From the NCBI RefSeq assembly GCF_001592265.1, contig NZ_BCWP01000029.1:1-42696 (forward strand): 42,696 bases of DNA. Reading direction: 5' to 3'. The position numbers and the translations under genes are program-made. The stretch comes from Curvibacter delicatus NBRC 14919. GTDB taxonomy: Bacteria; Pseudomonadota; Gammaproteobacteria; Burkholderiales; Burkholderiaceae_C. The first letter of the stretch is position 1. Each line of letters opens with the position of its first letter. Below are positions 1-42,696 of the stretch, one piece after another. Under the pieces are notes generated by a model, which saw nothing but the letters and a program-made list of their open reading frames with translations, was not told the origin of the DNA and did no database searches.

Positions 1-245
1 AAGCCCATACTGACAAATACCCCCGAGCCTTGACGCGCTTCAACATAGCCATCGTGCTTGAGCCGCGACAGTGCTTCACGCACCATGGGTGGGCTCACAT
101 TGAACGCCTGTGCAAATTCGCGCGTTGAAGGCAATTTGGAGCCAGGCGCGTACTCACCCGACTCAATCCTGCGTAGCAGCACAGTGGTGATTTCATCGGG
201 AAAGCGCAATGGCTTCGGAAGAGCTGTCATAGTGTGTTCAAACAT
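1..245 (-). CDS. GntR-family transcriptional regulator, 5' part only
   Basis: The visible N-terminal 81 residues form a GntR-type winged helix-turn-helix. The signature parts are a run reading LLRRIESGEYAPGSKLPS, then REFAQAFNVSPPMVREALSRL, then DGYVEARQGSGVFV, which is the wing. The C-terminal effector domain lies outside the window, so the subfamily (FCD/FadR or other) cannot be told. The first ATG is at 245; a second in-frame ATG at 230 is also possible, and no strong Shine-Dalgarno decides between them. The gene points away from the LysR gene, so nothing here links it to the catabolic cluster. A small palindrome just upstream may be its own operator. Confidence 0.85.
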   Translation of the reverse strand, partial: MFEHTMTALPKPLRFPDEITTVLLRRIESGEYAPGSKLPSTREFAQAFNVSPPMVREALSRLKHDGYVEARQGSGVFVSMG

Positions 246-255
246 GGTTACCAGG

Positions 256-266
256 TTATCTGATAA
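256..266. promoter_or_regulatory. Perfect 11-nt palindrome upstream of the GntR gene
   Basis: TTATC-T-GATAA is a perfect inverted repeat 11 bp before the GntR start. GntR regulators commonly bind short inverted repeats in their own promoters, so this is a candidate autoregulatory operator. A second imperfect repeat, TGGTTACCA, overlaps the start codon. The function is inferred from position and symmetry only. Confidence 0.35.
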
Positions 267-416
267 GTTGAGATGTCGTATTGGTGGAAACCCTTGGAAA
301 ATTAGTTAATTGATATCAAGTTGACCAATAAATCACTGCGGTCCGCAATGAACTGTGAACGACTGAATTCAGGAATGGCCCAAGATCTCTGCTTCTGGCC
401 GAGCCCAGCCATTCCC

Positions 417-1346
417 TCAATCTACCCCAAACCTCCCCGTCCACTTCTGCTCATAGTTCATCTTCGCAAAGTGCTCGGCCATGAAGTCGATGAAGGTGCG
501 CACCTTGGCTGACAGGTGCTTGCGGCTGGGGTAGGCCAGGTTGACGGTCAGGCGCGGCAGGTCCCAGTCGTCCAGCACCGGCACCAGGCGGCCGGCCACC
601 ATGTCGTCGTACAGGATGTAGGTGGGCTGCACCAGGATGCCCATGCCGTCCAGCGCGGCGGCGCGCAGGATCTGCCCGTCGTTCGATTCCAGCAAGCCCT
701 TCACCGACAGCGTGGTGGTCTGGCCGTCGCGCGTGAAGCGCAGCTCGTTCGGGTTGTTGGCGTGGGTGTAGATCAGCAGTTTGTGCTGCGCCAGGTCTTC
801 CAGCGTCTTGGGCCGGCCGTGTTTGGCCAGGTAGCGCGGCGCGGCGGCCAGGATGCGGCGCGTCTGCCCCAGGCGGCGGATGGTGATGTTGGAGTCCGGC
901 TCGAACTCGCGTGTGCGGATGGCCACGTCGATGTTGTTGTCGATGATGTCCAGGTAGCGGTTGGCGGCTTCCACGTGCACGCTTACATTCGGGTAGCGCT
1001 GGGTGTACTCGCGCAACAGCGGCGCCACGTGGTGCATGGAAAACGACAACGAGGCGGTGATGCGCAGCGTGCCGGTGGGGTTGAGGGTGGCGGCGTTCAC
1101 CGCGTCTTCGGCGTCCTTCAGGTCGGCCAGCACGGTCTTGGCGCGGCTGAAGAATTCCTGCCCGGTGTCGGTCAGGTACAGGCGGCGGGTGTTGCGCTCC
1201 ACCAGCCGCGCGCCCAGCCGGTCTTCCAGCGCTTGCAGGTGCCGGCTGGCCGCCGCGTTCGACAGGTCCAGCGCCTCGGCGGCGCGGCTCAGGCTGCCGG
1301 TTTCCGCCACCTGCACAAATAGTTCCAGTTCCGTCCAGCGGTCCAC
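417..1346 (-). CDS. LysR-family transcriptional regulator
   Basis: This 309-residue protein has the LysR layout. An N-terminal HTH (about residues 1-60, with LSRAAEALDLSNAAASRHLQ) is followed by an effector-binding domain (about 90-295). It resembles the large group whose HTH is followed by LEDRLGARLVERNTRRLYLT. I chose the GTG start because AGGAG lies 6 nt upstream; the frame stays open 30 more codons upstream but that part has no HTH character. It is divergent from the ring-cleavage dioxygenase gene with a 119-bp spacer, the usual arrangement for a LysR activator of a catabolic operon. The inducer is unknown; an aromatic intermediate is the natural guess. Confidence 0.93.
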   Translation of the reverse strand: MDRWTELELFVQVAETGSLSRAAEALDLSNAAASRHLQALEDRLGARLVERNTRRLYLTDTGQEFFSRAKTVLADLKDAEDAVNAATLNPTGTLRITASLSFSMHHVAPLLREYTQRYPNVSVHVEAANRYLDIIDNNIDVAIRTREFEPDSNITIRRLGQTRRILAAAPRYLAKHGRPKTLEDLAQHKLLIYTHANNPNELRFTRDGQTTTLSVKGLLESNDGQILRAAALDGMGILVQPTYILYDDMVAGRLVPVLDDWDLPRLTVNLAYPSRKHLSAKVRTFIDFMAEHFAKMNYEQKWTGRFGVD

Positions 1347-1465
1347 CGCAGTCTCCTGTTTTTTTCGCTGCGCGGAAAAGTCATTTACGGCAGCGCTCTT
1401 TCGCAAATTGTGGCGGACTTTTAGAGTCACGGGCATAGCGAGAACCCGCAGAGGAGACAGACAAG

Positions 1466-2296
1466 ATGCGCAACCTGAACCAGGACACCATCACCCAGGC
1501 CGTGATCGAGCGCTTTTCCAGCACGCCCGACCCGCGGCTGAAGGAGATCATGACCAGCCTGATCCAGCACCTGCACGCCTTCGCGCGCGAGGTCAAGCTG
1601 ACGGAAGAGGAGTGGTTCAAGGGCATCGAGTTCCTGACCCGCACCGGCCACATGTGCACCGACACGCGGCAGGAGTTCATTCTGCTGTCGGACACGCTGG
1701 GCCTGTCCATGCTCACCGTGGCCATGAACAACCAGAAGCCGGCCGGCTGCACCGAGTCCACGGTGTTTGGCCCCTTCTACGTGGAAGGCGCGCCGCACTA
1801 CGACCACGGCGACGACGTGGCCAACGGCGCCCGCGGTGAACCCTGCGAGGTGCGCTGCACTATCAAGGGCCTGGGCGGCGAGCCGGTGCCGCATGCCACG
1901 GTGGAGGTCTGGCAGGCCGATGCCGACGGCAACTACGACGTGCAGTACGCCCACCTGGCCCATGCGCAGGCGCGTGGCGTGCTCAAGTCCGGCCTGGACG
2001 GCAAGTTGCACTTCAAGACCATCGTGGCCGAGGCCTACCCCATTCCCACCGACGGCCCGGTGGGCGACATGCTGCGCGCCACCAAAAACCACCCCTGGCG
2101 CCCGGCCCACCTGCATTTCATGATCAAGGCCGACGGCTACGAGACGCTGATCACCCACGTGTTCCGCGACGGCGACCAGTACCTCGACTCCGACGCGGTG
2201 TTCGGCGTGCGCCAGTCGCTGGTGAAAGACTGGGTGAAGCGGCCCGACGGCAGCTACCTGCTGGAGTACGACTTCGTGCTCAACCCGGAAAAGTGA
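1466..2296 (+). CDS. Intradiol ring-cleavage dioxygenase (hydroxyquinol/catechol 1,2-dioxygenase type)
   Basis: This 276-residue non-heme Fe(III) dioxygenase would open a catechol-type ring between its two hydroxyls to give a muconate or maleylacetate. An N-terminal helical dimerisation domain (about 1-95, from NLNQDTITQAVIERF) leads into the catalytic beta-sandwich with STVFGPFYVEGAP. The four iron ligands are visible as Tyr157, Tyr191, His215 and His217 (HPWRPAHLHF). Their spacing matches hydroxyquinol 1,2-dioxygenases to within one residue. The start has GAGGAGA 8 nt upstream. It is the first gene of a likely operon with the TRAP transporter. Hydroxyquinol rather than catechol specificity is favoured by overall resemblance but is not proven by the sequence. 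Confidence 0.92.
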   Translation: MRNLNQDTITQAVIERFSSTPDPRLKEIMTSLIQHLHAFAREVKLTEEEWFKGIEFLTRTGHMCTDTRQEFILLSDTLGLSMLTVAMNNQKPAGCTESTVFGPFYVEGAPHYDHGDDVANGARGEPCEVRCTIKGLGGEPVPHATVEVWQADADGNYDVQYAHLAHAQARGVLKSGLDGKLHFKTIVAEAYPIPTDGPVGDMLRATKNHPWRPAHLHFMIKADGYETLITHVFRDGDQYLDSDAVFGVRQSLVKDWVKRPDGSYLLEYDFVLNPEK

Positions 2297-2312
2297 TTTT
2301 GTGCCAGTGAGA

Positions 2313-2327
2313 CCTCTTCAGAAGAGG
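2313..2327 (+). other. Small stem-loop between dioxygenase and TRAP genes
   Basis: CCTCTT-CAG-AAGAGG forms a perfect 6-bp stem 16 nt after the dioxygenase stop. It is followed by CAAAAAG, not a T run, so it is not an intrinsic terminator for the plus strand. It could protect the upstream mRNA 3' end or simply be chance. Confidence 0.35.
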
Positions 2328-2348
2328 CAAAAAGATTAGGAGACAAGC

Positions 2349-3455
2349 ATGAGCAAGCGACTGATGATGAAAACCGCCCTGGCCACGGCCCTGGGTGTGG
2401 CGCTGTCGATGGCGGCGGTGCTGCCGGCGCAGGCGCAGCAGACCTTCAAGCTGACCATCGCCTCCAGCCACCCGGTGGTGCTGCCCTGGGTGGGGCTGAT
2501 GAGCACGCTGTTCGTGCCCGAGGTCAACAAGCGGGTGGCGGCGCTGAACAAGGGCTACAAGATCGAGTGGCGCGAGGCCTATGGTGGCCAGCTCTACAAG
2601 ATGAACGCCACGCTCACCAGCGTGGAGCAGGGCGTGACCGACATCGGCTGGGTGTTCCACAATCTGGAGGCGGCCAAGATGCCGCTGTCGCAGTTCGGCA
2701 CCGTGACGCCCTTCACCACCGACGACGTGCGCATCATCCTCGACGTGGCCAACGAGATGAACGAGAAGGTGCCGGCGCTGCAGAAGGAGTGGGACAAGAA
2801 CAACATGGTGTTCCTCGGCGCCACCGGGGTGGACACCTACCACCTGTTCACCAAGAACCCGATTGCCACCTACGCCGACCTGAAGGGCCGCAAGATCTCG
2901 GCGCCGGGCTCCATCGGCCTGTGGCTCAAGGGCTCGGGTGCGGTGCCGGTGGACGGCTCGCTCACCAGCTACTACACCGACATCCAGAGCGGTGTGAGCG
3001 AAGGCACCATCTCCATTGCCACCGGCATCCTGCCCAACAAGATCTACGAGGTGGCGCCCTACATCACCACGGTGAACATCGGCGCGCTCTACATCGGCGG
3101 CATGGCCATGAACAAGGACAGCTACAGCAAGCTGCCGCCCGAGGTGCAGAAGATCGTGAAGGACGTCGGCAAGGAATATTCCAAGGCGCTGGGTGAGACG
3201 CTGATGCAGCGCTACGAGGGCGCGCTCAAGACCATGGTGGAGCGCGGCGCCACCCAGAGCCCGGCGGTCCGCCTGACCAACCTGAGCGGCGGCGAGCGTG
3301 ACAAGTGGGTGCAGAGCATGCCCAACCTGGCGGCCGACTGGGCCAAGGCCAATGCGAGCAAGGGCCCGGCCAAGGAGATCGTCAAGACCTACATGGATGC
3401 GCTGCGCAAGCGCGGCGTCAAACCCGCCCGCGACTGGGACAAAGAGTTGAAGTGA
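2349..3455 (+). CDS. TRAP transporter solute-binding receptor (DctP family)
   Basis: This 368-residue periplasmic receptor captures an organic acid for the TRAP permease encoded downstream. It starts with a Sec signal peptide (residues 1-29, ending AVLPAQAQQ) and continues with TFKLTIASSHPVVLPW, the usual first strand of DctP proteins. The middle carries the family's DLKGRKISAPGS segment, part of the ligand site around the conserved arginine. AGGAGA lies 5 nt before the ATG. DctQ and DctM follow, so the tripartite system is complete. The ligand is not readable; the adjacent ring-cleavage gene suggests an aromatic or dicarboxylic acid. Confidence 0.92.
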   Translation: MSKRLMMKTALATALGVALSMAAVLPAQAQQTFKLTIASSHPVVLPWVGLMSTLFVPEVNKRVAALNKGYKIEWREAYGGQLYKMNATLTSVEQGVTDIGWVFHNLEAAKMPLSQFGTVTPFTTDDVRIILDVANEMNEKVPALQKEWDKNNMVFLGATGVDTYHLFTKNPIATYADLKGRKISAPGSIGLWLKGSGAVPVDGSLTSYYTDIQSGVSEGTISIATGILPNKIYEVAPYITTVNIGALYIGGMAMNKDSYSKLPPEVQKIVKDVGKEYSKALGETLMQRYEGALKTMVERGATQSPAVRLTNLSGGERDKWVQSMPNLAADWAKANASKGPAKEIVKTYMDALRKRGVKPARDWDKELK

Positions 3456-3465
3456 ACACCCCCGT

Positions 3466-3528
3466 GGCGGCTGTCGCCGCCTCCCCCTCAAGGGGGTAAC
3501 GCCAGTGGCCCGGCAAAGCCGGTGCCAC
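3466..3528 (+). repeat. Three consecutive hairpins in the receptor-permease spacer
   Basis: The gap between receptor and small permease holds three adjacent stem-loops: GGCGGC-tgtc-GCCGCC at 3466-3481, CCCCC-tcaa-GGGGG at 3483-3496, and GTGGCCCGGC-aaa-GCCGG-t-GCCAC at 3505-3528. The ends of the last one also pair with one bulged T. I recall similar strings in many Comamonadaceae intergenic regions, so this is probably a dispersed element. In this position it could lower permease expression relative to the receptor by stabilising the upstream mRNA. That role is inference. Confidence 0.6.
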
Positions 3529-3590
3529 GGCGTTTCCCGGTTGCTTGGTTGGTGTGCCGCGGCTTGTGCCCGGTCTGGGAAGGAATTGAT

Positions 3591-4133
3591 TTGTCTTACG
3601 AAGCGAATACCGATCTGGAAGCGGCGCCGGCACCCGGCGCGCCAAACAGCCTGTTCGGCTGGCTGGTCGATGGGCTCAATGCCGCCGGTTCGGTGGTGAT
3701 TGCCATCGTCATGCTGCTGATGTGTGCCGACGTGCTGCTGCGTGACCTGGCCAACCGGCCGCTGGACGGCGTGGCCGAGCTGGTGGCCAGCAGCATCGTG
3801 GTCATCGTGTTCCTGCAATTGCCGGGCACGCTGCGCCACGGCCGCATGTCGCGTGCCGACCTGTTCATCGACCCCTTCATCCAGCGTCGGCCGCGCGCTG
3901 GCAAACGGCTGCGGGCGCTGTTCTCGCTGGCCGGGGTGCTGGCCTGCAGCATCATTGCCTACGCCACCTGGCCACTGCTGGCACGCGCCTGGAGCGACAG
4001 CGAGTTTTTTGGTGTCGAGGGGGTGTTCACCTTCCCGACCTGGCCCATGCGCGCGGTGGTGCTGCTGGGGGCGGCGCTGGCAGCCGTCCAGTACGTGCTG
4101 CTGGCGATTCAGGATTTGAAAGAGGCCCGTTGA
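3591..4133 (+). CDS. TRAP transporter small permease (DctQ family)
   Basis: This 180-residue inner-membrane protein with four predicted helices links the receptor to the large permease. Helices are seen around LFGWLVDGLNAAGSVVIAIV, the segment with LLMCADVLLRDL, VAELVASSIVVIVFLQLPG and the C-terminal AVVLLGAALAAVQYVLLAI. DctQ hallmarks are the RPLDGVAEL and HGRMSRADLF strings. I chose the TTG start because GGAAGGAA lies 6 nt upstream and the product then begins just before the first helix. An upstream ATG at 3522 would fall inside a hairpin repeat. The stop is 2 nt from the DctM ATG, so the two are translationally coupled. Confidence 0.88.
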   Translation: MSYEANTDLEAAPAPGAPNSLFGWLVDGLNAAGSVVIAIVMLLMCADVLLRDLANRPLDGVAELVASSIVVIVFLQLPGTLRHGRMSRADLFIDPFIQRRPRAGKRLRALFSLAGVLACSIIAYATWPLLARAWSDSEFFGVEGVFTFPTWPMRAVVLLGAALAAVQYVLLAIQDLKEAR

Positions 4134-4135
4134 GC

Positions 4136-5455
4136 ATGTCTGATCTGAACATCGGCCTGCTGGCCATTGCCCTGATGCTGGCGGGCATCTATTTCGGCAT
4201 GCACATCGGGGTGGCGCTGATCGTCACCTCCTTCATCAGCGTCTGGCTGGTCAAGAGCCCGGAGGTGGCGGCACGTTTCGTAGCGGCCTCGGCCAACGAC
4301 GCCATCCGCGACTACCTCTTCGGCGTCATCCCACTGTTCGTGCTGATGGGCATGCTGGTCAGCGTCTCGGGGGTGGGGCGCGACACCTTCGATGTGTTCC
4401 AGTGGCTGATGCGGCGCATCCGCGGCGGCCTGGGGCTGGCCACGGTGGCGGCCAATGCGGTGTTTGCCGCCATCACCGGCATTTCCATTGCCTCGGCGTC
4501 CGTCTTCACCAAGGTGGCGGTGCCGGAGATGATGCGCCACGGCTACACGGCGCGTTTTGCGGTCGGCGTGGTGGCGGGTTCGTCGGTGCTGGGCATGCTG
4601 ATCCCGCCCTCGCTGCTGATGATCATCTACGGCGTGCTGGCCGAGGAGTCGATCGGGCGCATGTTCATTGCCGGTGTCATCCCGGGCATCGTGCTGGCGC
4701 TGGGGTTTGCCGTGCTGATCGTCGGCATGGCCTACCTGCGCCCGGCCATGATCCTGGTGCCGGGTGCGGCCGATCTGGCCCGCGACGAATTGCAGGAAAC
4801 GCCGGCCAGCGCCGCCATCAAGTTCATTCCGATCCTGATCCTCATCACCCTGGTGCTGGGCGGCCTGTATGGCGGCCTGTTCACGCCGACCGAGGCCGGC
4901 GCCGTGGGGGCCGCCGGCGCGCTGGTGATTGCGCTGGTGCGCCGGCGCCTCACCTGGGCCAAGCTATGGAACGTGCTGGTGGAAACCGGTTATGTCTCGG
5001 TGTCGGTGCTGTTTCTCATCATCTCGGCCATGCTCTACAGCCGCATGCTGGCGCTGACCGGCATGCCCGCGGCGGTGACGGAAGGCATCACCCACCTGGG
5101 CCTGGGTCCGTGGGGTTTTCTGGGGGCTTATGTGCTGATCGTGCTGGCGCTGGGCTGCATCATCGATTCGGTGTCCATCATGCTGATCATGCTGCCCATC
5201 GTGCTGCCGATTGCGCGTGCGTTCGGCATGGACGTGGTGTGGTTCGGCGTGGTGACAGTGGTGGCGGTGGAGATCGGCCTGCTGACGCCGCCGTTCGGTG
5301 TCTCGGTCTACACCGTGAAGTCGGCACTCAATGACCCGCGCATCACCGTGCGCGACATCTTTGCCGGTGCCTTCCCCTTTGTGTTGATGATGTTTGCCGT
5401 GCTGCTGGTGCTGATTGCCTTCCCGCAGCTGTCCACCTGGCTGGCCTACCTGTAG
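4136..5455 (+). CDS. TRAP transporter large permease (DctM family)
   Basis: This 439-residue integral membrane protein is the ion-coupled translocator of the TRAP system (ion transporter superfamily, about 12 helices). Family segments include GMLVSVSGVGRDTFDVFQW, AAITGISIASASVFTKVAVPEM, GMLIPPSLLMIIYGVLAEES and IGLLTPPFGVSVYTVK; the two proline-rich loops are typical of the substrate and Na+ sites. The ATG is preceded by AGAGG 10 nt upstream; a TTG 6 nt earlier overlaps the DctQ stop and is an alternative. Length and order fit an intact transporter. Confidence 0.93.
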   Translation: MSDLNIGLLAIALMLAGIYFGMHIGVALIVTSFISVWLVKSPEVAARFVAASANDAIRDYLFGVIPLFVLMGMLVSVSGVGRDTFDVFQWLMRRIRGGLGLATVAANAVFAAITGISIASASVFTKVAVPEMMRHGYTARFAVGVVAGSSVLGMLIPPSLLMIIYGVLAEESIGRMFIAGVIPGIVLALGFAVLIVGMAYLRPAMILVPGAADLARDELQETPASAAIKFIPILILITLVLGGLYGGLFTPTEAGAVGAAGALVIALVRRRLTWAKLWNVLVETGYVSVSVLFLIISAMLYSRMLALTGMPAAVTEGITHLGLGPWGFLGAYVLIVLALGCIIDSVSIMLIMLPIVLPIARAFGMDVVWFGVVTVVAVEIGLLTPPFGVSVYTVKSALNDPRITVRDIFAGAFPFVLMMFAVLLVLIAFPQLSTWLAYL

Positions 5456-5464
5456 GAAACCACC

Positions 5465-5770
5465 ATGATTTTCACTTTCATCCTGATCGACAAACCCGAC
5501 AGCAGCGAGCTGCGCCAGCGCGTGCGGCCCGAGCACAAGGCCTACCTGGCGGCGGTGGCCGACCGCATGGCCTTTGCCGGCCCGTTCACCAAGGACGACG
5601 GCCAGACCATGATCGGCAGCCTGCTGGCGATCGACTTCCCGTCGCGCGACGCGGCGCACGCCTGGCTGGCGAACGAACCCTTCACCAAGGCTGGCCTGTA
5701 CGCCAGCACCACGGTGCACGCCTTCGTGAACCTGTGGCCGCAAAAGGCCGGCTTCCCGCCGGCTGCCTGA
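5465..5770 (+). CDS. YciI-family protein
   Basis: This is a 101-residue single-domain protein of the YciI ferredoxin-like fold. It reads MIFTFILIDKPDSSELRQRV, then RPEHKAYLAAVADRMAFAGPF and DGQTMIGSLLAIDFPSRDAA, the usual three blocks. Some YciI proteins act as small hydrolases or dehydrochlorinases in aromatic catabolism, and others have no known activity. It starts 9 nt after DctM, so it is in the same transcript. A role on a ring-cleavage product is plausible but is inferred from context. Confidence 0.85.
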   Translation: MIFTFILIDKPDSSELRQRVRPEHKAYLAAVADRMAFAGPFTKDDGQTMIGSLLAIDFPSRDAAHAWLANEPFTKAGLYASTTVHAFVNLWPQKAGFPPAA

Positions 5771-5782
5771 ACCCGCCTGCCC

Positions 5783-6085
5783 ATGATCCGACACATCGTG
5801 ATGTGGAACGTGCGCGGCGACACGCCGGCCGAGAAGGCGCGCGGCATCGCGCAGCTGCAGCGCAGCTTCGAAGGGCTGCGCGGCCGCATCCCGGGCCTGC
5901 TGCACCTGGAGATCGGCGTTGATGTCAGCCGCGTCGACTACGCCTGCGACGTGGTGCTGTATTCGGAGTTCGAGAGCCAGGCCGCGCTCGACGCCTACGG
6001 CACGCACCCCGAGCACCTGCGCGTCAAGGACGAGGTGGCCGAGCTGCGCATCGCGCGCCACCAGGTGGACTACGTGGTGCCGTGA
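5783..6085 (+). CDS. Dabb-domain (stress-responsive A/B barrel) protein
   Basis: This 100-residue protein carries one Dabb dimeric alpha/beta barrel domain. The signature start MIRHIVMWNVRGDTP, the central GLLHLEIGVDVSR and the end HPEHLRVKDEVAEL are diagnostic. Members include polyketide and aromatic-degradation cyclases or isomerases, and many have no known function. It follows the YciI gene by 12 bp. The pairing with YciI- and SnoaL-type proteins next to a dioxygenase suggests processing of an unstable aromatic intermediate. Confidence 0.87.
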   Translation: MIRHIVMWNVRGDTPAEKARGIAQLQRSFEGLRGRIPGLLHLEIGVDVSRVDYACDVVLYSEFESQAALDAYGTHPEHLRVKDEVAELRIARHQVDYVVP

Positions 6086-6124
6086 GTCGCCACTGATTTT
6101 TGATGGAACCTTGAGGAGACAAGA

Positions 6125-6742
6125 ATGAACGACAAGCTGATGGACGAACTGCTGATTCGCCAGATGGTGGAGCGCTGGGCGGTCTGGCGCGACGCCGGCG
6201 ACTGGGAGCGTTTTGCCACCGTGTGGCACCCGGAGGGCGTGATGATGGCGACCTGGTTCCAGGGGCCGTTTGCCGACTTCATCCGCGTCACGAAAGAGGG
6301 GTGGGCCAAGGGCGTCAGCATCCTGCACTTTCTCGGTGGCTCGGCGATCGAGGTGGCAGGTGATCGTGCGATTGCCCAGACCAAGATGACGATCTCGCAG
6401 CGCGGCATGGTGGAGGGCGAAAACGGCCCGGTGCTGTGCGACGTGGTGTGCACCGGCCGCTTCCATGACTTTGTCGTCAAGCACAACGGCGAGTGGAAGC
6501 TGTTGCACCGCCAGCCGATCTACGAGAAGGACCGCATCGACCCGGTGGATTCCACCGCCGTGCTCAAGCTCGACCAGCAGGCGCTGGCCACCTTCCCCGA
6601 AGGCTACCGCCACCTGGCCTACATCCAGACGCGCATCGGCTACACGGTGAAGATGGACATGCCCATGCTCAAAGGCCCGGTGGTGGAAGAACTCTACAAA
6701 CGCGGCGCACGCTGGCTGGCCGGTGGTGCGCTGGAGCGCTGA
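6125..6742 (+). CDS. SnoaL-like (NTF2-fold) protein
   Basis: This 205-residue protein begins with the typical SnoaL_4 helix (LLIRQMVERWAVWRDAGDWERFATVWHPEG, seen here in parts) and the WHPEGVMMATWFQGPF pocket strand. It continues through ISQRGMVEG and WKLLHRQPIYEKDRIDPVD. The fold is used by polyketide cyclases, dehydratases and the small subunits of ring-hydroxylating dioxygenases. The C-terminal 60 residues go beyond the core domain, as in aromatic-pathway members. Shine-Dalgarno GAGGAGA is 5 nt upstream. The substrate is unknown. Confidence 0.82.
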   Translation: MNDKLMDELLIRQMVERWAVWRDAGDWERFATVWHPEGVMMATWFQGPFADFIRVTKEGWAKGVSILHFLGGSAIEVAGDRAIAQTKMTISQRGMVEGENGPVLCDVVCTGRFHDFVVKHNGEWKLLHRQPIYEKDRIDPVDSTAVLKLDQQALATFPEGYRHLAYIQTRIGYTVKMDMPMLKGPVVEELYKRGARWLAGGALER

Positions 6743-6766
6743 ACAAGCTGACCTGAGGAGACCCGC

Positions 6767-7777
6767 ATGAAGAAGATCGACGCGCTCCCGAAGCACCTGC
6801 TGTCGCGCCGTGCCATCGTGCAGGCGTTGCCATCCCTGGGCCTGCTCGGCCTGGCGCCCGGTGCATGGGCGCAAGGCGCCTACCCGAACCGGCCCTTGCG
6901 CGTGATCGTGCCGCAGCCGCCCGGTGGCGGTTTCGACTTCGTGGCGCGTGCGCTGGCCGACCGGCTGGGCAAGCTCATGGGCCAGAGTGTGGTGGTGGAA
7001 AACAAGCCCGGCTCCGGCACGCTGGTGGGCACCGACGCCGCAGCCAAAGCGGCGCCCGACGGCTACACCCTGCTGATGGGCTCGGTCTCCAACATCGCGC
7101 TCAACATGGGGCTGTACGACAAGCTGCCTTACGACAGCCTGCGCGACTTCGAACCGGTGGGGCTGGCGGTGAGCTACAGCTACACCCTGATGGCGCGCAA
7201 GGACCTGCCCTTCAACTCGCTCAAGGAGGTGGTGGCCTATGCCAAGGCGAATCCGGGCAAGCTGACCTATGCCTCGGCCGGCAATGGCTCGGGCCAGCAC
7301 GTGCTGGCCGCGGCGTTGTGGCACCTGGCCGGCGTGAATGTGGTGCACGTGCCCTACCGCGGCGCGCAGGCGGCCTACCAGGACCTACTGGGTGGCCGGG
7401 TGGATGTGTTCTTCGACCTCTCGTCCACGGCGCGTGCACAGGTGGATGGCGGCACCGTCAAGGCGCTGGCGGTCTCGGGCGCCGAGCGCAACGCCATGCA
7501 CCCGACGGTGCCGACCATCAACGAGAGCGGTGTGGCCCAACTCGATCTGGAGTCCTGGTTCGGCTACTTCGTGCCGAGCAAGACGCCGGCCGAGGTGCAG
7601 GAACGCTTGCGCACGGACCTGGCGCGCGTGATCGCCCAGCCCGATCTGCAGGAGACCTTCCGCAAGGCCGGCGGCAAGCCGCTGAACCTGAACGCGGCCG
7701 ACACCAAGGCCCTGGTCAAGCGCGATGTCGAACGTTGGACTAAGCTGGTGCGCGATATCGGCATCAAGGCCGAATGA
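6767..7777 (+). CDS. Bug-family tripartite tricarboxylate receptor (TctC-like)
   Basis: This 336-residue periplasmic binding protein has an N-terminal export signal that looks Tat-like (SRRAIVQALPSLGLLGLAPGAWA). The family blocks follow: YPNRPLRVIVPQPPGGGFD, VVENKPGSGTLVGTDAAAKA, DGYTLLMGSVSNIA, LTYASAGNGSGQHV and VVHVPYRGAQAAYQDLLGGRV. No TctA/TctB permease is nearby. This is usual, since Burkholderiales carry many orphan Bug receptors. It lies in the same gene string as the TRAP system, so two receptor types may serve this locus, one perhaps for sensing. Confidence 0.92.
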   Translation: MKKIDALPKHLLSRRAIVQALPSLGLLGLAPGAWAQGAYPNRPLRVIVPQPPGGGFDFVARALADRLGKLMGQSVVVENKPGSGTLVGTDAAAKAAPDGYTLLMGSVSNIALNMGLYDKLPYDSLRDFEPVGLAVSYSYTLMARKDLPFNSLKEVVAYAKANPGKLTYASAGNGSGQHVLAAALWHLAGVNVVHVPYRGAQAAYQDLLGGRVDVFFDLSSTARAQVDGGTVKALAVSGAERNAMHPTVPTINESGVAQLDLESWFGYFVPSKTPAEVQERLRTDLARVIAQPDLQETFRKAGGKPLNLNAADTKALVKRDVERWTKLVRDIGIKAE

Positions 7778-7815
7778 TCCGGCCACTCGATGGTATTTTT
7801 TGAAAGAGGTAAGTC

Positions 7816-8358
7816 ATGAAAGTTCTTGGCATTTCAGGCAGCCTGCGCAAGGGCTCCTACAACAGCATGGCGCTGCGCGCCGCACAAAAACTCGCGCCTG
7901 CCGGCATGGAGATCTCCATCGCCGACATTTCGCAGATCCCGATGTACAACGACGACGTGCGTGCCGCCGGTGAACCGGCCGCCGTGACGGCGCTCAAGGC
8001 GCAGGTGCGTGCCGCCGACGCGGTGCTCATCGTCACCCCCGAGTACAACTTCTCCATTCCGGGTGTGCTGAAGAACACGCTGGACTGGCTGTCGCGCCCG
8101 CCGGAACCGCCGTTCGACGGCAAGACGGTGGCCATCATGGGTGCCAGTCCGGGCCCGGTGGGCACGGCACGCGTGCAGTACCACATGCGCCAGGTGATGG
8201 TGTTCATGAACGCCTTCGTCGTCAACAAACCCGAGGTCTTCATCAGCAACTGCGCCAGCAAGTTCAACGAGCAGGGCGAGCTGACCGACGAGACCACCGC
8301 CAAGTTCATCGGCGAGCTGCTGGTGTCGCTGCAGAAGCTCAAGACCCGGGTGGGCTGA
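7816..8358 (+). CDS. NADPH-dependent FMN reductase (flavodoxin-like)
   Basis: This 180-residue flavoprotein of the FMN_red family has LGISGSLRKGSYNSMALR (phosphate loop for FMN), then VLIVTPEYNFSIPGVLKN, then a long middle with DWLSRPPEPPFDGKTVAIMGAS. It would reduce FMN, quinones or similar acceptors with NAD(P)H. A gene-specific Shine-Dalgarno (AAAGAGGT) precedes the start. As the last soluble enzyme of the catabolic string it may supply reduced flavin to a monooxygenase or handle a quinone formed from hydroxyquinol. This last point is inference. Confidence 0.9.
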   Translation: MKVLGISGSLRKGSYNSMALRAAQKLAPAGMEISIADISQIPMYNDDVRAAGEPAAVTALKAQVRAADAVLIVTPEYNFSIPGVLKNTLDWLSRPPEPPFDGKTVAIMGASPGPVGTARVQYHMRQVMVFMNAFVVNKPEVFISNCASKFNEQGELTDETTAKFIGELLVSLQKLKTRVG

Positions 8359-8389
8359 AGCCGGTGCTGCGGGCGGCGACAATCAGCGG

Positions 8390-9145
8390 ATGAACTTTCC
8401 GCTCATCACCGACTGGTATTTCTACGCCGTGGCCGTGCCGGCCGTGCTCTTGCTGGGCATCAGCAAGAGCGGCTTCGGCGCGGGTTTTGGTTCGCTTGCC
8501 GTGCCCTTGATGGCCATGGCGGTGACGGTGCCGCAGGCTGCCGCCATCCTGATGCCGGTGCTGCTGGTGATGGACCTGCTGGGCATTGCGGCCTTGCGCA
8601 AGGAGTTTGACAAGCGCCTGCTCAAGTTCCTGCTGCCCTTCGGCCTGCTGGGCACGGTCATCGGCGCGTTGCTGTTCAAGGTGCTGGCCGCCCATATCGT
8701 GGCCGGCATCGTGGGCGGCTTCACGCTGCTGTTTCTGGCGCAGCGCCTGCTGTTCCCGCCGCGGGCCGACAGCGCACCGCCGCCGCGCTGGCTGGGTGCC
8801 ATCCTCACCGCCACGTCGGGCTTCACCAGCTTTGTGGCGCATGCCGGCGGCCCGCCGGTCAGTGCTTATGTGATTCCGCTCAAACTGTCGCCGGTGGTGT
8901 TCGCGGCCACGCTGTCCTACTTTTTCTTCTTCATCAACCTGTCGAAGTGGATTCCCTACGCCTGGCTGGGCCTGCTCGACTGGCGCAACCTGGCGACGTC
9001 GCTGGTGTTGTTGCCGCTGGCCCCCATTGGCGTGTGGAGCGGCATCTGGCTGGCGCGGCGCATCAACCAGCAGCTGTTCTACCGCTTGATCTACCTCGGC
9101 TTGTTTATGACCGGCGTCAAGCTGGTGTGGGATGCGTTCCGCTGA
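8390..9145 (+). CDS. TauE/SafE-family (TSUP) anion permease
   Basis: This 251-residue membrane protein has about eight hydrophobic segments and the TSUP features LLGISKSGFGAGFGSLAVPLM near the start (about 20-45) and TSGFTSFVAHAGGPPVSAYV in the second half (the repeated motif). Family members export or import sulfite, sulfoacetate or other organosulfur anions; the substrate here is not visible. Its stop codon abuts the stop of the antiporter gene on the other strand with no spacer at all, so termination must occur inside the neighbouring gene or by another means. Confidence 0.88.
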   Translation: MNFPLITDWYFYAVAVPAVLLLGISKSGFGAGFGSLAVPLMAMAVTVPQAAAILMPVLLVMDLLGIAALRKEFDKRLLKFLLPFGLLGTVIGALLFKVLAAHIVAGIVGGFTLLFLAQRLLFPPRADSAPPPRWLGAILTATSGFTSFVAHAGGPPVSAYVIPLKLSPVVFAATLSYFFFFINLSKWIPYAWLGLLDWRNLATSLVLLPLAPIGVWSGIWLARRINQQLFYRLIYLGLFMTGVKLVWDAFR

Positions 9146-11011
9146 TCAGGCCTGAGGCTTTCCCTGGCTTGCCTGGCCGGCGGCTTCGGCGCGTTGGGCC
9201 CGCTCCTGCGCCATCTGCTCTTCCAGCTGCTGCCGCCCTTGCTTGATGACGGCAATCAGTTTGCTCTGGTCCTTGTAGTGCGGGCGCATTTTCTCGAACA
9301 GCTCCATGTTGTGCTGACGGAAACGGCGTGCGGTCTGGCGCACTTCGGCGGGGTCGTGGCCGAGCAGCTCAAGCACGCTGCGGGCACTGCGCAGACTGGA
9401 CTCGAACAGCTCACGTACGACCAGGGTCACACCGTGGTCACGCAGCTTGTGCCAGTGCGTGACGTCGCGCGCACGCGCCACGATCTGCAGCTGCGGAAAA
9501 TGTTTGCGGGCCAGGTCGACGATCGTGAGTGATTGCTCGGGATCGTCCACCGCCACCACCAGCACCTTGGCGCTGGCAGCGCCGGCAATGCGCAGCAGAT
9601 CAAGCCGGGTGGCATCGCCGTAGAACACGCGGTAGCCGAAACTGCGCGCGGCCTCGATCATGTCGGCGTCATGGTCCAGCAGGGTGCAGGGGATGCCTTC
9701 TGCCAGCATCACACGGGCGATGATCTGGCCGTAGCGGCCAAAGCCGGCGATGAGCACGGGAGCGTCCTGCGGCTCCGAGATTTCTGACATGGCCGGGCCC
9801 TTGCTGCGGTTCAGCCGGGGCAGCCAGTAACGGTCGAGCCCCACGAGCAGCAGCGGGCTGAGCAGCATGGACAGGGCGACCGAGCCGATCAGCAGCGAGG
9901 CGGTTTCCGGCGACAGGACCTGGGCGCCGGTGGCGGCCTGGAACACCACAAAAGCGAATTCGCCGCCCTGCGCGAGCAGCAAGGTCAACACGGGGCGCTC
10001 CTGGACGGGGACCCGCATGAGGGCCGTCAGGCTGTAGATCACCACGCCCTTGATGGCCAGAAAGCCGAGCACGATGGCGGCCATCAAGCCGGGCGAGCGG
10101 CGCAGCACATCAAAGTCGATGCTCATGCCGACCGCGATAAAGAACAGGCCGAGCAGCAGGCCCTTGAAAGGCTCGATGTCGGTCTCCAGCTCGCGCCGGT
10201 ATTCGCTCTCGGCCAGCAGCACGCCGGCCAGAAAGGCGCCCAGCGCCATGGACAGGCCGGCCTTCTGCATCAGGGTGGCAATGCTGGCCACCAGCAGCAG
10301 TGAGGCGGCGGTGAAGATTTCCGGTGTCTTGCTGCGTGCGATCCAGCGCAGCAGGGGCCGCAACAGCAAGCGGCCGCCGAGCACGATGCAGCCGATCACC
10401 AGGATGATCTTGAGGGCCGCCCACAGCCGGCCCGCGGGGGACACGTCGGAGGCGGCGAACAGCCCGCCATCGCTGCCCAGCAGCGGCAGCAGCGCCAGGA
10501 TCGGGATGGCGGCCACGTCCTGCAGCAGCAGGATGGAAAAGCCGGCCTGCCCGCCGGGGGTGGGCAGGAGGTTGCGCTCGTCCATGGTCTGCAGCGCGAT
10601 GGCCGTGGACGACAGCGCCAGCCCCAGTGCCGCGACCAGCGCTGTTTCCCAACCGCCCAGCAGTTTGGGAAACGCCGAGCCGAGGGCATACAGCGCCATG
10701 AACAGGGCCGCACTGCAGGCCAGCATCTGGGCGCTGCCCCAGCCGAAGATGGGGCGGCGCAGGCTCCACAGGCGGCGCGGCTCCAGTTCCAGCCCGATCA
10801 GGAACAGCATCAGCACCACGCCGAATTCGGCGAAATGCAGGATGTCCTCCACATGGGCGACCAGTCCCAGGCCCCAGGGTCCGATGGCGATGCCGGCGGC
10901 CAGGTAGCCGATGATGGCACCCAGACCGAGGTATTTGCTCAAGGGGACGGCGAAGACGGCGGCGCCGAGGTAAATCAATGTGCTGCTAAGCCAGCCGGGC
11001 GTGTGTTCCAT
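9146..11011 (-). CDS. Kef-type monovalent cation:proton antiporter (CPA2) with RCK domain
   Basis: This 621-residue protein has an N-terminal CPA2 exchanger domain of about 12 helices (residues 1-380; LGAIIGYLAAGIAIGP, LGLALSSTAIALQTM, LSMALGAFLAGVLLAESEYR). A TrkA-N/RCK nucleotide-binding domain (about 398-515) follows, with the Rossmann motif VLIAGFGRYGQIIARVM and GDATRLDLLRIAGA. A charged C-terminal tail ends in a coiled coil. It matches KefB/KefC in length and order and would exchange K+ for H+, gated by nucleotide or glutathione adducts. Specific Kef residues for glutathione were not checked. It is transcribed divergently from the ParA gene. Confidence 0.9.
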   Translation of the reverse strand: MEHTPGWLSSTLIYLGAAVFAVPLSKYLGLGAIIGYLAAGIAIGPWGLGLVAHVEDILHFAEFGVVLMLFLIGLELEPRRLWSLRRPIFGWGSAQMLACSAALFMALYALGSAFPKLLGGWETALVAALGLALSSTAIALQTMDERNLLPTPGGQAGFSILLLQDVAAIPILALLPLLGSDGGLFAASDVSPAGRLWAALKIILVIGCIVLGGRLLLRPLLRWIARSKTPEIFTAASLLLVASIATLMQKAGLSMALGAFLAGVLLAESEYRRELETDIEPFKGLLLGLFFIAVGMSIDFDVLRRSPGLMAAIVLGFLAIKGVVIYSLTALMRVPVQERPVLTLLLAQGGEFAFVVFQAATGAQVLSPETASLLIGSVALSMLLSPLLLVGLDRYWLPRLNRSKGPAMSEISEPQDAPVLIAGFGRYGQIIARVMLAEGIPCTLLDHDADMIEAARSFGYRVFYGDATRLDLLRIAGAASAKVLVVAVDDPEQSLTIVDLARKHFPQLQIVARARDVTHWHKLRDHGVTLVVRELFESSLRSARSVLELLGHDPAEVRQTARRFRQHNMELFEKMRPHYKDQSKLIAVIKQGRQQLEEQMAQERAQRAEAAGQASQGKPQA

Positions 11012-11057
11012 GGCCCTACGCTAACATAGGGCTCGGTCAGACTTCAAGGAGCACGAG

Positions 11058-11672
11058 ATGCCAGTTGTCGTGGTTGCCAATCCCAAGGGGGGGGTTGGAA
11101 AGTCCACCCTGTCCACCAATGTGGCCGGGTACTTTGCCAGCAAGGGACATAAGGTGATGCTGGGTGATGCCGATCGCCAGCAGTCTTCACGCCTGTGGCT
11201 GGGCCTGCGGCCGCCCACGGCGCGCCCGATTGCCACCTGGGATGTGGGGGAGGACCGCCTGGGCAAGCTGCCCAAGGGCACGACCCATGTGGTGCTTGAC
11301 ACCCCCGGCGGGCTCAAGGGTTCGCACATGAAGGATGTGCTGCGCCACGCCGACAAGGTGATCGTGCCGTTGCAGCCCAGCGTGTTCGACATCTTCGCCA
11401 CCCGCACCTTTCTTGACCAGCTGCAGCAGCACCGCCACCCGGGTTTGCAGATCGGCATTGTCGGCATGCGCGTGGACGGCCGCACCATTGCTGCCGACAA
11501 GCTGCGCGAATTCGTCGAAAGCCTGGGCCTGCCGGTGCTGGGTTACCTGCGCGACACGCAGAACTACATCCACCTGGCGGCACACGGCCTGACCCTGTTC
11601 GACGTGGCGCCCAGCCGGGTGGAGAAGGATCTGGAGCAGTGGCAGGGTATCTGCCGCTGGTTGGATGCCTGA
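11058..11672 (+). CDS. ParA-family ATPase, orphan
   Basis: This 204-residue deviant Walker ATPase has the ParA/MinD signature KGGVGKST at residues 10-17 (NPKGGVGKSTLSTNVAGYFA). LGDADRQQSS is the A' motif and VVLDTPGG is the Walker B position. No ParB gene or centromere-like repeat is adjacent, and the short length fits chromosomal orphan ParA proteins that place other cargo. A GGAGCACG ribosome site lies ahead of the ATG. The stop codon runs directly into a large palindromic repeat. Confidence 0.88.
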   Translation: MPVVVVANPKGGVGKSTLSTNVAGYFASKGHKVMLGDADRQQSSRLWLGLRPPTARPIATWDVGEDRLGKLPKGTTHVVLDTPGGLKGSHMKDVLRHADKVIVPLQPSVFDIFATRTFLDQLQQHRHPGLQIGIVGMRVDGRTIAADKLREFVESLGLPVLGYLRDTQNYIHLAAHGLTLFDVAPSRVEKDLEQWQGICRWLDA

Positions 11673-11813
11673 GAACTTGCGAATAAATCTGCTGCGCAGC
11701 CCGATCGCGGCGTTGGGCGGTGCTCGGAATCCTCACGTACCTGAGTACGCTCCGGTTCCTGCGCTCCGTCCGCCTTGCGCTCGTGCCGCTCGCTACGATT
11801 TCTTCGCAAGTTC
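11673..11813. repeat. Large palindromic dispersed repeat, copy 1
   Basis: Directly after the ParA stop lies a 141-bp imperfect palindrome. The outer arms, 11673-11689 and 11797-11813, begin GAACTTGCGAA and end TTCGCAAGTTC. The inner part holds GGCGG...CCGCC and CACGTAC...GTACG stems. A 28-bp block (11713-11740, starting TTGGGCGGTGCTCGG) and most of the following 36 bp recur at 19551-19615. The RNA could fold into a long rod and act as a terminator-like barrier after parA. Dispersed repeats of this build are usually non-autonomous mobile or REP-like elements. Confidence 0.7.
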
Positions 11814-11872
11814 TTCCTTTGCGTCGCACGCATGACAGCCAGCGCGTGGGTTGCACCGCTACAGTGGTTGAC

Positions 11873-12328
11873 ATGAAAACCTTCCAATCCCTCAAGGAGT
11901 TTCCGGCGCTGGTGGGGCAGGAGGTCGCGGTCAGCGACTGGCTCACCATCACGCAGGAGCAGGTCAACCAGTTCGCCCAGGCGACCGGTGACCACCAATG
12001 GATCCACATCGATGTCGAGAAAGCCAAGGCCGGGCCCTTCGGTGGTCCGATCGCGCACGGCTTTCTTACCCTGTCGTTGTTGCCGCAGTTCTTCGAGACG
12101 ACGATGGAGATCGTCGAATCGCGCATGGGCGTGAACTACGGCCTGAACCGGGTACGTTTCATGGCGCCGGTGCCGGTGGGCAGCCGGCTGCGTGCGCGCA
12201 TGAAGCTGTTGCAGTGCGAGCCGATCGACAACGACGGCATGCAGATGACCTGGGAAGTCACGATCGAGCGCGAAGGCGCACCGAAGCCGGTGTGCGTGGC
12301 CGAGTCGATCGCTCGGCGTTATCCCTGA
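11873..12328 (+). CDS. MaoC-family hydratase/dehydratase
   Basis: This 151-residue hot-dog-fold protein carries the R-hydratase signature ATGDHQWIHIDVEKA followed by GPFGGPIAHGFLTLSL; Asp and His in the first block and the Ser/Gly turn are the catalytic region. It would hydrate trans-2-enoyl-CoA. The ATG at 11873 puts the start just ahead of the first helix and gives the normal family length of 150 or so. Open frame continues upstream into the palindromic repeat but is unlikely to be translated. No Shine-Dalgarno is obvious. Confidence 0.9.
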   Translation: MKTFQSLKEFPALVGQEVAVSDWLTITQEQVNQFAQATGDHQWIHIDVEKAKAGPFGGPIAHGFLTLSLLPQFFETTMEIVESRMGVNYGLNRVRFMAPVPVGSRLRARMKLLQCEPIDNDGMQMTWEVTIEREGAPKPVCVAESIARRYP

Positions 12329-12334
12329 GCGGGC

Positions 12335-12802
12335 TTAATCTGCTTTGAAGCCGTTCTGGCGCCAAGCCTCGAACACCGTCACTGCCACCGCGTTCGACAG
12401 GTTGAGGCTGCGCTGGCCGGCGCGCATCGGCAACTTCAGTTGTTGACCGGGCGCGAAGGCGGCACGTACCGCCTCTGACAGGCCGCGCGTTTCGGCGCCG
12501 AACACCAGCCAGTCACCGGGCTCGAAGTGCACGTCGTGCACGAAGCGTGTGCCGCGTGTGGTGAGCGCGAACATGCGCTCGGGCCGGGGCTGCTCGCTGG
12601 CCAGGAAGGCTGGCCAGTCGGCATGGCGTTTGACCTCGGCGTACTCGTGGTAGTCCAGCCCGGCGCGGCGCATGTGCTTGTCGTCCATCGAAAAGCCCAG
12701 CGGCTCGATCAGGTGCAAGGTGCAGCCGGTGTTGGCCGCCAGACGGATGACGTTGCCGGTGTTGGGCGGGATCTCGGGTTCGACCAGGACGATATGGAAC
12801 AT
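12335..12802 (-). CDS. trmL: tRNA (cytidine(34)-2'-O)-methyltransferase
   Basis: This 155-residue SPOUT methyltransferase has the three knot motifs in order: [20 protein letters not shown] near the start, [15 protein letters not shown] in the middle, and [20 protein letters not shown] near the end. It methylates the wobble 2'-O of tRNA-Leu isoacceptors using SAM. I chose ATG 12802 because it gives the usual TrmL length; upstream frame is open but lacks homology. It is convergent with the MaoC gene (6-bp gap). Confidence 0.93.
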
Positions 12803-12953
12803 GCGCCTATTGTCGCTGGCGGGCGTGGGGCTGTTTTGCCGCCGGGCCGTCCCAAGGCGAAACGTGGCCCCAAGCCCAAGCAGAGCGCCGGGCAAGCCTG
12901 CGCCTGGGGGCAGCGAGCCACACGCAGTGGGTGAGCGTGGGGGTTCTATTTCT

Positions 12954-13649
12954 TCATTCCGTCCGCGCCAGCACCAGCCCGGTGATGTGGGCGGCGCCGG
13001 CGTCGCGCAGGGCTTGTGCAGCGGCGAACAGTGACGCACCGCTGGTCATGACGTCGTCCATCAGCACCACGCGCTTGCCACGCATCTCGGTCTGGCGCAA
13101 TGGGTCGACGGCGAAGGCCGCTTTGACATTGCGCAGGCGCTCGGCGCGAGGCAGCGCGCTTTGCGGCGGCGTGTCACGGATACGCAGCAGCAGGTCGGGG
13201 CTGGCTTTGCCTGGTGCCAGTTGGCGCGCCAGTTCCCAAGCCTGGTTGTAGCCGCGCTGTTGCAGCCGTTGGCGCGACAGCGGCACCGGCAGGACCAGGT
13301 CGGCGGCCTCCAGCGCCGGTTCGACCCAGGGCATGCTGCGCAGCAAGCCGGCCAGGGTGGCCGACCAGCCTGGCACGCTGCCGAATTTGTAGCGTGCGAT
13401 CAGCTCGCTCCAGGGATAGGCATAAGCGACGGCGCTCAGGCAGGTGTCGAGCGGCGGGGGTGATTTGAGGCAGGCGCCACAGCGGCTGATGCCGGCCGGT
13501 ACCGGCAGGGCGCAGGTCTGGCAGCGCGGCTGCGGCTGGGCGAAACGGGTGACGCAGCCGTGGCACACCGGCTGGGCTGGCCAGGCATGGCAGACCACGC
13601 ACTGGCTGGGGAGCGCACTGGACACGGTGTCGAACAGGCGGCGGAACAT
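12954..13649 (-). CDS. ComF-family phosphoribosyltransferase-like protein
   Basis: This 231-residue protein has an N-terminal double zinc-knuckle region ([16 protein letters not shown], then CQTCALP...CGACL, about residues 18-62). A PRTase domain follows, with the PRPP loop [15 protein letters not shown] near residues 188-203. ComF proteins support DNA uptake in naturally competent bacteria and are widely conserved elsewhere. It is divergent from the BioC-like gene with 35 bp between the starts, a pairing I recall from other Burkholderiales. Confidence 0.9.
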
Positions 13650-13684
13650 GGAGTCAATATACTCGTGACGCTATCGACCCGACC

Positions 13685-14593
13685 ATGACCACCGAACGTC
13701 CTCCCACCATCGATCCCCTGGCTGCCGCACGCTGGCAGCGGCTGCCGCTGTCCGATTCGCCCTGGCTGCACGAGGAGGTGGCGCGTCGCATGGAGGAGCG
13801 GCTGGCCTGGATCATGCGCCAGCCGCAGAACTGGGTGCACTGGGAGCCGCAACGCGGTGGCCTGCAGGCACAGGCGCTGTTGCAGCGCCGTTACCCAGGT
13901 TCCGAATGTTTTCTGGCCTTGTCCCCCGAGGAGATTGCGCAAGGCGCTATTAAAAAGATAGCAAAACCGTGGTGGCATCCGGCCCGCTGGCGCGGTGGGC
14001 TGCGCTATGGCGCGGTACCGCCGCGCGGGGCGGCCCAGATGCTGTGGGCCAATATGGCGCTGCACATGGCGGCCGATCCGCAGGCGCTGCTGGCGCGCTG
14101 GCATGAGGCGCTGGCGGTCGACGGTTTCCTGATGTTCTCCTGCCTCGGGCCCGACACGCTGCGTGAGTTGCGCGCGCTGTACCAGGTGCTGGGCTGGCCG
14201 GCGCCATCGCACGAGTTCACCGACATGCATGACTGGGGCGACATGCTGGTGCAGGCCGGCTTTGCCGAGCCGGTGATGGACATGGAGCGTATCGAACTGA
14301 CCTTCGAGACGCCGCAACGCCTGCTGCAGGAGCTGCGCGAACTGGGGCGCAACCTGCATCCGCAGCGTTTCCCTGGCTTGCGTGGCCGCGGCTGGCGCGA
14401 GCGGCTGCACCAGGCATTGCAGCAACTGGCCGACCCGGCGCAGGACGGGCGGCTGAAGCTGACCTTCGAGATCATCTATGGCCATGCCTTCAAGCCACAG
14501 CCACGCATTCCGGTGGCTGCCGAGACCGCATTGTCGCTGGAAGAAATGCGGCAGACTTTGCGCCAGCGCAAACCCAAAGAGCCGGGTCTTTGA
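13685..14593 (+). CDS. BioC-like methyltransferase-family protein
   Basis: This 302-residue protein has the C-terminal half of a BioC-type malonyl-ACP O-methyltransferase: ANMALHMAADPQALLARWHE, then VDGFLMFSCLGPDTLRELR, then EFTDMHDWGDMLVQAGFAEP. The N-terminal SAM-binding loop is odd. Where BioC has a glycine-rich DxGxGxG, this reads NWVHWEPQRGGLQAQ, so cofactor binding may be changed or lost. A short AT-rich palindrome (GCTAT...ATAGC at 13947-13963) sits inside the coding region and encodes AIKKIA. Its stop overlaps the FNR-type box of the oxidase operon. Confidence 0.75.
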   Translation: MTTERPPTIDPLAAARWQRLPLSDSPWLHEEVARRMEERLAWIMRQPQNWVHWEPQRGGLQAQALLQRRYPGSECFLALSPEEIAQGAIKKIAKPWWHPARWRGGLRYGAVPPRGAAQMLWANMALHMAADPQALLARWHEALAVDGFLMFSCLGPDTLRELRALYQVLGWPAPSHEFTDMHDWGDMLVQAGFAEPVMDMERIELTFETPQRLLQELRELGRNLHPQRFPGLRGRGWRERLHQALQQLADPAQDGRLKLTFEIIYGHAFKPQPRIPVAAETALSLEEMRQTLRQRKPKEPGL

Positions 14594-14603
14594 TCGAGAT
14601 CAA
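14590..14603 (+). promoter_or_regulatory. FNR/ANR-type box upstream of the cytochrome oxidase operon
   Basis: TTGATCGAGATCAA matches the FNR consensus TTGAT-N4-ATCAA without mismatch. It overlaps the stop of the preceding gene and lies about 187 bp before coxB. A -10-like TACAAT at 14633-14638 is near, with TTGACG at 14614-14619 too close (13 nt) to be a standard -35. The box would be centred near -48 for a start around 14644. An oxygen-responsive FNR/CRP-family regulator is therefore the likely controller of the aa3 oxidase genes. Activation versus repression cannot be read. Confidence 0.75.
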
Positions 14604-14776
14604 CACCTGCCGGTTGACGTAAAACGCTGGGCTACAATAAGTAGTTGCTGAAATTAGGTTTTCAACGGGTGCATTGCTGCCTGCTGTTGATTGGCAGCGG
14701 TCGCATGGGCCAAAAAAGCCGCATGTCCGGCGAGCCTGGGCAGTCTTGGATTAATTAAGACATTGAAGAAGTGAAC

Positions 14777-15955
14777 ATGATGAAGAGCATTTCTAATAAA
14801 TTGACTTCACTGCTGCTCGCGGCAAGTGCATGGGCTGGCACAGCAGCATTCACGGTGGCTCATGCGGTGAATGACCTGCCCGGCGGCCCGGCCGTCAACC
14901 AGCTGAACCTCCATCCCCCGGCAACCAAGATCGCTGAAGAGCTGCACTGGCTGCATTGGTTCATGCTGATCCTGTGCGCCGTGATTTTTGTCGCTGTGTT
15001 CAGCGTCATGTTCTATTCCATCTGGAAGCACCGCAAGTCGGTGGGCCACAAGGCTGCCAATTTCCACGAGTCCGTCACGGTTGAAATCGTCTGGACGATC
15101 GTTCCCTTCATCATCGTGATCCTGATGGCGCTGCCGGCGACCAAGATGGTGGTGGCCATGAAGGACACCAGCAACGCCGACCTGACCATCAAGGCCACGG
15201 GTTACCAGTGGAAATGGGGTTACGACTACCTCAAGGGCGAGGGCGAAGGCATTGGCTTCCTGTCCACGCTGGATGCATCCCATCGCGCCATGTCCGAATC
15301 GGGCAAGCCGCCGGCAACCGACAACTACCTGTTGAAGGTGGACAACCCGCTGGTGGTGCCGGTGGGCAAGAAGGTGCGCATCATCACCACCGCCAACGAC
15401 GTGATCCACGCCTTCATGGTGCCGGCCTTCGGCATCAAGCAGGACGCTATCCCCGGCTTCGTGCGCGACACCTGGTTCCGCGCCGAGAAGACCGGCGACT
15501 TCTATGGCCAGTGCGCCGAGCTGTGCGGCAAGGAACACGCCTACATGCCCATCCACGTGAAGGTGCTGTCGGCAGAAGACTATTCCAAGTGGGTGGACGG
15601 CGAGAAGAAGAAGCTGGCCGCCAAGGCGGATGATCCGAACAAGGTCTGGACGCTGGACGACCTGGCCAAGCGCGGCGAGAAGGTCTATGCCGCCAACTGC
15701 GCTGCCTGCCACCAGGCCAACGGCAAGGGCGCCGGCCCGATCAAGCCGCTGGACGGCGCTGCTGTGGTGCTGGACGAAGACAAGAGCAAGCAGATCGCCG
15801 TGCTGCTCAATGGCCAGAACAACGGCACCATGCCTTCCTGGAAGCAGTTGAGCGACACCGAGATCGCTGCGGTGATCACCTACACCAAGAACAACTGGTC
15901 CAACAAGACCGGCCAGCTGGTTCAGCCGGCTGAGGTCAAGACTGCTCGCAAATAA
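14777..15955 (+). CDS. coxB: Cytochrome c oxidase subunit II with fused cytochrome c domain
   Basis: This 392-residue subunit of the aa3-type oxidase takes electrons from cytochrome c. A signal peptide and two membrane helices (about 57-80 and 102-123) precede a cupredoxin domain. All CuA ligands are visible: His211, Cys246, Glu248, Cys250, His254 and Met257 ([13 protein letters not shown]). A C-terminal cytochrome c domain adds a CAACH heme site at 308-312 with Met352 as the likely axial ligand (NNGTMPSW). This fusion is the caa3-like architecture. GTG 14771 and ATG 14780 are alternative starts. It begins the operon that runs through ctaE. Confidence 0.95.
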
Positions 15956-15996
15956 CCAGTCGTCACACGCATAGAAGTATTGAGAAGGAAATCAGG

Positions 15997-17613
15997 ATGA
16001 GTGCCGTTCTAGACCATCACGATCACGCCCATGACGACCATCACCACGCCCCCACGGGCTGGCGGCGCTGGGTCTTTGCGACCAACCACAAGGACATCGG
16101 TACCCTGTACCTGCTGTTCAGCTTCACCATGCTGATGATCGGCGGCATTCTGGCGCTGCTGATCCGTGCCGAGCTGTTCCAGCCCGGTCTGCAGGTGGTG
16201 AACCCTGAGCTGTTCAACCAGCTCACCACCATGCACGGTCTGATCATGGTGTTCGGCGCCATCATGCCGGCCTTCGTCGGCTTCGCCAACTGGATGATTC
16301 CGCTGCAGATCGGCGCCTCCGACATGGCGTTTGCCCGCATGAACAACTTCAGCTTCTGGCTGTTGATTCCTGCCGGTGTCATGCTGGCCGGTTCGTTCTT
16401 CATGCCGGGTGGCGCACCCGCTGCCGGCTGGACGCTCTACGCACCGCTGACCCTGCAGATGGGCCCCTCGATGGACGCCGGCATTTTTGCCATGCACATC
16501 ATGGGTGCCAGCTCGATCATGGGTTCGATCAACATCATCGTGACCATCCTGAACATGCGCGCGCCCGGCATGACGCTGATGAAGATGCCGATGTTCTGCT
16601 GGACCTGGCTGATCACCGCCTACCTGCTGATCGCCGTGATGCCGGTGCTGGCTGGCGCCATCACCATGACGCTGACGGACCGCCATTTCGGCACCAGCTT
16701 CTTCAACCCCGCCGGTGGCGGTGACCCGGTGATGTACCAGCACATCTTCTGGTTCTTCGGCCACCCCGAGGTGTACATCATGATCTTGCCGGCCTTCGGC
16801 ATCATCAGCCAGATCGTGCCGGCTTTTGCCCGCAAGAAGCTGTTCGGCTACGCCTCCATGGTGTACGCCACGTCTTCGATCGCCATCCTGTCCTTCATCG
16901 TGTGGGCTCACCACATGTTCACCACCGGCATGCCGGTGACGGGCCAGCTCTTCTTCATGTACGCCACCATGTTGATTGCGGTGCCGACGGCCGTGAAGAT
17001 CTTCAACTGGCTGGCCACCATGTGGCGCGGTTCGATGACGTTTGAAACCCCGATGCTGTTTGCCATCGGCTTCATCTTCGTGTTCACCATGGGCGGCTTC
17101 ACCGGCCTGATCCCGGCCGTGGCCCCGATCGACATCCAGATCCAGGACACCTACTACATCGTGGCCCACTTCCACTACGTGCTGGTGGCGGGTTCGCTGT
17201 TCACCCTGTTCGCCGGTTTCTACTACTGGAGCCCGAAGTGGACCGGTGTCATGTACAACGAGACGCGCGGCAAGATCCACTTCTGGTGGTCGCTGATTTC
17301 GTTCAACATCACTTTCTTCCCGATGCACTTCCTGGGTCTGGCCGGCATGCCGCGTCGTTATGCCGACTACCCGATGCAGTTCGCTGACTTCAACGCCATT
17401 GCCTCCGTGGGCGCCTTCGGCTTCGGTCTGGCCCAGGTCTACTTCTTCCTGTTCGTCGTGGTTCCGACCATGCGCGGCAAGGGCGAGAAGGCTGCCCAGA
17501 AGCCGTGGGAAGCCGCTGAAGGCCTCGAGTGGGAAGTGCCGTCGCCGGCACCGTTCCACACCTTCGAGAATCCCCCGAAGCTGGATGCCACGGCAACCCG
17601 CGTGATCGGCTGA
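15997..17613 (+). CDS. ctaD: Cytochrome c oxidase subunit I
   Basis: This 538-residue heme-copper catalytic subunit has 12 helices. Visible ligands are His80 (TMHGLIMVF, heme a), His256 with Tyr260 (GHPEVYI, CuB and the cross-linked Tyr), His305-His306 (CuB), His391 (heme a3) and His393 (heme a). Lys334 (AVKIFNW) and the Glu in GHPEVY mark an A1-type oxidase with K and D proton channels. The first 16 residues are His- and Asp-rich. AAGGAAATCAGG precedes the ATG. Confidence 0.97.
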
Positions 17614-17637
17614 TCGAAATCGTCTGGAGGCCAAGCC

Positions 17638-17751
17638 ATGAAGTCGCAAGAGCAAAAGAAAGCCAATGTCCGGATGGCACTGATTCTGCTGTCGGTGGTG
17701 CTGGTGTTCTTCTTCGGTTTCATGGCCAAGATGGTCCTGCTCGGCAAGTAA
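17638..17751 (+). CDS. Small cytochrome oxidase assembly-type membrane protein (37 aa)
   Basis: This short gene encodes a basic N-terminus (MKSQEQKKANVRM) and one transmembrane helix (ALILLSVVLVFFFGFMAKMV). GGAGG lies 6 nt before the ATG, and the stop is 9 bp from ctaG. Small single-helix proteins at this place between ctaD and ctaG are annotated in other betaproteobacteria as cytochrome oxidase small assembly proteins. A role with CtaG in CuB delivery is inferred from that placement. Its size makes it easy to miss. Confidence 0.85.
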   Translation: MKSQEQKKANVRMALILLSVVLVFFFGFMAKMVLLGK

Positions 17752-17760
17752 GCAGCCAAC

Positions 17761-18369
17761 ATGAGCTTGCGGACCGAAAACGTCAAGATGGTGGGCAAGC
17801 TGGTCGTGGTTGCGGCCGGCATGTTCGGCTTCGGCTACGCGCTGGTCCCGATCTACAAGCATCTCTGCGAGGCTTTGGGCATCAACATCCTGGCGCTCGG
17901 CGAGCGTGACATCCGCGGTGGCCGGGCCAGCTTGCCGGCGAACACCCAGGTCGACATGAGCCGTACCATCACGGTGGAGTTCGATGCCAATGCGCGCGGG
18001 CCCTGGAGTTTCCGGCCGGCCAAGCGTTCGCTTCAGGTGCACCCTGGCGAGTTGGCGACGGTGATGTACGAATTCCAGAACGTGCAGGACCGCCGCATGT
18101 CGGCGCAGGCCATCCCGAGTTATGCGCCGCGGCAGGCCTCGGCCCACTTCAACAAGCTGGAGTGCTTCTGCTTCAACGAGTACACGCTGGAGCCGGGTGA
18201 GAAGAAGGAATGGCCGGTTGCGTTTGTGATCGATCCCAAGCTGTCGAAGGACGTGACGACTATCACCCTGTCCTATACCTTCTTTGAAGTGGGCAGCAAG
18301 ACGCCGCCCGCACCCGGATCGACCTCTGGCAAGACCGTGGCCCGTCTGTCCTCTGGAGTGGGGGCATGA
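17761..18369 (+). CDS. ctaG: Cytochrome c oxidase assembly protein CtaG/Cox11
   Basis: This 202-residue membrane-anchored copper chaperone inserts CuB into subunit I. One N-terminal helix (about 10-30) precedes a periplasmic immunoglobulin-like domain with the Cox11 copper motif CFCF (Cys135 and Cys137, in KLECFCFNEYTLEPGE). The conserved tether cysteine Cys36 and the SYTFF end block are also present. Its stop overlaps the next start as ATGA, so the DUF2970 gene is coupled to it. Confidence 0.96.
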   Translation: MSLRTENVKMVGKLVVVAAGMFGFGYALVPIYKHLCEALGINILALGERDIRGGRASLPANTQVDMSRTITVEFDANARGPWSFRPAKRSLQVHPGELATVMYEFQNVQDRRMSAQAIPSYAPRQASAHFNKLECFCFNEYTLEPGEKKEWPVAFVIDPKLSKDVTTITLSYTFFEVGSKTPPAPGSTSGKTVARLSSGVGA

Positions 18370-18587
18370 GCCACACACCCTCTGGCAAGAAGACCATGCC
18401 CAAGGGCTCGTTCTGGCACACAGTCAAGGCCGTGGCCTGGTCGTTTATTGGTGTTCGCAAGAACAGCAGCTTTCAGGAAGACATCGGCCGCCTGAACCCT
18501 TTCCACATCATCGTGGTGGGGATTGCTGGCGCTTTGATTTTTGTAGTGAGTTTGATTGCATTGGTGAACTGGATCGTGGCCAAGTAA
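18366..18587 (+). CDS. DUF2970 small membrane protein
   Basis: This is a 73-residue protein with one C-terminal helix (IIVVGIAGALIFVVSLIALV). The DUF2970 core reads SFWHTVKAVAWSFIGVRKNSSFQED. This family is found in the same slot between ctaG and ctaE in many betaproteobacteria, which suggests a part in oxidase assembly or stability, but no function is established. The ATGA overlap with ctaG fixes the start. Confidence 0.85.
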   Translation: MSHTPSGKKTMPKGSFWHTVKAVAWSFIGVRKNSSFQEDIGRLNPFHIIVVGIAGALIFVVSLIALVNWIVAK

Positions 18588-18640
18588 GCCGCGACCGTTG
18601 ACCCGAGACATTGAAGAGAACCGGAAGGAATGGAGCAAAA

Positions 18641-19522
18641 ATGAGTTCGACAACACACGGCGGCACCCCGTACTACTTCGTGCCCGGCCCCTCACGCCAT
18701 CCCGTCATGGCTGCGATCGGCCTGTTCTTCGTCATCCTGGGCGCCGGTCAATGGGTCAATGGCGCCGAATGGGGCAAGTACTCCCTGTTCGCCGGCATGG
18801 CCTGGTGGCTGGTGGTGCTTTACCAGTGGTTCCGTGATGCCGTGTCCGAGAGCGAAGGCGGTCAGTACGGTCACAAGATCGACCTGTCGTACCGCTGGAG
18901 CATGACCTGGTTCATCTTCTCCGAAGTCATGTTCTTCGGTGCCTTCTTCACCGCTCTGTGGTGGGCACGTGCCCATTCGGTGCCGGCACTGGGCAGCCTG
19001 GACAACGCCTTGCTCTGGCCCGACTTCAAGGCAGTCTGGCCGAGTGTGGCTGCTGGCGTGACGGCTTCGCCGGCCGGCATCATCGAGCCCTTCCAGACCA
19101 TGGGCCCGTTCTGGCTGCCGACCATCAACACCGCCCTGCTGCTGAGCTCCGGCGTGACGCTCACGATCGCCCACCACGCCCTGCGTGATGGCAACCGCAG
19201 CAAGACCATCGGCTTCATGTGGATCACCGTGCTGCTGGGCATCACCTTCCTGTTCGTGCAGGGGTATGAGTACGCACACGCCTACAGCGAGCTGAACCTC
19301 AAGCTGACCTCCGGCATCTACGGCTCGACTTTCTTCATGCTGACCGGTTTCCACGGTTTCCACGTGCTGGTCGGTATGCTGATGCTGTTGTTCATCACCC
19401 TGCGTCTGCAAAAAGGCCACTTCACCGCTGAGCGCCATTTCGGCTTCGAAGGTGCAGCCTGGTACTGGCACTTCGTGGACGTGGTGTGGCTGGGCCTGTA
19501 CATCCTCGTCTATTGGATGTAA
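18641..19522 (+). CDS. ctaE: Cytochrome c oxidase subunit III
   Basis: This 293-residue seven-helix core subunit has HKIDLSYRWSMTWFIFSEVM, FWLPTINTALLLSSGVTLTI, a YGSTFFMLTGFHGFHVLVG block and the terminal AAWYWHFVDVVWLGLYILVY. These are subunit III hallmarks, including the conserved Glu and His of the FHGFH region. ATG 18641 with GGAG upstream was chosen over an in-frame TTG 30 nt earlier, since the shorter start gives the normal MSSTTHGGTPYYFVP N-terminus. It is followed by a repeat and a strong terminator that end the operon. Confidence 0.95.
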   Translation: MSSTTHGGTPYYFVPGPSRHPVMAAIGLFFVILGAGQWVNGAEWGKYSLFAGMAWWLVVLYQWFRDAVSESEGGQYGHKIDLSYRWSMTWFIFSEVMFFGAFFTALWWARAHSVPALGSLDNALLWPDFKAVWPSVAAGVTASPAGIIEPFQTMGPFWLPTINTALLLSSGVTLTIAHHALRDGNRSKTIGFMWITVLLGITFLFVQGYEYAHAYSELNLKLTSGIYGSTFFMLTGFHGFHVLVGMLMLLFITLRLQKGHFTAERHFGFEGAAWYWHFVDVVWLGLYILVYWM

Positions 19523-19544
19523 GGGGCTACTGCGCGGGCGCATT

Positions 19545-19620
19545 GCGTCGTTGGGCGGTGCTCGGAATCCTCACGTACCCCAAGGTACGTTCCGGTTCCT
19601 GCGCTCCGTCCGCCTAGCAC
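19545..19620. repeat. Palindromic dispersed repeat, copy 2
   Basis: After ctaE lies a second copy of the repeat found behind the ParA gene. The first 28 bp of the core (19551-19578) are identical, and the GTTCC-rich second arm to CCGCC (19615) differs in only a few bases. The hairpin loop differs (CCCAAG versus CTGA between the CACGTAC and GTACG arms), so the stem is conserved while the loop drifts. The outer GAACTTGCGAA arms of copy 1 are absent. It precedes the terminator by about 40 bp. Confidence 0.7.
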
Positions 19621-19656
19621 TGCATCCCGCTCGCTACGCCCAGGTGGTGTGGCAAT

Positions 19657-19691
19657 AAAAACAAAAGCCGCATGAAGCGGCTTTTGTTTTT
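19657..19691. terminator. Bidirectional intrinsic terminator
   Basis: A perfect 15-bp stem, A5-C-A4-GCCGC, loops through ATGAA to GCGGC-T4-G-T5. Read on the plus strand it ends in a T run after the GC-rich core and would end the cox transcript. Read on the minus strand it also ends in T residues and would terminate the small DUF2909 gene. It is the clearest intrinsic terminator in the window. Confidence 0.92.
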
Positions 19692-19702
19692 GTTTGAGAT
19701 GG

Positions 19703-19924
19703 TTATTTCCCGGCAGGAATGCCGGTGGGTTGGATATAGCCGAGCTTCCAGGCGATCAGGATGCAGAGGAAGATCAGGATCGAGAAGCCGACTCTAAAAG
19801 CAAGGGCGCGGGCCATGTTGTTGCTTTTGGGCTTGCCATCGCGGCCGTCCTTCATCATGAAGAACAGGGCAGAACCCAGGCTGGCGATGATGGCCAGGAA
19901 GGCAAGGGCAATCAGGTATTTCAT
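19703..19924 (-). CDS. DUF2909 twin-transmembrane small protein
   Basis: This 73-residue protein has two membrane helices (about 3-22 and 42-62) joined by a basic loop (MMKDGRDGKPKSNNMARALAF, shown in part). This fits the DUF2909/twin transmembrane family often found near SURF1 in betaproteobacteria. It is divergent from SURF1 with 27 bp between starts and ends at the shared terminator. No function is known; an oxidase-related role is guessed from the neighbourhood. Confidence 0.8.
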   Translation of the reverse strand: MKYLIALAFLAIIASLGSALFFMMKDGRDGKPKSNNMARALAFRVGFSILIFLCILIAWKLGYIQPTGIPAGK

Positions 19925-19951
19925 GAGCGAGATTATCGCGTGACTGCACGT

Positions 19952-20674
19952 ATGAATGAGCGCATCCGGTTCTGGTTGATCACATTGCTGGCGCTGCTGG
20001 CGGTTGCCACCACGGCTGCGCTCGGGCGCTGGCAGCTGTCCCGGGCCGCGGCCAAGGAGGCCTTACAGGCGAGCATGGAGGCACGCTTGGCAGAGCCTGT
20101 GCTGGATGGCGCCACCTTGCGCGGTGAGGTGACGACGGACGCGCTGCTGCATCGCCGCATGGTGGCGCGTGGGCAATGGCTGGCCGAGCGGACGGTGTTC
20201 CTGGACAACCGCCAGATGAACGGGCGGGTCGGTTTCTTTGTGGTCACACCGCTGCGCCTCGAGGGCAGCGATGTTGCCGTGCTGGTGCAGCGCGGCTGGG
20301 TGCCGCGCAACTTCGAGGACCGCAGCCGCGTTCCCGCGGTCGAAACACCCGCCGGGCTGGTCACCGTGACGGGGCGGATTGTCCCGCCGCCGGGCAAGCT
20401 CTATGAGCTGGGGGCAGCCGAGGTGGGGCCGATCCGGCAGAATCTCGATCTGGCGCAGTTCAGGGTTGAGACGGGATTGCCGCTGGTGGCCGTGTCGATC
20501 CAGCAGACCGATGCCGCCACCGACGGACTGGCGCGCGACTGGCCGCCCGGCAATACCGGCGTCGACAAACACTACGGCTACGCTTTTCAATGGTTTGGGC
20601 TCTGTGCCCTGATTGCAGTACTTTATGTCTGGTTCCAAATTGTCAGAAGATTCTTCCAACGCAAAAACGTCTGA
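19952..20674 (+). CDS. SURF1-family cytochrome oxidase biogenesis protein
   Basis: This 240-residue protein has helices at both ends (FWLITLLALLAVATTAALG and YAFQWFGLCALIAVLYVWF) and the SURF1 domain between. Diagnostic strings are LGRWQLSRAAAKEAL, FLDNRQMNGRVGFFVVTPL, VQRGWVPRNFEDRS, and the ending HYGYAFQWF. SURF1 helps insert heme a into subunit I. GTG 19940 is an alternative start. Its last 50 nt overlap the next gene, so the two are probably translated in a coupled way. Confidence 0.93.
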   Translation: MNERIRFWLITLLALLAVATTAALGRWQLSRAAAKEALQASMEARLAEPVLDGATLRGEVTTDALLHRRMVARGQWLAERTVFLDNRQMNGRVGFFVVTPLRLEGSDVAVLVQRGWVPRNFEDRSRVPAVETPAGLVTVTGRIVPPPGKLYELGAAEVGPIRQNLDLAQFRVETGLPLVAVSIQQTDAATDGLARDWPPGNTGVDKHYGYAFQWFGLCALIAVLYVWFQIVRRFFQRKNV

Positions 20675-21350
20675 TGCGGGTGGCGATCACCCGCTGGGGC
20701 TGACCGTGTATTCCCTGCCCGAGCCAGGGCAGGCCATGGCGGAGGAGGCACGGCGTACCCGCCTTGGCCGCTGGAAGATGATCGCCGTGATGCTGGTGTG
20801 TGCCGCACCCGTGGTGGCCTCCTACTTCACCTACTACGTGATCCGGCCGGAGGGGCGGCGCAATTTTGGTGAACTGATCGACCCGCAGCGGCCGCTGCCC
20901 GAGCAGGCCGGCGCAGGTCTGGATGGCAAGACGGTCAATCTGGCCGAGCTCAAGGGGCAGTGGCTGCTGCTGAGCGTGGGGGGCGGCAATTGCCAGGCGG
21001 CTTGCGTGCAGCAACTCTACCTGCAGCGCCAGCTGCGCGAAGGGCTGGGCAAGGACAAGGACCGTATTGACCGGGTCTGGCTCGTCAACGATGCGCAGCC
21101 CGTGGCGCCGGAGCTGCTGCCCGGCCTGAAGGAGGCCACAGTGCTGCGCGTGCCGCCGGATGTGCTGGATCGCTGGCTGACACCGGCGGCGGGGCATGCC
21201 ATCACCGAGCATTTGTACCTTGTTGACCCGCTGGGCAACCTGATGATGCGTTTTCCGGCCAACCTGGACGTGGCCACCGCGGCCCAGGCCAAACGCGACC
21301 TGGAGCGCCTGATGCGTGCCTCCAATTCGTGGGATCAGGCCGGAAGGTAA
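20625..21350 (+). CDS. Membrane-anchored Sco/thioredoxin-like protein of the cox locus
   Basis: This 241-residue protein has one helix (about 51-72, MIAVMLVCAAPVVASYFTYY) and a periplasmic part that looks like a reduced Sco/thioredoxin fold. It reads VNLAELKGQWLLLSVGGGNC, then NCQAAC (Cys-x3-Cys, as in Sco), and later HAITEHLYLVDPLGNLMMRF. Sco copper ligands would be the two Cys plus a distal His. The ATG used overlaps SURF1 by 50 nt; ATG 20736 avoids the overlap but loses the N-terminal 37 residues. A copper or thiol role in CuA assembly is inferred. The family usually has no name. Confidence 0.8.
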   Translation: MSGSKLSEDSSNAKTSDAGGDHPLGLTVYSLPEPGQAMAEEARRTRLGRWKMIAVMLVCAAPVVASYFTYYVIRPEGRRNFGELIDPQRPLPEQAGAGLDGKTVNLAELKGQWLLLSVGGGNCQAACVQQLYLQRQLREGLGKDKDRIDRVWLVNDAQPVAPELLPGLKEATVLRVPPDVLDRWLTPAAGHAITEHLYLVDPLGNLMMRFPANLDVATAAQAKRDLERLMRASNSWDQAGR

Positions 21351-21356
21351 ACCCGC

Positions 21357-22517
21357 ATGAACGCCGCAGCGCTTTACGATCTGTCGCCCGTCATCTGGCT
21401 CATGCTGACGGGTGTGGTGCTGGCCCTCGGGCCGCTGGCCTGGGTCTGGCTGCGCAACCGGCAGGCCACGCGGGCAAGCCGCTTGCAGGCCTTGACGGTG
21501 CTGACCTTGTTCCTGACCTTCGATCTGGTCCTGTTCGGCGCCTTCACGCGTCTGACGGATTCCGGCCTCGGCTGCCCGGACTGGCCGGGTTGTTATGGCA
21601 ATGCCAGCCCGGTGGGGGCGCATGCCGAGATCTCGGCAGCACAGCAGGCCATGCCCACCGGCCCGGTGACGCACGGCAAAGCCTGGGTCGAGATGATCCA
21701 CCGCTATCTCGCCACCACCGTCGGTGTGCTGATTCTGGTGCTGGCCGTCGTGAGCTGGCTCGACCGTCGCCGCCAGGACCGGCGCACAGGCATCAGTCCA
21801 TGGTGGCCCACGCTGACTCTGCTCTGGGTGTGTGTCCAGGGTGCGTTCGGGGCACTCACGGTCACCATGAAATTGTTTCCTGCCATCGTCACCTTGCACC
21901 TGCTCGGGGGCCTGCTGTTGCTGGCACTGCTGTGCGTCCAGGCCGTGCGTTATGCGCAAAGGCACAACGCCTCCAGCGTTGTGGCCGTGAGTCCGGTGCT
22001 GCGCCGCCTGCTGGGGCTGGGCCTGGTCCTGTTATGGCTGCAGGTGGCGCTGGGGGGCTGGGTCAGCACCAACTACGCTGTGCTGGCGTGCACCGAATTC
22101 CCGGCCTGCCAGGCCAACTGGTGGCCCGAGATGAATTTCGCACAAGGTTTCGAGCTGTGGCGTGAACTGGGCCTGACCGGCGACGGCCAGCACATCAGTT
22201 TCGCCGCGCTCACGGCCATCCACTACGTGCACCGGCTCATGGCTTACCTTGTCATTGCCGTGCTGGCCATATTGGCATGGCGCCTGCGTGCCGAGCCGGC
22301 CCTGCGTCGGCCAGCGAACTGGCTGGCCACCTTGCTGCTGCTGCAGTTCCTGACCGGTTTGAGCAATGTGGTGCTGGACTGGCCGTTGCTGGCGGCCGTC
22401 TTGCACACCGGCGGCGCAGCCGCCCTGGTGGTGGTGTTGACCTGGAGTCTGGCGACCACGCGTTCTTCCCGTCAGGCTGCTGCCGCTTCCCCTTCTGTTT
22501 CGAGTATCGCTGCATGA
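21357..22517 (+). CDS. ctaA: Heme A synthase (COX15/CtaA)
   Basis: This 386-residue eight-helix enzyme oxidises the C8 methyl of heme O to the formyl group of heme A. It shows [20 protein letters not shown] (start block with a conserved Cys pair), then [42 protein letters not shown] and [13 protein letters not shown]; the four His blocks hold the heme ligands. It starts 6 nt after the Sco-like gene and overlaps ctaB by ATGA. Confidence 0.95.
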
Positions 22518-23410
22518 GCGCCCAATCCCTTTCCCCCCGATCTTCCGTGTTCAGCCAGTTCTATGCGCTGACCAAACCGCGCGTGGTGCAGCTCATCGTG
22601 TTCTGTGCCCTGATCGGCATGGTGCTGGCGGTACCTGGCCTGCCGGGCTGGGCCGAGTTGCGCCTGATGCTGATCGGCAGCGTGGGCATCTGGCTGGTGG
22701 CAGGGGCTGCTGCGGCCTTCAACTGCATCGTGGAAAAAGGCATCGATGCCAAGATGAAACGTACCGCCTGGCGGCCGACCGCCAAAGGCGAGTTGAGCGA
22801 TGTGCAGACCCTGCTGTTCTCTGCCGTGTTGTGTGCCGCCGGCTCCGCGCTGCTGTACGTCTGGGTCAACCCGCTGACGATGTGGCTGACCTTTGCCACC
22901 TTCGTCGGCTACGCGGTGATCTACACCGTCATCCTCAAGCCGCTGACGCCGCAGAACATCGTGATCGGCGGTGCCTCAGGCGCCATGCCACCGGTGCTGG
23001 GCTGGTCCACCATGACGGGTGATGTCGGACCGGAAGCGCTGATTCTTTTCCTCATCATCTTCCTGTGGACACCGCCGCACTTCTGGGCACTGGCACTGTA
23101 CCGTGTGGAGGACTATCGCAAGTCCGGCCTGCCCATGCTGCCGGTGACGCATGGCAACGCGTTCACGCGCCTGCAGATCCTGCTCTATACGCTGATCCTG
23201 TTTGCCGCCTGCCTGATGCCCTTTGTCTACCGCATGAGCTCCTGGATCTACTTGGCAGCGGCCGTCGTGCTGAACATTGGTTTCTTCTTTTATGCTTTCA
23301 AGCTGTGGCGCCACTACTCGGACGAGCTGGCACGCAAGACCTTCCGCTTTTCACTCATCCACTTGAGCGTGCTGTTCGCGGCACTGCTGCTGGACCATTA
23401 CCTGCTGTGA
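22514..23410 (+). CDS. ctaB: Protoheme IX farnesyltransferase
   Basis: This 298-residue UbiA-type prenyltransferase makes heme O from heme B and farnesyl diphosphate, feeding CtaA. Motifs seen are [18 protein letters not shown], the Asp-rich first site [39 protein letters not shown] and the second site [15 protein letters not shown]. The ATG is set by the 4-nt overlap with ctaA. The length is normal. Confidence 0.96.
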
Positions 23411-23415
23411 GCACC

Positions 23416-24027
23416 ATGAGCAAACGAAATACTCTTAAATTGATAGCGTCTGGCGCTGTATTGACGGGGGCTCTCGGCTTATTGAGTGCGTGCTCCGACA
23501 ACAAGCCGCAATTTTCTGCAATCGACGTGACCGGCGCCGACTATGCCAAGGACTTCCAACTGACCGACCACAACGGCCAGCCGCGCAGCCTGCAGGACTT
23601 CCGCGGCAAGATCGTGGTGCTGTTCTTTGGCTACACCCAGTGCCCGGACGTCTGCCCGACCTCCATGACCGAACTGGCGGAAGTCAAGAAGCTGCTGGGC
23701 GCCGATGGCGAGAAGCTGCAAGGCCTGTTCGTCACGGTGGACCCGGCGCGTGACACGCCCGACATGCTGAAGGCCTACATGGCCAACTTCGACCCGACCT
23801 TCCTCGCACTCTACGCGGCCTCACCCGAGAAGCTGGCTGCATTGGCCAAGGACTTCAAGGTCTATTACAAGAAGGTCGAAGGCAAGACGCCGACCAGCTA
23901 CACCATGGACCATTCAGCGGGCAGCTACATCTACGATACGCAAGGCCGGCTGCGGCTGTACACGCGTTATGGCAGCGGGGCGCCGGCCATGGCGTCCGAC
24001 ATCAAGCTTCTGCTGCAGCAGAAGTAA
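23416..24027 (+). CDS. SCO1/SenC copper chaperone lipoprotein
   Basis: This 203-residue Sco protein builds the CuA site of subunit II. A lipoprotein signal ends at LLSAC (Cys26). The thioredoxin-like domain has the copper pair Cys76 and Cys80 (GYTQCPDVCP) and the third ligand His166 (TMDHSAGSY). It starts 5 nt after ctaB and closes the assembly gene string. Its signal peptide region contains an AT-rich stretch (about 23428-23462) that resembles short dispersed repeats of Comamonadaceae, so part of the signal peptide may derive from one. Confidence 0.94.
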   Translation: MSKRNTLKLIASGAVLTGALGLLSACSDNKPQFSAIDVTGADYAKDFQLTDHNGQPRSLQDFRGKIVVLFFGYTQCPDVCPTSMTELAEVKKLLGADGEKLQGLFVTVDPARDTPDMLKAYMANFDPTFLALYAASPEKLAALAKDFKVYYKKVEGKTPTSYTMDHSAGSYIYDTQGRLRLYTRYGSGAPAMASDIKLLLQQK

Positions 24028-24060
24028 CGTACCGTTTTCTGCCTGGGGGTCGCCAGATCG

Positions 24061-25002
24061 TCAGGCGTATTCTGCCAACGCGGCCTTCATCTTCTTCATG
24101 GCGGCCACTTCGATCTGGCGGATGCGCTCGGCACTCACACCGTACTCGGCGGCCAGTTCGTGCAGCGTCATGCCGCCCGAGTTGTCGTCGTTGACCTTGA
24201 GCCAGCGCTCCTCCACGATGCGGCGGCTGCGCGGGTCCAGTACGTCCAGCGCAGCGGCGATGCCGTCGCTGGCCAGCACGTCGCGCTGGTGCGCTTCGAT
24301 CATGGCGGTTGGCTCGTGGCTGGCATCGGCCAGGTAGGCGATCGGGCCAAAAGCTTCCTCGCCGTCATCGGCCGGACCGGGGTCGAGCATGACGTCACCA
24401 CCCGACAGGCGGGTTTCCATCTCTATGACTTCCTCGCGCTTGACGTTCAGCTCGCGCGCCATCAGGTCGATCTCGTACTCGCTCAGGGTCTCGCGGTGGG
24501 TGGCCGCATCGGCTGCTGCCGCGTCGGCCTTGTAACCCTGCTTCTTGGAGCGCAGATTGAAGAACAGCTTGCGCTGGGCCTTGGTCGTCGCGACCTTGAC
24601 CATGCGCCAGTTCTTCAGGATGTACTCGTGGATCTCGGCCTTGATCCAGTGCAGCGCGTAGCTCACCAGACGCACGCCCTGGTCGGGGTCGAAGCGCTTG
24701 ACGGCCTTCATCAGGCCGATGTTGCCTTCCTGGATCAGGTCGCCGTGTGGCAGACCGTAGCCCAGGTACTGGCGTGACACCGACACCACCAGACGCAAGT
24801 GAGAGAGCACCAACTTACCGGCAGCCTCAATGTCTCCGCTGTCGCGGAATTTGCGGGCAAACTCCTGCTCTTCCTCTTGGGTGAGCATGGGCAGGCGGTT
24901 GGCGGCCGTGATGTAGGCATCCAGGTTGCCCAGCGATGGCACGAGTGCCCACGGGTTGGCCACCGTCAGTGCGGAAGCGGAAACTCCAGTTTGAGTGGTC
25001 AT
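24061..25002 (-). CDS. rpoH: Heat-shock sigma factor RpoH
   Basis: This 313-residue sigma-32 has region 2 (HLRLVVSVSRQYLGYGLPHG, DLIQEGNIGLMKAVKRFDPD, YALHWIKAEIHEYIL) and the RpoH box at QRKLFFNLR. Region 4 ends in LHELAAEYGVSAERIRQIEV. I chose the ATG with AAGGAG 7 nt upstream; 14 more codons are open before it but lack conserved sequence. It is convergent with sco. A perfect CIRCE element sits 32 bp before the start, so control by HrcA is likely in addition to sigma-32 level control. Confidence 0.96.
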   Translation of the reverse strand: MTTQTGVSASALTVANPWALVPSLGNLDAYITAANRLPMLTQEEEQEFARKFRDSGDIEAAGKLVLSHLRLVVSVSRQYLGYGLPHGDLIQEGNIGLMKAVKRFDPDQGVRLVSYALHWIKAEIHEYILKNWRMVKVATTKAQRKLFFNLRSKKQGYKADAAAADAATHRETLSEYEIDLMARELNVKREEVIEMETRLSGGDVMLDPGPADDGEEAFGPIAYLADASHEPTAMIEAHQRDVLASDGIAAALDVLDPRSRRIVEERWLKVNDDNSGGMTLHELAAEYGVSAERIRQIEVAAMKKMKAALAEYA

Positions 25003-25033
25003 TCCAGAACTCCTTGTCGTCATATTTCTAATA

Positions 25034-25060
25034 TTAGCACTCAAACCAAGAGAGTGCTAA
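25034..25060. promoter_or_regulatory. CIRCE element (HrcA operator) in front of rpoH
   Basis: TTAGCACTC-N9-GAGTGCTAA is a perfect match to the CIRCE consensus, including the 9-nt spacer. It lies 32-58 bp upstream of the rpoH ATG. On the minus strand its second arm runs into TAATAT, a good -10 hexamer, so bound HrcA would block rpoH transcription. HrcA is known to repress groESL and dnaK operons through CIRCE; control of rpoH itself would link both heat-shock circuits. Confidence 0.93.
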
Positions 25061-25116
25061 TCCTTGGGTTCCATGAGGGTGATGACCGGTCGGTCACGGA
25101 GGCCTTATGGAATCTA

Positions 25117-25136
25117 TACTGTACATATGATCAGTA
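25117..25136 (+). promoter_or_regulatory. SOS (LexA) box at umuD
   Basis: TACTG-N10-CAGTA agrees with the E. coli-type LexA box TACTGTATATATATACAGTA at 16 of 20 positions, with both outer arms perfect. A -10-like TATACT (25115-25120) overlaps its left arm. The box also overlaps the first possible umuD ATG at 25127. A separate inverted repeat TGACC-ggtc-GGTCA lies 20 bp upstream (25083-25096) and is unexplained. Confidence 0.8.
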
Positions 25137-25567
25137 TTCATTCCGTAAGTTCCCCGGTTTTCATGAGCTTGCCGGAGCAAGGCATGCCGCCCTTGGTAGG
25201 CAGTGTGCGGGCCGGTTTCCCGTCCCCGGCCGAAGACCTTGGGGCGCAGCCGATCGACCTGACCCGGGAACTCATCAGCCACCCCCAGGCCACGTTCCTG
25301 CTGCGTGCCCGCGGGACCTCGATGGTCGAGGCCGGTATCTTCGACAACGACATCCTGGTGGTGGACCGGGCCATCCCGCCGCGGCATGGGCAGATCGTGG
25401 TGGCCGTGCTGGAAGGCGAGTTCACGGTCAAGACCCTGATCCGGCGTGGCGCCAGCGTGCGGCTGCAGGCCGCCAATCCGGCGTTTGCCGACATCGTGCC
25501 GGCACCCGGGCAGAGCCTGGAGATCTGGGGTGTGGTCACGGCGGCCATCCGGCAGTTTGCCGTCTGA
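25127..25567 (+). CDS. umuD: UmuD-type S24 autopeptidase of DNA polymerase V
   Basis: This 146-residue LexA/UmuD-family serine peptidase has its cleavage site at Ala29-Gly30 (VRAGFPSPAED), catalytic Ser65 (RGTSMVEAGI) and Lys102 (EFTVKTLIRR). The three are spaced exactly as Cys24-Gly25, Ser60 and Lys97 in E. coli UmuD. ATG 25163 is an alternative start, favoured if transcription begins around 25127; neither has a clear Shine-Dalgarno. The partner gene umuC follows but is broken, so the UmuD'2C polymerase cannot be made from this locus. Confidence 0.9.
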   Translation: MISIHSVSSPVFMSLPEQGMPPLVGSVRAGFPSPAEDLGAQPIDLTRELISHPQATFLLRARGTSMVEAGIFDNDILVVDRAIPPRHGQIVVAVLEGEFTVKTLIRRGASVRLQAANPAFADIVPAPGQSLEIWGVVTAAIRQFAV

Positions 25568-25576
25568 GACCTTGCC

Positions 25577-25624
25577 ATGTACGCCCTGATCGACGGCAAC
25601 AACTTCTATGTTACACGGATGTGA
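25577..25624 (+). pseudogene. umuC: umuC, 5' stump only
   Basis: The first 12 codons read MYALIDGNNFYV, the conserved start of UmuC-type Y-family polymerases in this group. UmuC would then read SCERVF or similar, but here the frame becomes TRM and stops. From 25613 on the sequence is foreign: it abuts the 3' remnant of an AAA ATPase gene on the other strand. The remainder of umuC is not in the window. The locus was therefore interrupted by insertion of an island or by a deletion. Confidence 0.8.
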
Positions 25625-25723
25625 TTAGATTATTCGATGGATAGTGGCCAGGCTGCCCACGAAGGACTCCTTGGCTCCAACGGCTTCATTAGATAGAAGA
25701 GCCTCAAGATTCCGCACCTCTAG
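25625..25723 (-). pseudogene. AAA_13-type ATPase, 3' piece separated by transposon insertion
   Basis: The 33 codons before the stop begin LEVRNLEALLSNEAVGA, which resembles the coiled-coil segment of AAA_13 ATPases after the zinc-hook region. Joined at the flanking CTAG to the 5' piece (38741-40126), the frame is continuous: GCC-CTA-GAG-GTG. The stop comes early, before any Walker B motif, so the 3' end of the gene was already lost, probably at the junction with umuC. Assignment rests on the frame and motif match, not on a search. Confidence 0.65.
25720..25723. repeat. Left CTAG target-site copy of the 13-kb transposon
   Basis: CTAG fits the YTAR target preference of IS5-subgroup elements. 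The same four bases follow the right end at 38740-38743. Removing one copy restores the ATPase reading frame. Confidence 0.65.
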
Positions 25724-26883
25724 GGAAGGTCTGAACAACTCCGCCCCATTGCGCGACAATGCCTCACCGTGATCGGGGTGAGTGCGATGCAGCTGTCGTT
25801 CGGTGATGCCGAGGGTCTGGGGAGCCGCAAGCGCACGCGGCGCGAGGTGTTTTTGGCGGAGATGGAGCAGGTGGTGCCGTGGCAGGCGCTGCTGGGTCTG
25901 ATCGAGCCGCACTACCCGAAGATGGGCCGTCCCGGTCGCCAGCCCTATCCGTTGGCGACGATGCTGCGCATCCACTTCCTGCAGCAGTGGTATGCGCTCA
26001 GCGACCCGGCGATGGAAGAAGCCTTGTACGACACGCCGGTGATGCGCCGCTTCGCGCAGTTGGGCGGGCTTGCCGACATCCCGGACGAGACGACGATCCT
26101 CAACTTCCGCCGGCTGTTGGAGACGCACGGGCTGGCCGAGAAGCTCTTCGAGCAGGTCAACGCCCATCTTCAGCGCAAGGGCCTGAGCCTGCGCAGTGGC
26201 ACGATCGTGGATGCCACGATCATCAGTGCGCCGAGCTCGACCAAGAACAAGGCGGGCGAGCGCGATCCGGCGATGCACCAGACCAAGAAGGGCAACCAGT
26301 GGTTCTTCGGGATGAAGGCGCACATCGGCGTGGATGACGCGTCCGGTCTGGTGCACCACGTGGAATGCACGGCGGCGAACGTGGCCGACGTGACGCAGGT
26401 GTACAAGCTGCTGCACGGCCGGGAAGACACGGTGTGCGGCGACAGCGGCTACACGGGTGCCGAGAAGCGCGAGGAGCTGCAGGACGTGGACGCCGGATTC
26501 CTGATCGCGGAGAAGCCGTCGAAGCTGCGTGCGATGAAGAACGAGCGCGAGCGGCGCTACGCCGAGCGGTGGGAGCGCTACAAGGCCAGTCTGCGGGCGA
26601 AGGTGGAGCACCCGTTCCGGGTGATCAAGCGCCAGTTCGGCTACACGAAGGTGCGCTACCGCGGCCTGGCGAAGAACGCGGCGCAGGTGCTGACGCTGTT
26701 CGCGCTGTCGAACCTGTGGATGGCGCGCCGGCGTTTGTTGCCGACGACGGGAGCAGTGCGTCCGTAAGGCGGGGAAACCCGCCAAAAACCGCCCTGCACG
26801 GGCGAAATCCGGCTCGAAAGCGACGCCAGGCCGGCGCCACGATGCCGCAATCCGGGCGGCAGAGCGGGTTGTTCAGACCTTCC
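25724..26883 (+). mobile_element. IS5-family insertion sequence, left copy
   Basis: A 1,160-bp element with perfect 16-bp terminal inverted repeats (GGAAGGTCTGAACAAC at 25724-25739 and its complement at 26868-26883). It contains one transposase gene. The flanks are CTAG on the left and CTAA on the right. Both fit YTAR but they are not identical, so this is not a simple single insertion at its present place. Confidence 0.92.
25787..26767 (+). CDS. IS5-family DDE transposase
   Basis: This 326-residue transposase has the IS5 layout. An N-terminal DUF772-like region (PYPLATMLRIHFLQQWYALS) leads to the DDE core: Asp142 (GTIVDATIISAPSSTKN), Asp219 (CGDSGYTGAEK) and Glu274 (VEHPFRVIKRQFGYTKVRYRG in part). 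The block MHQTKKGNQWFFGMKAHIGV is typical of the subgroup. ATG 25787 follows a GGGGTGAG ribosome site; GTG 25769 is an alternative. The gene appears intact. Confidence 0.93.
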   Translation: MQLSFGDAEGLGSRKRTRREVFLAEMEQVVPWQALLGLIEPHYPKMGRPGRQPYPLATMLRIHFLQQWYALSDPAMEEALYDTPVMRRFAQLGGLADIPDETTILNFRRLLETHGLAEKLFEQVNAHLQRKGLSLRSGTIVDATIISAPSSTKNKAGERDPAMHQTKKGNQWFFGMKAHIGVDDASGLVHHVECTAANVADVTQVYKLLHGREDTVCGDSGYTGAEKREELQDVDAGFLIAEKPSKLRAMKNERERRYAERWERYKASLRAKVEHPFRVIKRQFGYTKVRYRGLAKNAAQVLTLFALSNLWMARRRLLPTTGAVRP

Positions 26884-27140
26884 CTAAAGCGGAGGTCGCC
26901 AAGGCGGAAGCCGAGCTGATCGTGCTCAACAATCGGCGCAGCGACATCGAGCAGGCCAATGCCCGCAAAGCCGCGCAGGCCGAACGGGAACTGGCCGATG
27001 CCCTGGCGCAGGCGCGTGAGGAACTGGCGCAGATCACCGGCACGGCGACCGATGCCGACCGGCAGGCGGCCATTGCCCGCAGCTACCGCGATCTGCGCTC
27101 GCGCCTCGCAGCGGAAATGGCGTGCTGTCGGTGCACCTGA
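26884..27140 (+). pseudogene. Coiled-coil gene fragment cut by the left IS
   Basis: An open frame runs out of the IS end as KAEVAKAEAELIVLNN, followed by about 50 Ala-, Arg- and Glu-rich residues of coiled-coil character. It ends at a TGA after CCRCT. In another frame the next 110 bp stay open with HLNGVLAIQMNAQDTIRGGG, so a frameshift near 27120 is possible. I do not recognise the family. Its 5' end is missing at the IS, so it is a remnant. Confidence 0.45.
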
Positions 27141-27273
27141 ACGGCGTGCTCGCCATTCAGATGAACGCGCAGGACACCATCCGGGGTGGCGGCCCGCTGC
27201 TCACCGCCTTCATCGGCGCGATACCATCCACCCCGGACTCACTGCCTGATTGGCTACAAGTTCCATACTCAGG

Positions 27274-27414
27274 TCAGAACTGCCGCCAGCGTTCGATCAG
27301 GACCTTCGCCTCGGCGCGGCTGCGGAACCACTCTCGGTTGAGCAGCTCGTCCCGCAGCTTGCCGTTAAAGCTCTCGACGAATCCGTTCTGCCAAGGGCTG
27401 CCAGGCGCGACGAG
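27274..27414 (-). pseudogene. IS3-family transposase C-terminal fragment
   Basis: The minus strand encodes [20 protein letters not shown], then [24 protein letters not shown] and a stop. This is the last catalytic part of IS3 OrfB integrases, with the third acidic residue in NGFVESF. It lacks the N-terminal two thirds and stops before the usual RPHSAL end, so it is dead. Confidence 0.8.
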
Positions 27415-27530
27415 GCCCGGGCTGATGTGTTCGGTTACCTCGAGCGGTTCCACAACCCGAGAATGCGTCGTAGAGTTGCCCGGCGTGACCGGGAGTTTCA
27501 GGCCTTAATCAAACCGTCCTGGAAACGGGG
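27405..27530 (+). pseudogene. Second IS3-type transposase fragment, opposite strand
   Basis: The plus strand reads [20 protein letters not shown], then [18 protein letters not shown], the C-terminal tail of another IS3-type OrfB. It meets the minus-strand fragment with a short overlap near 27410, so two IS3 remnants are fused in opposite orientation. The frame has no start and runs on without homology. Between 27530 and 27724 I see no gene. Confidence 0.65.
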
Positions 27531-27724
27531 TAGAACCCTTGGGGCGAACCAGCCCAAGTGCCTTTGGTCTGTGCGCTTTCGCAGAGGCAACGGCCCCGAT
27601 CGCTGTTGAACCGACCGGGCTGACGGCTCCCGATCACGGATCAGCGTGAACGCTACGAAGAGTTTGAGAGAACTCGGGGGCGTGATCATGCGCCGGGGCC
27701 CGGCGCCATGGAGCGGCTTTGCCG

Positions 27725-29055
27725 TTATGTACCGAGGTGGCCTTGCTCTTGGCGATCCACGTCCTGACCGAGATCATGACTCGGACATGCGCTTTGCAAC
27801 CACCTGCGCGCGAAAACCTCGGCCGGCTCCGGACGGGCGAAGTAATACCCCTGTGCTTCGTCGCAACCCAATGCCAGCAAGTGTTCCGCCTGCGCTGCCT
27901 CTTCCACACCTTCGGCCAGGGTCTTGAGGCCGAGGCTCTTCGCCATGGCAACGATGGCGGACACAATGGCGAGATCGTTGCGATCGGTCAGCATGTCCCG
28001 CACGAACGAGATGTCGATCTTCAGTTTATGAACGGGAAATCGCTTGAGGTAAGCCAGTGAGGAATACCCGGTGCCGAAATCATCGATGGACAGCGCAAAC
28101 CCGGCCGAGGTCAGGGCGCGCGTGACCTCCACGGCACGTTCCGGGTCGCGCATCATGCCCGACTCGGTCAGCTCGAGCTCGATTGCAGAAGACGCTGCAC
28201 CGGATTCGCGAGCGATCCTAAGACACCGGTCAACGAAATCGTCGTCCTCAAATTGTTTCGCGGCCACATTCACCGCGACCCTTCCGGGCAGCGGACACCC
28301 TCGTTCCTGCCAATGCCGCACCTGGCGGCATGCCCCGGCGAGCGCCCATTCGCCCAATGTACCGATCAATCCCCGTTCTTCCGCGATCGGGATGAATTCG
28401 GCTGGGGAAACCATGCCCCAATCCGCATCATGCCATCTCGACAGTGCCTCGGCGCCTACGATTTTGCCGCTGGGCAAATGCACCTGGGGATGATAGTGGA
28501 GTTGCAACCGTCCGGCGGCAAGCGCGGTTTCCAGGCGATGGACGATTTCCAGCTTCCTCGCCAAATCCGTACCCATCTCCGAACGGTAGAAGCGATAGCC
28601 CCCGCCGCTGGCCTTGGCCCGGTACATGGCGATGTCGGCGTGTTTGAGCAGCTCCTCGGCCGAGCGTCCATCTTCTGGATAGAAAGCAATGCCGATACTT
28701 GCCTTGAGCGCAAAAAACCGTCCATTGATTGCGAGAGGTTCGGCGAGCGCTTTTTTTGGATACGTTCGGCGATGAGGGCCGCGGCCGACTGGTTGGCCCC
28801 CATTGCAATCACGACGAACTCGTCGCCTGCCAGGCGCGCCAGGGTTTCCTCCTCTCGCAATGCGGCCTGAAACCGCCGGGCGATCTCGATGAGCGCCCGG
28901 TCGCCGATGGCGTGCCCCTGGGTGTCGTTGATCTCCTTGAAGCGGTCGAGATCCAAAAACAGAAGCGCCACCCGCTGTCCGTGGCGCTGGGCGCTCGCCA
29001 GCGCTTGCTTGAGCCGATCCAGGAACAACGCCCGGTTGGGCAGGCCCTGCAACGT
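27725..29055 (-). pseudogene. GGDEF-EAL protein gene, 5'-truncated and frameshifted
   Basis: A c-di-GMP enzyme gene is split between two frames. The upstream frame has the GGDEF domain (GLPNRALFLDRLKQAL, FLDLDRFKEINDTQGHAIGD, RLAGDEFVVIA, with the site as AGDEF). The downstream frame continues ASIGIAFYPEDG and has a full EAL domain (GAEALSRWHD, IELELTESGMM, SIDDFGTGYSSLAYLKRFP, KTLAEGVE). The shift is at a run of seven A (T at 28751-28757), where A-AAA-AAG would allow a -1 slip back into frame. The 5' end, with any sensor domain, is cut off at about 29050, where a DUF302 fragment begins on the other strand. The EAL part alone could still be active. Confidence 0.8.
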
Positions 29056-29209
29056 GGTGGTGCGGGAGGACACGCCGGGGCTGAGCACCGTCGCGTTCAT
29101 CGATCCGCAAACCATGGTCGCGTTGAGCGGCAACCCACAGGTGCGCGAGGTGGCCGATGACGCCGCGGCGCGGCTGGCTCGCGTGCGCGAACGCCTGGCG
29201 GCGGGATGA
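29045..29209 (+). pseudogene. DUF302-family protein, C-terminal fragment
   Basis: The plus strand encodes PCNVVVREDTPGLSTVAFID, then PQTMVALSGNPQVREVADDA and a helical end before TGA. This matches the C-terminus of DUF302 proteins, small periplasmic proteins often found near sulfur-oxidation and redox genes. The N-terminal half is missing: the reading frame begins at the breakpoint with the GGDEF-EAL gene. It converges with sorB. Confidence 0.65.
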
Positions 29210-29225
29210 GGAACGCGGACCGGCG

Positions 29226-29894
29226 TCAGCGGCTCAGCACCCACTTCGCCAGCGTATCCAGCTCGGCCGGCGTCAGTCCCGGGTACGGCGGCATCGGCAC
29301 CGTGCCCCACTTGCCGGCGCCGCCCGCGCGGATGTTGGCGGCCACCTGCTGCAGCGCATCGGCCTTGCCGGCGTATTTCGCCGCGACCTCCTTGAACGCA
29401 GGGCCCACGACCTTCTGCTCGACGGCGTGACAAGCGGTGCAATTGTTGGCCTTCAGCAGCGCTTCGGGCTGCAGCGACGCAGCGGTAGTGGGGGTTGCCG
29501 GTGCAGCGGTCTTCGGGGGCGGCGCGGCGGCCACCATGGCGGGTGCCGGTGTGGCAGCGGTGGTCTGCTCGGCGCCGTAGGTCTTGACGAGGTAGTCGAC
29601 CATTGCCGGAATGTCCTCGTCGGAGAAGGGCGCACCGAACGGGTGTTTCATCTTCTTCACCGTGGCTTCCCAGTAGCTGCGCGGGGAGGTGGACGGCTGG
29701 TACTGCACATATTGCGCCGAATGACAGGTCATGCAGTTCTGCTGCACCAGCCGGTAGCCCGGCAGCTCGCTGGGCTTGTATGCGGCCGTCTCAGCGGGCA
29801 GCGTGATGTCCAGCGCGAAAGCGGCAGGCAGCGCGGCCGTCGCCGATATGATCCCCACGAGAACGCGCAGGCAGTAACGTTGTTTTGTGCTCAT
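29226..29894 (-). CDS. sorB: Diheme cytochrome c subunit of sulfite dehydrogenase (SorB-like, fused)
   Basis: This 222-residue periplasmic cytochrome has a signal peptide (1-28) and two CXXCH sites, at 54-58 (NCMTCHSAQ) and 152-156 (NCTACHAVE). The first domain resembles SorB, with SELPGYRLVQQNCMTCHSAQ and YWEATVKKMKHPFGAPFSDE. A Pro/Ala-rich linker (110-142) leads to a second class I cytochrome domain with Met201 as likely ligand (GTVPMPPYPG). Known SorB has one heme, so this is a fused form that may pass electrons further towards the oxidase. AGGAGA precedes the ATG, 11 nt after sorA. Confidence 0.88.
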   Translation of the reverse strand: MSTKQRYCLRVLVGIISATAALPAAFALDITLPAETAAYKPSELPGYRLVQQNCMTCHSAQYVQYQPSTSPRSYWEATVKKMKHPFGAPFSDEDIPAMVDYLVKTYGAEQTTAATPAPAMVAAAPPPKTAAPATPTTAASLQPEALLKANNCTACHAVEQKVVGPAFKEVAAKYAGKADALQQVAANIRAGGAGKWGTVPMPPYPGLTPAELDTLAKWVLSR

Positions 29895-29905
29895 GCCTGT
29901 TCTCC

Positions 29906-31153
29906 TCATGCCGCGACGACGCGCGTGGTCTCGACGACGTTGCGCATGTAGCCGGCCGGGTTCCACAACGCGGACAGCGGCTGGCTTTGACCGATGCGGT
30001 TGACCGCGCGCACCTTCAGTTCATGAGCGCCTCGCTTGCTCGGCTTGAAGGCCACACTCCACTCGCGGAAGGAATACTTGCCCAAATCCTTGCCGAGCCG
30101 GGCTTCCGTCCAGGTGTGTCCACCATCGGCGGAGAAGGCGACTTCGGTGATGCCGAAGCCGCCGTCGAAGGCAATGCCGCGCACCACCGTCTCGCGCCCA
30201 ACGCGCACCTTGTCGCCGTCGCGCAGGCTGGTGATGAACGAGCGCACGTTGAACCGGTTGATAGGCACGGTCTTGGCTGGCGCCTTGCCCGGCTCCACGC
30301 AGGCGCAGGCGTTGTCGGGAATGCGGTAGGCCGTACTCATCCAGAACCCGTCGAACGCCTTGTCCAGCACTTGAATGTCGGACAGGTGCTTGACCCAGTA
30401 GGTGCCGTAATGGCCGGGAACGATCAGCCGGACCGGATAGCCGTTGAGCATCGGCAGGTCCTCGCCATTCATCGCCCAGGCCAGCATCACCTCGCCGTCG
30501 AGCGCGTGGTCGACCGCGAGCGCCTTGACGAAGTCCGGGCTCTCGCCTTGCAGCGTCGGATGGTCCAGGCCATTGAAGCTCACCTGCACGGCACCGGCCT
30601 GCACGCCGGCCTTCTCCAACACTTTCTTCAGCGGCACCCCTGTCCAGCGTGCGTTGCCCATCGCGCCATTGGACAGCTGGCCGCCGTTGGCGCGCGGCGT
30701 GAAATGCCCGCGGCTGTTGCCGGAGCACTGGTTGACCGCCACCAGCTCCACCGGGTCGGCCAGACGCTTCAGGTCGTCCAGCGACAGCTCCAGCGGCGTG
30801 TTGACCTTGCCGCCCACGCGCAGCCGATAGCTTTGCGGATCGATCGAGGTGGGAATGCCGCTCCAGTGGTAGCGCACGAAGAACGCGTCGTTGGGCGTGA
30901 TGACGCCTTCGTTGAAGACCGAAAACGGCGTCTCCAGCTGCGGCGGCCGGCTGGTCAGCAGGATCAGCGGGCGCTTCTGCGGAAAGGCCACCAACTCGCG
31001 CTCGCCATTGTCGAACGGCAACACGACGCGACCCGCAGTCGCCGCAAGCGCCTCGGCGGTCGGACCCATCAGGCCGGCACCGGCGCCGATGGCGCCCAAG
31101 GTCTTCAGCACACGGCGGCGCGCAGGCCAGGGGGGGGTGTCGTCACGCTCCAT
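29906..31153 (-). CDS. sorA: Sulfite dehydrogenase molybdopterin subunit SorA
   Basis: This 415-residue sulfite-oxidase-family enzyme oxidises sulfite to sulfate in the periplasm. It has a Tat signal (ARRRVLKTLGAIGAGAGL, twin Arg at 12-13). The Mo-cofactor domain follows, with the dithiolene-pocket Cys143 (ELVAVNQCSGNSRGHFTPR) and WTGVPLKKVLEKAG. The Ig-like dimerisation domain near the end has GGHTWTEARLGKDLGKYSFR. The ATG has AAGGAGA upstream. Electrons go to the cytochrome encoded next. It is downstream of an ECF sigma pair in what looks like one operon. Confidence 0.93.
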   Translation of the reverse strand: MERDDTPPWPARRRVLKTLGAIGAGAGLMGPTAEALAATAGRVVLPFDNGERELVAFPQKRPLILLTSRPPQLETPFSVFNEGVITPNDAFFVRYHWSGIPTSIDPQSYRLRVGGKVNTPLELSLDDLKRLADPVELVAVNQCSGNSRGHFTPRANGGQLSNGAMGNARWTGVPLKKVLEKAGVQAGAVQVSFNGLDHPTLQGESPDFVKALAVDHALDGEVMLAWAMNGEDLPMLNGYPVRLIVPGHYGTYWVKHLSDIQVLDKAFDGFWMSTAYRIPDNACACVEPGKAPAKTVPINRFNVRSFITSLRDGDKVRVGRETVVRGIAFDGGFGITEVAFSADGGHTWTEARLGKDLGKYSFREWSVAFKPSKRGAHELKVRAVNRIGQSQPLSALWNPAGYMRNVVETTRVVAA

Positions 31154-31190
31154 GTTTGTCTCCTTCTTCGAGTAGATGGGAAACCGCGCC

Positions 31191-32579
31191 CTATCGGGCG
31201 CTCACCAGAACTGCATTCGACGCCTGCGCCGCCGCATCACCTTCGACCACGAGAATCTGCGCGACGGAAGGCGTTTTCGACGACATGGTGGTCACCGCGT
31301 CTCGCAGCGGGCCGATCACCGTGCCGTTGGCCGCCCCGGCGGGGTTGGTCTTGAAACTCGCGATCGGCGAACGCTGGCTGCTCACATACACGTTGTACAC
31401 CGTTTGCGGCTTGAGCTTGAAGAGGAAGACTTCCAGAGCGTCCACCAGCCCCAGGTTGCGCGCCACGACGAAGCCGCGGGCCTCTCCCTGCGTGGCTTTG
31501 AGCGTAATGTTGACTGGCTCGTCGTTGACGCGGGGCACGAGGTGGGCTGTGCCCGTGCCGCTGGGCACGGCGTTCGACACATAGACCAGCGCCTGCGGGG
31601 CCTGCCCCACGGGTGCGCGAGCGATCACCCGGTCGGTGGCGGTGTCGATCACGTCCACCGCGTCACCGTTTTCCAGCCCCACGTACATGCGCGTGCCATC
31701 GTCGGATGGCCAGATGCCGTGCGGTAGCGCGCCCACCGGGATGGTGGCCAGCAGCTTGGGCGTGGCGTCGGTGGTGTAGACCTTCACCACGTTCTCGCCG
31801 CCGATGGTCACGTAGGCCAGCGTGCCGCGTGCGGTCTTGGCGAACCCGAGGTGGTTGGTGATGAATCCGGTCTCGATCACGCCCTTGACCTGAAGCGTAT
31901 CGGTGTCGATGCGGGTCACCTTGCCCACGTCCTTGTGCGTCATCCACACTTCCTTGAAGTCCGGGGTTAACTGCAGGAAGGGCGAGAACGGGCTGACCAC
32001 CGGGATGCGCTTGATCACCTTGCGCGTGGGCACGTCGATCACGTCCACCTCCGGCGTGAAGCTGTGCACCACGAAGGCGATGTTCTTCTGCGGATGGAAC
32101 AGCACCATGCCCGGCCCGGGCGCGGTTTCGATGCGGCCGACTTCCTTGAAGGTCGCGGCATCGATCACGGACACGTAGTTCTCGCCGCGCACGACCGCCC
32201 ACACGTGCTTGCCGTCCGGCGTGAAGAACGCCTCGTGCGGCGAGCGGCCGATGTAGGCGATGCCTTTGACCTGGTTGGTGGCGGTGTCGATGAAGGCGAC
32301 CGAATTGGAGCCGTTGGAAATCGCGACCAGGGTCTTGTGGTCAGGCGAGAAGCCCAGGCCGTGCACGTTGAGCTCACCCTTGTACAACGGCGACAGCACC
32401 TCCGGCCGCACGTTGCCCAGCCGGATCTGGCCCAGCAGCGTGTTGGACGAAGGATCGATCACCGACACCGTGTTGGTGTTCTGGTCGGCGGTGTAGACGC
32501 GATCGGCGGGGGCCGGCGCGGCCAGCGCGATGCCGCTGCACATCACCAGTTGCAGGGCGAGGAAGAGTCGTTTCATCAT
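31191..32579 (-). CDS. YVTN beta-propeller periplasmic protein
   Basis: This 462-residue protein has a signal peptide (1-20, ending GIALA). About seven propeller repeats of the YVTN/YncE type follow: VYTADQNTNTVSVIDPSSNT, LVAISNGSNSVAFIDTATNQ, VWAVVRGENYVSVIDAATFK, MYVGLENGDAVDVIDTATDR. The last 130 residues form an extra C-terminal domain of unknown type. The family binds ligands or nucleic acid or is of unknown role; next to SorAB it may serve as a redox or scaffold protein. Its ATG overlaps the DUF305 stop, so the two are coupled. The frame stays open far upstream, but that is only high-GC shadow. Confidence 0.88.
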   Translation of the reverse strand: MMKRLFLALQLVMCSGIALAAPAPADRVYTADQNTNTVSVIDPSSNTLLGQIRLGNVRPEVLSPLYKGELNVHGLGFSPDHKTLVAISNGSNSVAFIDTATNQVKGIAYIGRSPHEAFFTPDGKHVWAVVRGENYVSVIDAATFKEVGRIETAPGPGMVLFHPQKNIAFVVHSFTPEVDVIDVPTRKVIKRIPVVSPFSPFLQLTPDFKEVWMTHKDVGKVTRIDTDTLQVKGVIETGFITNHLGFAKTARGTLAYVTIGGENVVKVYTTDATPKLLATIPVGALPHGIWPSDDGTRMYVGLENGDAVDVIDTATDRVIARAPVGQAPQALVYVSNAVPSGTGTAHLVPRVNDEPVNITLKATQGEARGFVVARNLGLVDALEVFLFKLKPQTVYNVYVSSQRSPIASFKTNPAGAANGTVIGPLRDAVTTMSSKTPSVAQILVVEGDAAAQASNAVLVSAR

Positions 32580-33064
32580 CGGGTTCCTTGTGTCGTTTCG
32601 GTTGAGTGGGATGGGTGCGCCGCTGCGGCCTTGGCGGCGGCATCGTCGGCATGCCGTGCAAGCCAGGCCTGCATCAGTCGAATCTCGTTGCGCTGCTCGA
32701 CAATGATGGACAGTGCAAGGTTGCGCAGTTCCGGGTCCTTGGTGGACAGCAGCACAGCCTTGGCCATGTCGATGGCGCCTTGATGGTGCGGGATCATCAT
32801 CACGACGAAGTCGTGGTCGGGGTTGCCGTTCATCGGGGCGGTACGCATGCCGTGGTCCATGACCGCCATCGCGTCGTCCATCAACTGGGCGAAGGACTTG
32901 GCGGTGCTGGCCACGAAGCTCGGCGGGGGCGGTGTCTGCGCTTCGGCCGCTGGGGAATGAGCATGCTGCGCCAGGGCCGGCAGGCTCGCCAGCATGGCCA
33001 GCGCCGCCATCGCCCACTGGCGGGCGGGTCTCGGTGATGTCATCTTGAAAGCGAGAGGCTGCAT
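32576..33064 (-). CDS. DUF305 periplasmic protein
   Basis: This 162-residue protein has a signal peptide (MAALAMLASLPALA) and a DUF305 four-helix domain. The Met- and His-rich signature reads AMAVMDHGMRTAPMNGNPDH, then DFVVMMIPHHQGAIDMAKAV. Members such as CopM bind copper or silver through these residues. It starts 3 nt after the anti-sigma gene; ATG 33043 is an alternative start. A periplasmic metal role beside the Mo-heme enzyme is inferred. Confidence 0.87.
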   Translation of the reverse strand: MQPLAFKMTSPRPARQWAMAALAMLASLPALAQHAHSPAAEAQTPPPPSFVASTAKSFAQLMDDAMAVMDHGMRTAPMNGNPDHDFVVMMIPHHQGAIDMAKAVLLSTKDPELRNLALSIIVEQRNEIRLMQAWLARHADDAAAKAAAAHPSHSTETTQGTR

Positions 33065-33067
33065 GGA

Positions 33068-33910
33068 TCAGCTCGGTTGAAGTTGGGCGTAGACGGCCGT
33101 GGCGATGCGCGCCAGCTCGCCTTTGTCGATGCCGGCCGATAAGGCGTAACCGAACTTGCCGTCGATCCAATAGAACACATTGACCGGCCCCTCCTGCGCG
33201 AAGCGGAAGCCGGTATCCTGATTGGATGCTTGCTCGTTCGTGACGTACAGCGTCAGGCGCTGCCCCGTGGTGTCGTGGTACATGAACTGCGCCACCGGGC
33301 CGCTCGATCCGGGCAACAGGCGCCCGCCGATCAGTTCGTAGCCCAGTGCACCCAGCTTCGGGGGGCGGATCTTCGCGCCCAAGCGCTTGGACAGCCAGGC
33401 GACCAACTGGTCTTCCTGGTCGGCGCCGATCTCCACCGGTCGCCGCACGTCGGGGCTGTAGACCACGTGCGCGATGGCCGCTTGCCGCGGCAGGCTGCCG
33501 GCCGCCGCGTTGACGATGACCGCCGGCCCACGGGACGACTGCGCGAGCATCTCCGCGGTTTGCCATGCGCCGCGCCCCACCCAGCCGGCGCCTGCGCCGA
33601 AGAACACCAACGCAAAGCCTGCCGCCACGCGTTCGAGCGACCAGCGCGGCAGGCGTGCACCCGCGTGGCGTGCAGCGGCGCGCGTACGCGGCGCCCGGGC
33701 CGCGTGCAGCAAGGTGTCGGGGACGGCTTCGTCCAGCACCGCGCCGTACAGCGCCTTGATCGCCTGTTTGTCTTGCCGGTAGGCCTGCAAGCGCTGCGCC
33801 TCCTGCGGGCGCTCGGCCAGGTAGGTTTCGATCTCGGCGCGCCGGGATTCGGGCAACAGGCCGTCGACAAAGGCATGCAGATCCGCTTCAGTGATGGGCA
33901 ACGGGTTCAT
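33068..33910 (-). CDS. Anti-sigma factor (transmembrane, zinc-finger-like N-terminus)
   Basis: This 280-residue protein has the N-terminal anti-sigma domain (ITEADLHAFVDGLLPESRR, YLAERPQEAQRLQAYRQDKQ), one helix near residues 92-112 (GFALVFFGAGAGWVGRG) and a periplasmic domain that could sense a signal. The Cys of classic ZAS domains are not evident. Its ATG overlaps the sigma stop (ATGA), the standard pairing. It would hold the ECF sigma at the membrane until the inducing signal, probably sulfite or a related stress, is met. Confidence 0.9.
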   Translation of the reverse strand: MNPLPITEADLHAFVDGLLPESRRAEIETYLAERPQEAQRLQAYRQDKQAIKALYGAVLDEAVPDTLLHAARAPRTRAAARHAGARLPRWSLERVAAGFALVFFGAGAGWVGRGAWQTAEMLAQSSRGPAVIVNAAAGSLPRQAAIAHVVYSPDVRRPVEIGADQEDQLVAWLSKRLGAKIRPPKLGALGYELIGGRLLPGSSGPVAQFMYHDTTGQRLTLYVTNEQASNQDTGFRFAQEGPVNVFYWIDGKFGYALSAGIDKGELARIATAVYAQLQPS

Positions 33911-34434
33911 TTCACCACCTTCAATGCCGTGGGTTGGATGCGTCCCTCCATCACGCCGCGCAGGCGCGCGCGGCCACGCGACAGCCGCGACATCACGGTG
34001 CCCAGCGGCACACCGAGCGTGCGCGCGATCTCGTCGTAGCTCATGTCCTCCAGCGCCACCAGCAGCAGCACCTCGCGCTGCTCGGGCGGGAGCTGCCGCA
34101 GTGCAATTTCGAGATCTCTCATTTCGAGGCCGTCGGTCTGTGAAGCCCTGACCGGCGACGCCAGCGCTTCTTCGTCCAGCGGCACGGCTACCACGGCGGG
34201 CCGGCGGCGCTGGTCCACATGCAGGTTGTGCAGAATGCTGAACAGCCAAGCGCGCATGTCGCCGTCCGGCCGCCAGTTGTCGATGCGGGCCCAGGCCCGC
34301 TCCAGAGCGTCCTGCACCAGATCGTCGGCAGCGGCGTGGTCGCCGACCAGCGCGCGAGCGTAGCGCCGCAGGCGCGGCAGGGCCGCCACCATCAGCGCGC
34401 CCGCCTCGGTCAACGCCACGTCCTGGGCCTTCAT
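33907..34434 (-). CDS. ECF sigma factor
   Basis: This 175-residue sigma-70-family protein has region 2 (LVGDHAAADDLVQDALERAW, GDMRAWLFSILHNLHVDQRR) and region 4 (LPPEQREVLLLVALEDMSYD, EIARTLGVPLGTVMSRLSRG) and no regions 1 or 3. It is co-transcribed with its anti-sigma factor and the sulfite dehydrogenase genes. A candidate ECF promoter lies before the first gene of the operon, which implies self-activation. A comparable sigma/anti-sigma pair is known beside the sorT sulfite dehydrogenase genes of Sinorhizobium meliloti. Confidence 0.93.
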   Translation of the reverse strand: MKAQDVALTEAGALMVAALPRLRRYARALVGDHAAADDLVQDALERAWARIDNWRPDGDMRAWLFSILHNLHVDQRRRPAVVAVPLDEEALASPVRASQTDGLEMRDLEIALRQLPPEQREVLLLVALEDMSYDEIARTLGVPLGTVMSRLSRGRARLRGVMEGRIQPTALKVVK

Positions 34435-34473
34435 CGCGCACCGACGCCGTTCGCTGCCGTCGCCCGTGGCTGC

Positions 34474-34914
34474 TCAGTAACTGGCCACTGACAGTTTCGG
34501 ATCGATCTGCCAGGTTTCGTTGACGATCTTGGCGTCGCGATAGGTCAGAACGTAGCGCACCTTGATCGGCTGCTTGCCCTCGAACTGCACGTTGGCCGTC
34601 ACGGTGGCGCCCTTGGGGTTGGCCGATTCCTCCACCTTGTCGATCGACACCTTCAGAGTCCCTTGCGACTTGGTGAACTTCTCCCAGACCCCGCGGATCG
34701 CGTCAGCGCCCGCGTAGCTGCCATCCAGCGGCCCCCCAACCCAGGTGAGTTGGGCGTTGTCGGCGTAGCCCCGCATCAGCACGGCCAGATCGCCCGAGCC
34801 GATGGCCTGGAAGTGCGTGCGGGCGTCGTCGGCGGGTCCGGCGAACGCCGTGCCGCTGAACAGGGTCGCGAGAGCGAAAGCGGTGGCGGTGGCGGTGGCG
34901 GTGAGTCGTTTCAT
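34474..34914 (-). CDS. Periplasmic SnoaL/DUF4440-like (NTF2-fold) protein
   Basis: This 146-residue protein has a signal peptide (1-25, ending GTAFA) and an NTF2-like domain: GPADDARTHFQAIGSGDLAV, LMRGYADNAQLTWVGGPLDG, then VNETWQIDPK near the end. Such proteins are frequent in ECF-sigma operons and may report or bind a small ligand. It is the first gene after the ECF-type promoter and 39 bp before the sigma gene. Confidence 0.82.
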   Translation of the reverse strand: MKRLTATATATAFALATLFSGTAFAGPADDARTHFQAIGSGDLAVLMRGYADNAQLTWVGGPLDGSYAGADAIRGVWEKFTKSQGTLKVSIDKVEESANPKGATVTANVQFEGKQPIKVRYVLTYRDAKIVNETWQIDPKLSVASY

Positions 34915-34964
34915 GATCGGTAGTCCTTAGTACGTGGGTGGAAGAAATGAGGTTGACATTGAGG

Positions 34965-34993
34965 TATACGGGAGCGTCGGCCGGTTTATTCCC
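34965..34993 (-). promoter_or_regulatory. Candidate ECF-sigma promoter of the sulfite operon
   Basis: On the minus strand GGGAATAAA is followed after 15 nt by CGTATA, fitting ECF -35 (GGAAT) and -10 (CGT) elements. The predicted start is near 34957, giving a leader of about 40 nt before the NTF2-like gene. AAGGA precedes that ATG. Confidence 0.6.
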
Positions 34994-35031
34994 GCCTGGG
35001 CGCAAAACTCATCGCCTCATCGCGGCATGCT

Positions 35032-36078
35032 TCACCCCAGCCAGTGGCTGACGGCCCGGTTCACACCATAGCCGCCGACCATCAGAAAACCGAACAGCGT
35101 GGCCGCCAGCAGCAAGGGCTTAAGGCCCGCTTGGCGGATGGCTCCCACGTGGGTACGCAGCCCGAGCGCGGCCATCGCCATGGCCAGCAGCACGGTGTCG
35201 AGCTGCACCAGGGCCGCGACCCATTGCGGCGGCAGCCACCCCAGCGAATTCACGCCGGCGGCGGCGATGAACACCAGCGCGAACCAGGGAATGGTGATGC
35301 GGGCCGCGCCACCCTGTCCGTCGGCCCGGTCGGCCCTTGACAGCGCCAGCAGGAACGGCGCAAGCATCATCACGCGCAGCATCTTGACGATGACGGCCGT
35401 GGCGGCGGCCGGCTCGCTGACGCTGCGCCCGGCGGCCACCACCTGCGCCACCTCGTGGATCGTCGAGCCCGCGTACACGCCATAGGCCTGCTCGGACAGG
35501 TGCAGGTACGGGTACAGCAGCGGGTAGGCGAACATCGCCAGCGTGCCGAACACGACCACCGTGGCCACGGCCACCGACACCTTGTGCGCCTGCGCGCGCA
35601 CCACCGGCTCGGCGGCCATCACGGCGGCGGCGCCGCAGATCGCGCTGCCCGCGCCGATCAGCATCGAGGTCTGCCGGTCCAGCTTGAACACGCGCGTGCC
35701 CAGCTGCAGCGCGAGAACAAAGGTCAGCGCCACCATCAGCGCATCGATCACCACGCCGGCCCAGCCGATGGCGCCGATCTGCTGGAAGGTGATGCGAAAA
35801 CCGTACAGCACGATGCCCGCGCGCAGCAGCCGGTTCTTGGAGAAATCGACCCCGGCAGCCGTGTGCGCGGCGATGGCCGGAAAGAACGTGTTGCCGGCCA
35901 CGATGCCCAGCACGATGGCCAGCGTCAGCGCCGACAGGCCCCAGCGCCCCGCCCAAGGCGTCTGCGCCGCCACCATGGCGGCGGCGGCAAGTAGCCCCGC
36001 CAGCGCCAGGCCTTGCCACCAGGCACGCGTCCTCCAGGTCGGAGGCGCAGAGGTCGTGGCGGACAACGAGGTGGACAT
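35032..36078 (-). CDS. yeiH: YeiH/UPF0324-family putative sulfate/sulfite exporter
   Basis: This 348-residue membrane protein has about ten helices. UPF0324 landmarks are LTLAIVLGIVAGNTF, VDFSKNRLLRAGIVLYGFRI, GAGSAICGAAAVMAAEPVVR and YAGSTIHEVAQVVAAG. The family is annotated as a sulfate exporter and in enterobacteria is controlled by the sulfite-sensing LysR regulator YeiE. AAGGAG lies 7 nt before the ATG. Here the YeiE-like gene is divergent, 131 bp away. Export of sulfite or sulfate produced by SorAB would be a coherent role. Confidence 0.88.
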   Translation of the reverse strand: MSTSLSATTSAPPTWRTRAWWQGLALAGLLAAAAMVAAQTPWAGRWGLSALTLAIVLGIVAGNTFFPAIAAHTAAGVDFSKNRLLRAGIVLYGFRITFQQIGAIGWAGVVIDALMVALTFVLALQLGTRVFKLDRQTSMLIGAGSAICGAAAVMAAEPVVRAQAHKVSVAVATVVVFGTLAMFAYPLLYPYLHLSEQAYGVYAGSTIHEVAQVVAAGRSVSEPAAATAVIVKMLRVMMLAPFLLALSRADRADGQGGAARITIPWFALVFIAAAGVNSLGWLPPQWVAALVQLDTVLLAMAMAALGLRTHVGAIRQAGLKPLLLAATLFGFLMVGGYGVNRAVSHWLG

Positions 36079-36197
36079 GGTCGGACTCCTTCACGGAAAA
36101 CGTTGGCTGGCGCTTAGAGACCGCTATGAGCGCCGCGATGCACGTCAGCTTCCTGCATCTGGTACCATGAGTCCAATACATTCTTTTCAAGAAAACG

Positions 36198-36210
36198 TAA
36201 CTTTAAGTTA
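36198..36210. promoter_or_regulatory. Palindrome at the yeiE-like start
   Basis: TAACTT-T-AAGTTA is a perfect inverted repeat that overlaps the first base of the LysR gene's ATG. A second repeat, TTCTT-ttc-AAGAA, lies just upstream (36181-36193). Both are candidates for LysR autoregulation and for control of the divergent exporter. Only symmetry and place support this. Confidence 0.4.
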
Positions 36211-37124
36211 TGCGACTGAATCTTCACCTGCTGCGCGTGTTCTTCACTGTGGCTGAGCTGCGAAGCTTCTCGCGCGCGGCCGAGGCCCTGTTCATCAGCC
36301 AGCCCGCTGTCTCCAAAGCCGTGCGCGAGCTGGAATGCCAGATCGGCCTACCCTTGCTCGAACGTGGCGCGGGCGGCCCCAAGAGCGCCCGGGGCGTGCA
36401 ACTGACGCCGGACGGTGCGGCGGTGTTCGAGCATGCACGGGGCATCTTTGCGCTGGAGCGGGCCGCGATCGAAGACGTGCAGGCGCGCGTGGGGCTGCAG
36501 CGCGGTCGCCTGCGGGTGGGGGCCAGCACCACCGTGGGTGCCTACTGGCTGCCCCAACTGCTGGCGGACTTTGTGCATCGCCATCCAGCCGTCGATGTGC
36601 AAGTGGTTCAGGGCAACACGCAGATGGTCTGCGAGGCCCTGCTCGACTGCCGCATCGACATCGGTCTGGTCGAGGGCGATGTGCACGACCCGCGTCTTGC
36701 AGCGCACACGTGGCGCGAGGAGCCGCTGTGCGTCGTCGCTGGCGTGCACTCGCCGCTGGCGCGCAGCCGACGCCTCACCGCCGCCACACTGAGCAGCGAG
36801 ATCTGGCTGCTGCGCGAGCCGGGCTCCGGCACCCGCGACGTGGCCGACCGGCTGCTGCACGAACTCGCGATCCGGCCACAGCGATGCATAGAGATCGGCA
36901 GCAACGAAGGCATCGCCCGCGCCGTCGCGGCCGGCCTGGGGGTGGCACTGCTGCCGATGCGCGTGGTGCGCGAGCTGCTGGCGCTGCGTGAAGTGGCTGC
37001 CCTCAAGCTATCAGGCGCACCCAAGCTGGTCCGGCTCCTGTGGCGCGTGGAACTGAAGGGCCGTCCGCCGTCGCCGCTGGTGCTGGCCTGGCGTGAGGCG
37101 CTGGCGCGCCCGCTCGCGCACTGA
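36210..37124 (+). CDS. LysR-family regulator (YeiE/CysB-like)
   Basis: This 304-residue protein has a LysR HTH at 1-60 (FTVAELRSFSRAAEALFISQ, PAVSKAVRELECQIGLPLLE) and a CysB-type effector domain: RLRVGASTTVGAYWLPQLLA, VVQGNTQMVCEALLDCRIDI, LVEGDVHDP, LREPGSGTRDV. The ASTTVGxYxLP block is shared with CbbR, CysB and YeiE types. Divergence from yeiH strongly suggests a YeiE-like sulfite-responsive activator. The specific ligand residues were not checked. Confidence 0.88.
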   Translation: MRLNLHLLRVFFTVAELRSFSRAAEALFISQPAVSKAVRELECQIGLPLLERGAGGPKSARGVQLTPDGAAVFEHARGIFALERAAIEDVQARVGLQRGRLRVGASTTVGAYWLPQLLADFVHRHPAVDVQVVQGNTQMVCEALLDCRIDIGLVEGDVHDPRLAAHTWREEPLCVVAGVHSPLARSRRLTAATLSSEIWLLREPGSGTRDVADRLLHELAIRPQRCIEIGSNEGIARAVAAGLGVALLPMRVVRELLALREVAALKLSGAPKLVRLLWRVELKGRPPSPLVLAWREALARPLAH

Positions 37125-37169
37125 CCGGGCGCGAGCGGGCCGCTCTGCTGTCGTTGCCTTCAGGAGTAG

Positions 37170-37361
37170 TCGTCTGAGCTGCGCGAGTTACTGGCACCAG
37201 ATCGCATTCACAAGCTGACCGAGCAGGAGTTCGTAGATGCCGTTTCCCGGGTGCACGCGATCCGAGACCAGGCCGTCAGGCAGGGATACGAGCACTTGGT
37301 CTTGCCTGACCGACCGCAGGCCGGCGACGACAAGGTGGAAAAGTTCGGCGAGTGGCTCTGA
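37170..37361 (+). pseudogene. Unrecognised 63-residue C-terminal fragment
   Basis: An open frame directly after a TAG encodes SSELRELLAPDRIHKLTEQE, then a charged helical stretch ending KFGEWL before TGA. It has no start codon near its beginning and good codon quality, so it looks like the 3' end of a truncated gene. I do not recognise the family. The rest of the 37125-37528 spacer shows nothing else I can support. Confidence 0.35.
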
Positions 37362-37528
37362 CGGCAGCGATTCGCGGAACGCGATCCGCAGCGACGACTG
37401 CCGAAGTGGCTTATTGCTTCAATCGCCGATTCGATCTTAAAACCACCCTCCCGCGCCTGATCATCGCAGCGGCGCGTACGTGCGCTTGCCCGTTGCAGAT
37501 GATCAGGTGGGCTGAGGGACATTGCTAA

Positions 37529-38739
37529 GGAAGGTCTGCAAAACCTTCCTGCCAGACTGCCGGGATGGGACAATAGCGACATGAAGCAGATGAGTCTGGA
37601 GGCGCCGATGTATACGGGCTTTGAGCTGCGCGCCAAGCGCACCCGCAAGCGTGCGTTTTTGGAGCAGATGGACCGTGTGGTGCCGTGGGCAGAGTTGGTC
37701 GCACTCATCGAGCCGTATGCGCCGAAGGCGGGTCCCAAGGGTGGGCGGCCACCCTTTGCGGTAGAGAAGCTGCTGAGGATTCATTTTTTGCAGCAGTGGT
37801 TTGGTCTGTCGGACCCGGCGGTGGAGGAAGCCTTGTACGACACGCCGCTGCTGGCGAGCTTTGTTGGTCTGGACCTGGGGGTGGATGTCGTGCCGGATGA
37901 GAGCACCATCCTGCGCTTTCGCCACCTGCTGGAGCAACACGGCCTGAGCCAGCGTATCCTCGAGACGGTCAATCGCATCCTGACCGAGCGTGGCCTCATG
38001 CTCAAGAGCGGCACCATCGTGGATGCCACGCTCATTGCTGCTCCCAGCTCGACCAAGAACGCCCGCCGTGAGCGCGACCCTGAGATGCACCAGACGAAGA
38101 AGGGCAACCAGTGGTACTTCGGCATGAAAGCGCACGTTGGGGTCGACGCCGAGACAGGGCTGGTACACACGGTGGTGGCCACCGCTGCCAACGTCTCGGA
38201 TGTGACGCAGGCGCATCGGCTCTTGCACGGGCAAGAGACCGACGTCTTTGCCGATGCGGGCTATCAGGGAGTGGACAAGCGAGCGGAAAACCAGGGCAAG
38301 CAAGTCGCTTGGCACGTGGCCATGCGGCCGGGCAAGCGCCGGGCATTGGACAAGCGCACTTTTCTTGGCCAGGTGATGGATGCCTTGGAACGCACCAAGG
38401 CGCGCATTCGTGCCAAGGGTGAGCATCCGTTTCGGGTACTCAAATGCCAGTTTGGCTACCGCAAGACGCCCTATCGAGGCTTGGCCAAGAACGGCGCGCA
38501 GCTCAACGTCCTGTTTGCGCTGGTCAATCTGTGGCTGGCGCGCAAAGCCTTGCTGGCTGCGACGGGATAAGTGCGCCCGCAGTGGGCTCACTGGGGCCGG
38601 ATGAGGCTGCAGAGGGCCCACGAAGGGGCTTGCTGGAGCCCAAGAACCGTTCAGCATCTGTTTCGATCCCATCCTACGAAACGATATTGACCCTGAACTC
38701 GTCGCCACGAACGAGTGGGCGGGGTAGTGCAGAGGTTCC
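37529..38739 (+). mobile_element. IS5-family insertion sequence, right copy
   Basis: A 1,211-bp element distinct from the left IS. The left end reads GGAAGGTCTGCAAAACC and the right end, in complement, GGAACCTCTGCACTACC; 12 of 17 positions agree. The left end contains its own hairpin (GGAAGGT-n7-ACCTTCC). Flanks are CTAA on the left and CTAG on the right. The right boundary is fixed by the ATPase frame joining at CTAG and not only by the repeat. Confidence 0.8.
37581..38570 (+). CDS. IS5-family DDE transposase
   Basis: This 329-residue transposase is related to but clearly different from the left one. DDE residues are Asp148 (IVDATLIAAPSSTKN), Asp225 (FADAGYQGVDKRAEN) and Glu281 (GEHPFRVLKCQFGYRKTPYR). 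Shared family blocks are LLRIHFLQQWFGLSDPAVEE and MHQTKKGNQWYFGMKAHVGV. The gene appears intact. Confidence 0.93.
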   Translation: MKQMSLEAPMYTGFELRAKRTRKRAFLEQMDRVVPWAELVALIEPYAPKAGPKGGRPPFAVEKLLRIHFLQQWFGLSDPAVEEALYDTPLLASFVGLDLGVDVVPDESTILRFRHLLEQHGLSQRILETVNRILTERGLMLKSGTIVDATLIAAPSSTKNARRERDPEMHQTKKGNQWYFGMKAHVGVDAETGLVHTVVATAANVSDVTQAHRLLHGQETDVFADAGYQGVDKRAENQGKQVAWHVAMRPGKRRALDKRTFLGQVMDALERTKARIRAKGEHPFRVLKCQFGYRKTPYRGLAKNGAQLNVLFALVNLWLARKALLAATG

Positions 38740-38743
38740 CTAG
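38740..38743. repeat. Right CTAG target-site copy of the 13-kb transposon
   Basis: The four bases after the right IS end equal those before the left IS at 25720-25723. On the minus strand they supply the CTA codon and following G at which the ATPase frame breaks. Confidence 0.65.
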
Positions 38744-40126
38744 GGCAAGCTCATCAATCGCCCTTTTGTCGGTTACTGCGGTTGCCTCCAAATCTTTGCA
38801 CTGCTTCTCATTGCCTGCATAGTCAAACTCTTGAATTTCTGCCGCAGCAAAATGAAGCTCAAGAGACTTCTTGGCTTTGGAGGTTTCCACACTGAAGTTG
38901 TCCGTCTTATTGTTGTGCTTCTTCACTAAATCAACAATGGACGACAAGATCACATTGAAGTTCGTCACATCATCCTCAAACACATCCGCAATCTGAATGT
39001 CGGTCTTTAAGGGGTCGGTGATTTTTGCCTTCAGGGCTTCCCGCCAGCCTTCAATTTGCTCATTGATTTTTTCAGCAGCTTCCTTGTATTGCCCTTCTAG
39101 CTTCGTCGCCTCAGTGGCGAACTCTTTATAAAAGCCTGTTGATGCAGGCAGGCTATTAGCGGGGGCGCCTTGGGATTCAATCCACGTCGCCGCATTGTTC
39201 AATCTCGTTTGGAAGTCTGTGAATTCCTTGCTGAAATGAGCCGCCAAGACCTCCGCACGAGCTTTGGTGAACGGTTCCCCGCAGAATTCGCAAGATTCTG
39301 ATTTGTAATGTTCATGGATTTCCATGCCCTTCTGCACCCAATCACGGATATCAGGATTATCTGTAAGCCGCTCTATCGCCTGATTAATCGCTGTCGTTCC
39401 AATCAGGTCGCGGATGCGACCTGCGGCCTTCTTGAAGTAGCCTTCTTCAATTGCTGTTGAGACGAAGGTAATGCTTGGCAGATGGTCCGGCTTTGCTGCA
39501 TTTGTTAGTTCAATGACTTTCTCGTCAGAAAGCACGGACTCTTTCTTTGCAACCGATTCACCATGGCCCTCAATGAACTTCAAGAGCTTGCGGCGGTCAT
39601 AGTTTAGATAATAGCTATCGCTAGTATCAATCGCCTGAAGACCCGTCTTCATCTTTTTGGCCGCATTGGTCAGAAATTTATCCTGTGCTTCCGTCTTTGT
39701 ACGGATTTCCGTCAGCTTTGCCGCGTGTGCTTTTTGCTTTTCCCCAAGTTCACCCTTCTTCCTCTCCAAAGCCTGAAGATCATCAATTTTCTCTTTGGCA
39801 ATGAGGAGAATGCTTTTTACCGACTCATCCCAATTAATGTTCTCGTGGATGAATCGTTGATTGAAAACATGGATGTTCAGTTGTGAATCCGCCAGGTTTG
39901 CTTCAGTGAGTGACGTCCCATCGTCTAGTACGATGGAGAACTGCGCCTCAGCAAAGCGAGGAATCAGTGAACGACGCTCAAGGCAAGAGAAGACATTAGA
40001 AAGGGTTGACTTTCCAGTGCCATTCCAACCATAGATAAGGTTGTACCTGCCAAACTGCTGAATGCCAGACCCGTTGTAGTCGGTGAAGATGCCGAACTGC
40101 CGAAGGCGATTGATGCGAAGAATCAC
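38741..40126 (-). pseudogene. AAA_13-type ATPase (RloC/PrrC-like architecture), 5' part cut by transposon
   Basis: 462 codons remain of an SMC/Rad50-like ATPase. The Walker A motif is GWNGTGKST at about residues 33-41, after LRQFGIFTDYNGSGIQQFG. Long coiled-coil runs follow. CEFCGEPF (Cys279 and Cys282) looks like a zinc hook. RloC-type anticodon nucleases and several AAA_13 phage-defence proteins share this form. The GTG start has GGGGGAGC upstream. At 38743 the frame enters the right IS and ends after 29 foreign codons, before any Walker B or nuclease domain. The continuing piece is at 25625-25723. Base composition is visibly more AT-rich than the chromosome genes, which suggests acquisition. 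Confidence 0.8.
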
Positions 40127-40536
40127 TTTTAGAGCTCCCCCAACCGTGTGCCAGTCAAGCACAGGCATCACCTAGTTGTGATCTCTATATGTAAGCGAAT
40201 GAAATGATTCTGTGACGACCGCATGGCTATCGTTAACCCTTAGAAGGACATTCTTTGATTCACCCCGTGGCGAGGGCTGACCCGCGCTGCTGATCTTGGT
40301 CATTGTGGCCTTTGCGCGGCCAGCCGTTGGCTGCCGCTCATGTCCTGCGTTGAACGACAGCTATAGGGCGACGCGTTCGACGATTTGAACGCCGGCAACC
40401 GCTGCAAAGCCGTCGCCTGCCTTGGACTGCCAACGGTCGGCAACGGGTCGAACAGCGACTCCCGGCCAGGAGTGGTCTTTCAGGCTCGCGGGTCGGTTGA
40501 CAGTTTCAGACTGGAAGCGGTCAAGTGGGCTGCCCG
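40127..40536. other. 410-bp region without a recognised gene
   Basis: I find no convincing coding frame between the ATPase start and the small ParS-type gene. There is a GCCAGCC/GGCTG stem near 40319-40334 and otherwise no repeat or terminator. Short frames here lack ribosome sites and known motifs. It may hold the ATPase promoter. Confidence 0.4.
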
Positions 40537-40779
40537 TTACGTAAATGCACCCGCCTGCGCCCTTGCCAGCAACGTGGTTAAGACTTCTAGCCCATCCTCC
40601 GAGCTCAAAAGCTCCACCGGCCGTTGACCACCAAGCGCCGGCAGCGGCCTGTCAAGCCACTTAAGCAGCCATTCCCTGGCATCAAAGCCTGTCGCATCAC
40701 CTGACTCCTCAACCATCTTTTGCACCTGAGTGACGAGGGCATCAATGGCCATTTCCTTGCGTGTTAGCTTGTCAGACAT
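40537..40779 (-). CDS. Small ParS/MbcA-type (DUF2384) antitoxin-domain protein
   Basis: This 80-residue protein consists of a short helical N-terminus (KLTRKEMAIDALVTQVQKMV) and a DUF2384 domain: EWLLKWLDRPLPALGGQRPV, then ELLSSEDGLEVLTTLLARAQ. In known systems this domain binds a RES-type NAD-degrading toxin, usually with an Xre HTH in front. Here no HTH and no RES gene are present. It follows the metallophosphoesterase gene by 59 bp on the same strand, which is therefore the natural partner candidate. Confidence 0.75.
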   Translation of the reverse strand: MSDKLTRKEMAIDALVTQVQKMVEESGDATGFDAREWLLKWLDRPLPALGGQRPVELLSSEDGLEVLTTLLARAQAGAFT

Positions 40780-40838
40780 GATTCAAAACTCCGCGGTGAT
40801 GGGCTATACGTAAATGAAACCGAATGGGGAGAGACGCG

Positions 40839-41651
40839 TCAACCCATGGCTTCAGAGGCAATGTCAGCGTCCAGGACAAGGTCGGGGCGAAATAATTGGT
40901 TCTCAAGCTTGCGCTCAGACGCCTCACTGACACTCTTCCCGTTCAAGCAATAGCCGGCAGGGTTAGCCACCACCCGGCATCGACCAACTCGGTATTCAAA
41001 CGTGTCGTGAACATGGCCATGAAGCCAGAGGTCTGCCTTGTGCAGCAGCGGCGTCAAATCACTGGCGAAGCCAGCATTCAAGACACTTCCAGCATGGCGC
41101 GGATGAATGCTCAAGGCATGCGGCGCATGGTGGGTTATTACGATCGTCAGACCATCAAATGGACGCTCCAGTTCGTCAGCCAACCAGGCTCTTGAAGCGC
41201 GGTGATCGTTCAGGGTGTCCTGAGGTTCCAAGGTCCGGTCGACGTTCTGGATCTTGAAATAGTCATTCAGCCGCGACCCGGCCTGCTCCATGAGTGACGA
41301 TTGCGTGTGGCCCCTTTGCTGGAAGTCGGTCCAGAGCGTGCAGCCGAGAAACCTGACAGCTCCCATGTAAAGGACATCATTGTCGAGAAAAGTCACCGAA
41401 GTGCCTTGGGATGCGGCCTTGAGGAATTGCCTGGTCGCCATCCAGTCCCGGCCATAGAACTCATGGTTGCCGGCGACATAAAGAACGGGAACCGGCCAGT
41501 CACCAAACATGTCGATGATGCTCTCGGGCTTGTGGATATCCCCTGCCAAGACCAGCAGGTCGGCGTCTGGAGCAGGCTCCACCAGTTTTTCATCAGGCAA
41601 GAAGGCCTCGATCAACTCCAAATGGAGGTCTGAAGCCAGCTGAATTTTCAT
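40839..41651 (-). CDS. Calcineurin-like metallophosphoesterase
   Basis: This 270-residue protein has all five metal-binding motifs of the family: SDLHLE (Asp8, His10), LAGDIH (Asp38), GNHEF (Asn62, His63), THHAPH (His174, His175) and HGHVH (His211, His213, His215). It should be a two-metal phosphodiesterase or phosphatase; the substrate is unknown. No signal peptide is present, so it is cytoplasmic. A clearly related gene lies at the right edge of the window. It is divergent from the HigA-ParS gene across 143 bp. Confidence 0.9.
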   Translation of the reverse strand: MKIQLASDLHLELIEAFLPDEKLVEPAPDADLLVLAGDIHKPESIIDMFGDWPVPVLYVAGNHEFYGRDWMATRQFLKAASQGTSVTFLDNDVLYMGAVRFLGCTLWTDFQQRGHTQSSLMEQAGSRLNDYFKIQNVDRTLEPQDTLNDHRASRAWLADELERPFDGLTIVITHHAPHALSIHPRHAGSVLNAGFASDLTPLLHKADLWLHGHVHDTFEYRVGRCRVVANPAGYCLNGKSVSEASERKLENQLFRPDLVLDADIASEAMG

Positions 41652-41748
41652 GAGGTGACGTTGCCTTCCCGGCGATCTGAGAGAGAAATCAATTCTGAGA
41701 TTGAATTCAGGCGTTGATTGAACTGTAGCGAATGGCTACCCTTACGGC

Positions 41749-41763
41749 AATGTCCCCGACATT
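41749..41763. promoter_or_regulatory. Perfect inverted repeat in the divergent promoter region
   Basis: AATGTC-CCC-GACATT is a perfect 6-bp inverted repeat 31 bp before the HigA-ParS start and about 100 bp before the metallophosphoesterase start. Xre-type antitoxins usually bind such repeats and repress their own operon, so this is a likely operator. Confidence 0.55.
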
Positions 41764-41794
41764 CACTGGTTGATCTTCGCTGCACCTTCCATCT

Positions 41795-42442
41795 ATGAAC
41801 CTGAAACGCAAACCGCCACCACCCCACCCCGGGGAAGTCCTCCGCGAGTACTTGGGGGACACGCCCGTTTCCGACGCAGCAGGAGCCCTTGGTGTGGGCC
41901 GCACCACCATCTCCCGACTGCTTTCGGGAAAGTCCAGCGTCTCCCCCGACATGGCCATACGCTTGGGCCAGGCACTTGGAACGACGCCCGAGCTGTGGGC
42001 CCACTTGCAGGTGGCGTATGACCTCCATCTTGCGGCCAAGCAAAAGCGGCCGCGGATCCGGCAGATCCATACTTTGAAAAAGGACCGCTCCGTCGTCGAA
42101 CTCAAAGGCATGTTTCCTTTGCCAGCAGGTGTACGTGTCGGTGTCGAGGACATGCGTGTGGCGATGCAGAAGGAGATGGCCGAATGGGATTCCATGCCAC
42201 CCGTTGGCCGAGAGTTTGGCAGCCCGGACTATGAGCGGCTCGACGCGATGGACGCACTTGCCTTTGACGTATTCGGTTCGATGACAAAGGCCAGGCGCTG
42301 GCTGGACGCGCCGAACGCTGATCTGCAGGGGAAGTCACCGGAAGATCTGTCCAAGACCAAGGCCGGCTATCGGGCTGTCATGAGTCGTCTTCAGGTGCTG
42401 CTCAAAGCGAAGAACAAGGTCCTAAACAACAAGCGGGCCTGA
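41795..42442 (+). CDS. HigA-like HTH protein fused to a ParS/MbcA (DUF2384) domain
   Basis: This 215-residue protein begins like HigA antitoxins: HPGEVLREYLGDTPVSDAAG, GVGRTTISRLLSGKSSVSPD, MAIRLGQALGTTPELW (HTH about 24-66). After a linker of some 70 residues a DUF2384 domain follows (about 150-200: MDALAFDVFGSMTKARRWLD, then APNADLQGKSPEDLSKTKAG). HigA and ParS antitoxins are normally separate families with different toxins, so the fusion is unusual. No HigB or RES gene is visible. It ends 5 bp from the stop of a second metallophosphoesterase gene on the other strand. Confidence 0.85.
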   Translation: MNLKRKPPPPHPGEVLREYLGDTPVSDAAGALGVGRTTISRLLSGKSSVSPDMAIRLGQALGTTPELWAHLQVAYDLHLAAKQKRPRIRQIHTLKKDRSVVELKGMFPLPAGVRVGVEDMRVAMQKEMAEWDSMPPVGREFGSPDYERLDAMDALAFDVFGSMTKARRWLDAPNADLQGKSPEDLSKTKAGYRAVMSRLQVLLKAKNKVLNNKRA

Positions 42443-42447
42443 GGCGG

Positions 42448-42696
42448 TCAAATTTCTAACGTCAAGGCTGGATCGAAGTCCTGGTTGATACTGTCGCCGC
42501 TGGCATCAGGGTAGCCGCGAGGATTGCTGACGATGCGGGTGCTGCCAATATTGAAGTCCACGCTTTCATGGGTATGGCCATAGATCCAGAGAGCCGATCG
42601 CCCCATCAACCTGGACAGATCCGAAGCGTAGGACGGGCTTAAAAGATCGCCTTGGTACTCAGCCGGGATCGCGCCCGTTATGGGCGCATGGTGGGT
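42448..42696 (-). CDS. Second calcineurin-like metallophosphoesterase, 3' part
   Basis: The last 82 residues are in the window: THHAPITGAIPAEYQGDLLS, then YASDLSRLMGRSALWIYGHT and HESVDFNIGSTRIVSNPRGY, ending in FDPALTLEI. It aligns by eye with the other metallophosphoesterase at THHAP, ASDL, LW..GH.H, R.V.NP.GY and the terminal L.L. The rest lies beyond the window. It is convergent with the HigA-ParS gene. Confidence 0.85.
   Translation of the reverse strand, partial: THHAPITGAIPAEYQGDLLSPSYASDLSRLMGRSALWIYGHTHESVDFNIGSTRIVSNPRGYPDASGDSINQDFDPALTLEI

Follow-up and report, generated by a model that had tools for sequence, protein, structure and literature searches.

Hybrid composite transposons, whose outer ends are two different ISs, are exemplified by Tn2114 of Acinetobacter, which is reported to carry ISAba21 on the left and ISAba14 on the right, both of the IS3 family (PMC8438517, citing Bonnin 2012). 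In the classical composite transposon Tn6097 of Paracoccus, as described in PMC3281130, two identical copies of ISPfe2 bracket a cargo and a target repeat is present; the locus analyzed here likewise has two ISs that bracket a cargo and a target repeat, but its two transposases are only 59% identical. The window, 42,696 nucleotides in length, is the entire contig C29 of the 3.76-Mb draft genome of Curvibacter delicatus NBRC 14919 (108 contigs). It contains a 13,016-bp unit at 25724-38739 that lies between two copies of CTAG inside an AAA_13 ATPase gene. We consider this segment to be probably a hybrid composite transposon that formed when one IS (IS-B) landed near the right end of the cargo and took over the role of the right-hand copy of another (IS-A), and that then moved into the ATPase gene. 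The features of the unit are as follows.

25720..25723, no strand: CTAG, left copy of the target duplication (from the sequence)
25724..26883, plus strand: IS-A, an IS5-family element of 1160 bp with the end GGAAGGTCTGAACAAC on both sides (from the sequence)
25769..26767, plus strand: transposase of IS-A, 332 aa (DDE_Tnp_1, DUF772; NF033581, 356.9 bits)
26884..37528, no strand: cargo with CTAA on both inner sides (26884-26887 and 37525-37528), 99.79% identical in MAG KLAP74 over 10,788 alignment columns (counted from 26743, including 141 bp of IS-A)
37529..38739, plus strand: IS-B, an IS5-family element of 1211 bp (from the sequence)
37581..38570, plus strand: transposase of IS-B, 329 aa, sharing 59% identity with the IS-A transposase over 311 positions (NF033581, 355.4 bits)
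38740..38743, no strand: CTAG, right copy of the target duplication (from the sequence)

Both transposases exceed the NF033581 cut-off of 140 bits, as expected of IS5-type transposases, and both look intact. IS-A and IS-B lie on the plus strand, in direct orientation, with 10,645 bp of cargo between them. As in a composite transposon, a target duplication surrounds the whole unit within a host gene that is otherwise continuous, and the cargo lies between two apparently intact, directly oriented ISs whose outer ends are predicted to be usable. The two ISs are neither the same nor nearly so (66% identity in the DNA that aligns and 59% between transposases), and therefore we label the unit a 'hybrid' composite. 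An earlier note on this DNA had proposed the borders, the length of 13,016 bp, the CTAG repeats, and the use of two different IS5-family elements as ends, all of which are borne out by the sequence.

The left border of IS-A was confirmed by Castellaniella defragrans, in which the TTAA site is uninterrupted, and the right border of IS-B was fixed by plasmid pRK1-4 of Cupriavidus basilensis, in which the right 988 bp of IS-B recur with 100% identity and end at CTAA. IS5-family elements target a 4-bp YTAR sequence, and this pattern is present at the window flanks (CTAG/CTAG on the outside and CTAA/CTAA on the inside), to the left of IS-A in KLAP74 (TTAA), and to the right of IS-B in pRK1-4 (CTAA). 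Given this YTAR preference, the two CTAG copies could match by chance and are weak evidence on their own; what carries weight is that the gene continues exactly from one side of the unit to the other. Searches of the window with Rfam at gathering thresholds and with a tRNA scan gave no matches.

Misassembly of the draft contig is conceivable, given that the genome is in 108 contigs and that a neighboring gene (umuC) is divided over two of them, but we consider it highly improbable. Each IS occurs once in the genome, where its only other match is its 66% relative in the unit (40 of 108 candidates scored for IS-A and 40 of 57 for IS-B), which leaves no identical repeats that an assembler could have confused. 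Moreover, the two parts of the ATPase gene fit together with single-base precision, and the junction between IS-A and the cargo recurs independently in a second locus (L040).

To either side of the unit are the two pieces of the ATPase gene, which we searched separately and never joined, taking the N piece as 477 aa (38741-40171, minus strand) and the C piece as 25625-25723 (minus strand).

38741..40171, minus strand: AAA_13 ATPase, N piece, 477 codons up to the IS-B border (homologue alignment; PADLOC candidate-defence model PDC-S06, 274.8 bits)
25667..25723, minus strand: AAA_13 ATPase, C piece, 19 homologous codons (homologue alignment)

The two pieces meet in register in four of the five homologues tested (L020, L057, L058, and L059), and in these four the CTA codon that is duplicated by the 4-bp repeat lands on a single residue of the homologue, whichever piece is aligned. 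Identity of the N piece to these four is 78%, 73%, 72%, and 44%, their open frames being 802, 854, 821, and 767 codons long, respectively. For the 19-aa C peptide, 0 of 2000 shuffles reached the observed score in each of the four in-register homologues. The fifth homologue (L008, 28% identity) is uninformative, because 204 of 2000 shuffles reached the C-piece score, which is chance level.

These comparisons bear on several proposals of the earlier note. The peptide encoded at 25625-25723 is indeed related to AAA_13 proteins, but over 19 codons only (25667-25723), and the uninterrupted homologues that the note had called for carry the join in register in four of five cases. The proposal that removal of the unit restores the frame holds insofar as the pieces are adjacent and in register in those four homologues. 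However, no whole gene would result, since approximately 288 C-terminal residues are missing from the ATPase even when both pieces are counted. Homology of the C piece stops after 19 codons, and the next 54 bp, which extend to a junction in umuC, are non-homologous. The open reading frame in the window, which starts at 40171 and not at the slightly short end of 40126 given previously, spans AAA_13 positions 1-441 of 713, whereas a Klebsiella homologue spans 1-713; thus the full-length domain of a working gene is absent (1-441 of 713 plus 19 codons). A search of the same genome, run without a positive control, gave no match to the missing C terminus. Because only 19 further homologous codons are present and about 288 residues are absent, the gene was broken by something besides the unit. 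The family to which the N piece is matched by the PDC-S06 models of PADLOC is a candidate defence family. Beside the ATPase, 40839-42696 holds a metallophosphoesterase gene and a HigA-like antitoxin gene, and DNA at the contig end resembles a second metallophosphoesterase by eye.

The junction at 25612/25613 lies 54 bp beyond the last homologous ATPase codon; it marks the end of the first 12 codons of umuC, which closely follow a umuD-type gene.

25577..25612, plus strand: umuC, first 12 codons, the last one shared with the insert (remainder of umuC on contig C2)

The rest of umuC is located on contig C2 near 173400 (L007 near 1911), where it is preceded by unrelated DNA. The sequence TCTATGT is common to both umuC junctions, and by eye the edges of the insert look like imperfect inverted repeats. 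We infer that an older insertion into umuC is present here, its middle being unseen as its two edges fall on separate contigs, C29 and C2. The ATPase gene would already have been truncated, beside this older junction, when the unit arrived. According to PMC4542609, umuC-type genes are insertion hotspots; the integron-like elements in rulB/umuC that are described there resemble the present case in having inserted into a umuC-type gene, but they show a 3-bp GAT repeat, whereas the edges here share TCTATGT early in umuC and, with the insert divided between contigs, no integrase is visible. The GInt island, by comparison, is defined by a ginABCD operon at one end (PMC5385486). The edge DNA from umuC to IS-A (25568-25722) had no match in the plasmid search. 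Near the C2 edge is a small open reading frame that by eye was named XRE-like HTH.

The genes of the cargo are listed below.

27725..29110, minus strand: EAL protein with a partial GGDEF domain (domain search; cargo homology in Castellaniella begins at 29110)
29226..29966, minus strand: c-type cytochrome (family match)
29906..31153, minus strand: SorA sulfite dehydrogenase catalytic subunit (NF052245, 702.9 bits, cut-off 600)
31191..33566, minus strand: long open reading frame with a beta-propeller (YncE-like) region, start uncertain, overlapping the DUF305 open reading frame in another frame
32576..33064, minus strand: DUF305 protein (family match)
33907..34434, minus strand: sigma-70 family (ECF-like) sigma factor (family match)
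34474..34914, minus strand: SnoaL-like protein (family match)
35032..36078, minus strand: YeiH family putative sulfate exporter (TIGR00698, 365.6 bits)
36210..37124, plus strand: LysR-type regulator (domain match)

Judging from these protein families, the cargo would serve sulfite oxidation with sulfate export. A Comamonadaceae plasmid is annotated with a similar gene set. Three further family members (G049, G243, and G373) share 593 bp of the cargo, at 27539-28131, with 99% identity but lack the rest of it.

Near-identical copies of the cargo (99.8-99.95%; SorA, cytochrome c, YeiH, and LysR) are present in three MAGs that bear IS-A on its right. An exact search of genome contigs with a 21-base pattern from the right end of the cargo returned six named stretches, and in five of these six loci the CTAA site of IS-B is uninterrupted and IS-B is absent. 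Accordingly, IS-B at the CTAA of the cargo has the look of an insertion, and the sequence on the side where IS-B meets CTAG does not lead into the natural neighbor of the cargo. The sixth locus, in Leptothrix sp. C29, has a DDE_3 transposase gene, presumably that of an IS630-like element, at the same CTA of the cargo right end. The site at 37525-37528, CTA(A), is therefore followed by two different elements, namely IS-B in the window and the DDE_3 transposase element in Leptothrix sp. C29.

In three of the six loci (an Aquabacterium MAG, MAG B38T1B8, and MAG KLAP74), IS-A is located approximately 170 bp to the right of the site of IS-B; in the Aquabacterium MAG and in MAG B38T1B8, the match to IS-A extends no further than the base of 26497. 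The site of this right-hand IS-A (TTAA) is also uninterrupted in C. defragrans DSM 12141. That a right-hand IS-A is real in relatives is also expected if an IS-A::cargo::IS-A composite entered CTAG and IS-B, inserting later at CTAA, made an adjacent deletion that took out the right IS-A together with the ~170-bp spacer and stopped exactly at the right CTAG. Foreign ends would not have to be paired, and CTAG, being itself a YTAR target, is a possible deletion end point. We nevertheless consider such a deletion unlikely, because it must end at one particular site when 24 YTAR sites exist in 38740-42696 alone, and its intermediate was not found.

The left part of the cargo appears to have a separate origin, in that the cargo match in both Castellaniella loci begins only at 29110, which indicates that the part to the left of 29110 was added elsewhere. 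Relative to KLAP74, the 10.8 kb of cargo differ by 21 substitutions and one 2-base gap, and 19 of the 21 substitutions are located in 34591-34781. At these 21 variant positions, Castellaniella sp. S9 has the KLAP74 letters at all 21, whereas C. defragrans and the Aquabacterium MAG have the window letters at 20. The tract at 34591-34781 therefore looks like a recombined one. The Aquabacterium MAG differs from the window by four substitutions in 8,419 bases of cargo.

KLAP74 also has the junction between IS-A and the cargo on the left, from which the window differs by the 2-base gap in an A run. Its contig of 12,117 bp carries the same 141 bases of IS-A at both ends, a length equal to k = 141 of the MEGAHIT assembler. 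A circle of 11,976 bp would give this result, as would a tandem or two-copy (IS-A-flanked composite) arrangement. The KLAP74 genome has no further contig that matches IS-A at E 1e-40. IS-A in KLAP74 is flanked by TTAA on the left and CTAA on the right, which would fit recombination between two IS-A copies, one at each site.

The circle-like appearance of this contig raises another scenario, wherein IS-B was already present in the CTAG of the ATPase gene and a circle of IS-A and cargo joined its left end, as translocatable units of IS26 do. This course would likewise yield CTAG outside and CTAA inside. However, a circle of the KLAP74 type carries the ~170-bp spacer (cargo-CTAA-165 bp-TTAA-IS-A) and would retain it, whereas the spacer is absent here and the cargo ends exactly at the CTAA of IS-B; hence IS26-like targeted insertion is disfavored and, in our estimation, very improbable. 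We know of no IS26-like targeting by IS5-family elements.

The replacement of the right IS-A end by IS-B is the best explanation of these observations because the gene pieces are in register (four of five homologues), the flanks are CTAG/CTAG and CTAA/CTAA, the site of IS-B is uninterrupted in five of six loci, and IS-A is present on the right in three of six. The sulfite-dehydrogenase cargo of several betaproteobacteria would first have lain between two IS-A copies in direct orientation, or on a circle that had a single IS-A. IS-B would then have landed in CTAA approximately 170 bp inside the right IS-A, after which its right end would have been paired with the left end of IS-A and the whole span from one to the other inserted at CTAG in the ATPase gene. 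The unit would have moved as a whole in one transposition event that used both ends, and the transposase of IS-B is the favored candidate for this reaction. Counted against this explanation are the lack of a second IS-A...IS-B copy, the putative nature of the cross-use of ends, the 2-base gap relative to KLAP74, and the possibility that CTAG matches by chance.

No second IS-A...IS-B unit was recovered in a cargo search of 399 genomes of the family (37 with a match at 1e-120), by a search with the cargo end and IS-B in 399 genomes of the order, or among the six stretches with the exact cargo-end pattern in genome contigs. The earlier note's suggestion to look for the same 13-kb unit at another site was thus pursued in both sets of 399 genomes without yielding one. 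Among the 37 family genomes, one besides the genome of origin is ~100% identical over the cargo, and it lacks IS-B. Of 346 plasmid records with some match to the whole unit, none covers 80% among the 20 matches listed, and the cargo end had 0 matches in viral contigs.

Pairing of the left end of IS-A with the right end of IS-B is plausible at the sequence level because their terminal 16 bp agree at 12 of 16 positions, the same number as for the left and right ends of IS-B itself; the two left ends agree at 14 of 16. More generally, one IS5-family transposase may use the end of a 59%-identical relative, such that an incoming IS captures a composite by landing near its end, a generalization that we put forward only tentatively. 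A circle made up of IS-A, cargo, and IS-B would place the IS-B right end opposite the IS-A left end, with approximately 170 bp between them, and this would be a ready-made junction for insertion of the remainder of the circle. The cross-use of ends by related transposases can be tested directly with the IS-A and IS-B sequences.

The right end of the cargo also touches on the transmissible locus of stress tolerance (tLST). In C. defragrans DSM 12141 (L051 near 11622-12700, reverse complement), the cargo directly adjoins HTH and HSP20 genes that resemble those with which tLST opens on a plasmid of Pseudomonas fragi, and this locus is a possible environmental neighborhood of tLST. The window has the cargo end that borders tLST, but the tLST genes themselves were not found in it. 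IS5 elements have been reported to flank tLST (PMC8290217). A segment of 144 bp at 37228-37371 recurs with 91% identity in both plasmids that we inspected (E. coli FAM21805 and Pseudomonas fragi NMC25), where it sits upstream of the tLST heat-resistance genes, and it is matched in 87 plasmid records, mostly of Klebsiella and E. coli.

Among the open-licence papers listed, we recognized none that concerns the IS-A...IS-B unit. If our preferred reading is correct, the unit provides a readable case of a composite transposon exchanging one end, in that the earlier end, the uninterrupted site of the second IS, and the original neighbor are all kept in other bacteria. Annotation rules that require two identical ISs would miss such hybrid units. 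Tn2114, as portrayed in PMC8438517, resembles the present unit in having two different ISs of one family as its outer ends; it belongs to the IS3 family and has other cargo, whereas here the ISs are of the IS5 family and a near-identical cargo with the earlier right end is present in other bacteria. Hybrid composites were therefore already known from Tn2114, and the Curvibacter unit adds an IS5-family example whose history is unusually easy to read.
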